Shown here: positions 1 through 64,000 of the stretch, piece after piece
How the letters are laid out: each line of letters begins with the position of its first letter
Numbering within the stretch: the first letter of the stretch is position 1
Origin: Paracyclopina nana
Lineage: Eukaryota; Arthropoda; Copepoda; Cyclopoida; Cyclopettidae
Assembly (NCBI GenBank): GCA_019096065.1
Contig: JAGUCH010000001.1
Coordinates: 14,508,001 to 14,572,000 of the forward strand
Direction: 5' to 3'
DNA length: 64,000 nt
Program-made: the position numbers and the translations under genes
The notes under the pieces: model-generated
The model's database searches: none
What the model was told of the DNA's origin: nothing
Seen by the model: the letters and a program-made list of their open reading frames with translations, nothing else

Positions 1-553
1 TTCTTGAGCTAGTCGCGGCTTTTTTTCATTATGGGGCTCAGTAAATATTGGGCAGCCATTTCAATCTAGCTGAGATAAGGAGTTAGTAGACATGGCTGAC
101 TTTCATTAGACCTGAGTTCTTTTATTAGGAAATAAAGTTTTCGTTCCCTTCATGGCTAATCATTCGTAATCTCCGATCCCCAGAGAGAACAGAAAGCAAC
201 CCAAATCTTTGATGAGCAGGAGCTGTTGGATTTCTTTTTCCGTCTGAATGTAGTAGTTGCCTTGTAATATTTGCTTTTGTGCACTAGCAAATACAATTTG
301 GCTTTAGGGCAAAACTTGAATTCTGCTGGTCACATGGAAATTTCAATTGGATTTCAATCCAATTTCAAAATGGAAATTATATTCCGGAATTGAAGCTTTG
401 GAATCGCGAGTTTGCCGACTCGCGCGCATACCATACATAGAAAAGATAAATCTTGACTATGTGTGTAGGTTTTTAGAAAGCAAGCTTTCTTCCATTTCTT
501 CGAATTTTACCGGAAAATTGTGTATCAAACCAAGTGCATGTCAATTCAGAGTT
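1..553. other. Intergenic, no gene seen
   Basis: AT-rich sequence leading to the tRNA gene. The short reading frames here show no recognisable domain or codon pattern. I see no second tRNA, repeat or promoter motif that I can support. Confidence 0.5.
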
Positions 554-626
554 GCCGTGATAGCTCAGTTGGGAGAGCGTTAGACTGAAGATCTAAAGGT
601 CCCCGGTTCGATCCCGGGTCGCGGCA
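554..626 (+). tRNA. tRNA-Phe (anticodon GAA)
   Basis: A 73-nt cloverleaf. The acceptor stem GCCGTGA pairs with TCGCGGC (one U-G wobble) and is followed by discriminator A. The D-arm carries the internal A-box (TAGCTCAGTTGGG). The anticodon loop reads CTGAAGA, with GAA centred. The T-arm contains the B-box GGTTCGATCCC. No intron is present and CCA is not encoded, as expected for a nuclear eukaryotic gene. It decodes UUC/UUU and is transcribed by RNA polymerase III from its internal boxes; a T-run follows directly. No other tRNA lies nearby. Confidence 0.97.
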
Positions 627-2474
627 AGTTTTTAAATTGGCTTCATGTCCCATAATTTTGCACTTAATGAGCATCTGGTACCTACGCGACATCAACTTTT
701 TGGCACTGGTTGAGCGCCTTTCTTCGGACTTGTCCCATTTCAATTGCTTTCTTCTAGCTCCAATATCGTTTGAGATTTTGGCCAGATAGATATTCTTCTT
801 CCGATGAAAATCCAAAGGGGCTTCAGCCAACAGTGAAAACATAAATAAGGATTGAATTTCAATTGCCTCCTGCTAGCTATCTCTGACTTCGACGGTTTTA
901 TATCCCATGGCAAACAATAACAATTCGGAACGAGCAAAATGCTGCTGCCTTTTTATGACACACCACACACACATCTTCACAAAGTACCAAAGATAACCCA
1001 TTAGGGACCCCTAAACATCCCACCACTCCTGCTGACATCGGGAAGAAATCCCTTTGAATTTCGAAAATGTATGACTGCTTGCATGTAGGAACAGTGTGCA
1101 TTTTGCCAAATTTGTGTGCTAAACCTGTGCCTCCAACTCTGTCATTACTCTTGGGATGAAAATGATTGATGAGAGCTTTCTCGCGGCTTCTACGGTGGTG
1201 TCCCCCAATTCCTTATTCTTCTCGTCTTTCACACACATAAAGCAATCACAAAGATTTATGTAGAAAAGGCTTCTTCGATAAAAACCCAGAGAGATTCTAA
1301 TGATGCCAAAACCTTAAAAGTAGACATTTGTCAATAGATAAGAAGGAGAAGTTTGTGGTGGTCATCTCCTTCTTTCAGTCTGACGATGGGCGAGGGAGAC
1401 TCTAAGTGCGTTGACGTTTTTGACCCATTAATTCCCACTATGCTCCTTTTCGAGCCATTGAGCTTTTAGACAATGGAACCAGCCGACCTTGCCGCCGTAA
1501 TTATCTGACCCCGCCAGCAGCAAAGTTAAGCACTAAAAGAAAGCTGAATTAGTCTCGATAATCAATACATAAATCTTAATTGGTCCCTGCTTATCAGCTC
1601 ATAAACTCGCCTCATTTTCTACTCACTCTGTGGTATATGCAGTTTTTGTTTTGCAGTAACGCGCAAAAATCACAAAATGGTGCGCCTGGGTTATTGTGCT
1701 CTTTTTGTTCTTTGTTTGTGCGCTCGCGCGCGCGACATCATTTGTATATTTTCGGCAAATGGAGGAGATTTTTCTTCTGCTTTCCCATTTCGGGGCTGGC
1801 ACCTGAGAGGAATGCATAATTCCCTGCCCTTTTTTCTTCATTTTCAGCCAACCAACATGATTGCGCCATTATAACTTGATTGTGCGGCAACAGAGAGGTT
1901 GCGTGAAATGCACAATAATTGCGCTGTGCACTAACTTCTCCAATAAAGGGATTTCATCCCTTTTTTGCAACGTCACCACTTGACCTCGGCGAATGTATGA
2001 AAAGATGAACTTGTGGACAAAAGTTGCTGCTGACATGTGACAGACTGGAAAAATTCCAACTTTTAGAACATCGGTTCAATATGTCATCAAATCGATCATT
2101 TGTCGTTCCCTGTGTATTCTAGGTAGTTTGAGAATAAAGTATTTCATGCCGATCACGTAGCCCCCTTTTTACGACCGTCCATCGCGTTTCGCCAATAGCT
2201 CGGATCAGAATATCCACAAATTACATGGAAGGATTTTTCCCTCCAGGTTTCTGCTTTTTCACAGTAGCCAGCGGATGCAAACTGATCTCCAATGTCATTA
2301 GGGTATGGCTATGTTTATGCCATAAAGAATCTGGGAAACAAGCCCATTATGTGGCGAAATCAGCTCATAAAAGAAAGCTTTTGCCTCAATGTAAGATGCA
2401 ATAAGGATCCGTTTCCAATGATTATAGTACTACTATACCAACCAAACAATGGCCAGGGGTTTTAAGGACAAAAT
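627..2474. other. Intergenic, no gene seen
   Basis: Mostly AT-rich non-coding sequence between the tRNA and the BEL/Pao insertion, with a short alternating GC/CG tract near 1727. No frame here has a recognisable domain, and no splice-bounded exon stood out. Confidence 0.5.
629..633 (+). terminator. Pol III terminator of tRNA-Phe
   Basis: Run of five T residues starting three bases after the tRNA 3' end, the standard RNA polymerase III stop signal. Confidence 0.85.
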
Positions 2475-2478
2475 AACA
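2475..2478. repeat. Target-site duplication, left copy (AACA)
   Basis: AACA directly before the left LTR, matched by AACA at 16094-16097 directly after the right LTR. A fifth base does not match, so the duplication is 4 bp. Confidence 0.7.
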
Positions 2479-2963
2479 TGATATGTTCTGCAACCCAACG
2501 AGGCTTGAACCGGTGTTAGATGACAATGATCGCGATACGATGCGAAGACAAGTAGCAATGCTAACTAACCTAACTCTTACTTTCCAGCAAGGGGCAAGCT
2601 AACAAAGCAGGATGGCAGCCCAGGATAGGATTCAATCCAGGATGGCAATGCCAAAGACAAGACAAGCAAAGCTTGTGGAGAGGAAGGCCTCCTTTCTGGC
2701 CTAAATGGAGCAGCCTTCTTGCAATGGCAAGGAAGGATGCAAATGAGCAATGCTCAAGAAGTTCATCTCATATAACTGTAATGTAATAGCAAAATGGTGA
2801 CATAAAATATAGAGAATTGGCAGTAAACTTGGGTTTATTCAATGGCTTCTTGTTCAGTACTAAAGAAAACGCGGTGAGTTGGCACAAAAACAGCAGACTG
2901 AGCAGAGCAGGCGTAGTTGTCCATGAGCGGGAGAAACGGGGGCGGGCGGACCAGAACATAACA
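2479..2963 (-). repeat. BEL/Pao 3' LTR (left end), 485 bp
   Basis: Same 485 bp as 15609-16093; I found no difference reading the two copies side by side. In element orientation it starts TGTTATGTTCTGG and ends CAGAACATATCA. It contains AATAAA on the minus strand (2834-2839), a likely polyadenylation signal for the element transcript. It also holds three of the GCAWTGC palindromes (2553-2563, 2643-2653, 2744-2756). Confidence 0.97.
2834..2839 (-). promoter_or_regulatory. Polyadenylation signal in the 3' LTR
   Basis: AATAAA on the minus strand within the downstream LTR, lying after the candidate initiator at 2897-2901 in element order, as expected at the end of an R region. Confidence 0.5.
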
Positions 2964-2976
2964 GTTGTCCCCCCTT
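2964..2976 (-). promoter_or_regulatory. Polypurine tract of the BEL/Pao element
   Basis: On the minus strand AAGGGGGGACAAC ends exactly at the start of the 3' LTR. This is the usual position for plus-strand DNA priming. The same AAGGGGGGAC core precedes the 3' LTR of the small element at 22431. Confidence 0.85.
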
Positions 2977-2993
2977 GGACCACGCTGAGGTCT

Positions 2994-3330
2994 TCAAGGC
3001 CACTTGGCTGCGAAGGCCACATGGCGTGTGTCCAACACAAAACGGGTGGCATTTCCTTCTTGCACAAGCCGGTTGTAGGGCAGAAGGAGCACTCGATCTT
3101 CTTCGCGAGTGAGACGCAGCTGGAAGCCTTCGTGGAGCTGCAATCCTTTGATGTTGAGTAGGCTGCATAGGGCGGCCTCCTCCAGGAGGACCATCCAAGG
3201 CTTTCCTTGGGAGCCCTCATAGCTGTGATGCTCGGGGCGATGCCCTAGCTCTTGACAGAGCTCGCAGCGGGTCATGAGGAGCTCGCACACCATGACAGTG
3301 TGGTTCAAGACCCGCACAGCGGGTAAATGC
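2994..3330 (-). CDS. Accessory ORF2, last segment, zinc-knuckle-like
   Basis: Third segment, back in the frame of the first. It carries a second knuckle-like motif, C-x2-C-x4-H-x4-H (CELCQELGHRPEHH), and ends at a stop 18 bp before the polypurine tract. Because frames one and three agree, the two breaks compensate each other; the second break lies near 3310-3330. The open frame itself extends upstream to 3392 overlapping the middle segment. Confidence 0.5.
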
Positions 3331-4090
3331 AGCGCACTGGGCCTGCATTGCAGGCCCCAATCTCGTGATCGAAGGATCCACAGCGTCGACAAAAGTGGGG
3401 CGCAATGCGCCCCATGTGGAATACAATGTCAATGACGTCATTCCAATTGAGCTTGCCAGGGCTCCGCCGCACGATGGCGAGAAAGTCTTGCGCCAACTTC
3501 TTGGAAACCGCATGTAGGTCGAGCGCATAGCGCCGTGAACCCTTACGCAAGTAGGTGCGTGTCGCCACGATGCCATTGATGCAGGTGGCCCTGTTCTCCT
3601 GCAGCCACATCCAGAGGGCAACTTGCCCGTCCTCGCAATGCGAGGACGAAGTTGGCAACTCTTTCTTATTGAATGGTCGCATCTCTTCCTCCGTTTTTGC
3701 AAGTTGGCCAGAACTTCGCTTGTTCCTGACCCGATCCAGGTAGAAATGGATGTGACGCAATGCGTCAGCATCCAAGCCAAGTCCATGTCTCAGCATTCCT
3801 CTGACCGCGAGAGTGACGACCGAGGCCGCAGCGATGGCGTGATTGATCCACACATACATTTGCATTTGGGAGGACCATTTCTTGTATGAGACGCTGTAGT
3901 CATCGGCGTCCCTCTTGTATTGGAAGATCTTCCTTGGAGGTTCAACTTGAACCTTGGCTCCACCTCGGGAAGATGTCACCATGACCGGCACGGCCTCAGA
4001 GCCCAGTTTGTCAGCCATGAAGGTGACATTGGTCTTCATGGCCATGCGGAGAGACTCCTTCCTGTGGAAAGAGGGCAATGCCCACCAAAT
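3305..4090 (-). CDS. Accessory ORF2, middle segment in a shifted frame
   Basis: Open frame continuing ORF2 after a +1 frame change somewhere in about 4011-4090 (the open frame itself extends back to 4330, overlapping the first segment). It encodes a mixed globular region and ends with a zinc-knuckle-like motif, C-x2-C-x4-H-x4-C (CRRCGSFDHEIGAC), followed by further cysteines and a stop at 3305. A pyrimidine-rich CTCTTTCCACAG lies near the junction, so splicing is an alternative to a frameshift or an assembly error. Confidence 0.55.
   Translation of the reverse strand: MWWALPSFHRKESLRMAMKTNVTFMADKLGSEAVPVMVTSSRGGAKVQVEPPRKIFQYKRDADDYSVSYKKWSSQMQMYVWINHAIAAASVVTLAVRGMLRHGLGLDADALRHIHFYLDRVRNKRSSGQLAKTEEEMRPFNKKELPTSSSHCEDGQVALWMWLQENRATCINGIVATRTYLRKGSRRYALDLHAVSKKLAQDFLAIVRRSPGKLNWNDVIDIVFHMGRIAPHFCRRCGSFDHEIGACNAGPVRCIYPLCGS
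3339..3357. repeat. 19-bp perfect palindrome around GCATTGC
   Basis: GGGCCTGCATTGCAGGCCC, odd-length palindrome centred on 3348, inside the knuckle-encoding part of ORF2. Confidence 0.95.
3396..3414. repeat. 19-bp perfect palindrome around GCAATGC
   Basis: TGGGGCGCAATGCGCCCCA, centred on 3405, 57 bp from the previous long palindrome. The arms are unrelated in sequence but again fully complementary. Confidence 0.95.
3628..3648. repeat. 21-bp perfect palindrome, the longest seen
   Basis: Centred on 3638 with arms of ten bases (left arm CGTCCTCGCA). It lies in the ORF2 middle segment. Confidence 0.95.
3753..3767. repeat. 15-bp perfect palindrome
   Basis: TGACGCAATGCGTCA, centred on 3760; fourth member of the 3.3-3.8 kb cluster. 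Confidence 0.95.
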
Positions 4091-6356
4091 TGGCCTCGCA
4101 CTTGGCACGAATTTCGATGCCAATATCAGCATATCGCTTCTCCTCGCCAATATTGAAGCCAGTGACCCGAATGGAAGGCGACTCCAGAAGATCAATGATC
4201 TTCTTCGGGATTTTGGCACCACCAAAATATTGTTGCGAAGTGCCGCCATAGTTGCACTGAATGATGAGAAGCGTGCCAGTGAGGCTCCCCACTCCAAGCA
4301 GCGTGAAGCATCCTTCATTGGGCTTGCCATTGGTCGTCAACTTCTCCCTTTCCAGAGCTGGCACAGTCCAACTGTACATGTGACTAGTCATGGCCGTCCA
4401 GGCATCGATGTCGCTGAAGAAGGAGTACTTGTCCTCAAGCATTGCTTCCAAGGCGGGCCACTGGTCGTCTCTCTCAAGGACGAGGACATTCCTCTTGCCA
4501 CCAGATCCACGGCAATCAAAGGGCCCGGCCTTCAGTTTGATGGCCTCAATGGCCTCACGGAGGCTGAAGGTGGAGTAGCAATGCTCTCCTTTTTCACCCC
4601 GAACTTGTGCATCGTGAGGCCCTTCTGGCACACGATGGATGGCACAGTTGAGGGCGGGGCATTCTGCATTGCAGTGAGGATCTCGAAGCATTGCTTCCAC
4701 TCGAGGGCATGTAGGCTGAGGATCTCCTCCAGTTGGTGGTGGAGGCCGCAATGCGGGAGCACCAATGGCAGTGGTGCGAAGCGCTGCGATGAGCAGATCT
4801 GGCTCATGAAAAGGGTCGGCCATAATAGCCACAGATGGATTCTGGCTGAAGTGGTGCCAATAAAGAGTGAGCCACTCAGGAACCTCCTCACCCGCCATAG
4901 AGGGTGCCAGAGACAAAACTTGCCTCAAACATTCGTCCTCATTGGGGGGAATGCTTCTGAACATGCCCAAAACGATGATCTTGGCAAACCTTTTCCTGGC
5001 TTCCCAGACAACCTTCGCGGCCTCGAGCTGAGCTCCATCCAGAGGGCCCCTCTTCAACGGGTGCACGGGTGGGGTGGCAAAGATGCAGCTGAACTCGTAC
5101 CTCTCATAGACCTTGGCAGCCTTTGGATGGCAGACTTCCATCACCACTTCAGGTGGAGTGCCGGCCACAAGTGCCGCAATGCGGGTGTGGTCAGTCCGGG
5201 CTGCATAGGCGGGGTCAGCGATCCTGGAGGCGTGGTCCCTTGGGTCTTCCGGGTCGGGTGGCCCATAAGACCAGGAATGGGCTAGAAAGGCCACACTGGG
5301 GTCGCAATAATGCTTCAACAGCTGATCCCCGGCGAGTTGTTCCATTTCATCCTCAAAGACAAAAGTGGTAGCCTTCATGGCCATCCCAAGGACTCGTAGA
5401 TGGTCAGCGAGCATTGCTCTCCTCTCCTCGTGTTTTGAGGGTAGACCGAGTCCTGAAAACAAACGATGCAGATTATTTGGCCATACTTTTCCGGTTTCAT
5501 CTTTAACGATTGAAAAACCACGCTCCCAAGGGGAAAAAACCTCCCCAAAATCAACTTCCATCTCTTGATCGCCCGTTGAAGTTTCTTCCACCTCTTCGGG
5601 GATTTGTGGTCGACTGCCCAACCGAGAGAATACTGAGCTCCTGGCAACCTCTCTATCTCTCCTTGCATCTTCACGTCGATCACGTCTTGGTAAACGGGGT
5701 ATTTTGAAGGTGGAGAGGTTGGATCTTTCAAGCGGTGCTCTTCTTGAGGACGAAGACCTGGAGGTAGATGGCGTGGGAGAGGATCTCGACCTTCTTCCAT
5801 GACGCTCGCGATCACGTTGGTGATCGTCGCGCCGATGCGACGAGCTCCTGGAGGCGGGGGCGCTTTTGGTAGGAGAGTCAACTTTCTTCTGCTTCTCCCC
5901 CTCCTCCTCGTCCTCTTCAAGAAGCCCAAAATCGGCCTCACTGACCTCCGCGTGAAGGTTGAGCTCGTCTCCACTTTCGGACCCTAGTATACTTGTTGAT
6001 ATACTACCTTCATGGACCACGCTCGATGGTGAGCCGACTGACATTTCAGATGGGGTGTAACCAGGAGAAGATTGTTGAGGCTGCGGCTGATCAGTTTCCA
6101 TTTTTTCTTCTATTGTGGCCGGGGCAGTTGATGGGGAGGGAGTATGAGCAGCAATGCTAGACTCAATTTTACCTGTTGATCGGACAGCAATGCTGCCTCG
6201 GTGTTGACCGCAGAGATTGTCAAATTCTTCGATGACCGCTGCATTTTCTTTGCACTCGTTGACCTCAATCGACGGGCCTTGCACGGGAGGCTGGCCTTCA
6301 ACCTCCAGAGGGGTGGGGGACAGTATGGTCCCCCCAATTGGGACACTATTTTCCAT
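4011..6356 (-). CDS. BEL/Pao accessory ORF2, first segment (781 aa)
   Basis: I do not recognise this protein. It sits where an env gene would lie, yet shows no signal peptide and no membrane span, so it is not a typical envelope. Residues about 1-160 are acidic and S/P/E-rich. Residues about 165-245 are rich in RS/SR, RR and RD pairs like nuclear RS domains. Residues about 260-560 look globular. A cysteine-rich patch (about 565-600) follows. The last 150 residues weakly resemble a 3'-5' exonuclease (RNase D/WRN) fold, but with the usual acidic residues not clearly kept. The frame stops at 4011, while coding-like sequence continues in another frame; with two later segments the whole would reach almost to the polypurine tract. 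ATG at 6356 is the first in frame. Confidence is high that it is coding, low on function. Confidence 0.75.
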   Translation of the reverse strand: MENSVPIGGTILSPTPLEVEGQPPVQGPSIEVNECKENAAVIEEFDNLCGQHRGSIAVRSTGKIESSIAAHTPSPSTAPATIEEKMETDQPQPQQSSPGYTPSEMSVGSPSSVVHEGSISTSILGSESGDELNLHAEVSEADFGLLEEDEEEGEKQKKVDSPTKSAPASRSSSHRRDDHQRDRERHGRRSRSSPTPSTSRSSSSRRAPLERSNLSTFKIPRLPRRDRREDARRDREVARSSVFSRLGSRPQIPEEVEETSTGDQEMEVDFGEVFSPWERGFSIVKDETGKVWPNNLHRLFSGLGLPSKHEERRAMLADHLRVLGMAMKATTFVFEDEMEQLAGDQLLKHYCDPSVAFLAHSWSYGPPDPEDPRDHASRIADPAYAARTDHTRIAALVAGTPPEVVMEVCHPKAAKVYERYEFSCIFATPPVHPLKRGPLDGAQLEAAKVVWEARKRFAKIIVLGMFRSIPPNEDECLRQVLSLAPSMAGEEVPEWLTLYWHHFSQNPSVAIMADPFHEPDLLIAALRTTAIGAPALRPPPPTGGDPQPTCPRVEAMLRDPHCNAECPALNCAIHRVPEGPHDAQVRGEKGEHCYSTFSLREAIEAIKLKAGPFDCRGSGGKRNVLVLERDDQWPALEAMLEDKYSFFSDIDAWTAMTSHMYSWTVPALEREKLTTNGKPNEGCFTLLGVGSLTGTLLIIQCNYGGTSQQYFGGAKIPKKIIDLLESPSIRVTGFNIGEEKRYADIGIEIRAKCEANLVGIALFPQEGVSPHGHEDQCHLHG

Positions 6357-6643
6357 AAGGAATTCACTTTTCCGACGGTGGCAATTTGCTTTTGTTGATG
6401 AACAATGCGTGGTGAGAAACGGAAGTCAATAAACTGGTTTCTCATTTTTGCAACGCAAGAAAACTTTCCGCGGAAACCTCGCGCAACATCGCAATGCGAA
6501 ATCACGCAACATATAACAATAATTGAGCTGCTAATGAGAGCAGAGTCATGCGCAACTTATTTTATGAACGAGCAATGCATTTACATATTTTGACTAGAGT
6601 GTTGTGCGCAATGCGCACGATTTTTGTATTTTTGACGATTGGA
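6357..6643 (-). other. Spacer between polyprotein and second ORF
   Basis: About 287 bp with no convincing coding frame. It holds three copies of the GCAATGC core, one of them a perfect 15-bp palindrome at 6604-6618. How the downstream ORF is expressed is not visible; I found no strong splice acceptor just before its ATG. Confidence 0.5.
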
Positions 6644-9600
6644 TTAAACACTGCCTTTGGTGACAGTGCGATTGGAGAGTATGGGCGGCTGCACATCATA
6701 AGCGTCCTGTGTATTGTGAGAAGCCTGCATTGCAGCCATGTATCTCTCTAAACTTTCCCAATCCTTTTCGTCAGCCAAATGTGCTAAGTCGGGTGAAATT
6801 GATTCACCTACCTTGTTGTAGACCATTAACTCATCTGATTCTCTGAACACGTTGAGGGGAATGAGAAATTGCGCAGATTTTTCGTAATAAACTGGCTCGA
6901 CTTCTCCTGGCGGGACGATCTTGACAATGGCTCGTCTGCACTCTCCATCTTGATCGCGAATGGCCTTGTGTATAATCCCCAAAGGCCAGCAAAATCTCTT
7001 GTGGAATTGAGGCTTCTCCAACACGGCCACCACATCCCCCGTCTTCAAAGTTTTTCTATGGTGTTGCCAGATTGGCATCTTTTTCAATTGCTCCACCCAT
7101 TCAGTGGTCCAAAAATCCCATAGAGACTGCAATGCAGCCTCAATTGTGCGATACCTTGCCTCAAGGGTTTTGAGTTGCTCAGGGTCAATGACCGGAAGTA
7201 CTTCCCCTGGTGGTCCGCGTGTCAGAAAATGATTAGGGGTGAGAAAATAACCATCTAATTCTCCAATTGGCCTGCCATTGACGAAACCCTCAGATTTTAT
7301 TACAATGTAGCGAAAGTCTTCAAGATCAGTGACACGTCCAGAGAATTCCCGGTAGAGGGCTCTCTTGAAGATCCTTATGGCTGATTCAGCCAAACCATTG
7401 AAGTTGGGCGAGAAAGGAGGTGAAAGCGTCCATTGGACTACCCCGATTCTCCCCCCATATTGTCTTAATCTTTCCCAATCGATCACTTGCAATTTTTCCA
7501 GCAGCTCTTGGTAGCGGGGATTGGTTCTGATGGCTTCTCTGCAGCCCAAGAAGTTGCTTCCATTGTCACTTCTCAAGGTGTGAGGACATCCTCTTCTGGC
7601 GACAAACATCTCCAAGGCTCGCATCAAATTTTCAGTGGTCATATCGTAAAGCTCTTCGCAGTGAATTGCTTTCGAGTGTAGACAAATGAAGACCACCACG
7701 TACATGTTGTACTGCGAACGGTTGAACTGGGTTGCGAATGGACCACACATATCGAAGCTTGTAAATTTGAAGGGCAGAAATTCTGTCAAGGGCACCATGT
7801 GTGGGGGAAGTTGGCCCATATGAGGTGGCAATGCCACCAATTTGTGCCTCGCACATTTCGCACAGTTGTTCAGGATTTCAGTCATGATGCGCTTTGCGCC
7901 TGGAATACAATACTTCATTAGTGCTTCACTTACATAACGCAGCCTCCCCAATCCGTGCCCGAGCTTCTTATGGTAGTCTTCCAGAATCAACCTTCTCCCA
8001 GCACCTGGTACGATCAATTGTCTTCTTCCTATCCACTGAACTGGCGAGACATCGAGCCTTCCTTTGGTCCTCAGTTCTCCACCAGGGTAAAGTACAGGAT
8101 CCATGGGGGCGAGCCTACTTCCTTTTGGCCAGATAGCTCTCTCAAGAAAGTGATCAATCTCCTTCGAGTATTCCTTTTGCTGCAGCCAGGTAGCAATGCT
8201 AGCCTCTGCAAGATTGAGCTCTTCGGGTGTGAGGTCTTCGCCCTTTTCGTCCACGGGCTCTCTGTAGATCACGAACAAACCAAATCTTCTGGCATAGCAC
8301 AGTGCTCTGACTGCTCGAGTCCAGTTGCTAAAACGAGAGAGATCTACATGGCAATGCGCATTGCGCATGTTACCCCAGCTTGCTTTGATGGCTTCAGTGG
8401 GCTTCAGGTGTCTGGGAACCTCACACCCTCCCATTCTTTGAAATTGGTTGACCAAGACAATCTTTTTTATGACTTTCTTAGCACGCCTTGCACTCAGACC
8501 AGTCTTTTCATACTTTTCCAATGCCGCTCTCTCATCATCAGTTACTTCGGGAGTCCACTTTGGAAAATGCTCGTCACTTGCCCTCAGAAACCTTGGTCCA
8601 TGGATCCAGAGATCAGAATCTGCAAGATCAGCTACGCTGGTCCCTCTCGTGATTAAATCGGCCGAATTGACTTTTCCAGGAACATGATGCCACTTATAAT
8701 TGATGGTTTTTTCTACAATCAAGGTGACTCTCCTAGCTACATATTTTTTATACTTGCAGGCGGGCTTGGAGATCCATGTGAGAACGCATTGCGAGTCTGT
8801 CCATAGATGCACTTCATCAACCCTCTCCAGAGATCTGATCGCATCCACACAAAGATCAGAGCCCATAACACATCCATCAAGCTCAAGCTCTGGCATGGAG
8901 CGAGATTCAGTCAGATGAGTGATCTTAAGTCGCGATGCGAGCAAGGTGCAGTCATAGTTTCCTTCTTCATACTCCACACGAATATAAGCGCAAGCTCCCT
9001 TTGCCGCTTCGCTCGCATCAGAAAACACATGGAGGGAGATCCGCTTTGCGGGTTTGTGGCGCATTGCGCGAGGAATTCGAACTAATTCAATTTTTGAGAT
9101 TTCCTCCACATAGTGGCCCCATTCTTTGGTTATTAAATCAATCTCCTCTGAATCAACCATGTCAAATACGGTGTCCCAATCAACATCAAATACGGTACGA
9201 AGCGCCATTACTCTTTGTATGAGAAGTTTGCCCCGAAGAATGATTGGAGCCAGAAGCCCCAACGGGTCAAAGAGCCTTGGCACATATTGAGCCATGAGCC
9301 TCAGAGTCAGTGGCGCATTGCGCATGGTGTCATAACTCGGTGGCTGAAATATGATCTGATCTCCTTGGCAGTCCACATACATGCCTAAAGCCTTAGTGAC
9401 CTCAGCTTTCTCATCATTGACGGCAAATCCAGGAAGCTTGAGGGCATCATCAATCCCATCCAGAACTGAGGCAACATTGCTGCCCCATTTCCTGAATGGC
9501 ATCCCACCTGACTCCCCTAAATCAAGAATCTGCTTCACAGTCTCTCGTCCTTCGGCCACGTCCTCCACTGAGGCAAAAACGTCATCAACGTAGAGGCTGT

Positions 9601-12600
9601 TATCGAGGACGCGATAGCCCAATGGGTGCGTATCCTGATATTTTGAAATGTGGTGCTTGACTGCGAAATTCGCCATGCAAGGGGCACTTGCAGTGCCAAA
9701 CACCACTGATACAGCCTCATAGTGAACTCCCTGCCACACAAACCTATGAAATTTTCTCGAGGCCGGATCCAAGGCAAAACGCAGAAACATTTTACTTATA
9801 TCCGTGACAATTATGATGGGTTTTTCGCGAGCCCCGACGAGAATCTCGAAAACGTCGCGTTGCAACTTCGGGCCGGGCAAAAGGGCATCATTTAAGCTTT
9901 TACCGTGATGTTTCCTTGATCCATCGAACACAACCCTGACGGGCATTGAAGGCTTGTCTTTTCTTTCCACCAGTAACCAGTCCAAATAATAACCATCATC
10001 GAGGTCTTCCGTTTCAGGGTCAAGGATCCTGACAAACCCTGAATCCAGCCACTCCTTGAGCTCTTTGGTGGCTTTTTCATATGTGGGCATGTCAAACAAT
10101 CTTAGCCTTCTTTCAACAGCGGCGGTGGCCTTCATGACCGCAAGGCGGTTATTGAGAAAATAAGGCTCTCCTGGCCTCCACATTGGGCTCATCTGGTATT
10201 GTTTGCCATCAATTTGCGATATGGTGGTGGTAAGGATGTCGAGTGCGCGTTTGTCATTCACACTTAACATTGTGAGGGGCGGTGGTCCCAGCGGATCGTC
10301 GTATTCCCAAAGGGCCTTCAACAATTCATTCGGTGGCGGAATGTCCTTACCTTCACACAATTGGCACAGAGGGACAGGAGGTTCTTCTTCATCTCCAGTG
10401 GGTAAAGCAATGCTTCCCAACATGACACCATACTGAGAGGCCCCTTTTACTTGCTCAGGAGTATAATAGGTGACAACTCTTCCCAAGGCACAGTCGTAAA
10501 TGTATGGCTCTCCATCCTTCTTGTGCACGATGTGTTCAGGCATGATCAAATTATAGTAATCAATACCAATAAGGAGATCAGGATGAGGAGGGCTGGCATA
10601 GGTTGGCAGCTCCAGACTGGACAAAAACTCGAACTTTTTCTTGAGTCTGTCCAACGGTGGAACGTGCACAGTGGATGGCAGATTGTCAATGGTGTGAAGA
10701 GCCAAATCATGATGAGGTCCCCCCATGGGAGACTTTACCCTCAATGTTACAGCATTGCTGGTAACGGTGACAGTGGTAGCAATCATCTTAAGGATCTGAT
10801 CATCCGATACACCGTCCAACTTGAGCTTGTCTGCCAGAGATTCAGAGACAAGTGACAGTTGAGCTCCCGTGTCCAAGAAGGCATTCACCCTGACATACTC
10901 GTCTGGATGCGAAGGGTTGGCAACTAACAGTGGTACGACGCAAAAACTCAACAGCTCTCTAGAATTTCTAGCTGGCCTATTTGTTGCGTTGTTTAGAGCA
11001 ATGCTCTGCTTTGAAGACTTGCCAGCTGTGTCCGAGATTTTTGAGCAGTTCGCGATTTTCAACGAGGTTGTGGAAACCTTGGCCTCAATGATGGCACTAT
11101 CCTGTTGATCTATGTTACCCCCCCCACCATTTGTGTGATCCAAAACCAAGGACGCGTCATTTTTTGGGTCAACAAATACATCCTCGAGAGTTGCATTGCA
11201 ACTGTCATTAAGTTGTGAAAGGTTTTCGCTTTGATCAAATTCACTGGCAGAAACAGAAGTGAAGTGAAGATGAGCATTGCTCTTTCTTACCTCTTCTTTG
11301 ATAGGGTCGACGTCTTCAGTGGGGTCATTTTTCTTGTTCAATTGTTGCAAAGCTTCCGCCAATTGTGCAACCAGGTTCTCATTCGAGTTCTTTTGCGGGT
11401 TGCCTTGGTTTTTTGGCCCTTCTGTGGTTTCATTTTTCTTGTCCTTGTGGTCCCAGGCTCCATGGAGTCTTGTGTGGTGACTGTCAGATTGGCATTTTTC
11501 ACATTTCCAGCTCCTGATGCATTCTCTGGTGTTGTGGGCTCCTGCCATGCAGCGAAGACAAGCCTTGTATTTGAAACATTTGAGAGCCTGTCCTCTTGGT
11601 GGCAATGCCAAGATGTTGGGACAATTGAAAAACCGATGCTCAGTTGAGCTGCACTCAGGGCACTTTACATAGTATTTTTGGTCATTTTTTGTTACCGTTA
11701 GGATTGTGAAGCCTTGACCACTTTCATCGGGCATTAGTATTTCTTCGGTTTCATTGCAAGTTGACGCCGTACTGGAGGAAAATTGCATAATGTTGGACGA
11801 GGGACGAGCTTCTTCCTCTGGGTAGTACGCAGGCAAGTACTCCTCTTTTGTTAGGTCCTCTGAAGTTGCTTCGAAGTGGTGCAATGCACCGGGAACAGGT
11901 CTTGCAATTTTGGGCTTTGGTGTGGGATTGTTGATGGTGGCTTTAATGGATTGAGACCTGAGACGATGCAATTTCTTGTTACACCACTTTTCGAACAAGG
12001 GACCATTCAGATAGGAATTGGAGTCGTCATTTCTTCCGTTGACAAACTGATCAATGTCGTTTCTGGTTCCTAGTGTCATTGGAAGCGATCTGAAAATATA
12101 AGAGTCATGCAAATCCATAGAGGCGGCAATGCCGGGATAGCCCCAATGAGCTGTGACATGACGATAGATGTCGCCGACAGCCAATTTGGCTGTCATGACT
12201 GAGGACGCGTTTTCATGATCGAGTGGTGACATATTCATCAATTTACTGATCAAACAATCCATCTGCAGTTTGGGACATCCATAATCTGCTTGCAGAGCCT
12301 CCAAGCAATACAGATATCCAGCCTCGGTTTGAGGCTGCCTCGAGACGAAATCTCCCGCTGGTCCGCCTTGAGTCAGCTCCATGAGTCTCGAGTATTTCTC
12401 GGGCCAGGGCATGGTGGGATCTTCATGTATGAACGAACGGAATTGATCTCTAAATGCGTAAAATTCAGAGATGTCATGACCAGTGAATTTGTACATGTTG
12501 ACTGGAGGAAGTTTAGCCTTGTATCGATTTGGTTGTTGAGGTTGATAGCCATATTGCCCATAATGCTGCATTGCAGCTTGAAGATGAGGCGCCTGATAAT

Positions 12601-15553
12601 GGCCAAAACTCTGGTTACCAGCCTGCAATGCAGGCTGACCAATCGGAGGCGGGGCGGCAGCAAAGGGCGGGGCAAATGGATTTGTTCCAGTTGCATTTTG
12701 CGATTGTTGATTGTTCATGGGGTACCCATGTTGATTTAGCATGGGAGGCTGCAATGCAGACTGAAAGGGCACATGCGGAGGTTGAGCTACATTTTGCATG
12801 CTTGCATACTGTCCAGTGGGAACCAAGTTAGGTTGAAAGTAAGGAGGCTGCTGACCTCCAAGGTTATTGAAACCGGGAATCAAACTGGGTTGTTGGCTCA
12901 CTGAATAACCTCCTGCTTCACGAGAACTCGACATAATTGGGTTTGGATGAGAGTACGCGGTTCCATGGCTTAGAATGGGAGCCGGAAAATTGTTACCTTG
13001 TGAAGGTGGCGCACTATAGTGAGGAAGAAACAGGGGGTTCATAGAGGCAGAAACAGCATTGCTGTAAATGGGCGCCTGGTTAAATCTTGGCGGAGGTTGG
13101 CAGGGAGGTTGTACCTGTGGCGGAGCAGCACTCATTGCAGGAGGGTGATTACCACGAGTTGGTGGCGGGGCTGCAAAATGCGTTGGCCAAAAATGGGGCG
13201 TGCTTGTGGTAGTTGGTGGAGCTCCCCCTGGTAATCCAGGACGATAGCGCAATGCGCTTGAAGCTTGACTGACCACGGCTTGCGACATTGTAGTGTTCTG
13301 TCTACTTGGCACATACACACTTCCACTCACAATACCTCTCACAGGTGGTGGCTGCATGGGTGGGGCCGAGCTTTGTGCCGTTGGATTGGGAGGGGCTGAA
13401 TTAGATGGAGGTTGGCTAGCCATGTAAAGATCCTGTGGTTGTCGAGATGCCACAGCTCCTGCGGGCAATTCTTTAGCCATTCCTCTGAGAGTTTCAATCA
13501 TGCGGTCGCCCTGTACAAGTGCGCGTCGATCAGCGTCATCCAATTGACCTCCAGCAGCCTCAAAACGTTGCGCAGATTCTTGCGCAGACATCAAAGATTG
13601 TGCATAACTTCCGTAGTCAGCAAGAACGTCAACAGCGGGTGTCCCATATTCGATCTCATTTTGCATTGTGCTATGACACGCCCTGAAATGTGAGATTGCA
13701 CCCCCAAAATCCCTCGCTGCCCGTATTAGAACTCCAGGGTCGGGAGGTTTAGTTTGCGAGGGTTGATTTGAGGCAACATTTCCGATGGGCATTTCGCGTC
13801 GCGAAGTGCCGTTCGCACTTTCCAGCATAGCTGAGTTGTGCGTTGAGGTGGAAATTCCTCGAGAGCCCGCTTGCTGGCTCTCATTTCCCACTCCAGCGGC
13901 AGCTTCTGGTTCAGCCGTGGGCTGACCTTGCTGAGAGTGCCTCGGCTGCATTGCAGCTTCCCGGGAAAAGGTGCCTGGCCTCACTTGCAGCTGCTTGTTG
14001 AGCCAATCGGCGGTGGCTGCATTGTTGACCTGCTGTGCATCGAGATAATAGTAGTTACCATCATTCATGATGACATGGCAGCCTCCCGTAGTTTCATCAA
14101 CCTCCACTCTCGCTTCGTGTTGATCACGAGCTCCACTTCCCTCATCCGGTTGCATGGAATTGGATTCTTGATCGGTCTGTTGAGCTTCACGCTCCAATTG
14201 TTGATAGTAATCGGCAAGAGGATCCTCTTCTGCAGAATTGGGTGCATTTGAAGTGGGGCTCTTGTATGTTCTCAGGATCTCATTTGCGGCATGGAGCAGA
14301 GTTTGGCAGGCGCGATAGTTTTTGACATAAGCTTCCTTCAGAGTGGAAGAAGGTTCCAAATTCGCAATGCGAACTGCTTCTTCATAAAGCTTGTAAAGTC
14401 TATCATACTCTTTGACATAATACCTCAAGTGCTGTAGAGCTTCATTTGCATCAGCCTTGGTGGTCTTTGTCTTCTCGTCAAGGAAAGCTGCTCGATGTTT
14501 CCTCACAAAGGGATTGGTGATCTGAAACAAATTCTGCAGAGATTCAGTGTGAGCAAAAGCCTCTACCTCTGCCCTCTTGGCATCTTGAATTTGTTTGGTC
14601 GTTTTCTTGGCAGCGTTGGGTCTTGATCGAGAGCCCCGTGGAGTGTATTCAAGATCAGAGGCTGCTTTTGACGTGGTGGATTTCTTGCCTGCCCCTGTGG
14701 CTTTTCTTTTGCCTCCAGCAGGAACATGAGAATCTCTCGGCTGCATTGCAGAAGCGGAGGCCGCCAATGACGACTGAGATCCCATTTCGTCTTGTGATGA
14801 CATCGTTGGACCCATTGAAGGAGGTGGAATAGGGTTACCTGCTTGCATGCCTAGAACTCTTCCCGAAGTATTGCGACCTGGGACAGAACCTCCAGTGTTT
14901 TTTCCAGCAGTCATTCCAGGATTTGCAATGACAGTCGTAGAGGTGGTATTGGAAGGCGTGGTCTTCGATGAACCGGCAATGCCTGTAGTTCCCCGATGGG
15001 GAGTAGAGCTTGGGGGTAGTGCGCCTTGCGCAACAGGGGGCAACTGAGGAGCCTGAAAGCCTGAGGCAGAAGCTCCTGTGCCTCCAGGATTAACACCTGG
15101 AATGGGATGAGATCTTCTGCTTCCTACTGGCATGGGGGTATCAGGAAAGACCGATTGATCCGGATTGTAACCTGCTCCTCCTGTATTAGGAGGTGTATGT
15201 TGAACAGGCATCTTCGTCTTCTTAGCCTTAAAGGGGAGTGGAGTGGACTCAAAAGATGGACTAGAACGTTGAGCTTGAGGAGACTGGATTAGGGAGACAA
15301 TTTCTTCCACGTAGTCCGGATCAGAGACTTCAGCGGCCACGTCTTGAAACAGTGCAGCTCTCGCGTCAGAATCGGATTCTTTGGCGCTTTCTTGACGAAG
15401 ATCCCTAAGGGCTTGATGATAAGGGGATATTTCTAGATTGATTTTACCCTGATAATCATATGGACTTTGCCCTTGGTTGCGTCGGCTTTTCCTGGTGGGT
15501 TCAGTTGCAACTTTCTTCTTCCCTCCAGAGTTGGCCTTGCGATTACGTGGCAT
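6644..15553 (-). CDS. BEL/Pao gag-pol polyprotein (2,969 aa)
   Basis: One open frame encoding capsid-like and replication enzymes. The ATG at 15553 is chosen because it follows the PBS; the frame is open upstream only through the PBS and into the LTR. In order: a basic N-terminus; a long P/Q/S-rich gag to about residue 1000; a DUF1759-like gag segment at about 1015-1195; cysteine-histidine knuckles at about 1296-1358; an aspartic protease with D1561 in a DTGA motif; reverse transcriptase with a YVDD box at 1988-1991; RNase H (SDAS near 2176, TDSQ near 2252); and an integrase with an HHCC-type zinc module near 2525 and acidic residues D2601, D2663 and E2723. A DUF5641-like C-terminal domain follows. 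There is no stop or frameshift. At nearly 3,000 residues it is long for BEL/Pao, mostly because of the low-complexity gag. Palindromic GCAWTGC sites interrupt the sequence in more than one codon phase. Confidence 0.95.
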   Translation of the reverse strand: MPRNRKANSGGKKKVATEPTRKSRRNQGQSPYDYQGKINLEISPYHQALRDLRQESAKESDSDARAALFQDVAAEVSDPDYVEEIVSLIQSPQAQRSSPSFESTPLPFKAKKTKMPVQHTPPNTGGAGYNPDQSVFPDTPMPVGSRRSHPIPGVNPGGTGASASGFQAPQLPPVAQGALPPSSTPHRGTTGIAGSSKTTPSNTTSTTVIANPGMTAGKNTGGSVPGRNTSGRVLGMQAGNPIPPPSMGPTMSSQDEMGSQSSLAASASAMQPRDSHVPAGGKRKATGAGKKSTTSKAASDLEYTPRGSRSRPNAAKKTTKQIQDAKRAEVEAFAHTESLQNLFQITNPFVRKHRAAFLDEKTKTTKADANEALQHLRYYVKEYDRLYKLYEEAVRIANLEPSSTLKEAYVKNYRACQTLLHAANEILRTYKSPTSNAPNSAEEDPLADYYQQLEREAQQTDQESNSMQPDEGSGARDQHEARVEVDETTGGCHVIMNDGNYYYLDAQQVNNAATADWLNKQLQVRPGTFSREAAMQPRHSQQGQPTAEPEAAAGVGNESQQAGSRGISTSTHNSAMLESANGTSRREMPIGNVASNQPSQTKPPDPGVLIRAARDFGGAISHFRACHSTMQNEIEYGTPAVDVLADYGSYAQSLMSAQESAQRFEAAGGQLDDADRRALVQGDRMIETLRGMAKELPAGAVASRQPQDLYMASQPPSNSAPPNPTAQSSAPPMQPPPVRGIVSGSVYVPSRQNTTMSQAVVSQASSALRYRPGLPGGAPPTTTSTPHFWPTHFAAPPPTRGNHPPAMSAAPPQVQPPCQPPPRFNQAPIYSNAVSASMNPLFLPHYSAPPSQGNNFPAPILSHGTAYSHPNPIMSSSREAGGYSVSQQPSLIPGFNNLGGQQPPYFQPNLVPTGQYASMQNVAQPPHVPFQSALQPPMLNQHGYPMNNQQSQNATGTNPFAPPFAAAPPPIGQPALQAGNQSFGHYQAPHLQAAMQHYGQYGYQPQQPNRYKAKLPPVNMYKFTGHDISEFYAFRDQFRSFIHEDPTMPWPEKYSRLMELTQGGPAGDFVSRQPQTEAGYLYCLEALQADYGCPKLQMDCLISKLMNMSPLDHENASSVMTAKLAVGDIYRHVTAHWGYPGIAASMDLHDSYIFRSLPMTLGTRNDIDQFVNGRNDDSNSYLNGPLFEKWCNKKLHRLRSQSIKATINNPTPKPKIARPVPGALHHFEATSEDLTKEEYLPAYYPEEEARPSSNIMQFSSSTASTCNETEEILMPDESGQGFTILTVTKNDQKYYVKCPECSSTEHRFFNCPNILALPPRGQALKCFKYKACLRCMAGAHNTRECIRSWKCEKCQSDSHHTRLHGAWDHKDKKNETTEGPKNQGNPQKNSNENLVAQLAEALQQLNKKNDPTEDVDPIKEEVRKSNAHLHFTSVSASEFDQSENLSQLNDSCNATLEDVFVDPKNDASLVLDHTNGGGGNIDQQDSAIIEAKVSTTSLKIANCSKISDTAGKSSKQSIALNNATNRPARNSRELLSFCVVPLLVANPSHPDEYVRVNAFLDTGAQLSLVSESLADKLKLDGVSDDQILKMIATTVTVTSNAVTLRVKSPMGGPHHDLALHTIDNLPSTVHVPPLDRLKKKFEFLSSLELPTYASPPHPDLLIGIDYYNLIMPEHIVHKKDGEPYIYDCALGRVVTYYTPEQVKGASQYGVMLGSIALPTGDEEEPPVPLCQLCEGKDIPPPNELLKALWEYDDPLGPPPLTMLSVNDKRALDILTTTISQIDGKQYQMSPMWRPGEPYFLNNRLAVMKATAAVERRLRLFDMPTYEKATKELKEWLDSGFVRILDPETEDLDDGYYLDWLLVERKDKPSMPVRVVFDGSRKHHGKSLNDALLPGPKLQRDVFEILVGAREKPIIIVTDISKMFLRFALDPASRKFHRFVWQGVHYEAVSVVFGTASAPCMANFAVKHHISKYQDTHPLGYRVLDNSLYVDDVFASVEDVAEGRETVKQILDLGESGGMPFRKWGSNVASVLDGIDDALKLPGFAVNDEKAEVTKALGMYVDCQGDQIIFQPPSYDTMRNAPLTLRLMAQYVPRLFDPLGLLAPIILRGKLLIQRVMALRTVFDVDWDTVFDMVDSEEIDLITKEWGHYVEEISKIELVRIPRAMRHKPAKRISLHVFSDASEAAKGACAYIRVEYEEGNYDCTLLASRLKITHLTESRSMPELELDGCVMGSDLCVDAIRSLERVDEVHLWTDSQCVLTWISKPACKYKKYVARRVTLIVEKTINYKWHHVPGKVNSADLITRGTSVADLADSDLWIHGPRFLRASDEHFPKWTPEVTDDERAALEKYEKTGLSARRAKKVIKKIVLVNQFQRMGGCEVPRHLKPTEAIKASWGNMRNAHCHVDLSRFSNWTRAVRALCYARRFGLFVIYREPVDEKGEDLTPEELNLAEASIATWLQQKEYSKEIDHFLERAIWPKGSRLAPMDPVLYPGGELRTKGRLDVSPVQWIGRRQLIVPGAGRRLILEDYHKKLGHGLGRLRYVSEALMKYCIPGAKRIMTEILNNCAKCARHKLVALPPHMGQLPPHMVPLTEFLPFKFTSFDMCGPFATQFNRSQYNMYVVVFICLHSKAIHCEELYDMTTENLMRALEMFVARRGCPHTLRSDNGSNFLGCREAIRTNPRYQELLEKLQVIDWERLRQYGGRIGVVQWTLSPPFSPNFNGLAESAIRIFKRALYREFSGRVTDLEDFRYIVIKSEGFVNGRPIGELDGYFLTPNHFLTRGPPGEVLPVIDPEQLKTLEARYRTIEAALQSLWDFWTTEWVEQLKKMPIWQHHRKTLKTGDVVAVLEKPQFHKRFCWPLGIIHKAIRDQDGECRRAIVKIVPPGEVEPVYYEKSAQFLIPLNVFRESDELMVYNKVGESISPDLAHLADEKDWESLERYMAAMQASHNTQDAYDVQPPILSNRTVTKGSV
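12619..12637. repeat. 19-bp perfect palindrome in gag
   Basis: CAGCCTGCAATGCAGGCTG, centred on 12628, in the P/Q-rich gag part of the polyprotein. Confidence 0.95.
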
Positions 15554-15587
15554 AGGAAGAGACTCTTTTTCTAGGGTGGATTCGAGG

Positions 15588-15605
15588 GCCCCACGTTGGG
15601 CGCCA
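15588..15605 (-). promoter_or_regulatory. Primer-binding site for tRNA-Lys(CTT)
   Basis: On the minus strand, TGGCGCCCAACGTGGGGC begins three bases inside the 5' LTR. It is complementary over 18 nt to the 3' end (with CCA) of animal tRNA-Lys(CTT) as I know it. This fixes element orientation and the priming tRNA. Confidence 0.9.
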
Positions 15606-15608
15606 AAC

Positions 15609-16093
15609 TGATATGTTCTGCAACCCAACGAGGCTTGAACCGGTGTTAGATGACAATGATCGCGATACGATGCGAAGACAAGTAGCAATGCTAACTAACC
15701 TAACTCTTACTTTCCAGCAAGGGGCAAGCTAACAAAGCAGGATGGCAGCCCAGGATAGGATTCAATCCAGGATGGCAATGCCAAAGACAAGACAAGCAAA
15801 GCTTGTGGAGAGGAAGGCCTCCTTTCTGGCCTAAATGGAGCAGCCTTCTTGCAATGGCAAGGAAGGATGCAAATGAGCAATGCTCAAGAAGTTCATCTCA
15901 TATAACTGTAATGTAATAGCAAAATGGTGACATAAAATATAGAGAATTGGCAGTAAACTTGGGTTTATTCAATGGCTTCTTGTTCAGTACTAAAGAAAAC
16001 GCGGTGAGTTGGCACAAAAACAGCAGACTGAGCAGAGCAGGCGTAGTTGTCCATGAGCGGGAGAAACGGGGGCGGGCGGACCAGAACATAACA
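15609..16093 (-). repeat. BEL/Pao 5' LTR (right end), 485 bp
   Basis: Promoter-bearing LTR in element orientation. A TCAGT initiator-like motif on the minus strand at 16027-16031 is a candidate start site; no TATA box is obvious. It carries the same AATAAA (15964-15969) and the same three palindromes as the left copy. Confidence 0.97.
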
Positions 16094-16097
16094 AACA
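16094..16097. repeat. Target-site duplication, right copy (AACA)
   Basis: Matches 2475-2478 across the BEL/Pao element and marks the insertion boundary. Confidence 0.7.
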
Positions 16098-19000
16098 CAC
16101 AGCCATAAGAAAAACTTGTACCGCTAGCAGTCTTCCTCTGCTTTAACATTTGAAATGGAGTCAGTTCCAGCGAAATGTGATTAAAAACTTAATTGATGTC
16201 GTGCTCATTTACACAAAAAGTCTTTTGCCATTCTCATTGCATGCTTCGTTAGAGCAATAAAAGTCATACTTGCTAACTCAGGTAATTACAGTTGCAAAAA
16301 AAGAGCCAGCTACTCCTAAATAGAGAATGAGACAGATATTCTCTCATATCAAATATAATTACGTCAACAATACAAAGCGACCTGGATATTTCAATGATGT
16401 CTATCTGGCAGTGACGACTTGCGAGCCTCAAAAAACTAGTCAGGTTTTTTTGTCGTTGTTGCTTAAGCTCGCTGGCTTTGTATATGATTGATTAATGTTT
16501 ACAATTAAGCCAAACCCTGGCTATAGACCAAGGTGTGTCAAGTCCTCTGAAAACTGAATTAATCACGCTCCGAAGACAGAGGCAGCAGCACAATTTATTG
16601 GCGTCAATCTGTACCTGTAACAATTGGCACCAGCAATATCAATCAAAAAAATGAGAGCAATCAAACAAAAAATCATAGAGGAACGTACATGATAATTATT
16701 ACGAGCAGAATAACTCGCGGCGCTATCAAAGCCACAATTTGAGCGTCACTCGGCCAGCTAGTCTTCATTCACGTAATTTCCTTTCAAAAACAAGCAGCAC
16801 ATATTGAAAATATTATTACCATTGCCACACAAAGCTCCATTCGCAATACCAAAGCATTTTTGCTCCATCAATTAATGTGTCTGATTTCCAAGCTGAGAAA
16901 GTGGATTAGTTGAGAGCACACATTATTATCTCTCAGCCATCCTCTCTCGGCTCTTAATGAGAAATGTGTGCAGAGAGTGTCTTAGCAGAGCAGCAGGATT
17001 GGCTTGTTTTTGTTCCTCGAGGGGCGCTAATTAGTGCTGAGTCCCTCCTTCTTCGTTAGCTTATTGGCTCATTTCTTACTGAGAGCGGACCCTCGCCGCA
17101 ACCGCGGGGGGTAATTAAACACCTGAAATGAAGAACAAAGACTTCATTGGCTACCTGAGGCAAGTGCTTTAATGAAAAATGCAGGCAATTTCGACTTTCT
17201 CTCGAAAGAGGACTCCAAAGGCTGCAGATTTTTTAGCAGTGCTGCCATCTATTTCCGGAGGCCATGACGAGGGCTTTCTCAATCTTTTTTCTCCTGCAGT
17301 AGAGAAAGCTGCTATCTAATTCTGCTTCGCGACTTCATAAAGCGAGTAGATATGCACATTTTCGCGTGTGCGCGCGCGCCTGCGATCAATCAGTGTTTAA
17401 TTGACGGTAATTTCGAATGATTTATGATTATTATGCGATTGTGACTGCTTGGGTGACCCATCATGATGATATTTAATTTAATCAAATTGTGCCTGAGCAA
17501 ACCGGTCTTCTTGAAATAAGCCTGAATACGTAGTAGTATGCTATGATGGTAGGTACTTGTCTTCTATCATCATTGATTCTTCGATTTGACTCAACAAAAA
17601 ACGAGTGAATACTGCAACAGTGGCAGTGTAGCAGAACAGATGTTATTTGAGAGTCAGCGTTGTAGCATGTTTGCATCAACATGAGGATGACGTGACCTAT
17701 TGTGTTGACCAAAGCCCTATGTGATACACTACACTAATTTCTGTCTTGTTAATATTTATGTCAATTGAGCTCAACTACTATACCATACACATCCTCATCA
17801 TATATTTTGTGAGAGGGAAGTGTAATCCAATTACACACACGTTGGTGTGTAATTGTGCCTAAAAGCATTATTATTACATAGCGAAAATAGCTTCAAGAGA
17901 AGGAAATTGCATTATTTGATCGACAGCCAAGGAAGAAGCCCAATTTCTACTTCTCTCTCTCCGAGGCCTAATTTCGGAATAAATGAAATCCACGATTGAC
18001 GTGTCTTTCTATTCGGCATCGAGCAGGATGATCGATGTTATTGCTAATTGTGATTTCTCTCTCTTATCTTTATTCGTCGTACTAGTAAATACCATAAAGC
18101 AGTGCGCGCTACTTTGCGTGATTCTATTCATTATTATGTGACGTCGAACACAGTTGACGGATGAGTGATCTGCTGAAGCTTAATTGTTGCAGGCAATATT
18201 TATTGCACACTGGACTATTTAATTGCCAAAAAAGGGAGCAACGTCACGATGCTGCTCGTGACGCTTCCCCTCATCGAGTAGATACCTGGGTTTTGCTTAA
18301 TTGGTTTTTTTAGCTGCCAGCTTGTCCCATTGTGAGCCTAGAAAAAAGTGTAGGAGAAGAAATAAGCCACAAAGACGTCGGCTACGAATGTCTGTGACAC
18401 ATTAATTGTATGTTTAATCAACCTGGCAAAGAAACCAACGAACAAACGCGAGTTACTACTGTATACTTCTTCTCACTGTTGTTATTAATAGCTTTTGTAG
18501 TAGTGTGGCACATAATAATAATCTTAATAGCCATACTAGGCTACTTCACTGGTTCTACCTCTTGATCTTGGAGGCTTCCCTGGTTATCACAGGATCTTCG
18601 AGGGGTAGAATTATTCAGAAAATCCTGCTCTCGGAAATGAGTGATTTTTGCTTCGTTTTCTCCACTTTGAACAATGTCTAGATACCATAGAGCGCAAATT
18701 TTCTTCCTTCGTGTCTCGTATCATTACAAGGTGATCTTTGATATAATCAAGTTTTGAAAAGTCGTGATTATTGGTTGGAACGTTGACAACAAAACAACAA
18801 TGATAATAACATCTCCAGTTTCCTGCTAAATGCAAATTATGGTGGCTCTACTACTTTGAAAAGACGAGATCGCTTTTTGTGTCAATGCAGTAATGCTAAC
18901 AAGCTTCTTTTTGCTGCTGCTGCTGCTGCTGCTGCTGGGGCAATAGCAATAATATCGTGATTTTTCCGAAATCAGCATGGCGTCGGTTCCCACCGTGCTT

Positions 19001-20557
19001 TGGTATTTCATGAATAGCAAAAACTACCCAGAAATGAACTGTCAGTGGTAATTGCAATGCCTTACTTATACACTGGGAGAAATGTTGAGCCCAAAAAGGG
19101 GAATATATTATCTTGCATGCTAAATTACCAAATTGATCCCTACAAATAGTGACGATTCAGGCAAATGTGTAAGCTGCTTCGAGAGCCCTGTATCTTTTTT
19201 TCGTAATGACCCACAGTGGTCGACAAAGGAAAAGGAAAAAACTCTTTATTTTTGGATTAACAAAAGGTGTAGGATTTCTTTTTCTGGCTGCATCCGAATC
19301 AGGAAACGGTTTTTGCTTATGCTGTTTAAGCTAAATTCAGGGAAAATGAGGGTAAATTGTGCGTATATTAAAGAATTGTAAATCTGCCGTTTTCGCCTCA
19401 CGCTACACAAAAACGAAACATTACTAAAAAAGGAATTACACAACTGATGTAAGGGTACAGTAATTGTTTAATTGTGTCATTCAAGAATTTGCAATTTTGT
19501 GTAATTTGTTTTGCTATACACGTTGAAGCTCATTTTCAGCCTAGTTAAATCCTCTAATTATGCATGATCGCTGCCAAAGCAAAGCTGAGATGATGGCTGG
19601 TAATTCGAGGTTCAAATGAAGCTCATTATTGTGAGTGAAATCACGCGGGCCAAATTGGGGTCATGGCAAATTCCACGAATATTGAGATAATGTGGCCAGA
19701 ATTTTCTAGCTAATTTTGGAGGATAACGCGCAGACAAATTGGAATGACATCCATAATATGATATGGCGCGGCCATTTTTTGCAGTGCGCTGAGGTAGATT
19801 ACACTAAAATGTAAACACAGTGGAGGAAACGCACTCTGACATGTACAATAACGCGCTGTCACATCAAATGTAGTAATTTGGAATTTGGAACCCGAGGAAT
19901 CATTATGAAGCAGAGGTGTATATACTGCTCCTGTTGTTGTGAGAAAGACGGGAAATAATGTAGACTTGTATTAATCTCAAATTAATGCCAGCATGACTTT
20001 GGGGGGCTTTTTCAGACCGTGAAATATCAAGGCGTTGGAAATAAATTATAGCAAAAGTGAGCGCTTAGAGTGATGTTTAGCAAAATTCCGAAAATCTCAT
20101 TGATCATGGAAAATTATTTTCCCCTGAGATCTGAGACGAATGGATTTTCTCTAAATTGTTTGTTTGCAGCTTTGGGCTGGATGTTTACGAGCATTTGCGT
20201 CGATTAAAACCTTAATAAATGGGCGACATTATGCGATTATCAGGTGGACGCACAAATAAATGTGCACGGAGGGGCAAGTGGGGAGGCAAAACTCGCGTTT
20301 TTCATTCAATGCTTTCCGTTCAGTGTCCCACTGTGGAGCTGAGGTGACACAATGGGTGCGGACCTCAGTAACTGGCCGAAAATTTCAGTCCCTGCTGCAA
20401 AACGAGAGAGATCCTCGGAAAACATGAATACACAACATCGAGGAGAAAAAAAACAACACGATTAATCATCATATTTTCGGCAATTAATTGAAAGCTGCTA
20501 GTTTTTTGCTCACAAGGCATTGCATTTCTACACTTGCGCCTGTGCATGTAGTCAAAC
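16098..20557. other. Intergenic, no gene seen
   Basis: AT-rich, apparently non-coding sequence between the BEL/Pao element and the MITE. It contains a short alternating CG tract near 17369 and a (TGC)8 run. No frame longer than about 80 codons, and none with a domain I recognise. Confidence 0.5.
18912..18937. repeat. (TGC)8 microsatellite
   Basis: Eight TGC units in non-coding sequence. Confidence 0.9.
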
Positions 20558-20560
20558 TTA

Positions 20561-20969
20561 TGCCCTGTTCATGTAGTAAGAATGCCTTAAGGTATGGAAA
20601 AAATTGTCGTAGGGAAAAGTGAATCTGTTGCTGACTGCCACTAGCTACGAGTTCAGCTTGAGGCCGAGCAGCGTTTTTAATGGCAATTTTTGTTATTTTG
20701 TCTCATGGTTTTCAGCATATTTATGTACAAACTATCTTTCATCACATTTCTTTGATAAAAGATGAAATTTAATTGGCAATTTTGCTCAAAAGGACTAAAA
20801 TGTGGAGCACTTAATAGCCAAAATTAGATTTGTTTACTTTTAAAATGGCTTAAAGTCGAACTGATTTTTTAGTATCAGCTGGCACTTGCCATAAGACAAT
20901 TTTTCTCCTTTCCTTGAGGTGTTTTTCGTGCATTTTCCTAAGGAGTTTGGGGCGTACATGAACAGGACA
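20561..20969. mobile_element. MITE with TTA duplications, PIF/Harbinger-like
   Basis: 409 bp with terminal inverted repeats: TGCCCTGTTCATGTA at the left end and, on the other strand of the right end, TGTCCTGTTCATGTA (14 of 15 match). TTA flanks both sides (20558-20560 and 20970-20972). A 3-bp TTA target duplication together with a CCTGTT-type terminus is typical of Tourist/Harbinger MITEs. There is no coding capacity inside. It lies 15 bp from the small LTR element. Confidence 0.72.
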
Positions 20970-20984
20970 TTAGCCTGGCCCCAA

Positions 20985-21218
20985 TGTTATGGTCTGGTCG
21001 ACCCTAGCACAGTATATAAGTTTGGTCTACCCTAGTCTCTCAATGCTGAAACTTCAGCTCAGCTCAGCCACATCACCCGATTTCTAGTCAGTGTACCCTG
21101 AGATTTACAATGAATTAAACACGTGTTTCTTTACCCACGAGTAGTGGACCCATTTTCATATACATTAACCTTGTCATTTTACCGTAATTTCACCATGTTG
21201 GCTACGCTGGCCATAACA
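20985..21218 (+). repeat. 5' LTR of the small element, 234 bp
   Basis: Begins TGTTATGGTCTGG and ends GGCCATAACA. It looks identical to the right copy by eye, so the insertion is recent. It contains a TATA box. Confidence 0.93.
21013..21020 (+). promoter_or_regulatory. TATA box in the small-element LTR
   Basis: TATATAAG about 28 bases into the LTR; a start about 30 bases on, near 21045, would make a short U3. Confidence 0.6.
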
Positions 21219-21220
21219 AC

Positions 21221-21229
21221 TGGTGACCC
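21221..21229 (+). promoter_or_regulatory. Primer-binding site, partial match to tRNA-Trp
   Basis: TGGTGACCC, two bases after the 5' LTR. It matches the first nine positions complementary to the CCA-bearing 3' end of animal tRNA-Trp, then diverges. The BEL/Pao element here uses tRNA-Lys instead. Confidence 0.6.
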
Positions 21230-21379
21230 ATCTTTGGGGCTCTGAACCCACCCCTTGGAACCCTATTGTTGGACCCCTCTCGTGCTCAAAAATGAGAATT
21301 CAAGATGGAGGACCTCCCTCAAAATCAGGCCGGTTTTCGGCCTTTGTCCCCAACCTGCCACATCTGGCGATTGTCTTGC

Positions 21380-21900
21380 GCACCTTGAAGCATCTGCCGC
21401 ACCCGGCAGCGTCTGCTGCTCCTGGCAGCCTCTGCTGCACCCGGCAGCGTCTGCTGTATCCGGCAGCGTCAGCTGCACCTGGCAGCGTCTGCCGAACCTC
21501 GGAGCAACTGCCGCACCGCAGAGCAACGTCTCCCGCACCTGGCAGCAATGTCTCGGGCCGCACCTGGCAGCGATGTCTCGGGCCGCACCTGGCAGCGACA
21601 ACTCCCGCGCCTAGGCGCAACTCCCGCACCTGAGGGCAACTTCAGCACCTGGCAACGACGTCTCATGCACCCGGCAGCGATGTCTTTCGCACCTGGCAGC
21701 GACGTCTCGGGCACCCGGCAGCAATGTCTTCCGCACCTGGTAGTAGCGACGTCTCACGCACCAGGCAGCGATGTCTCCTGCAGCCTGCAGTGATGTCTCC
21801 CGCACCTGGCGGCGATTCCCGCACCCCGCACCCGGCAACTGACTCCTGCATCTCGGAGCGTCTCCCGCACCTGCCAGCGATGTCTCCCGCACCTGGCAGC
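21380..21900. repeat. Degenerate GC-rich minisatellite
   Basis: About twenty imperfect repeats of a unit close to CGCACCTGGCAGCGATGTCTC (shorter GCACCCGGCAGCGTCTG-type units at the left). The GC richness removes stop codons in several frames on both strands, giving spurious open frames. Confidence 0.85.
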
Positions 21901-21946
21901 ATATCGTGCACCATGCTGCGTGGTTTGCCGCTCACTGCAGCAGTTT

Positions 21947-22030
21947 GCCTGCCTTCCAGCGGCCGTGCCTGCCTTCCAGCGGCCTTGCTTGCCTTCCAGC
22001 GGCCTTGCCTGCCTTCCAGTGACCTTGCCT
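21947..22030. repeat. 20-bp tandem repeat, four units
   Basis: Four near-identical 20-bp units of the form GCCTGCCTTCCAGCGGCCTT starting at 21947, 21967, 21987 and 22007, then decaying. Confidence 0.88.
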
Positions 22031-22430
22031 GCTTGCCTACTTGCTGTCTAGGCTGCCTCCTAGGGGCCAGCTGCATTCACTACCTACCTCTACAGTGGTC
22101 TTGTCTGCTTCTCACTGGCCTTAGGGTGCCTCCCTTTACATTTTGATGAAGCTTTGCTAGATCTGGCTTGTCAGTCATTCAGAGTGTGACCTTGTTTCGA
22201 ACATGCACCTAGAAGTGTGGAACCTCTTATGTCAGCTCTAGCTCTGCCTGGTGACCTGGGAGGCGATCTTGCCTGAGACTGCACCACAAGACCACAACCC
22301 ATTGACCTGAACTCCAACATTGTCCTTACCAATTGCCTTCCAATGGGGGGACATGCATGCTATTTGTGTTGGAGGCCAATTCGGGCCTTCACATTGGCGT
22401 GGCCTTTGTTACGGCCTCTCATTGTCCTCC

Positions 22431-22442
22431 AAGGGGGGACTC
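22431..22442 (+). promoter_or_regulatory. Polypurine tract of the small element
   Basis: AAGGGGGGACTC immediately before the 3' LTR. Confidence 0.85.
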
Positions 22443-22676
22443 TGTTATGGTCTGGTCGACCCTAGCACAGTATATAAGTTTGGTCTACCCTAGTCTCTCA
22501 ATGCTGAAACTTCAGCTCAGCTCAGCCACATCACCCGATTTCTAGTCAGTGTACCCTGAGATTTACAATGAATTAAACACGTGTTTCTTTACCCACGAGT
22601 AGTGGACCCATTTTCATATACATTAACCTTGTCATTTTACCGTAATTTCACCATGTTGGCTACGCTGGCCATAACA
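22443..22676 (+). repeat. 3' LTR of the small element, 234 bp
   Basis: Same sequence as 20985-21218, preceded directly by the polypurine tract. Confidence 0.93.
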
Positions 22677-22680
22677 CCAA

Positions 22681-25595
22681 CTTGTACGATCTGTAATAAA
22701 TAAAAATTAGAATGAATCAGGACTGTTTAAGCCCTCATTTGCGGTGATGGCCACAAGAGCAAATGTGATGTTCAGCAGCAATAATGAAAAAACTGCCTTT
22801 TCATAGAAACACCTGAGGAAAACACGTGTCTTTTGGTGGCAAGCACTCCTCGCTCTCGCGTAATGCGAAAAAGAGTAAATATGCTAATCAAGTTAAGAGC
22901 TAGCCTTGTCGGTTTTTGGCCATTAACCACTCATTTTCGGCACTTGTTAGCAAGTAATGACATGGTGATCATGTGACAATCACACTGATTTTCATTTACT
23001 ATCTGACAGCAGAATGCAGAGAACAACTGCATTTTCTTCGTTCATATATGCTAGTACGTTGATAATTTCTCATTATGCAATATGCTGCTTTTTTCCTTAC
23101 TTGTTCAGTTATCCGTCGGTGATCCCATTACTCTTCTTATGTGACTTAGGTAGAGAGCCAGCAAGAGTATTATGACAGGATATCGCGAGGATCTAATAAT
23201 GAGAGCTGGAGATGAGCTATTGGGTTCCTTTTGGCCATGATGCCGTTATTAATTTATGCAGTCGCTGCCCAAGGGATCGACCCTCTTGCGCATGAATGCT
23301 TACACACATCTCATGTATATAGTGCGCGTATACGTACATATACATAAATGTAATAATCATCTTTAGCTGGTGCTGCGATGAGTGAAGCTACTGCTATCAA
23401 GGCAGGCTCTGACACAAGTGATTACAGTCAATTAATGCCTGCAGCAGTTGACGTTTTGACACCACTAGCTCCTGCTTCCTATTACTACGCGCACAGCTGA
23501 TGGACAGGGAGAAAAAATGAATCATCAAAATGATACACTATACAGAGTACTGCTACTATAGTAGAGAGTAATTGGGCCAAAAAGTATCGGCAATTGGCTT
23601 CAGATGACAGTACTCGTTAACGAGGCTTAAGTACACACTGAGGAGCAGTTCAGATGTCAGAGCCTGTCCTTAATGAAAGCTGCCTTCACGTGGTGGTGGC
23701 CAATGCTGATTCCTTATTCAATTAAGCAATATTGACGCGCGCGCATACTTTTGATCCTGCGGGCACTAATTGATAAATGCAGCATTGCACAGCAGTGAAG
23801 GTAGTAGTTGTAATCTATAGAAAGTTCCTGCCTAATGAATGAACTTCTTATTTCATCTAGTACTATTCATCATGATTAAGGGCGGGCTTGGAAGAAGTTT
23901 TTGAGATTGTATCTTATTGTGAGGAGCCTAGAGTAGATCCAGTCCAAAGCTCACTTCTTGAGTTGTGCTGTAGAGTACTCAATTGAGAGCCAATCCTACT
24001 TAGCTCTGGCTAATTTATAATGTGCGATCCAATCCGAAAAGTGTACTTAATGAAGAGTGCTGCAGAAAAAACCGGACCAAAACTCAAGCCTACTTCAACA
24101 TGTATCATAAATGATCACTCTAATATTTTTTTTCAGTTAGAATTGATGACGCAAATATTTCGGACGAGCGATTGATCCGAGTTTTTAATCTGACATGAGA
24201 GGATCTTCTTCCCGTGAATGTTGTCAGAAAAAATGTTGAGAGGGCCATTGAAGCTCGTTTTATTGGACATTTTCAACTGAAGCTGATCAATTTACAATAT
24301 ACTACTATACTAGTATGTTAAAAGCGACGAAGAAGAGCTTTGAAGAAGAGGTGGAGTGCCTGAATTTCATCATCATTCCTGAATACACTGAATAATTGTC
24401 ACATGATAACACTCCGCCCAGATTACTCAGTCATGATTCAAGAAAAGAATAATTCACCAGACACTAATTCATCTTCACGACCACCATATATGCAGAGAAC
24501 GATTTTTTCACTCATCTGGGGGTCGGCCGGCCCAAAAGTTTCCTTCGTACAAAAAGCTACTATTTGAAAAATCTGTAAGCAGATGCATGGTCTTGCAGCC
24601 TGATATTAAAGGAGCAGCTTTACCCCGACGTGCTTTTTTGCTCATCATAATCGTACACAAAAGGTTGCTCATCAGAGACACATTCGAAAAGCACGAGCCA
24701 GATATCTCAAGAGCGGGTGGCTCCACCTTAGGAAATCTCACATGTATATCAGCTGATGGCTATGGCCTCTTGACCTCATCTTCTCATTTTCTGTCCATCT
24801 AGGCAAGAATGTGAAACTACAAATTAAAATCTTTCTTCCTTTTCAAATGGATAAAAAGTTGCCCATGAAGATGAATGCACGCTGTTCTCAAGATGAACGC
24901 CCACTTTTCAGACTCTCTTCTTCTTGGCATAATTAGATGGCATGGCCTCTATATATACTGCTGGATTCAAATAAAGCCAGCGTTTACCGCCTTGACATAA
25001 CTTTGGATTTTTGTCATTATTTAATCTTGCGCCGATGCAGTCGTAATATTAGCCACCATTCATTAGAATGTTTTCAGAATTCCTCTCAATACAGATGAAA
25101 AATGCCTTTTTCGCAATTATTGCATGAATAGGAAACAACTCCCATTCAAAAGAGATCGTGAGTTTAATTGAAAAATGTTAGATTTGTTTTTATCACCTTG
25201 GAATTTTGTACAAGTCATAATTGTATATGAATTGATTTCACTCGTGGCTAGCCTGCAGGTAGGTTAGTATAATTTTCGTTTATAGTAGAGTGTCATGATT
25301 TGGAAGAAATGCCTATTTATTGGCTTCAAATGCTGCCTTGATTTTCCAAATTTTATTGCCTTCGGTTTGCAGTTAGCCTGCGGTAAACGCAGCCAGCCAG
25401 GCCGGAAAAAAAGCTAGCTGCCATGCAATTCGTGAAGCTGCTCTGAAGCTTGGCTGAGGCGGCCTAAATTTGATCTAATTCCTTGCTCATGAGTCAACTT
25501 TTGAATTGCATTCCAAGCAGCAGAGGGAAAAGTGCGCATTCCATTTTTAAGGTGAAACGAGACGTAGGTGATGTAGAGTAGTAGTACGTAGCTTT
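22681..25595. other. Intergenic downstream of zfh2, no gene seen
   Basis: AT-rich with scattered short frames of no recognisable content. No tRNA, exon or complete repeat stood out. Confidence 0.45.
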
Positions 25596-25601
25596 TTTAT
25601 T
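25596..25601 (-). promoter_or_regulatory. Candidate polyadenylation signal of zfh2
   Basis: AATAAA on the minus strand about 570 bp after the zfh2 stop codon; the first canonical hexamer I found downstream. It would give a 3' UTR of about 0.6 kb. Confidence 0.4.
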
Positions 25602-26168
25602 GTTGTTCTTTACATTATACAGTATGCATAATAACAAATCACAGCTTATGAAAAGATTCTTCAAGATTATTTCCACTATGATGAATAATGGTGTGTAGTA
25701 ATTAGTAAAATGAATGTATACAGCTGCAGTTGATCAGCAGAGGTGGAGGTTTGTCATAGCTAAAAAACACTATTTTGTTGTTTTAATAATAATTATATTT
25801 ATAGCTTATTTGTTGCGTAGCCAAGATCGGGGGAAGGGTGGATCGAGAGGGTCAAATTAGTAACTTACATTTACATATCACACAGCTCTGGTTGTTCACA
25901 CACACTTTGGATGATTCTATGCTGTAATAGTAGTAGTAGATGCCCAAAAGGGAGGGAGAGAGAGGGAGCCATATAAAGTAGTTTTTCTCTCTCAAAAATG
26001 CCTTCTTACACTACGCTGTCAATGGAGGGAGGGCATTATTACCATAAGAGATGTGAATCACCCAGAATTAGCTGCTGCAGCAGGAACTTTACATTGAATA
26101 GTGAATTGGATCACATCTAAACATAGATAAATAGTAGTAGTACGTAGTAGTATGGCAAGAAGTCTTCT

Positions 26169-28999
26169 TTACACTTGCATTAACATCCTCGGATTTTGTC
26201 TGGCTGGAATGTCAATGAGTTCATGGCTGTTGTTCACTTGAGTCGTCATTTGGAGCATCGACGACAGGGCTGTCTGGTCTCCGCCAGGATTGGGAGAGCC
26301 GCCATTTTGATTACCACCACCCAGAGCAGCAGCTGCTTGAGCCATGGCACTGCCAGGGGATTCAGGGTCATACCTGCCCTGCTCCAGGGCCACCCTCAGG
26401 TGGTCCAGATGGGCCTTGGTGAACAAGTGGTCCTGAATGGCGAACCTCTGGCCGAAGGTGAATCCAGGGCAGACCACACAGTGGTCCGGAGGGCAGGGTG
26501 GATCAGGTTCCCTGCCAGTGGCCTGTTGCAGTTGGAGCCTGGCTCGCTTCTCTTTAGCCCTGGCGTTCTGGAACCACACTTGGACCACTCGCTTTTGCAG
26601 GCCAATTTCTCTGCCCAAGTTGGAGCACTCGGTCATCGTGGGCGTCTTGTAGGCCTCGAAGATGGCCTTCATCATCTTGACTTGAACGCCAGACATTTGG
26701 GTTCGGAATCGCTTGTTGTTGGACCCGCCGTTGCCCATAGTTGAGCCATCCATACTGATGTTGTTATGGTCCGAGTGCTCGCTGTTGTAGCCATCTTCGT
26801 TGCTAAAGGAGCTGGTCAAGTCCAAGGCCTGCTGGTGGTGATTGGGCGAGGACTGGTCGTTTGGGTAGTGTTGCTTCTGGTCGGCCAGGTCGTTCATGAA
26901 CCTCTTCATCGTGTCCTCGTAGTACTTCCTCATGGAGGTCTCAAACATGGAGGCTGCGTTGCTCACGGGTGTGTTGCTCGAGATGTTGTTCGAGTTCTCC
27001 TCGTAGGCCTCGTTTTCCTCCTCAGAGGACTCCACGGTGGGCAGGGCATCAATGTCCACGATGGAAGTGGGCTGGTCGGGGTGCTTGGTCGCCAGGTGAG
27101 CCTCCAAAGCCGTACGCACCTTGAAGAGCTCGGAGCAGAATGGACACCGCTTGCTGATGTTGTTCGATTTGGAGGTGAATTGGCCTTTCCTCTCGCGAGC
27201 TCTGGTGTTTTGAAACCAGACCTGCACGACTCTCTTGCGAAGGCCAACTTCAGCGGCAATTTGCTCCAGCATCTTCCGGCTAGGATTGCTTTCCACCTGG
27301 TATTTTTGGTATAAAAAATCCAGCTGCTCGGGCATGATTGTGGTTCGGAGCCTCTTCTGGCTCTCCTCGTCCATGTCTCCATCCTCGGAGAGCTTCCTTT
27401 TGTTGGAGGACGAAGTCGGAGAGCTAGCTAGGCTCTCCGACTCGTCAAATTCGTCCCCCGACACATCATGTTGGCTGCTTTGCAATTGTTGTTGCAACTG
27501 TTGGTGGTGCTGCTGCAAGGCTTGCGCTTGCTGCTGCAAAATGCCGAAAGGGGTGTGCGGGGGAAAATTCAATAAAGGGTTACTGCTGCCATGGCGCTCG
27601 TTGTCTTCATTCATGGCAGGAGATGTGATGCTCCTGTCGTCCACTCCTGCATCACTGGACCTGCTCTCTTCAGAGTGGGGAATCAAAGGTGGAGGCGGGC
27701 CCACAAATTGGGCTGCAGCCTGGGCAGCGGCCTTCTGGGCCTGAGCCGACCTCTTGGCATCCTCCTCCTTGTAGCAGTGCTGCTTCTGATGCCTGATCAA
27801 CTCGTAGTAGCGTTGAAACACCAACAGGCACTTTTTGCACTGATAGTTGCACCCAGAGGTCCTGGTGAACCTGCCCGAAGCCTCGTCACCCTCATTGCTG
27901 CTGCTGGTCTCAGCGGGAGGCTGGTTTTCGTAGATTTTTCTCGCTTTCTGCCTGGCATTTTGAAACCAGACAACAATCACCCTGGGACTGAGGCCTAGCA
28001 GTTTGGACAGATACTCCAAATCGTCATCTTTGGGGTAAGCGTTGTTCTCGAAGAACTCTTGCAGCACCTTGATTTGGTAATCAGTGAACCTGGTCCGGTT
28101 GGCCCTCTTGCCTTGGGTGGATCCCACAGATTGTGGGCTTTGGGGCCGGGGGTTCTGCCTGGCGAGGGTGTTCAAATAGTCGGGCATGGGCGGGGTGGTG
28201 GGAAGGCTGCATGTCGTCATCGGAAAGGCTGGAAAATTTGGCAGCAGAGGCGGAGGCTGACCTCCAGGGCCAGCAAGGGCGCCTGGAGTCAAGTGCGTAC
28301 CCAGCAGCCTGGACAGGGTGAGCCCTGCCTCTGCCATGGTGGAGGAACAATTGGTTTCACTCACGGATGTTGATGATGTTGCCGTTGTTGTCATCGTAGT
28401 AATAGGAACTTTGTTGTTGGCATTTGCATTAGTGGTAACAATAGGATTATTCTGTTCTGACTTAATAGTAGTTTTCTCCTTTTCAGCTGACTCCTTTTTT
28501 GCCGTCTCTTGCCTGATGTACTCTTCCTGGTCGGTGGCCTCGAGAGGGGTGACTTTGGGCTCGCCAGTCTTCTCATATTCCTCCAAGTTGAGCTTGGTGC
28601 TGGGAGGGTTGTTGAAGTTGTATGGCGAGTCTTTGTTCTTTTGTCGCTCTTTGAACAGGGTGTTACGGAACCAGTGCTTAATCACTTTCAAAGGCAGGCC
28701 AGTTTGCTGGGCCATTTTGTTCAGCGTGTCTTCAGCCGGCGAGTTGTTGATGTCAAAGTTGGCTCGCAGGATCTTCAATTGATCATCCGAGATTCGGGTG
28801 CGTGCCCTCTTGCCTGGCTCTTGGTTGAGGGGCTGCTGAGGCAGCATGAGGCCCCCAGGAGCGTCAGGTCGGCCCATGGAGAAATTGGGAGGTCCTCCCG
28901 GGAACGGCATGAGAGACTTGCCAGAGTCTTGGCTCATCTGGGTCATGCTGGGAGGAGTTTGCCCGAGCAGGCCAATCATTTGAGCAATGCTTTTTGGAG

Positions 29000-29030
<31 letters not shown>

Positions 29031-30328
29031 GTCTCTGGCCGCACTCATCAAAGCAAGCAATTTAGGGTCCAGGCCTGCTCCTCCCTGGAAGAGAGGATTG
29101 GCTTGCAGCTGAGCCAACATGTCTTGCTGCTGCCCCCCACCAGACATTTGCTTCAAAAGATTAGGGGGAACGAGTGGAGGGTAGAGATTCATGGCAATCA
29201 GAGGGTTGAGGCCCTGCAATTGAGCCATTTGCTGAAACATGGGGTTCATTTGCTGAAGCTGTGCCCCCATCATGGCCCTTTGTAGCACTTCCTGCATGTC
29301 AGAAAAGCTTGGCTGCTGCTGCTGCTGTGGCCTACTGTCTTTGTCACTGCCAACGGAAGCGGGAGTGGCTGCTCGAGATTCATCTCCGCCATTGACTTTG
29401 CTGCTCGTGTCATCGGACTTGGCCTTTTTGGCATCGCTATGCCCCTCGTCCTCCTCACGTTGCCTCTTTTGCTGCATCTCGCTGAACTGCTTCACCAAGT
29501 CCAGGCCAACGTTTTGCAGGAGGAGATTTTTCAAGCCAGGCTTGTTGTCCTCTCCACCGGCCTCCGAGGTCGGCGTGGAGGTCAAATTGGAGAGCATGGG
29601 CAGGCTTTTGGCGAGATTCTTCATCATGGTCTCCTCATCAGTGGAGGGTGAGCTTGCTTCTCCCTTACCATGGGCCAAAAGGGACTGGATATTGGCTAGC
29701 GGGCTGCTCTGAGGTGAATGGCCAGTTCCTGGCGATGAGCTCCTCAGATTTGGCGATGTCTGCGGATTCGAGCTACCCGTGGAATTGAGGCTCTTGGGGC
29801 TCAGCAGCATGTCCGCAATCATCTTTTTGTGCTGCTCTTGCAGCTGCTGAGGCTCTGGCTGCTCAATCAAAGGCTTGCTCATGTCAATCTGGCCAGCCAT
29901 GATGAGCTCCTGCAACTTTGCTGCCTTGGTCTGGTGCAAAACCGACCTGATGTGAATGTCGAGCGTGGAGCCTTGGCTGTAGGCAACTTTGCAAATGTTG
30001 CACTTGAAGGGCTTGACCTCATCGTCGTCCTTCTTCTCTCCCCTGATGTTGCCCAGGAGGGCCTCCAGGGCGGAGCTTTTGGAGCTCTTTTCAGGCGTGG
30101 ACGAGGACTGCTGAGAAGAAGACGAGGTGGACTCTTGCATTGTCTTCTTGAGCCGGTGCAGGTGGCTGACGCTGTTGTAGTGCACTAGAAGGATGTTCTT
30201 CTGCGTGAACGACTCCTTACAGACGTCGCACTTGAATGGACGATTGGGGTCCATATACTTTTCCAAGCTATAGCTGAAGGACGCGGCCGAAGATTTCTTA
30301 TCCTCAGTCGAGCTATCTTGCGAGTCGC
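26169..30328 (-). other. zfh2: zfh2 coding exon 3 (last), four homeodomains
   Basis: A 4,160-nt exon carrying two C2H2 fingers, all four homeodomains, three further fingers and the stop codon TAA at 26169-26171. Confidence 0.95.
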
Positions 30329-33300
30329 CTATACAATAAAGAAGGAGAATTGATGAAAATCTCGGCGATTCCTCAGTTGCATGCAGTGCATCTTACCGTC
30401 TTTTTTATTGAGCCAATGCGAGCCATTGATGAGAGACTGGAGCCGTTGAAGGCCCTCAGAGTTGACCGAGTGCACCGACATGGCGTGGGACTCGAGCCGG
30501 TCCTGCGATGGGAACTTCTCACTGCACAACGGACAAGACTTGTCGGAGGAGTCGGCGTTCAGTGGACTCTGCGTAGACTCTCGTTCCTCGTCACCTCCTG
30601 GAGCAGCAGAAAGAAACACAAATCATAATGGCACCCGAAAACTACCTGCCCGCCAAGCTGCCACTCACGCAGGCTTGGTAGTAGGCTACGTGTGGTGGTG
30701 CGCGAGCTTAACATGGAGAAAGAAACTGAAATTACCTCTGGCTGATGATGATGCTGGCGGCTCCTCATTTTTCCCATCCTCGTCGTCGTCAGGTGACACC
30801 TCTGCCACTTGGAAGATGTCACCGATCTCGGTCAGGGCCATGTTGCCCTCGGCCCGCTTTTGCAGCTGGTGGATCTGCTCCATCTGCAAGTGCTTCATGG
30901 TCCGCACATGACCCATGAGGCCAGCCTTTCCGCGGCTGCCGAACCTGCACAGAATGCACTCGTACGAACGCTTCTCCTCCTCCACAGAGGCCTCCATTTT
31001 TTGCAGGTGGTTGAATAGCACAGCTGCTGCCTGGTGCTGCTGGTTGGACACATGCACTTGTAGCTTGTGCGGGCTGTTGGTGTAAAAATCACAAGCATTG
31101 CATCGAAGCTCGACCGGGTTGATGCTGGACAAGAAGCGAAGCTTCCATTCATTGGATGGACCTCCCTCCTTGATGTGATTGACATGGCTGAGCCGCTGCA
31201 AATGCTTGTCAGTCTTGCAGTGCAGCTGAAAGTTGGCCTTCAAATTGGTCTTGTAGTTGCAAAGCTGGCAGAGGTAGTGGCCGCCGATGAAAAGGCTGAC
31301 TTCATGCTCTCGTGTTCTGCTCCTGTCAAGTGACAAGTGATTGGACAGCTCATCAATGGAGTCCGTGCCAAAGTCGCGGCACACGCAGCAGCTGAACATG
31401 GTCTTGGCATTCAGCTCGTCTTGATGCTGTTGCTCCTGGATGGCTTCTTGAGTGGCCTCATCGGGGCTGAGGCTGGTGGCTCCGCTGGCAGCCGCCGCCG
31501 CAGCAATGGCCGCCAGGTTGAGATCGGAGGGTTGAGGGGGCTGGGGGACCCCACCCGACATCATTTGAGCTAGGACAGCCTGATTGAAGGCCATATCCGC
31601 GAGAGCAGCCTCAGAGGTGGTCGGTGCTCCGGCGCCGGCAAGCAGGCCTAAGCCTTGCTGGATTTGCAGCAGCTGCTTATGGTCCATGCCCGGCATGCCC
31701 ACCATCTGCTGAAGTGCTGACAAATGTTGCATGCTCTTGGCATTCTGCTGCGAGAGAGCCATCATGTTGTGAGTGTGCTTCTCGCTCGTCATGTGGATTC
31801 TGAGGTTGCGGGCAACGTTGGTGTCGTAGTTGCACACATCACATCTCCACGAGGGCTTTGGTGACTGAGACTGGGTGGGGGTTTTACTGGGGCTCATGGA
31901 CGGGGGCAGAGCACTGCCTTTGGAGCTGCTGCTGGGACTTGAGATGCCATGACTGGACGAGATCTTGGAGGGGTCACCAGCGGCTGCAACTGCAGCTGCA
32001 GGCCCGCCATTTTGCAGCTCCTGCATGTTGTTCAAATGTTTGTCTGACTGCATGTGAATGGAAAGGTTGCCCTTGGTGGTGGTGGAGTAGTTGCACACCT
32101 CGCACCTGTAGGGCTTGTATCCGCATGTATACGTCTCACCTCTGGCCAGTCGGGGGTGTTGCTGGCCAGTGATGCAATAAATGCAGGTGGTTTCGCTCTC
32201 GGGGTGCTTCTCCTTCATGTGGATCTCGAGCGTCTCCTGATACTTGTAGTGCCAGTTGCACTTGGGGCACTTGAGCGTCTTGCAGCTGTTCCTGGAGACG
32301 TTCCAGGCAGCGCCTCCCGCAATCCTGGATGAGCTGAGGATGAGGTCACACTTGGAGCACTCCACTCCGGTGGGACGGCCGTTGATGTGGTCGGGACAGG
32401 CCCCAATTGTCGTGCCCTGGAGCATGTTGGCATTGGTCACCGTGTGGGTGCTCGTCAATGGGAGTTGGCTAAATGAGCTAATTGAGGAGGGTGAAGGCGA
32501 GCTGTATCTGGTGAAGTTGGGCGGGCTTCTTGCGGCCGCCGAGTCGTCGGGGCCGTCCTCGAGCCTCGAGGTCACGCTGGGAGGCTGCATGAGGCTGTCC
32601 TCTCCATCCGAGCCGGTGGTGGTGGCAGCGGCTGTGGTAGGAAGACTGCTGCCAGCCTTGGCTTGCTGAAACGCAGCAGCTACTGACAAAAAGTTGGCTA
32701 TGGCACCTGGTGACATGGGAGGACTTGACTTGTTGCCCCCCTGGATCAGGCTGGCAAGGCCGGTCAGAGAGGCCATTGAGGTTGTTGGGGTTGTGGGCCC
32801 AGAGGCCGCGGTGGTGGGCTCGAGGAAGGACAGGGTGACTTCCTGGTCCGTGCCCACGTACTGGATGATGGCCGAGTTGTTCTTGCTGGAGTCCAGCATG
32901 GCCTGCTCGTCTTCGGTGAGGGACACCTGGTGCAGGTCTCCGCAGTGACTGGCGAAGGACTTTGAGCAGCCGAAGGAAAGCTTGCAGATGAAGCACATCA
33001 GGATGGGCTTGACTGGCACCAGGGAGGGCAGGGTGGGCTTCTCCATGGGCTGCTCCTTGGAGGGCACACAGTGCGTCGAGTTGTTACGGGCCGAGTACAC
33101 TCGGTAGCTGTGGACGACGGGCGTTTCGGGCACGTTGCGGTCCTGCATGAGTTTTACGAAAGCTTGCCCATAGAGGGCGTTGTAGTAAGCCGAGCTCCTC
33201 GAGACGACGAACGCGTTGGCGATTTGAGGGTAGCTCTTCTTTTTGACGGGCTCAAGGGCCTCCTCCTCTTCCTCCTCGTCAACGATGCATCCCTCCTGCT

Positions 33301-33445
33301 TGGGCAACTCGTTGTCCCCCAGGTCGGCATCTTCGATGATGTAGGTGCTGCCGTCCGGGTTGTAGACGATTTTGCCCGCGAATTTGGCGACCTTGTCCCT
33401 GTCCTCGGCAGTGGCAACTTGAGGCTCACTCTCCGGAGACATCAT
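26169..33445 (-). CDS. zfh2: Zinc-finger homeobox protein, Zfh2/ZFHX3 family
   Basis: Large nuclear transcription factor; in flies and vertebrates the family acts in neural and appendage development. Coding exons 33445-30736, 30597-30397 and 30328-26169 sum to 7,071 nt (2,356 aa) with consistent phase-1 GT-AG introns. The start ATG has an in-frame TAA 24 bp upstream. Clear C2H2 fingers lie at about residues 151-172, 393-414, 448-470, 535-557, 726-748, 782-804, 830-852, 925-946, 1004-1026, 1080-1102, 1801-1821, 2032-2053 and 2254-2277, with a few degenerate ones. Four homeodomains lie at about 1476-1535, 1711-1770, 1961-2020 and 2175-2234. All keep W48, F49 and N51; the first has Arg rather than Gln at position 50. 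A polyglutamine run sits near 1404-1413 and a CtBP-type ALDLT near 2138. Four homeodomains match ZFHX3/4 of vertebrates; Drosophila Zfh2 has three. Assignment to the family is very secure. Confidence 0.97.
30329..30396 (-). other. zfh2 intron, 68 bp, phase 1
   Basis: Donor GTAAGA and acceptor CTTCTTTATTGTATAG. Very short, as is usual in compact arthropod genes. Confidence 0.92.
30397..30597 (-). other. zfh2: zfh2 coding exon 2, 201 nt
   Basis: Encodes one C2H2 finger (C-x2-C-x12-H-x4-H at about residues 925-946). Flanked by phase-1 introns; length is a multiple of three, so it could be skipped without breaking the frame. Confidence 0.92.
30598..30735 (-). other. zfh2 intron, 138 bp, phase 1
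   Basis: Donor GTAATT and acceptor TTTCTTTCTGCTGCTCCAG. The frame is kept only with this intron removed. Confidence 0.9.
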
Positions 33446-33489
33446 GATGACTTTGCAGGGAATTTCTTAGATCGACATTGCAATGCGTT
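30736..33489 (-). other. zfh2: zfh2 exon with start codon (coding exon 1)
   Basis: Begins after a TTTATTTGTTGCAG acceptor (exon starts at 33489), gives 44 nt of 5' UTR, then 2,710 coding nt from 33445. It ends at 30736 before a GTAATT donor. It encodes the first seven clear C2H2 fingers. Confidence 0.85.
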
Positions 33490-33990
33490 CTGCAACAAAT
33501 AAAAAGGGGAAAAATGTACATCTCCAATTTGCGAGGATTATTGGATGATTGGCGTCGACGCCATAATGACACAATTCAGTTTAATTAGATAATGACCCCC
33601 GGTTCAATTGAAGCCCTCCTCCATCCGAGAGCAGCTCTCAATAATCAGATGGAAAAAGTTTAGTTTCCAATTAATCAACCAACTTTGTGGTATGCTACCA
33701 TATTGAACTCTCCAATGTTTGCTTTTGGTATACTACGAGTATGCTCGCGGTACTAAGGGGAAAAGTTCGAATGTATTGATCTCGCGCTCTCCTCACAACT
33801 TTTAATTGGAAGCTCTCTGGGTGATTATGATCCATATGGAAACCCTGGGGATTTTGGTGCTCAAGGGGGTCGGGAAATGAAGAATCATAATACCACAACA
33901 TAATGAGATGAGCGATGATGATTTCTTACACACCACGTGCATTAATGCAGCAACTACCGCGCGAGACTTCTAATGAGAGCAAGGGGAGAC

Positions 33991-34011
33991 TGCTGCTGCT
34001 GCTGCTGCTGC
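33991..34011. repeat. (TGC)7 microsatellite
   Basis: Seven TGC units in the putative 5' intron of zfh2. Confidence 0.9.
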
Positions 34012-36949
34012 ATCAATGAAAAATTCCCTTAATTAGGGACAAACTGCATGATGATGACTCATGTGCTTACTAATTTCAGTTACACAGTGGTCGAGAGGAA
34101 AAGGGGAGCAATTAGTTTTGCTGCAGCACCATTCATATTACCCCCCTTCTTTGGAAAAGCGCAGCAATAATGATGCATCTGATCAGACCCATCGATCATT
34201 TATTTATTTTTATCCCGGGAAAAACATCATGGACGATTTTCCACAGCATTGAATGACAGCATTGTCATTTCGGGATGGAGACAATTACGACTCATTGTTA
34301 GAAGTTCAACAATTGTCCTCTTGTCTATCTCTATTGTTTGTGCAATAACTAGCATCAATTGGTGCTAAGTATGCATAAATGCACGCGAGGAGGAGCACAG
34401 TTGTTGTCATCATCACATTTCCCGAAAAAATGATTTGCTAAGATGGGTACGCAGGATTATTAGCCTCTTTTTAATTAAACAGTCCTCCTCCTCCTGCCTG
34501 GGTAATTTTCTGTTGATTTTGAGGGGGGATTCAAACAAGCTAATCAATTTGAACTCTAGTGCGTCACGAGGATTAATATTTGAAGCTGAAAACCGACGGC
34601 GAGAGTATTTAGGAACATGCAAGAATGTCGTTGAAAAGTCACGTTTTCAAGCCTTTCCGGATCGACGCCATTGAACAAGACTTTTTCTTTTTTGGCAAAT
34701 ATGCAGGAAGCTGAAGATTTTCCAGCTTTAAGGAGTTATGACAAGTATGCAGCTGTTGAGGGTCATGTGAGAAGTCTACAACTCATTTCCTAAAGCATAT
34801 GCTTCGACTTGAAAATGCGAGCTAAAGTAATTACTACATCGTGTCCCCAGAGTGCTACTACCACAGCTACACTACAAGCAACAATAGCCGGGAGAGAGCG
34901 AAAAAAAGCTACTTTCCTTCAACTAGATTTCAGCATAGGAGGAAAAGGGGCCGTTCTAGTGGGAGAAGCAGCGTATGTAGTACAGTGTGAACACACAGCC
35001 ATTTTTAATTAAGACTTGCTGCCATGTCTGACTAACGAATGAGAGAGCCAGGCGCAATTAAAAACTCCTCCTACATGAGGGGAAACTCTCTCTCATTTGG
35101 GATTAGCACGACATCATCATCATGCTACATAAATGAGACCCCAGCAGCATTGGCCATTTAAAAAGCCAAAAAAAATGCCGTTTCCTTTGTGCATTAAAGC
35201 GCTGCGAGATAATTGGCCGAAAAAGGCTCTAATTACTTAATTACTCGGACTTCCCACCAAAAGTCAATTCCCCTTTGTTTAAAAATAGCATACCACCGTT
35301 ATGGACCAATAACAATATCAAATGGCCGAAAGTTCGGGGGAAGAAGGAAAAGAGAAACGACTTTTCCTGCATTACGGCAATACTCTTTTTTATTGGTCCA
35401 CAATGGAGTTGTTTTTGACTGCTGCGCTAATTGCTAGTTCTGCTTTTCCCAAGCAAAGCTTAGCCATTGACCAACTGAGCAATTGAAAAGGCTCACGAAC
35501 GAAAGTGCTCGAGTAATTAATGGCCGGATATTTGTTTTCGCCGATAATTGCTCCACTACAACAACCTAGTGAACAGAAACTGCCCGACCAGACGGCAGCA
35601 GCAGCAGCAGCTACGATTGAAATGAGCCATTTTTCAGACAAACACAGGAGTAGCAATTAGCACGTCAGATCCCGGGTTCAAGTACCATTGCTGCTCTGAG
35701 CACACACAATTCAAAAAGGGGGTCAAAGATACAATATTATATAGCTATGAAGTGTGAGGAGCATTGCTGCACATTTTAAGACTGTTGTTGTTGCAGCTGC
35801 GAGCTGCCATACACTACGGCTGGTATGGTCAAATAAAGCAATTAAATGTTGCCGAAAGTTAAGCTCCGTTCGACAACTAATTGTTTTCATTTGGCAACGT
35901 TTTTTTAGCTAGTTTTATGGTTCGTTTCCTAATTCCCACTCGGCGATTTGTCCTCCTCCCCCACAAACAGCTAGCACACAACAAAGAAAAGAAGGCGCGC
36001 AATTATAAGTGCATCGTTCGGTGGGGCACTTGTCGGGCCAGGTACAATGCAATTAGTCGAACATTGGAAATTCTCTATTGTTTTTCTAGCATTCAAGAGG
36101 CGCCGCCGCCATTTGCCAATACAGCTCTATTACTACTACTACTACCGGATGCCTGAGGTCTGCACGGAGCAAGTTGTAAAAACTCCTTTTTTCCCTCGCC
36201 AATCTTGATCACCCTCAGATACTACATATCCAAAGTTTATTGCTGCTGTATACAGTTTTGTCTACTTAGCGGGACACAGTGGGGCAAATTGCCGGCCAAA
36301 ATGAGCGCGGTGCTCACGATTTGGAGAGGCCATAAATGGTTTTTGTCAATAAAGAGGCATTCGAATTTGACGATAAAAAATACCTCCTCTGGGCACCGCC
36401 GCCATCAGCATTCTAAAGGATTAAATTGGCAAGCTGCCTCCAATAAACGTGTGACATGACAACTACAACTTCTGAAAAGTGGGCGTCGTTCAGTACATAA
36501 AAATTCGGCTTTATGGAATCGTAAACCAAGACGACGGCTTTTCGAAGGATCATCGACCTGAAGCCCCATGAATGATAATAATTCTGCTTAGCAGATGAGA
36601 TGAGGCACATTAAACTTTTTATTGTCACCTAAGCAATCAAGTTTCATACAATATGTGGACAGCTTTGCTCTTTTACGGCCGAAAATAAAAGACCAGCAGG
36701 CAAGAGAAGATCAGCTGTTGCGCGGACAACCCACGAGACTCAAGGGAGCGCGCGCGCGCTCGCTACAGCGGCCACTGAGATCATTAGAAGCCTGATTAAG
36801 GCTGTGGGATGTAATCACGCATGCGAGGCAAACAATCATAATGTTCCTTACTAACAAAAGGCTCAAATCTTGGTATGTATGCATACATGGAGAGAGAGAG
36901 CAGGTTCGTTAGATCAATATGCGCATTAACAGACCCCCACCATTATTAC

Positions 36950-36967
36950 AACACACACACACACACA
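36950..36967. repeat. (AC)9 microsatellite
   Basis: Alternating AC followed by a short TA stretch. Confidence 0.9.
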
Positions 36968-37153
36968 TATATAGAGCATAATACAATAATGTATGGAATT
37001 GTTGTGTGCACGTCACATTACGGTTGATTGCAAGAAACACAAGATATCTAGTATAAACATGACCACAATCAAATGAATTGCCGGTGGAGTGTGACAATTC
37101 TCACCTGCTAGCCGTGTTGACTTTTAATAGCTTGAAATCGATCGAGTCAAGCT

Positions 37154-37169
37154 GCGCGCGCGCGCGCGC
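37154..37169. repeat. (GC)8 alternating tract
   Basis: Sixteen bases of alternating GC, a sequence that can adopt Z-DNA. Confidence 0.9.
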
Positions 37170-40100
37170 CAAGTTCATTAGGCAGAATAATGCATTCTGG
37201 ATAATTCAATTTTTGCATCAAAATAGGCGGCAGATGAACGTATTTATTCGGATTTCGCCATCATTAGATGCTTTGTCAATAATAATTCTGAGCAGCATAA
37301 TAACAAAGCAGGAAGTGAGCTTGGGAGCTAATGATTGATCCGGCTAGGATTTAATCATTAATACTCCCCGATAGATATAGATGAATCAATATGATGATCA
37401 TGAGCGGGCAAAAAATGGAGCAAAACTAACAGGATTTCCTCGAAAATTAAGCCGCTGCTACACAGAATTTAGTGCAGTTCCATCTGGAGGAGGCCAAATA
37501 TTTAGACCTAATCCTCAGCTCTCTAAAATATAAGGGGTAACAAAAATCTCACGCACGTGCACACTTGATCTCTAAGAGTCATTACTAAATAAGACTAGTT
37601 AAAAACGAACGTTAAGCCCAATTTAAGGTCAGTTTGCCATTAGCATTCCTTGCGAGAATTCATCTCTGCAGGCTTGGTACATGATCATAAGGATTATTTT
37701 TCCTGCTGAAGGAAACCTCATTGCAAGCAGCAATCGTTATTAGCATCCAAAATATTTGACAAGTGAGATGAGCCTTGACAAAAGTCTTGAACAAGAGTCT
37801 AGACGACGCAAAAACATACGTATATGCTTAAACGGCAGCAGTACTACGTGCCCTGAATTATAATTACTGTATTTGTGAGCAGTAGGAACAGAACGAAAAC
37901 GTTTTAATTAGCACAAAAAATTACTTAAAAGCAGCCAAGGCTGGCTTGGAGGGGGGAAGCTAGAGGGAGAAATATGTCTCAGACACTTAAAAAATGAGTT
38001 GCACCTGGAAAGTGAACTACTGTGTTTCAGCTCACAAATACAACACGCAGGGGTAATTAGGAATTAGAAAAACTTCACGTGAATTTTCCGCAACATTGGC
38101 ACCTTATCAGGGTGGCTTTTTAGGCTCCATTTGTGCCCGAGTGTGTGTCTTGTGAAAGCTGCCTTTCACTCCTCTATTGTCTTGCCAGTTATAATCTGTT
38201 GCCTGTCAGGAAATGAATGCCAGAAAAAATAGCAAGGGTGCTGCTACTTAGGCCACAATCTAGCTCTAAGAACTCATTTGTCAATTGCAAAAGTTCTCCC
38301 CAAGATTCAGCAGAAAGTAAAAACGTCAATAGGCTTCACGGCCAAATGCTAACTTGAATATTCCACTAATGAACAAAGCGAAGCAACAGCAGCCAACTAA
38401 CGCATAAATCACGAGCGGGAAAAAAACCCTTTTAGCACCAAATTTCGAGATGCTCCTCAGCATGAGGGTTTTGGACAAGCACATCCCTAATGAGCCTTTT
38501 AAAAAAGGGGGGATAATGTTGCCTTTCTTCCATAACTTTGCAAGAGTCCAGAGATTTTCAGCAAGCTCAAGTTTGTTTAATGAGAATGTCAATTAGCTCC
38601 GTCGTTTTATCTGCACCCAGTCTCCGTTTACAAATCAAGCCCGAGTTTCCCGTAAGCTGATCTGCTTTCCTACTTCATTTAATTACTTATTTTGCGCCGA
38701 GCAAATATTATCACGAAATAAAAAGAAGAAGGGTTCAAATATGATTGCATGAGTCAGCACAAAAAAGGTAGCCTAAATTTGAGATAGAAGCTGCTGAGTG
38801 TGTCAATATTTTGCACCCTTTACAATAATAATCACGATTCATTGGACGACGACTCATATCAGTGTTTGGCTTTTGGTAGCTTTTTCTCGTGCCATGAGCC
38901 AATTTTGGACAAGTTTACGGTGTTTCCGGACTAAGGTATGAGGTAAAAAATAAACTTGTCTATTTGACGCGTTGGCTGTCAAAAATATGCCAAACTGCGC
39001 GGATATCAGCCATAATTATCCGTACTGTAATGTCTTTCTAAACAAGATAAATGTATCTTGATAGCTAGCGGGAGAAATTATTTGACTGGCGAGATCTTGA
39101 CACCTGGCCAATGAATTTACGCCACCAAAACACAGGTGTCGTTGCTCTTGTCCTGCCAAAAAGCCGCCCAAATAAAAAAAAACTGGGTGCTTTGAAGAGC
39201 CCTCTCTTGAATTTGCCTGAGCGTTTAGAATCATGAGAAAAACACTTATGAAAGGTAGCTGAACTGCTTCAATTAAGAGTTAAGCAACAATATGCTAATT
39301 AAAGAGCATATTAGTGTTGGAGCCTGCAAAGCTAAAAAAAAACCAACCAAGGTTCTTTTCTTTGAAAGTGTCCCTTTTTGGCAACCGTTGACATAGACAA
39401 AAGGTGAGAGACAATCCCTAAAGTGATTTGTCCACCTGGGGGTGATTGGACACAGTAAAAATTCCTCTTGGACGGCCATTCTAATGAGAACGGCCGACAC
39501 TTTGCCGTTCATTTAGTTTTGAATGAATAAAGCTGTGACACAGACTGTTAGGGATCTCCCCAAAATCCTTACGCAATTCCAACAACACCATGACATAATA
39601 AGAAGGTAACTAAAGAGCCTCATATTATGCAACAGCTTGATTACGGCACACCCATCTGACCTAACACCACTTGCCTAATAAAGGCTACTCAAGAGAGGGC
39701 AGGAGGAATAAACAATTCAGCTAATAGTCCGCTGGTCAAGGGTCGTCCTAGACAAAGTGACACCACTTTGCTGTTGGTCAAGACTCGTTGTGGTTCTCCC
39801 AAAAGCAGCGGGTGGTATTTGCTGAAGAATTTGTAAAAGAGTAGCAAATCAGTGAAAATCCACACGAAAAAGTCGAAAACATGATAAACTGATATGACAT
39901 AGCTCCTACCACCACAACAGCAAATTCCAGCGTGCATTTCCCCTCGATCACCTCATCGCTTTAGTGAGCCAAGCCCATTTTTACAGTTTACACCTTCAAA
40001 GCACTGCGTTATGATCAATTAACAACGCGAGTAGTACGACGAGTCCCGCGAATAGCATCCAATCTTAGGCTTTGTTGGACTTTTTTGATACTCGAGAACC

Positions 40101-40331
40101 AGCTAGATTTAGCTACAGCCTATAAATTAGACTTTCATTAAGATCTCCTGGCCGGAATTTACGGGACACATCTGAGTCTTTCATCTCGTGTAGTAGAAGA
40201 AGTCTTGAAACCCATAATAGTAAAGCAAGTATTATGGGTATGCGTGAGCTCAGATGCGCGAGAAGAACCATCAAAATGGTCGACTATTAACAACGCTACA
40301 TAATAAATTGAGCACCTTTTTAGCAACAACA

Positions 40332-40346
40332 CTCTCTCTCTCTCTC
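40332..40346. repeat. (CT)n microsatellite
   Basis: About seven CT units. Confidence 0.85.
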
Positions 40347-40727
40347 AATGGATTTTTTCCCTGGCTAGCTGCCTATATCACATAAACGGATATAGAACTC
40401 GTACAGCTTTTGAGCTGATGGTGGACGACGGCTTTCTAATAATTCCATATTTCCCTCCATGCAGCTCAAATAGCAGCAGCCAAGGAAAGGGATGGAAAGA
40501 AGAATGCTTATTCGACTTTCCTTTTTTCTGACCATCAGCAGCATAGTAAAAAAGAGGATTTCAAAATAATCAATAGAGAAAGCATCGGAGATGATCTCGG
40601 ATTGGCCGCCGAACTCGGTGCACATTAATTGCCTAATTTGATTTTGCCAGCAGCCAAAATTAGCACCTGGCCATCAGGCACGCGAATTTGGTGTCGTCAT
40701 TAATTATGATTGTGCACTGTAGCTTAC

Positions 40728-40947
40728 CTTAAAAAAGGGGGAACTCGCCGACTTCACTAATTTCCACTTGGCACACTAGCAGTAGTTCAATTTGATGCGA
40801 TGACAACGAGCCTCCAAATTCGGGGTCGCTCTTCAGAAGTGTAGCTGTAGCAGTGGTGGGTTAATGTCTCTCTTTTTTGCCTATTTCTTCGTGGCTCTTT
40901 AGAAATTTTGTGTAACACCTGGTGCAGCTGAGGGTGCGGCGAACACT
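40728..40947 (-). other. Candidate non-coding first exon of zfh2
   Basis: Ends in AAG followed by donor GTAAGC (40727 inward), a strong splice donor on the same strand as zfh2. The sequence is clearly more GC-rich than its surroundings, as is common around a start site. It would splice to the acceptor at 33490, giving a purely untranslated leader. No transcript evidence is available; the exon start is a guess from an initiator motif, and an acceptor- or donor-like TTGCAG/GTGTGA at about 41365 offers alternatives. Confidence 0.35.
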
Positions 40948-40949
40948 GA
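40945..40949 (-). promoter_or_regulatory. Candidate initiator (TCAGT) for zfh2
   Basis: Minus-strand TCAGT with its A at 40947. An AGGTGT at +28 to +33 resembles the downstream promoter element. There is no TATA box. A short match, so weak evidence. Confidence 0.25.
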
Positions 40950-43900
40950 CAGTGTCGTCTGCTGAAAATGTTGAAAATTGCAGCCACACCGGAGAACGAA
41001 CGAACGACGAGCTCTCGCGAGCGGTGGATGACGCCGCATTCGCCCAATCTCACTTTCATAGAGCACACAATCCACTAACAAGCGCAAGGGAACAGAAACG
41101 CCGTCCGACAACCAAAAATGGTACAGCAGCACTCGGTTCTCCTCTGCTGCTGCCGCGTAGACTCTGCATTAATTGCTCCAATCGCCAACGCGCAGCTCAC
41201 GCGTTCCTTAGAGGCAAAAACGGAGCATTTTTCGTCATCACCATTTGGATAAGAAAGTGAATTTTGCCAACAGCTTCTTCCTTCGTGGTGGAACTCTCCT
41301 TTCCCACTTTTCTGGAGTTGCCATGATTGCGTAGAGTCTATCTTTGGCAAAGTGCGAATTTTCACACCTGCAAAATAAAATTATTTTAGAATCTTGTCGT
41401 TGTGATTCCAGCTTTTGATGGAATAAATGAATGCTCCTACGCCTTTCATATTAGCAATTTTTCTGATTGCCTAGAGACACTGATTTTTTTGTGAGGATAA
41501 CAAAAATATATTATTTTCTCAGACAAAAATAAAAATGATTGCCTATTTCTCCTCCAATCCGTCTTTAGCCTGATAAATGGCCATTTTTAGGACTTGGTTA
41601 TTGGCAAACAAATTCTTTTCATACCATTTGCTGGCCAATTTATGGCATCCTTTTAGGTGTCAAACGCTTTCGAAGAGGATATGCTGTGCATTAGTTCTTT
41701 TGATGATTTTCCATAAATTAGCTGATGGGGGCATTTCAGCACTCGCTTTTCCTCTCGTTCATGTAACTCATCCTCTTAGCTCGCAATCAGCTTTCGTCAT
41801 AACGAAATTGGATTAATGGATAAACTGACTCCTGATCGTAAGGCCTGGAAGAAAAATTGATTAATTAGCAAGTACGCAAAGAATTGTGGTCACAATACCA
41901 TATACTATTGGTGTATTGGTTTTAAGAAAAATACAACAGCAATACAGATACCTAGGAATTCACATTACACCGACTACGTAGAACCTGCGTTTCGGAATTG
42001 CTGCTCTTTGCAGTCACTTGCCAGGTATTTTTTTTTCACAGAGTCCAGCCTTATTTATCTTTTGCCCGGATTTCATTGAATGTTTCTGACAAAGCCCATT
42101 TTTCGGCAAATTGACAAAAGACATTTTTTGCACAATTCTAACCACAAAATGAAGGGGAAGAGGCGACAGACAACACGGTATTGACAGATTTTCGGATTTT
42201 AATGGCAATTTTTGCTTGCGGTGCTGTAATGAGCTAAATCATTACTAGGAGAAAAAAGAAAGAAATTGTTCATCAGCAAACGCAGTTGTGACGAAGAACA
42301 CTTCCTTTCTATAAATGGGATTAAGAACTGGGTGGGGCTCGTGAAGATTGGATTAAATGAATTCAAAACATTTGAAGACACTGCCATAGCATAAGAATGA
42401 ATGCAGCCAAAAGTTTATTTCATCATTAATGAAGTGGCTGCCAATCACTATTTGCCACCAAGCGCCAAATCATCAATATTACTATGAATATTCGGCAGAA
42501 ATTCACATGCCATAGGTTAAACCCACACATTTTCTACTTATCAAAACCATGACAATTTTTCGATTAGGTCGTCTATTTTTCAGCCGTCAATGAAACAAAT
42601 TTCAAAACATTTCCGGCCAAATATTAAAAAAAAGGGGTGAAAAGTCTGATGATTCCTTGGAAATTGTAGTCGTTAAAGTTTGCACGTGATGATCGGGGAA
42701 CGTTTTATCAATGTTGACCATAGTCATGATTACTAGTCGTCGATTATTGACAGTTGTCAAATAATCCCATTTTCCTATGAGCACGAGATCCCGTTCTCCT
42801 GCAGCAGAACACTGTTTTAACTACCTCTGCTTAAGATAAATTGTCATTAAAATCCCATGTCAGGCAAGTGCCAGCTTACAGCGTTTCAGGAGAAAAACAG
42901 TCAAAATTCAACACGCACTTGAAAAGATCTATGGCAAAATGATTTCATCAATACCTAACGCAATTCCGGAGAAAGTCTAAAATCGTCGTAGAGCGTACGT
43001 CTAGCTTCTTAGTAAGTCTTTACAAGAAGAAGACTTTTTGTCTTGATAGACAGGAGAGGCAAGAGCGGCAAAAAAGGCAGCATTTTTGCAAAAAAAAAAT
43101 CCAGGTAAAGCATAACGTTTTCGCCTGGGGCCAGAGTTGTACAAAAATATGTCATGGAAAATCAACAGACAATTTGTCGAGAGGAAAACGTCTTGTTCTT
43201 GCACAAGAGTTGGATTTCCCAATTTCAGCAGATTCTCAAAATGGCAACGCAGTTGACAATTTGTCGAGCAGAAAATGACTCAATATCGAGTGAAAGTATG
43301 CGGGGCAGCAGCCGTGAAAGTTTGTTTTGAGTTCTTTGTTGGCCACTGAAGTGACAATCGTTGGGGGAAGATGCAGAAAATGTCAATCTACATACCGCAA
43401 AGAATTAGCTTTAGCTTTGTGGCCAAACTAATTAGTAAGATTTAGTGTGGCCTCAGCCAAGATATTTGAAGAAGTTGTAGCTGTCTCCATGAGATTCACG
43501 GTGTGTGCGACAGGCGTCAGAAAAAAGCGCCAAATTGACGACATTCGAGCCCAAAATATCACCTGGAAATTAAGAACAAAAAATAAATAAATAAACGACG
43601 GCGAATATCAATTTTTATCCGTAGTGCCATTCTTACCCGATTGTATTCTTCATCTTTCGAGATTATTTCTAATTTTTGGATCGGCTTCATGACTTGAAAT
43701 CCGACAGTGAAAACACTATTTTTGCCCGATTGCTGCTTCTGTCGTCCAAGATGAATGTGACTGATTAGAAAGACACACATTTTGCACGAGGCCAAGTCCT
43801 AATTTGCCTTTTTTATAACGTCTGAAATGAGACGAAAGCTGAATCACAACAAATCTCAGTGTTGTTGTATTTTCTTGAAAAAAATCCGCCAAACGAGCAC

Positions 43901-46900
43901 GCGCATTTTCACGTGTTTGTTTGTTTACGATTGGTCTTCCGTCGCAGCCTTTTTAGGGCTTGAAATTCCGAAGCAAAAAAAAATATTTTAGTTTCTGACG
44001 TCATTTAAAATAGGTTAACATTGCCTTTGTCTTTAATGAAATCTTATTTTTCACGTAGGACCGATTCTATATAATCCTAGCTTTATCAAAGAAATCATTT
44101 TGTTGAATGTTAATTAATGGAAATGTGACGATTTTGTGACGTCCTCTTTTTCGATCCCATGATCCAGTTGATTTGGAAGTGACGAAATTAAGAGAATTTT
44201 CGTAAAATCGGTTCAAGTTTAGTTGGCGTTGCTAAGAATTCGGTAAGTTTGCTACAAATATCAACACTGATACGTGCATCTTTTAATCAGAATTAACCTA
44301 ATAATCTCGCCTATATCTGCCATTTGTATACAATTTTGGCCTGGGCTGCGCGTTAATTTATAGCAATAAGAAGTTGAGCTGCACATTTTGTTTACTACAT
44401 TACTCTCAGCTAGCTTGGAGACGAGGAGCAGCAGTGAAAACTATTCATATTTTGCCCTGAGGGGAAATTCAAGGCCAATTTCTAGTATTCCAGGTGCTGC
44501 TGTAAATGTTTATGTGTGCCAGAGGGCAATGGCAAAGCTCACTTTTAATTGCAAAATAGAAAGCTAGAAGAAGCCAAGAAGGGGAAAGAAGCAAATGTCA
44601 GACTAGCTTCAATGAGGTGCTTATAATTAATCTTTTTCACTAGCTTCTTCTTCTTCTTCCCTTGAGCGAGGAGCTTTCTAAAACATCTACTTACTTCTTT
44701 TTGAGTTTTAATTAAGTTTCAAGTCTTGTCTGCTTAGTTGAGCTTGGCTTGACATTTTTTGCATGCTCATTATAAAAGAGAGAGATTGAGCTGAGGCAGA
44801 AGAAGAAGAAGGGGAAGTTCATCAGCTAAAACTAACGGTGACCTTCAGATATGCATAAAAGGTTACAAGTGAATATTCGGCCTCTGTGCGCGCCGAGAAA
44901 AATGTTTTTTCTTACATTAAAAGCAAAAGTTATTGCTTCTGTCATTTTTCTGTGTCTTTTTAGCCGCAAATTGAGGTGAAAAAGGCCAACAGATTAAGCA
45001 GGCCAGTTTCAACTGAAAAATTGCAGAGGTATAACGAAGTGATGACAGCATGGACATCTGTGGTACGATGTTGCTTAATAGCAAAAGCCTTGAGTTGGAG
45101 CCGATAGAGCCCAGTGTGAGACTTCAGAATTAAGGTAAGGCTTTTAAAAATATCTTTCTTAATAAGGAAAAATCTTGTCTCGGTCCTTCAAATGCTATCC
45201 AGCTTTTGGGAAAAGGTTGTAAACTAGACTATCAGGAAGTGAATTATTGATTATACGAACAAATTAAGAAATTATTTTTGTGTAAGTAAGCTGATCGCTC
45301 TAATGCTCACTTTGTAGCGATTTCCAGAGGAGTGACCTCAAGAGACTACTTTTGTTTATGTGAGTCTGTGTAATAATTAGTCTTGAGACGAACAGCCGCG
45401 GAGTCAATTCTCAGGAGGAGTGAGACAAGTGCAAGCTGTCTAATTGCTCTTTCTCACACCCAGAGTTCAATGCCTAAGAAAAGTTTGTTTTCACTCTAAT
45501 TTGCTACAGATGGCTTTTGTCAGTGTCACAACTTTGTCTCAGACAAAAAAGCCAAACTCACCCGCATAGCGAGTAGTAGGACACAGCTGTGTGCCTAAGT
45601 GTAACGTTTATTAATTAGCCAAAAATACAATAACTCCTGCTGTGCATTATAATTACCTCGTAATTGTTGCACAATTATGCTGCTCATTTGGGGCCATTAA
45701 CAAACTTAATGTGTCTTGCTAGTTGTTAGTTATGCAATGTTCCAATTTGAGGCTGAATCGCATCACTAGCGTAGAAATGGGAGTAATGGCATAAATCAAT
45801 GAGTCTTAATGAAGGTTGTGAAAGCACTCTGTGTAAATTAGCACCAAGGGAAATAATGATCCCTCCAACTGAGAGAGCTCAGCAGCAGGCAAAATCTAGA
45901 GAAAAAGAACCCTCTCTTGGGCTTGCTTACACTCAATTAACTCTGGTCTTATAAAGGAATAATTACTTATCCAGAAAAGCCGCCACCTAATCATCTCCCT
46001 AAGCCCAGCTAATGTAGTCAAGGAAGCTGAACATGCATAATTAAACGACAATAAGTGAGGATCTTCCCTGCTTTTACAAGGAATAGTCGTGCAGGGAATG
46101 GCTTTCTTCGGCCACAGGGAAGTTAAATTGTGCTGGGCGAAGCCACTTTGAATTTTTAGTTTTATCCATTTCAGTCGATTACTCTTATCATGGTAGACCT
46201 AGCAGTGTTTTTAATTTGAGCCCAGAATTTTCACGCCATGGATAAGCATCTTTGCTCAATTAGAAAGCAGCCAGGGGAAAATGATTGCTATAGTGGCTGT
46301 ATAGAAGTTGTTCGTATGGTAGCATATACCCAAAAAAGTAATATTACTCTCACGCCACGAGGCAATTACTACAAGTAATTAGTGGCTGGTGTTGCCACCA
46401 CCATATACTTACTTTGAGAGCCTTACTTGCTCTTTTCACTCTACAGAGAGCAAGCAGCCATTGATGAAAGGGCGCTCGTGTTAATGCACTTACTGCTGGA
46501 GGGGTGACGTCAACCGCAAGGAATCTTGAATATGAGGAATTTTTTGATTAATTAACCGCCATCATCAAGCTCGTGTAATGGCTTTAGATGAGTCATTTCT
46601 GACGCCAATATTAGAGGCTGAAGCTAGGGGTAGACAAAAGGTTCTTCGCCTACAAAATCAAATTTGGACAATTGAGCTTGGCAATTCTCGGGTGAAAGCA
46701 GAGCTGAAATCTCCACTTTGGCTACTAATGCGAAGCATTTGATTGAAGCTCAACCTTGTTGCGGTCCATGGAAATGACAAAAAGGAGAGCTAATGCCAGA
46801 CCTGGAAGTGTAGAAAGAGTCCAACAGCAGCTAGTAGTAGTACGGAGGCCAAATGAGCAAAAGTAATGCTAGACATGCAATGCAGCATTTCACTACTGAT

Positions 46901-47040
46901 GATAGTACAAGGACATGTGGATAATTAGGACTTGGTGTAAGGGAAGGTGGTAAAAAATGCCCGAGCGGTGCGCTTATGCCGAGATTGTCTCGAGCTTTTT
47001 GACATGGTGTTATTTTCTGACTAGAATTATATTCAGAACA

Positions 47041-47058
47041 AGCAGCAGCAGCAGCAGC
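47041..47058. repeat. (AGC)6 microsatellite
   Basis: Six AGC units. Confidence 0.9.
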
Positions 47059-50000
47059 AAAAACTAACAACGCTACGGGCTAAAGAAACTTTTTGATCTT
47101 GGCGTCTGAAATTAACGACCATGGCAATATACCCAGTCCAACTTTACATCTCGTGCATTATTTTCAGCCTTGTTTTTAATCGTATGTTGAATTTGAACTG
47201 ACCCTCTAAAGCCATATTGTGGCATAAATGAAAACAGCAGTTTTTCTGGCAAAAATGATGCGATTGACAGGCGAGATTTCAAATGCTACGGCAGCACAGC
47301 CGGTCTGATGACGATTTAAACAAGGTATTTTTGGGTTAAGGAAAACTTTGATAGTTGTGGAAGGAGCGAGGCATTTGCGGTTAGTGATTATCATCCATGC
47401 TTCTGGACACAGTGTGAAGTCCTTTCTTTGTTGTTGACCCCTCTTGGGGGGAGTTTTGTGATAAGGACGACGACACAAGGGTACCAATTGTCTCTCAACT
47501 GACTTCCCATCTTGAGCAGAAAGTAATCTGTTATTACGCCCATTGTGTTTTTGTTCCACTGTGTGTGAGGTATTCTTACCAATGTACATTTACTTGCTCA
47601 CTACCACCATTACACAGTTTGCTTTAGCATTGGTATTTTAATTGATAACCGTCAAAAGTATGTACCTTAGGGTTTTTCATCAATTTTTGTGGCATAGTAC
47701 TCTTGAGCGAAAAGTCTTCTTAGCTTCTTTCGATATCTTTCCATTAGATGAGCAAAGATGAAGTTAATGATTTTGTGCACCCAGATATTTGTTCATGTTA
47801 ATTCCAGGAAGATTTTGTGCATTTAAATATTGGGCTGGGCTGGCTTTTAGTTTTCGTGTCAGTGTGGAATTAGCAAAAGTGTGTGTGGTTTACCAAAAGT
47901 AATGATAATTGAGCAAATCTTGAACCATATGATCATTGCGTTGGATCCAGATAACTTGGGAGTTTTTGGGCATAACCCTGCACACCGGGGCAAGGCTCCT
48001 ATTATTCTCTCTGATGTGGAGCCACGATGTGACGATAATTTGCAGATGTGGTATACCATGCTGTTGCTAATTTGCCCCTTTAAAGATGATGATCATTATC
48101 TTACTGTTCAAAGCTTGATCTCACAATAATTTGGATGTCTGACTTTTGTGCAGAAAAGTGGTAATTAACAGCAGGCGAATTGTAAACAGTTGCAAACTGG
48201 CTCAAAAACAGGCGAAACTTTAATAACCATCCACTGTAGTCATGATTGATCTACGGTCAACATGAAAGCTGCTTCATATTTATGTGGTATCTGCTCTTTT
48301 TCAGTTTTCTAACAATATGCAATATCCGGATGATAACAAAAGGTTAAATAAATTGGCCTACTAAAGAGCAATGCTGTGGAATTGTGTGACATTTTGAGCC
48401 AACGTACACATGTACGTACGTTCTGTCTTTGCCAAGCGTTCCGTAAGAAATTACTTAAACATTTTCATAGCTTCATTGGTGTGCAACTTTAGCAGAAGGC
48501 TTGAATCTATTTTTGAGGGATTTGCAAGAATTGCCTGTTTTCAGCCTTATCAAGTAGTGATGCTGTAAATGGAAAAATAAGCAATTTGAAGCTTCGACAC
48601 AGTTTTCCTTGCTATTAGACAATCTTGAGAAGTAATCAAGCCGCAATTATGTCTCTTATTATAATCTCGCTTTGATCAAATTTTTTTCATAAAATCTCAT
48701 TAGGCGAGCTCCCCACGCACTTTCTTAGCCTTATTAGACGCATTACCAATACTGGAATTGCTAGATCTGAAGGGATGCGTGGTAATGACGAATAGTCAAT
48801 TTTATCTGCTGGCAAAAAGCTTGACCTAATTAATGGTCAATTGTTGGGAGAAAAAAAATGGATATCTCAGAAGAAGTCATGATAGACGCCAGAACGTCGG
48901 GACTGGGCGGGGCTTAATAATAATCATAAGTTTTGTCAGTTCTGCATCACATGGTGCCTTTGGGCGCCAAAATGTTGATGAAATTGTGGGGCTCAATTTC
49001 TCCTTAAAGACTTGGAAAATGATATTAGACCGATAGGACGTGCGATACCATCAGCAAATTGCGAAATATTGCAAAGTGCACACATTCTGCCTAACAAATT
49101 ACCCATTTGGATGCCAAGCTGAAATCAGCTACTGCGGACTATTTTTTTTCGGATTTTCATTGATATTGGAGGTCAATGCTTTTTGCTCTACTCTCTAACT
49201 TTTTGTGACATGCACTTTTTGTCGCTGAGCACATGAGTAGGGCTTCTTGGTGCATTTTGGACAAAACCTGGGGCTTAGTTGTCGTTTTTTATGAGGTCGT
49301 CACAATAATGAGAGCATTGAAGCCAAATTGAACTCTGCATATCAATAAGAGATTGAATATATGCATTATTATGCGAGCGTTCGAAACTAGACTCAAATCT
49401 GGTATTGGAATTGATTAAAGGTCCTAAAGGCTTCCCGATTGAGCTTGAATCCTGGGAAAATCTACAGTTGAGCAGCACCATTAAAAGTAGTACGAATTCG
49501 TAAAAGTATTGTAGTAAAACGCAGATGTATATAGCTCAGTGAAATCGTAATGCCTTCTGGTCGGGATTAGCCAGTAGACTTCTATATGCATAGTAAAATT
49601 ATAATCAAGGCCGGAATTACAATAGATGAGAGAGTTTCACTCCTCAAGCTCAATCTAGCTATAGGGCACTGAATGCATTTTGTCTTCATACTCCTACTAG
49701 CATAAAACTATTTGGATGAGGAAGAAGATTCGTAATATTAATTCAGGTCAATCACGGACCTGAGGCCTTTTTTACCTCCTGTCGCACTATGGAAAAAATC
49801 TCGTTAATCCTCGGCAGTATGAAAACATGACCTTTAGATTTACCTTTTCTGCTTCAAAGAGAGCTATTATTGAGGTAAAAGTTGAGGCCTTTTTAGGGTA
49901 TTTTTCCTCTGTGCGCAAGCTCAGTAGGATTAGCCGGCACATAAAGACGTCTAGTTTGCATATGATGGCTTCGGTGCTTTTTTGTGATCGTCCACAATGC

Positions 50001-53000
50001 GACCACGCGCCAAAGAGAGCCTTTTTTATACGATCAGTGTTGGGCAAAAAATGGCCTCGGACAACAAAGGACAAAAAATGACTGGTAACACCCCTTCAAA
50101 CGATATAGGAAGTTTATATTAACCCTTTGCATATAATTATCCTATTGACATCTGCATTGATGAATACGAACAAGCACAGAGCTGTGCAGTAAGAGAAGAA
50201 TTTTATTTTTGGGACTCTTGGCCTTTTTGTTTTGATTGAATTTGACCTGTACGCCTCTTGAAGAAGCGCCCTCTATGACCAGAATTGACTATTGTATCCC
50301 CAGTTCTTAAAGAGCAACCTGACTGAAGAGCACTTTTTTATACGAGCTCTATCAAAGGTTATCGGCTACGTTGCGAGTTGTAGACCCCGCGGATTGATTT
50401 TGATTAGTTTTATAGGCGCGTCCATATTGGCTTCGTTTTCGAACGCGTTCGTTAGTTAAGAATCAATCTATAGATGGATATCAAGTGGACAAAAGCCAGT
50501 CGGATGGGGGGACAAAACTACAAATCCGCTTTTTTCAAGCCCTTTTTGTTCCCCAATCACATTTATAGATTGAATTCGGGACCCCCAGATTAACGGCTGA
50601 ATTTGTAATTTTTGAATTAATTTTCCTACTTCTTTGTCATTGCCCAATCCCCAGCAAACTACGACGCAGCTAGTTCATATGAAATCAAACTTTTTTTTCT
50701 AAACCATTTATCTCACAGTGCAGCGGTTCTGACGAGAAAATTATCGCCGACTTGAATCATTCCCTCAGAAATTCACGGGCGGTCTTCAGTGTCATTCCAC
50801 AAATCTAGGAAATTTTTTAAAAGTCAATGAATCTATACAGGGTGTCTACAAAGTACAGCAGGTTAGTGAAGGTTTGCACCTCGCTGAGTGAAGAGAAAGA
50901 GTGATAGATCGATCAGGTTCCTAGCTAAAGAACCACATTTTTCTGGACTTTCTACCAATTTGAATTAGTGTACAAAATGACCATGAAAGTGGTCTTTTAC
51001 TTACAGCTACAAAATCATTATTTTAATTGCTGTTAAGATTCGATTTTCCTAGCAGTACAGGTGGCTTGGCTTCAACTTGCTACATCGGAAGTCAACTTTT
51101 TGCGAAAAAAGTTTTTTAATTGTCGTACTCTCTTCTTTGTTAATCTACGTAAAATTCACACTTGTTGCAGAACAAAAAACTGTGGCCTATTTTCAAAACA
51201 GCAAACACAACTAGTCTACTCTAGATTTGATGTAAATTGAAAAATCAGAAGAGCTCCGCATGAGATGTGTAGTATGTGTTTTTACCAAACTTTTATTTTC
51301 GAGATGAAATAGATAAAATACAGAGACATTCCACAAGCAAAGTTGACACCGAATATTCACCACATTCTTTCGCGCATTAGTGCTTCATATTTCTCTGCAG
51401 CGAAAACCCTCTATTGTCACTTCCACATAAGTTATGTTATTAAGCCTATTTAATGTGAAGCCGTAGCTGACAAAATTGCCTAAAATTGCATTTCTTCATT
51501 ATTTGAAGATATTCTTATTGAGTAAGAGTGTCACCGAAGCTTAAGATTCGCAATCCTCGTGAAACCGTCAATAGGGGGAAAAGCTTCATTTCAGAAGTTG
51601 TTTGAATCGAAGTAGAAGTCAAAACCTCACACATTCCACAGTGTCTCTGGTTCACCCAAAGTTCCAATCTCCAATGGCTTTGACAAGCATCGCAAAGATC
51701 TTTCAATTGATAAGAGATGCTGCTCAAGTTAATGTACAAAAACCACACACACACACACAACACTCCATGAATGGCAAAATGATGTGGCCAAGAATCGAGG
51801 GGTAAAAAGTTGTAATTACTGTGATTTATTGGCATCGCGAGGTGAAGTAACTAACAAGATTTGACACTTAGGGAAGAAGAAGAGGCAAAAAGTTTCCTTA
51901 AGGGCAACGGTTTTTTCCTTCTTCTCCTCCAAAGTATTGATGCTCTTTCACAATGTGCGATGAATCAGAATGCCGGGTCTTTAGCTTCTCAAGCTTTGAC
52001 CTCAATTTTATGTCAATGCTACAAGAGTACCAAGCTTTTTTCGGGGTAAAATGGGCATAACCGTCATGTCAAGAGTCTTCGTTTTGTATAGTTTTGTTCA
52101 GCAACGGTCACCATCATCAAGAATTCAGTCAGACATAAAGTATCATTAATGTAGAATGTGCACTCTGTGAGGAAAATCTTTGAGGCAAAGAGTCCAAAAA
52201 TATTTCTTTTCTTGGGTAACAAATTTTTGGCTTGGTAGTACACCTAGTATAAAAAATGGAATCTAGCAATCTTTTAAAACAGGATGAGTATGACAGTTGC
52301 CATGGCAATGTAAGAAGAAAATCCGCATTTTGCAACCTTTTCACTAGGTTCATTTTAATTTTCCACCTTTAATAGAGGAAGTAAGTAACTCGACTTATGA
52401 TTGCTACGCATCAAAATTATGCTAGAAAAATCATTAGGTAAATGCCTCATTTGATTTATTTTTAAACATGATTTAATTACCATTAGGTAAAAATGGCTCT
52501 TTTTAATGGAAAATAAGCAATAGTGCTTTTCCATTTTTTGGGGAGATCTAGTTAGTGATCACACATATACGTAAGTGAGTTTTTATTTTTGGTGCTCCCT
52601 CTGTGATCTTTTTCTTCTCTTGAAAATCCTGCCCAAAATTGTGAATGCTTGCATTAATCACAGTTAAAAGCATACAATGGAAGCGTCTCCATATCTCACC
52701 CAACAAGTCGAACCTTTTGAAGTTCAAACCGCAAATCACTGTTTTCTATGGGGACACCACCAACCCGAATTCTCAGTCCAGAATGAGCTTAAAAGATATT
52801 TAGCATGACTCACAGTGGGGTAAGAGGCATCTTAAAATGTAACCTGCAATTTTTTATGACGTTTATCATCTAATGGGATTCAGAAATGAATACCGAGCTT
52901 CTTCTCAAGAATCGAATTGGTAATTATTTGTAAATGTTGCTTCATTGAGAAGAAATAATTGGGAAAAAGATCTTCAATCGTTCGTTGGTGTCTGCTAATG

Positions 53001-54349
53001 AATCACTGAAAATCAATCCCTCAGTGTGCATGATCTTCAATTCCCTTTTTCTCGGAAAAACCGAGTTGTTTTTGGTGCTGCATCTCCTCATCGTGAGAGG
53101 GGTTGAACTGCAACTTGACCTTGAGGACAAGCAAGCAAAAAAAGGAGTCTCTCATGGACTATACAAATTAACGATAAGCTTGCCTGATTTTGTGGTTTTT
53201 GAGCCTGACACAGACGATACCACCCACCGTTTTACCAGTTACCAGTTTTGTCGTTGTCCACCACCACTCTCGGTCCGGATTTCCAAGTCGTTAAGCAATG
53301 CAGCATGGTAAAAAAGACTCGCTTTTTTGCCCTCTAACTGAATTTTCAGTGTTTGTTTACCTTGCTTAATTGTGCCTCGTCGGAGGGTCAACAAAAGGCT
53401 ACCACGCAACCTCCAAGTGGTAAACAAAAAACAAAGTACAAATTCATAGGGAGGTTTGAAGAAGATTAATTTTTCTGTTATTTTTGTCTAGAACTCATTT
53501 CCATTTCTGAGAATATTTTTTGTCTCGAGATTATTTTAGGTCACTTTAATCAGCCTTTATTGCTCTCAACCTATTTGAACAAAAAGGTGGAGGAAAAATG
53601 GTCAGGGCTTCATAACCAGGGACAAATTATCTTGTGTCACTTCTGACAAGTTTCGTAGATAGTCCTACAATTTTGACTCTTTTCCAAACGTGTCTCTCTC
53701 TCACTTTTGGTTTTGGTTTGACTGTCACGAGATCTCTCCTCCAGTTTATTACCACTCTCATATTTGATCAAAACTTTACACCAACAATTGGTCTAATTAT
53801 GTGCACCATCTTATGCTGATGCAGGAGGCGTTTTAAAGTCCACATGAAACTGCGGTGTGATAATAAGTGCGGTTAGCTGTCGCTTGGCCACTAATTGCTA
53901 AAGCCATTTCCCTTTAAAATTATGTTTGATATCTTAAGGACAATTGCAGAGGGTAGACAGGGGTGATTTTTTTCCGTTGTGGAGCGTCTGCGTTGGAGTT
54001 GACCCAAGTCTGGGATCGACAGCATGTAATTGGAACTTGGGAACAATGAAAATTAACGCGTTCGTGAGCACACACGGAAACATTATCGAGCCTGGTTTTC
54101 TTTTATGCCCCAGGTTTGATACACAGAGAGCCGTCCCTCTTTTTCCATGATTTTGAGCTGCTTTTAATGCGTGGAAGCCAATTTGGAAATTGAATTTCAC
54201 TTCTCATATTTGTTCAGGAAGAATGACCTAACCAAGATTAGCTCTCGATTTTCAGTCGAGTTTGCCTTGTTTTTGATCATGAAGCATCATCTGTACCACT
54301 CCATTAGATGATTAGGAAATGTGTAATTGCAAAGTCATTCAAGTTATGC

Positions 54350-54370
54350 TTTGTTGTTGTTGTTGTTGTT
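54350..54370. repeat. (TTG)n microsatellite
   Basis: About six to seven TTG units. Confidence 0.85.
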
Positions 54371-56927
54371 ATTTGACTTTTGGGCTGCGTACTGTGCTAC
54401 AATGCAACTCTGCAATTAGCAGAGCTTTAGGACCTTCCCAAAGTTACATCTCACAGCTAGAGCCAAAAGGATAGGAAAAAGGCCAAAGTGGAAACCGAAT
54501 AATGGCGCCGTCTTGGAGGCCAGAACGATTTACAATCAGCTAAATTGGGCCTTTTCATTATGTTGATCCAACTGTGATGCTTCTTCATCTTCGCCATTAG
54601 TTTAGTAGGGTCCCCAGGAACACCCAATAATGACAGCCTGGTCATAATTTGCTAGTACCCTCAAGAAATGAGGGGACAATCGGCTCATTTTCTCTGTTTT
54701 CTCAGCTTGTCACCCTCCATGACTGGGCAGATTATTGGCAAACTAACAGCTACGAAAACAATCCTGCATCATTTTGAGCCCTAAAAAAGGAGGCAGAGAG
54801 GCAAGATCTGTTAGACATAAATGGCACCTTGGGTTCAGATACAAGGTGTAGATTAGAAGTTCTTGTGTGTATGTAACAATAATACTAAGGCGGCCGGACT
54901 TGTAATTAGTCAGACCTGATAATGACCGGGCTGTCAGTGACACTCTAGCACCATATCCAGAGATAGTTTCCTGTCCAAACCACTTGCTTGGAACATAACA
55001 AAATGCACGCCACCAGCTATAAGAATACTCACTTGGTCTGGAAACGCCATCCTTGCAGTCGTCGTGACACTTTGGAGACCTAATTGCTGATAAACCATTG
55101 ACCCAAGATAAGCTGGCTTTTTTTACTGTTTGCCCACAAAGAACGATTTTTACTTGCACCATTTGTTCAGTGCTAACCGCAATTATGCACGCATTACAAA
55201 AATATTAATTGGATACATGCTTCCTCAATACCTCGACTTGAAGCCTATTGATTCGTGAAGGCTATTTTGATAGAGTTTTATTTTTAGAGCCTCCTCTCCA
55301 ATCCAACTTCATTAGTTATTTTTAATTGCTGTAGTACGTTTTTTTTTCAAAAAACTGGAAAGCCCTTTGTTTAATGCTGCTTTCCACGGGGACATAGTAG
55401 AGCTAGCTATAGCCGGTGTAAGTACTTGCGCTAATGAAAGCCCTGAATAATAATAATGTGCATAACAAGATAAAAGTGCACAAAGGTGTTGACATAGCTC
55501 GAGAGGAACCGAGTCTAATTGTCTCTGAGCCACTAATGAAGCTTGTGCTGTCGTCTTACACAAAGTTTGCTCACCTTTACATGTTATGCTTGGTAAACAA
55601 CCTGGTACACGATATATTGACGAATTACACACAAGAGCCCACGTTAAATATAAGCATTCCTCTCGGAAAATAAATGCTTGCTCAGCAGCAAGGAAACAAT
55701 AATTATGGAAAGAGAGCATCATCATCTTCACGAGGAGCAGCAGCCTTTTCTACGAGTATTGATTACTTATCCCAATGATGATGTCAAGTACAGTGCTAAT
55801 TACATTAGCATGATCATGTTGTATGGAAGTGATTTCCTTTGCTCTTGACAGCTCAGCTTCTCTAATCAATCTGGCATAGTAAATAAAATCAAAAGAGATG
55901 ATGCTCTTGATTCATCAATACACCGTACTATTTCTACTCCTAGCAATCCAATTACGATGCATGTGCACCTAAATATTATTCCAGATGGATTAATTAAGTT
56001 ATACACTGGTGCAGTAGAATTAACTGGAATATGCTATACTTTGGCTCTGATTCTCGATTTCAGTCAATTTACGTAAATCACGTTTTAAACATGTGTACGT
56101 GTTATTTGTGACTTGCAAATGTTAAAAACTTCGGTATGAGAAGCGAGTATCTTTTTACCAGATCGGATTTGTGCTGCTGGCAGATAGAAATTAATACGTA
56201 AAAACAACGCACAGCGGTTGCAAAAACATTTGTGTGAATGTTTTATAGCCTTCATCTATCTAGGTTTCAATCCGAATCATTTCCCACAAAATCAAAGCAA
56301 CTCTCGCACACACATAGCAATAATCATTTCGAAAAGAGGCGTTATTGGTTGTCCTATGAAGGGAATCGCGCGCATCTGCGCTGCTCTATGCACTACTAAT
56401 ATCTAGCGTAGCCCGCCAGTAAAATACGAAAAAAGATGTGATGTACATGACCTTTTGAACAAGTATGATTTTTATTCCTCTATGCTTAAGTGGTATTCCT
56501 TATGAAATGAAAATTCAAAGGTCAGCCCAAGATGATCTATAGTAATAAGGTGAGTTCTTGTCGCTGCTGTACTATAGCACACAGTCTGACTGAGCTGTGG
56601 TAGGCTTCAAGACAAAATTTAAATATAATTCTGTGGATTTCACTTCCAAAAATTTCCATAACCTGCCTTAAATTATCAAAAAGTGCCCAAATTGCATACT
56701 TTTTTAAAAAATACAGAACTTATCTAGGAGCTCTTTTGAAGACGCGTGAGATTAGCCCGCTTGCTTCCATGACTGACACATCACTTAAGCTCACGCGCTA
56801 TGTAGTAAGAACTACTAGCGCCACCTAGGCTAAGACAAACAGATTTGGTGATTTTAGCATGCAAAACTTGCGTCAAGAACTCACTTACGAGACCCCCCTG
56901 GGTCAGCCCTGAACGTTTTCAGACAAA

Positions 56928-57321
56928 AGGGCGTTCCCATATTGACCTGTTAGTGAAGTTAAGTTAGGTAAAAAGTTAAGTTTAGTTCAGTTCCGTTCCC
57001 AGATATTTATGTAGGTAGAACTTAACTTGGCTTAATTTTATGTAGTACTAGCTTGCTTGCCTAGCTAAGTTCAGTTGCCAAGCTGAACTTGGCTACAAAA
57101 AGTGTTCTCTTATGCGTAGTAGCTGAAGCTTGCTGAATTGAGAAAAGCTAACTTTGCTCATCAGCTGGTGATGTACAACGCGTTGGCGTGTCAGCTCAGC
57201 GGTCAACTGAACATAGCTAAACGAACCGAACTTGGCTAGAACAAGCTGAACTTGACTGATCAAGTAAGGTTGCTGTTTTAGCTACGTAACTAGACTAAAA
57301 ATTCGAATATGGGATCGCCCT
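56928..57321. mobile_element. Unclassified MITE with inverted repeats
   Basis: About 394 bp bounded by AGGGCGTTCCCATATT at the left and AATATGGGATCGCCCT at the right: inverted repeats matching at 15 of 16 bases, with weaker similarity continuing inward for some 30 bp. The interior is filled with degenerate copies, in both orientations, of a motif close to AAGCTGAACTTGGCTA, including an 8-bp-stem hairpin at 57067-57090. There is no coding frame. AAA on both sides could be a 3-bp duplication, but this is too simple to be sure. The superfamily is not determined. Confidence 0.6.
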
Positions 57322-60300
57322 AAAGACTTGAAATGAGTTTTCTTTTATGGAAGCTCTACCTTGAAATATACCCAAAAATCTCAATATCGGCTTTTTGTCT
57401 AGAATAATTATTTATTTTTGGTAAGCCAGCCAAGTATAATAATATAGCCTGTTGCCCAGTTCTCATGGCGCGGGTAACTGTGGCGCGCCATTGAAAAAAT
57501 AAGTATTCGCGTTTGACAGCAGTTGTCGGGTCACCCAATATAGCCAATAATACCATTGAAAGGCAAATGAATTGCCTAAAATATGTACATGTGTGCGTAG
57601 TAGACCTGCAAATCAATCCATGACATGGGAAAATGCAAGGATTAAAGCTTTTGTCTGGAATGTTCAAACATTTCCAGCTTGACATATAATTAGCCATGGA
57701 ATGTAAAGTCTTCCCAGAATGGCCATCACGATCATTTAGCTCTCAAAAGTGTGCAAAGATGCAGTGCAGTGGTGATGAACTCAAACCCTGGCATTAGAAT
57801 GCAATCAAAACGATTTGGAAAGGTTAGATGATTGTCTGTCTATACGTGATCACACAGCACTTCATTATTCACAATTTTCCGAAACTATGCACTGGCATCC
57901 ATCTTCATCTGCAGCTGATGAAGGTTCTTCTTTTATCATGAACCAAGCTCGCCTAAATTATGGGAAAACCTCGACCTGCCTCCGATCGATGATGGTCAAG
58001 CTGGGGCCACGAAAAAATTCTAAATATACACTATTACCCCTCAGTAGTGAAATCTATCATCTATTTCTGCTGCTGATACCTGGTATGGCATAAGAGTGGC
58101 AATTATTTAGAAAATACTGACACATGCAAGAGTTTGGGTTTTCTTTCTTATGGCGCACAACGTTTCTTGCTTCCAAGTGCCTTTTTGCAGTATTTGCTTC
58201 ATTCCAACCGTTTTTGCGAGGCCTTGCAATTGGTCATGGATGAATCAGGGCATTTTTTCCGAGATTTACCTCATTGTGCACAGGTGTCAGCTGACACCAG
58301 AATTGGTGGTTGTTATCGCCTCTTCTCCAGAACACAATTGTCCAAAAGAATGACATGGAAGACAATGTGTGCAATAATGAGTGGAAGCTGAAATTAGCTG
58401 GAGCTAAAATACGAAATGCTCCAAGTATGACGGAAAAACTTGACCATTGCCCCTGATACGGCGCCGGAGGTTGCGTGGCACAAACAGCTGCTCTCTGTGT
58501 AGCTCAGAGGTTTAATGTTAAAAGACCGCGCGGCTTGGACAGTTGGACACACTTACATTTACTCAAATGTAGTAGCTCCAATTGCTCTAATAACAGGATT
58601 CTCGTAATTGCAACGTTGCCTCCTTACGCATTTCCTCCTGTAAAAAGATTAGTTTATTTTCGTCACTGAGGAGCCGTTGTTTCGAATGCTCCAAACGGAA
58701 TCTTGGTGCAATTAGCTTCTCGCGAAAAAACCGAAGGTTTTACAGCCTGTGGACCCGATGTGCTCTTAAATTCGGTAATTTGGCATTTACCATGTACCAG
58801 TGGAAGTCCTGATACAACGATGACAATTCCAATTTGTTACTTTTGCTGTTCTAGAGCGATCTTATTACGGGTCCTACGTGAGACTCATTATTTGAGTAGC
58901 TAATCTAGAGCATTGGCTGAATGTAGCATTTCATAGCCCCTCGTTGCAGTTATCTGCAAATGTTTTTAATGTAGAAATAGTCTTTATTTAAAAAAGGCTT
59001 TTTCACGCTCAAAAATAATTTGAAGGCCTTTGAAGAACATGAAAAATCCGTCAGTTCTCTGGGTCCCTTCAGCTTTGTCAGGTAGGCAAAATAAAGAAGA
59101 CAACTCTAATTGGAATTTGAGTAGAGATCCGGCCAATTGGTCATCCTCTGATGTCCCTCATTAGTAAGAAAGAAAAGGGAAAAACGGCCCCTGTGAAAAA
59201 AGTAATTATTGCATTACAAGGGGGTTATTATGGATGAAAGAAAAAACTTCTCCTTCTTCTTCTAGCTTCTAATCACAAATAAGAGGCTGTTTTTTGGTTT
59301 CGTTGCAGCCGGAATAATTGGTCGTTTCTGGCATTTGAAATGTGAAGCCCCTCATTTTCTCAGGCTAGAGGTTTTAATGACACAGCATTGGTTTTACAAC
59401 ATCGATCAATGATTGGCACATACAGTATTTAGCTGACGGAGATCAATCTTGGGATTCCAATTCCTCAAGAAGAATCATCATTTAGATAAATGGTTCAACT
59501 GAAAACCATGCCTTCTTCACATCAAGTTTATGATGTAAACAACCGTTTCTAGCTGACCCTGGCACAGAATTCATGAAAATTGGACAAAGAGCCGAAAGAG
59601 CAAAAATTGTGGCTTCAATCAGTTAGAGCCGAGTAAATTGAGAAGCTTGACTTATGCAATAGATGATCAGTCATTCAGTCAATGTTAGCTGTCGACTTTT
59701 GCTTGTAGTTAGTGATCAGAACCAGAAGGAGATAATTGTCCTCATTTCCTGGCATTTTCTGGAGCTGCTGTTGAGAGAGGTCTTCTCACCTCTCAAAGCT
59801 TAACTGCACATTACTATAAAGTCGACGAAGAAATGGCTTTGGGTATTTTTGTCGTCACTTCTGACCAAATGTGGGAAATTCTCCTCTATGATTTGACAGC
59901 AGCAGCCTTTTTGAGCATCATTGCTCTGTTTTCCACTTTTGCTGATGTTGAGAGCAGAAAAAATATATTAAGTGAGGAATGTGATAATCATACCTGAAAT
60001 GAGGAGGCGCCCTGTAATAAATAGAAAGAGAAAATGTGTGTGCTCATCAGAAAATTATTGTCTAATGTTTACTCAAAGCTGACACAAAAGAATGCCAGCT
60101 CAGAATATGGACTGGCTTTAAAAATCTGCCAACTCATCCAATTTGGGCCAAAGAAAAATGACGATGATGAGAGCACAAAATCATCATCCTGCATGATGCT
60201 AAAAACTACTCTTAATTGCTTCGAGTTCGCCCTTTTCAGCTGCTGGATTTACCAAGAAATTAATTTGTTACATTTTTCACCTCCACTGCTTTGAAGAAGC

Positions 60301-63300
60301 CACTCTCGACTTCCAGCTGAGCCGAGAATTTGTTCAGGTTTCGGAATGCTTCGGAGGCAATCTCCGAACCTTGCTGGGAGCGAGCACACCAAAAAAGAGG
60401 CAGGCTGAAGCGCTTGTGGAGTTTGTCTTGACTCCGTAATTGTTACCTGAGAAAAAAATCTGTCTGTCATAGCAATTATTTCAAGATTCCAACTGCTGCA
60501 AGGCAGTTTTTGTTGCCAAAACTTTGCTCCATCGCATTACTATCATGTGCTACTAAATTAGATTCTGAACAACCGCCAAAGGTTACATGAAAACCCAAAT
60601 GTCAATTTAGATAGCTTTTCCCTAACCTAATCACGGGTAGTGTTTGTAAAAGCAATCTTGCTTATTTAAAACTCGAGAGTTTTTCCGTCAATGTTGCGCC
60701 AACTTGGGACTGTACAAAGCCGCACAAAGATGGAGAAAAATATGGTGCTTAATCCCATATGCACTCAATCTTTGGACGTAACTCGTTAATTGCACAAATG
60801 CTTGTTGTTCTGCCTATATGCACATTCTGGTCGTCGTCGGAAATGGTCCAACTGGCTGCAATTAACATGATTATTCCATTAGGGAGTAAGAAAGTAGTAG
60901 TAGTAGTGTGGTGGTAGAATACGTCCAAAGTGCACGTCCTAGATATCCATATTGGGCCAAGAAATGAGATCTGATTATTTTTTCCCAATATTATTGCTTT
61001 CTTTTGTGGCGCTATATTGGTTAATTACCATAAAGGGAGCAGCAGGAAAAAAGAAGGAGCGCCACCACCAGTGATAATAATCACGAAACGCTCGACGAAT
61101 ATTAATTAGGATCGCGTGAGGTCGACCCTAATGGCGTTAATTGCGTTTGTTATGTGGCGAAAATCCAATCCCCGGCTGGCTGGAACGTGACATGGCTTTT
61201 GATGATCTCCCACTAATGAAAAAAGAGTAGGAGAACGAAAAACCACCGGATAATCATTTGTTGCTCACACCATATCAAATGAGCAACAGTTCCTTATTTT
61301 CCATCGACTTTCCCTCTCCCACTCCGCGTTTCGTACCCTGAACGAGCCTCAGCCAATATTCAATTTCGGCCCCAACCTTTTATAATTTTGGCCGATCCCA
61401 AAGCATTGATGTGCTCAGCATAATTGTGCGTGTGGTTCAAAGCTAATGGCCTCAGCAGAGAATGTCTCTAATTATGTGAGCTTAGTCCTAATTAGGTCCA
61501 CTGTTTCCTGGCCACGTATTTACCTTGGACCTGGTTTCTCCTCTACAAAGCTATGCATGCAGCTCTTCATCATTTAAGATGGATGAATCCTCTGGATTGA
61601 TGTAATTAATGGTAGATTATTGGGGATTTCTCCTTCCCTCCTCCTGCATTCCTTCTTCTTATCTTTTGCTATTGTGATTAAAATGAGGCTGCCATGCTCC
61701 TGGTCAAGGAATTAGAAAGCACAACAACAACCTCTCCCAGGGGAGGGCAAAGAGCCAGAACAAAAAAGTGCTGTGTAAGTTGTTGTGTGTGTGTGAGCAT
61801 TTAACGGGGGAGCTCCTGCAGAGAAGGAAAATCACCATAATTGACATCATCAGGGCCTCAAAAGATAATTACTCTTTAATTGGATTATTGAAGAGCTCTT
61901 TATTAAAACTACGGCTATTTGAGACGTCAAGTCTTACCGCAAGGATTACACGACGCAAAGTTAGTAATAATAGAGCTTGAGCATCGAGAAAAGAAGAAGT
62001 TATGTAGGCACAAAAAAGCTTGACCACAAAAGTCAGTGTACCTGCAGTCACTTTTTTCGCCCCAATGGCTGCGTAGTTTGTGTGGGAACAAAAACTGGCT
62101 CATCTTGTGGCTCTAATTAGGAAATAGTTTTCTCGCACCACTACCACCCGGGGAAAGCAGCAAACAAAGGTTGAATAGGGAGGGCAAAGATCGCTTTCAT
62201 TACAAAGACATATGGGTGCTCAAAGTGCGCATGAAGTAGCAAGAAAATGAGCGCGGGAAAAAAGTAATTTCTTGGTCGGCGAGGCCTAAAAGACCACGCC
62301 GCTCGCCACGTTTACGCTCGTTCGTTTGCCCAAATCTGGCTCATTTTTTCGGTATTATATTAGTAGGGATCGTGGCTAGAGCTTCCAATCAACTAGATTG
62401 CCTTTTTTGTGGCGGAAAAGAGAAAGCCACGAACCGAGTAAGTTAATTGCTAATGAGACCAAGCTGGAAAAGTTATCTCTCCCTGCTGGGATCGACACTG
62501 GATTGCTCTTGTGGTAATCAAACAAATGAGCCCAAATGAGTTTCCCGAAAACTTTGGTTATAAAACCTACCAAATAAAGCAGACAAAGGAATAAAAAACA
62601 ACACACAGTAGCAAACTTATTGAAATAAGTTCTTTAATTTTTGCAAGATCATCTTGCGCAAGATATCCAATTCTCCCAAGAAAGCTGACATTGTTTTTTT
62701 TCTTTTTTACTCTGACAATACCACGTATTTCATATTGAAGAGTGGGTGTTAAGTATATTTTGGTGACTTAAATCTGGTGTACTGCCTTCCTCTTGTTTCA
62801 TTATAATTGTCTCCTGAGAAACCGTCATAATTCTTGACAATTATGAAGTTGATGACAAGAAGAGGTACATACCTAGGTGACATGAGGGGTGATTATCTCA
62901 TTCATTGAATTTGGGAGCCCTTTGATTCATTTGCTTAATGAGGGAGCATTTTCCGTCAAAAGGGGGAGAAAATAATTAGCCATTTCCTCAGCGACAAAGT
63001 CAACAGCTCATAACGAGAAATTAAGGCAGTGTTCTACATGTTTATGGCAGTCCTCGGTCAAAGTGAAAGTTACAGTAATTATGATGGCATAATTATGCAA
63101 GTTCACACATCATTATATGGGTAGTCATTTTTCGCGTTGCTCTAATCACGCGATCGTTTTTGACAAGACGCCGGCATAATCATATGAAATGGAACAGTAG
63201 CTGCCAAAGCCAACTTATTCACACTTTACCGCAAGTTCTCTCGCGGAGCGCGCAGTTTTATGGCTAAAGCGAAATAGCGCCATCAAAGCATAGATCACTA

Positions 63301-64000
63301 CGCGATGTAACAACGGGAAAAACCCTCATTTTTCATACGGATACATGGATGCTTTTTTAGGCTGTCATCCCCGTCAAAATTGAGCCATGCTGGTATTTTA
63401 GCTCTATCTTATTAGCATAGTTGGGCGTGTTTAGTCATAAATTCAGTTGGGAGCAAGGTGTTAGCCGAACTTTTTGACTGACTGATAATTACAAAGTAGC
63501 TTCAAAATGAGATGGAGCCTGAGCAATTATAAGGTGGCTGAATAGCTGATTGCCCGTCGGGTGTAAAACCAAACCATGCAAAGTGTTCTATGCAAATGAG
63601 CTCTTCATCATTATGATTATGATGATGGGGACGACGCTTCTGAGTCGTCACAATTTTATAATCACTCACACGTCAACGCGTTTGACTACTGGAAATGCAT
63701 AATTAGCTGAGATTTACATGAAAAAAGCCATAAGCAGCTCGTCTCTTCTGACCAGAGAATTTTCCCGTCCATTTAGATGCACTATGGGACGATAGATAGT
63801 AGTGCTACACTCGATCGAGAAGCATGGTCAGAAAGCATTTCTGGCAAAGTCAAGCGGGTCATTTGGCTGGGATGAAAGATATTAATGAGATTCCGGAAGA
63901 GCTATATAGATCTAGTACAGCAGAGGTATTTGCACGAGCAGTATCTTACATCGGTCATTGAGCAAAAGAATACTTTCGCTTGTCGTCATATGGATCGATA
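57322..64000. other. Non-coding stretch to the window end
   Basis: No convincing gene. A (GTA)n run lies at 60894-60907. An exon-like pair of splice sites on the minus strand at 59994-60011 is noted separately. Otherwise I see only short frames without domains. Confidence 0.4.
59994..60011 (-). other. Possible 18-nt micro-exon
   Basis: On the minus strand an acceptor CTTTCTATTTATTACAG is followed by 18 nt and then CAG/GTATGA, a good donor. Eighteen is a multiple of three. It could belong to a 5' exon set of zfh2 or to an unseen gene, or be chance. Confidence 0.15.

Follow-up and report, generated by a model that had tools for sequence, protein, structure and literature searches.

Why should one retrotransposon carry dozens of copies of a seven-base self-complementary core, GCAWTGC, most of them enclosed by flanks that vary in sequence and still pair with each other? 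This question is raised by the window analysed here, a 64-kb stretch of the Paracyclopina nana genome. The sites very probably form stem-loops in the sense RNA of the BEL/Pao element that carries them. They bear on two open questions: how LTR retrotransposons pick their own RNA among relatives, and whether dispersed packaging-type signals are real. The candidate sites stand out statistically in one genome.

A Young BEL/Pao Element Dense in GCAWTGC Cores

A young BEL/Pao element occupied positions 2479-16093 of the window on the minus strand, slightly more than the 2553..15886 first assigned to it. Its two 485 bp LTRs, the 3′ LTR at 2479-2963 and the 5′ LTR at 15609-16093 (both on the minus strand), were identical and ended in TG...CA, with AACA on both outer sides as a short target duplication. 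The gag-pol open frame (6644-15694, minus strand, 3016 amino acids from stop to stop), the first 86 bases of which lie inside the 5′ LTR, showed the domains DUF1759, aspartic protease-like, RVT_1, Peptidase_A17 (Pao), integrase H2C2 and core, and DUF5641. CCHC-like knuckles were also visible by eye. The Pfam matches to Peptidase_A17 (4.6e-33) and rve (3.5e-8) were over the cut-off, and that to RVT_1 (3.7e-6) was slightly below it (27.2 of 29.6 bits). A Pao peptidase, an RT and an integrase encoded by a single gag-pol frame identify the element as BEL/Pao. No match to its RT stretch was found in the plasmids searched. A second coding region, ORF2, consisted of a first open part (4011-6425, minus strand, 804 amino acids) and a continuation in a different frame (3305-4336, minus strand).

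The element contained 49 GCAWTGC cores, at 2555-15883, compared with 10 across the remaining ~50 kb. The first outward flank pair was complementary in 47 of the 49 cores and the second in 43, the same number as for both together; these values confirm the counts of the sequence-only reading. Both flank pairs were complementary in none of the 10 sites outside the element. Three cores were present in each LTR (from 2555, 2645 and 2747, and from 15685, 15775 and 15877). All the others were likewise located on the minus strand. The number of complementary flank pairs at cores 3345, 3402, 3635 and 3757 (segment 3343-3765) was 6, 6, 7 and 4, and the first three are among the longest stems. Segment 4073-5419 held cores 4075, 4439, 4578, 4666, 4688, 4748, 5176 and 5411, and segment 6149-6616 cores 6151, 6187, 6491, 6572 (with asymmetric flanks) and 6608. 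The last three fall in the gap separating gag-pol and ORF2 (6426-6646, minus strand), where the hairpins were densest (3 cores in 221 bp). Further cores were seen at 6727, 7129, 7828, 8193, 8351, 8358, 8786, 9061 and 9315 (segment 6725-9323), at 10407, 10752, 10998, 11193, 11274, 11602, 11881, 12126, 12568, 12625 and 12751 (10405-12759), and at 13056, 13249, 13948, 14364, 14743 and 14976 (13054-14984). Cores 8351 and 8358 form an overlapping pair. The gag-pol frame contained 27 cores and the first part of ORF2 contained 10. The mean spacing was about 280 nt through LTRs, genes and intergenic gap, with no regularity: its variation (0.81) was within the random range (0.75-1.26).

Codon-preserving permutation of the coding pieces excluded chance or codon use as the origin of the cores. 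These pieces contained 35 cores, 30 of them symmetric at both pairs, against means of 6.0 and 0.6 and maxima of 14 and 5 in 2000 permutations, so that the earlier claim withstood the codon-aware shuffles. In the host genome, GCAWTGC occurred 17,027 times (about 185 per Mb). The motif is therefore not rare, and the special feature is its concentration with symmetric flanks. A genome-wide host motif was rejected, as every loop tested was at background in the window outside the element (~50 kb). A cluster of 8 cores at C1:179-181 kb was also discarded, as none had both flank pairs complementary; by eye, this cluster resembles a short tandem repeat.

Shape of the Hairpin in the Sister Families

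Hairpin sites were found in all nine families of the clade of the window element (clade 1), including eight sister families with 68-77% DNA identity across the RT stretch. The earlier claim thus also withstood comparison with other copies and families. Some positions were shared across families and some were lineage-specific. In a motif-free scan, the top-ranking loop was ATT, alone or together with its closing pair, in 9/9 families. At homologous sites, 75 of 108 changed second flank pairs remained Watson-Crick, compared with 7-9% elsewhere; a non-Watson-Crick member was present in 14 of 20 variable second-pair columns. In the ORF2 part of five near-identical copies, 2 of 228 site positions varied, against 86 of 4935 outside the sites, an uninformative difference. 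The corresponding pol values (12 of 156 in sites, 549 of 4601 outside) were distorted by the divergent stretch of one copy.

The clade-1 counts of loops, stems, motif-free cores, strands and flank pairs were made on pooled pieces covering 12457 of 13636 bases of family B, 12510 of 13422 of family D and 8488 of 8823 of family H, with one of the two LTRs of the window element included. The unit is a stem-loop in which at least 4 pairs close an AWU loop. The inner two stem pairs are usually G-C and C-G, and the outer two may be any Watson-Crick pair. Complementarity fell to 44, 36 and 29% at the fifth, sixth and seventh pair, which defines the unit as a 4-bp stem with a 3-nt loop. Pairs 5 and 6 were still somewhat enriched for complementarity. 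The closing pair was C-G in 232 of 262 four-pair hairpins, and the third loop base was T in the main clade-1 loops. Symmetry was initially described around a fixed core; the symmetry held, but the core is not quite fixed, as symmetric flanks also surrounded CAT and CTT loops and certain inner stems with different pairs. In these elements, an excess of symmetric flanks was seen around few further cores.

In predicted local folds, the pairing of AWT hairpins was 0.71 and 0.60, whereas the remaining triloop stems of that element reached 0.33 and 0.21. The clade-1 evidence is less informative about the nature of the folded molecule. Reverse complementation leaves the AWU loop set unchanged, G-U pairs were not favoured over A-C, and the pairing in antisense folds was nearly equal (0.57). 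The argument for RNA rather than DNA rests for these reasons mainly on two other clades, X and Y.

Different Loops in Other BEL Clades

The trait reaches beyond the family to clades with different loops. Three other BEL clades of the same genome (X, Y and Z) have a homologous ORF2, few GCAWTGC sites and dispersed hairpins of their own. The loop is CAG, and also CAA and CAU, in clade X, a GAAA tetraloop in clade Y and GWC in clade Z. The stem of 4 bp with a 3-nt loop is common to clades 1, X and Z. In the motif-free scan, CAG was within the top five in 9/9 X elements, GAAA within the top two in 5/6 Y elements and GTC within the top five in 4/4 Z elements. Permutation of ORF2 gave 51 observed against 2.8 expected hairpins for AWT, 22 against 2.0 for CAG, 29 against 1.9 for GAAA and 13 against 2.0 for GWC. 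The closing pair was C-G in 89 of 108 X hairpins. Predicted pairing was middling in X (0.45 and 0.47) and poor in Z (0.21), and a looser covariation test in X gave a weak signal (Watson-Crick 10% and 14%, against 7% and 10% in the control). At one homologous pol site, clade 1 and clade X have the same stem around different loops, AAT in the former and CAG or CAA in the latter. One Y element bears GAAA and CAA loops together and resembles an intermediate.

The two strands behaved differently in X and Y. Symmetric flanks were found in 85 of 1021 CAG sites compared with 12 of 883 CTG sites in X, and in 45 of 367 GAAA sites compared with 0 of 158 TTTC sites in Y. The enrichment of the X and Y loops in the sense reading only indicates RNA hairpins, not DNA palindromes. 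At the closing pair of Y, U-G occurred 8 times and A-C never, and at the fourth pair G-U and A-C numbered 12 and 3; in X, G-U was commoner than A-C at pairs two and five and not at the first or fourth. It could be supposed that the sites act in DNA, as cruciforms, as hairpins in single-stranded cDNA or, as also suggested at the outset, as dyads for a dimeric factor. The nearly strand-symmetric pattern of clade 1 and its unfavoured G-U pairs would fit. Even there, however, the CAT loop was symmetric in 25 of 30 cases and its complement ATG in 13 of 27, and the free flank letters argue against direct reading of half-sites. Taken with the strand-specific CAG and GAAA loops and the U-G closing pairs accepted in Y, this makes action in DNA improbable.

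A snap-back during reverse transcription, another of the initial suggestions, or template switching in the same process could make perfect palindromes and leave symmetry with free letters, in line with the mild enrichment at pairs 5 and 6. Such a mutational origin appears extremely unlikely, since the symmetry is centred on loops that differ between clades and falls off after the fourth pair (the third in Y), some sites are conserved across families and few other cores show an excess.

A host RNA-binding protein, hijacked by the element or silencing it, might also use the hairpins, as TRIM-NHL proteins such as LIN-41 are described to read triloop stem-loops (PMC5908797). The hairpins favoured by LIN-41 have a U-A closing pair and a purine as third loop base, whereas clade 1 has C-G and U, and on these grounds the LIN-41 element was rejected as the identity of the hairpin. 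Clade-specific loops within one genome are hard to fit to one host factor, and sites harmful to the element should be lost, not regained; a host reader is accordingly a distant prospect.

ORF2, a Second Protein of the Element

The first part of ORF2 had an N-terminal region rich in RS by eye, which we take to resemble splicing and export factors; at the end of the continuation, one CCHC-type zinc knuckle and the beginning of another could be seen by eye. In the sister families C, D, E and I, ORF2 is one continuous frame of 1132-1176 amino acids with three knuckles by eye. It was present in 9/9 clade-1 families and adjoined 13 of 17 pol loci outside clade 1 (L022-L038), in a sample in which 40 of 325 candidates were scored. 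The genome gave 150 scored matches to Peptidase_A17. Over 15 sampled loci, the longest open frames were 1002-1529 amino acids, and ORF2 was seen in all four hairpin clades.

The first part gave no Pfam match up to E 1, and ORF2 no significant match in Pfam or PDB (the only hits were insignificant, at E 0.74 and above). A large protein collection yielded no match at E 0.001 among 7999 scored candidates, and none of 23 pattern matches in viral contigs was confirmed. This suggests that ORF2 may be a new RNA-binding family. The resemblance of one stretch to an RNase D-type exonuclease, an impression by eye, was unsupported by Pfam and PDB. Structure prediction of a piece of ORF2, run without an alignment, gave a mean pLDDT of 34 and was set aside. 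On the ORF2 tree, loop types assigned by clade (some rows, L067 and L070, hold mixed or other loops) need 3 changes, the minimum. Agreement of this kind would be seen with any gene that is inherited vertically, and the tree does not therefore single out ORF2.

A Possible RNA Self-Recognition Code

Among the proposals of the sequence-only reading were mini-hairpins in RNA, with AWU triloops, to which a protein of the element would bind. The hairpins are supported by the present data, and their binding is probable: a protein encoded by the element would read the hairpin loops. ORF2 is slightly favoured over Gag as this reader, on account of its RS-rich N-terminal part, its three zinc knuckles and the match of its clades to loop types. 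Gag is expected to choose genomic RNA. Dispersed packaging signals read by the zinc knuckles of the Gag nucleocapsid, with ORF2 acting elsewhere, would agree with the CCHC-like knuckles of gag-pol and with descriptions of RNA viruses, whose capsid proteins have dispersed stem-loops that share a short loop motif. Inheritance cannot separate Gag from ORF2, but ORF2 also has knuckles, together with the RS-rich part, and is present in all four hairpin clades; we regard the Gag reading as unlikely. Taken as a whole, it seems fairly likely that the hairpins are dispersed binding sites on the element RNA for an element-encoded protein, and ORF2 would be the best candidate.

The reader might coat or mark the element's own long RNA, which would then be recognised as self for export or packaging amid many co-resident BEL copies. 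We tentatively prefer packaging or self-marking to anti-silencing or splicing control, short of considering it probable. Coated by ORF2, the hairpins could instead aid export from the nucleus, prevent splicing or oppose silencing by small RNAs. A role in export or splicing would suit the RS-rich part of ORF2, and VANDAL elements are described as using sequence-specific element proteins against silencing (PMC5735166, PMC10398659); we find these roles rather doubtful.

We propose, as a model that may be correct and to which we give somewhat less than even confidence, that co-resident BEL clades wrote a diversified RNA self-recognition code. Each clade would have its own loop and a matching ORF2 reader, the two changing together via dual-loop intermediates, and the code would be written many times, genes included, as AWU, as CAG/CAA/CAU, as CAA plus GAAA, as GAAA or as GWC. 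The clades provide natural loop swaps, which makes recognition directly testable.

Comparison with Known Systems

Among the matches listed in searches of the open-access literature (extra ORFs of BEL/Pao, retrotransposon hairpins, dispersed signals), no description of these hairpins was found. One of the closest parallels is provided by single-stranded RNA viruses and HBV, in which dispersed packaging signals are described as numerous short stem-loops sharing a loop motif (PMC6281560, PMC7612645). The hairpins of the element are similarly many, spread through the genome and built on a common loop motif. Unlike the viral signals, they belong to an LTR retrotransposon, occur also in the LTRs, far exceed codon-preserving controls and differ in loop by clade.

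The LIN-41/TRIM71 response element is a triloop stem-loop, preferably with a U-A closing pair, of which the loop and closing pair are read (PMC5908797). The hairpins of clades 1, X and Z share the triloop, and the X loops CAG and CAA also share the purine third base, with a closing pair that is mostly C-G; clade Y differs in using a tetraloop.

In the VANDAL/VANC system of Arabidopsis, an element protein reportedly recognises a short motif that recurs within the element encoding it, and specificity diverges between families. The motifs are said to be DNA, located in noncoding regions, whereas those described here are candidate structured RNA and occur also in genes. The element itself resembles other BEL/Pao elements in its LTRs and in its matches to Peptidase_A17, RT, integrase, DUF1759 and DUF5641, and differs from them in its extra ORF2 and its dispersed hairpins.

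Structure of the element and its palindromes

The BEL/Pao element lay on the minus strand at positions 2479-16093, with identical 485-bp LTRs and AACA at both outer edges. Its gag-pol, a single open frame of 3016 aa, matched Pao peptidase, reverse transcriptase, integrase, DUF1759 and DUF5641. The second frame, ORF2 (3305-6425), followed gag-pol and was broken across two frames in the window copy, unlike in four sister families, where it was a single uninterrupted frame; the split may correspond to a disruption or to splicing. By eye, the N-terminal part of ORF2 was RS-rich and three zinc knuckles could be recognized; no significant match to ORF2 was obtained in Pfam, the PDB or a large protein collection.

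The sequence-only reading had reported about 49 GCAWTGC cores in the element, against about ten elsewhere, and a symmetry of their flanks. The count was indeed 49 inside the range and 10 in the other 50 kb or so, and the first and second flank pairs, counted outward, were complementary at 47 and 43 of the 49 cores, respectively. At the 10 cores of the window outside the element range, both pairs were complementary in none. The coding pieces held 35 cores, 30 of them with both pairs symmetric; in 2000 permutations of synonymous codons the means were 6.0 and 0.6 and the maxima 14 and 5. The highest densities fell where coding is no explanation, namely between gag-pol and ORF2 (13.6 per kb, 3 cores in 221 bp) and in the LTRs (6.2 per kb).

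A small element at 20985-22676, in which identical direct repeats of 234 bp are spaced 1458 bp apart, is probably the neighbouring LTR element previously described as devoid of cores, and no GCAWTGC was present inside it. On the minus strand, 26172-33466 is a host gene or genes, ZFHX3-like in Pfam, whose two long open frames encode C2H2 fingers and four homeodomain stretches. The start of contig C1 (positions 1-240 of locus L061) showed a short TGGCC-type tandem repeat, not a familiar animal telomere repeat.

Sister families and other BEL clades

The RT stretch, used as a query in the same genome, matched five near-identical copies, the window one included, and eight sister families (68-77% DNA identity across the matched part), which together with the window family constitute clade 1. 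The eight sister families, sampled in part (8.0-13.6 kb each), all possessed the trait, with 15 to 38 cores apiece and complementarity of 93-100% at the first pair and 84-95% at the second. Some hairpin sites were common to the aligned families and others were family-specific. At shared sites the first pair was nearly invariant (50 of 54 columns constant), and the second showed at least two Watson-Crick types in 7 columns. Of 108 differing second pairs, in comparisons that overlap one another, 75 went from Watson-Crick to Watson-Crick (7-9% at ordinary positions of equal spacing); 14 of 20 variable columns had a non-Watson-Crick member.

A protein search with a sister-element ORF2 (45 matches overall, 40 of 325 candidates scored) showed that many other BEL copies of the genome carry a homologous ORF2 (29-37% identity). 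GCAWTGC was scarce in 17 BEL pol loci outside clade 1 (L022-L038), with 22 occurrences or about 0.34 per kb, compared to about 0.19 genome-wide and mostly 2-4 in clade-1 loci. A hairpin scan with no motif chosen beforehand placed the loop CAG in the top five in 9/9 elements of clade X, the GAAA tetraloop in the top two in 5/6 of clade Y, and GTC in the top five in 4/4 of clade Z, the latter with small counts (3 to 6). In pooled counts (stems of at least 4 bp per loop occurrences, related copies included), clade 1 showed ATT 175/1589 and AAT 116/1572; X, CAG 85/1021, CAT 39/861 and CAA 34/1231; Y, GAAA 45/367; and Z, GAC 16/344 and GTC 16/224. The stem fraction was 0-0.012 for every loop tested in the remainder of the window, and other GNRA-type loops tested in Y were not enriched (GCAA 0/176, GGAA 1/226, GAGA 0/203). 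Once identical contexts were dropped from this set, supplemented with loci L070 and L071, 262, 108, 31 and 33 four-pair hairpins were left in clades 1, X, Y and Z, respectively.

Permutation of ORF2 alone also separated the main loops from the null: AWT in clade 1 (51 vs 2.8), CAG in X (22 vs 2.0), GAAA in Y (29 vs 1.9) and GWC in Z (13 vs 2.0). The separation of the clades was imperfect, as the null was also exceeded by AWT in X (8 vs 1.4), CAA/CAT (7 vs 1.4) and GSC (7 vs 2.3) in Y, and GSC in Z (13 vs 1.5).

Strand of action

The reverse-complement loop served as an internal strand control in X and Y: CTG formed stems at 12/883 occurrences in X, and TTTC at 0/158 in Y. In Y, where three pairs suffice for the stem, the closing pair was U-G 8 times and never A-C, and the fourth pair G-U 12 times and A-C 3 times. 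In X, G-U exceeded A-C at the second (15 vs 3) and fifth pairs (15 vs 2), but not at the closing (10 vs 10) and fourth pairs (9 vs 13). At least for X and Y, the hairpins therefore act in the sense RNA. The two loops of clade 1 are mutually complementary, and there homology of the trait suggests the same.

Covariation in Y pol (29 changes) was raised for both G-U (48% vs 25%) and Watson-Crick pairs (21% vs 6%); Y ORF2 showed 0 double changes in 9. A looser test in X gave a weak signal (Watson-Crick 10% and 14%, control 7% and 10%).

Loop types and the putative reader

On the ORF2 tree (16 rows, loop labels given by clade, some rows with mixed or other loops), the four loop types needed three changes, the minimum possible; the Z rows were long branches. 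Locus L070 (C5:6.33M), a relative of clade Z, had GGC/GCC/GGT loops, not GAC/GTC, and is an additional loop type. The element at C3:1.05M (loci L029 and L067) combined 11 GAAA with 17 CAA loops (2 for the complement TTG), counted where pairs 2-4 were complementary, L067's own stretch having mostly CAA and few GAAA. Loop type therefore shifts inside clades, and this element is possibly an intermediate of a switch. Among 12 aligned pol positions bearing hairpins from more than one clade, one showed the stem GCGC with AAT in 4/7 clade-1 rows and with CAG or CAA in 4/5 X rows; no such same-stem, swapped-loop correspondence was observed at the remaining 11.

One host factor is not expected to favour different loops in sister clades that share a genome, so the hairpin reader is likely encoded by the element itself. 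We propose that ORF2, as the putative reader, would bind its own element's RNA at dozens of hairpins and might thereby mark it as self, for packaging, export or protection. The loop types would fit any vertically inherited gene equally well, and the main rival to ORF2 is Gag as the reader of the hairpins.

Comparison with known systems

No description of dispersed BEL hairpins was found among the open-access papers listed. The hairpins depart from the criteria for the LIN-41 response element (PMC5908797, section 9). The VANDAL/VANC system resembles the proposed ORF2 system in its logic. In architecture, the BEL hairpins appear to match the dispersed packaging signals of RNA viruses.
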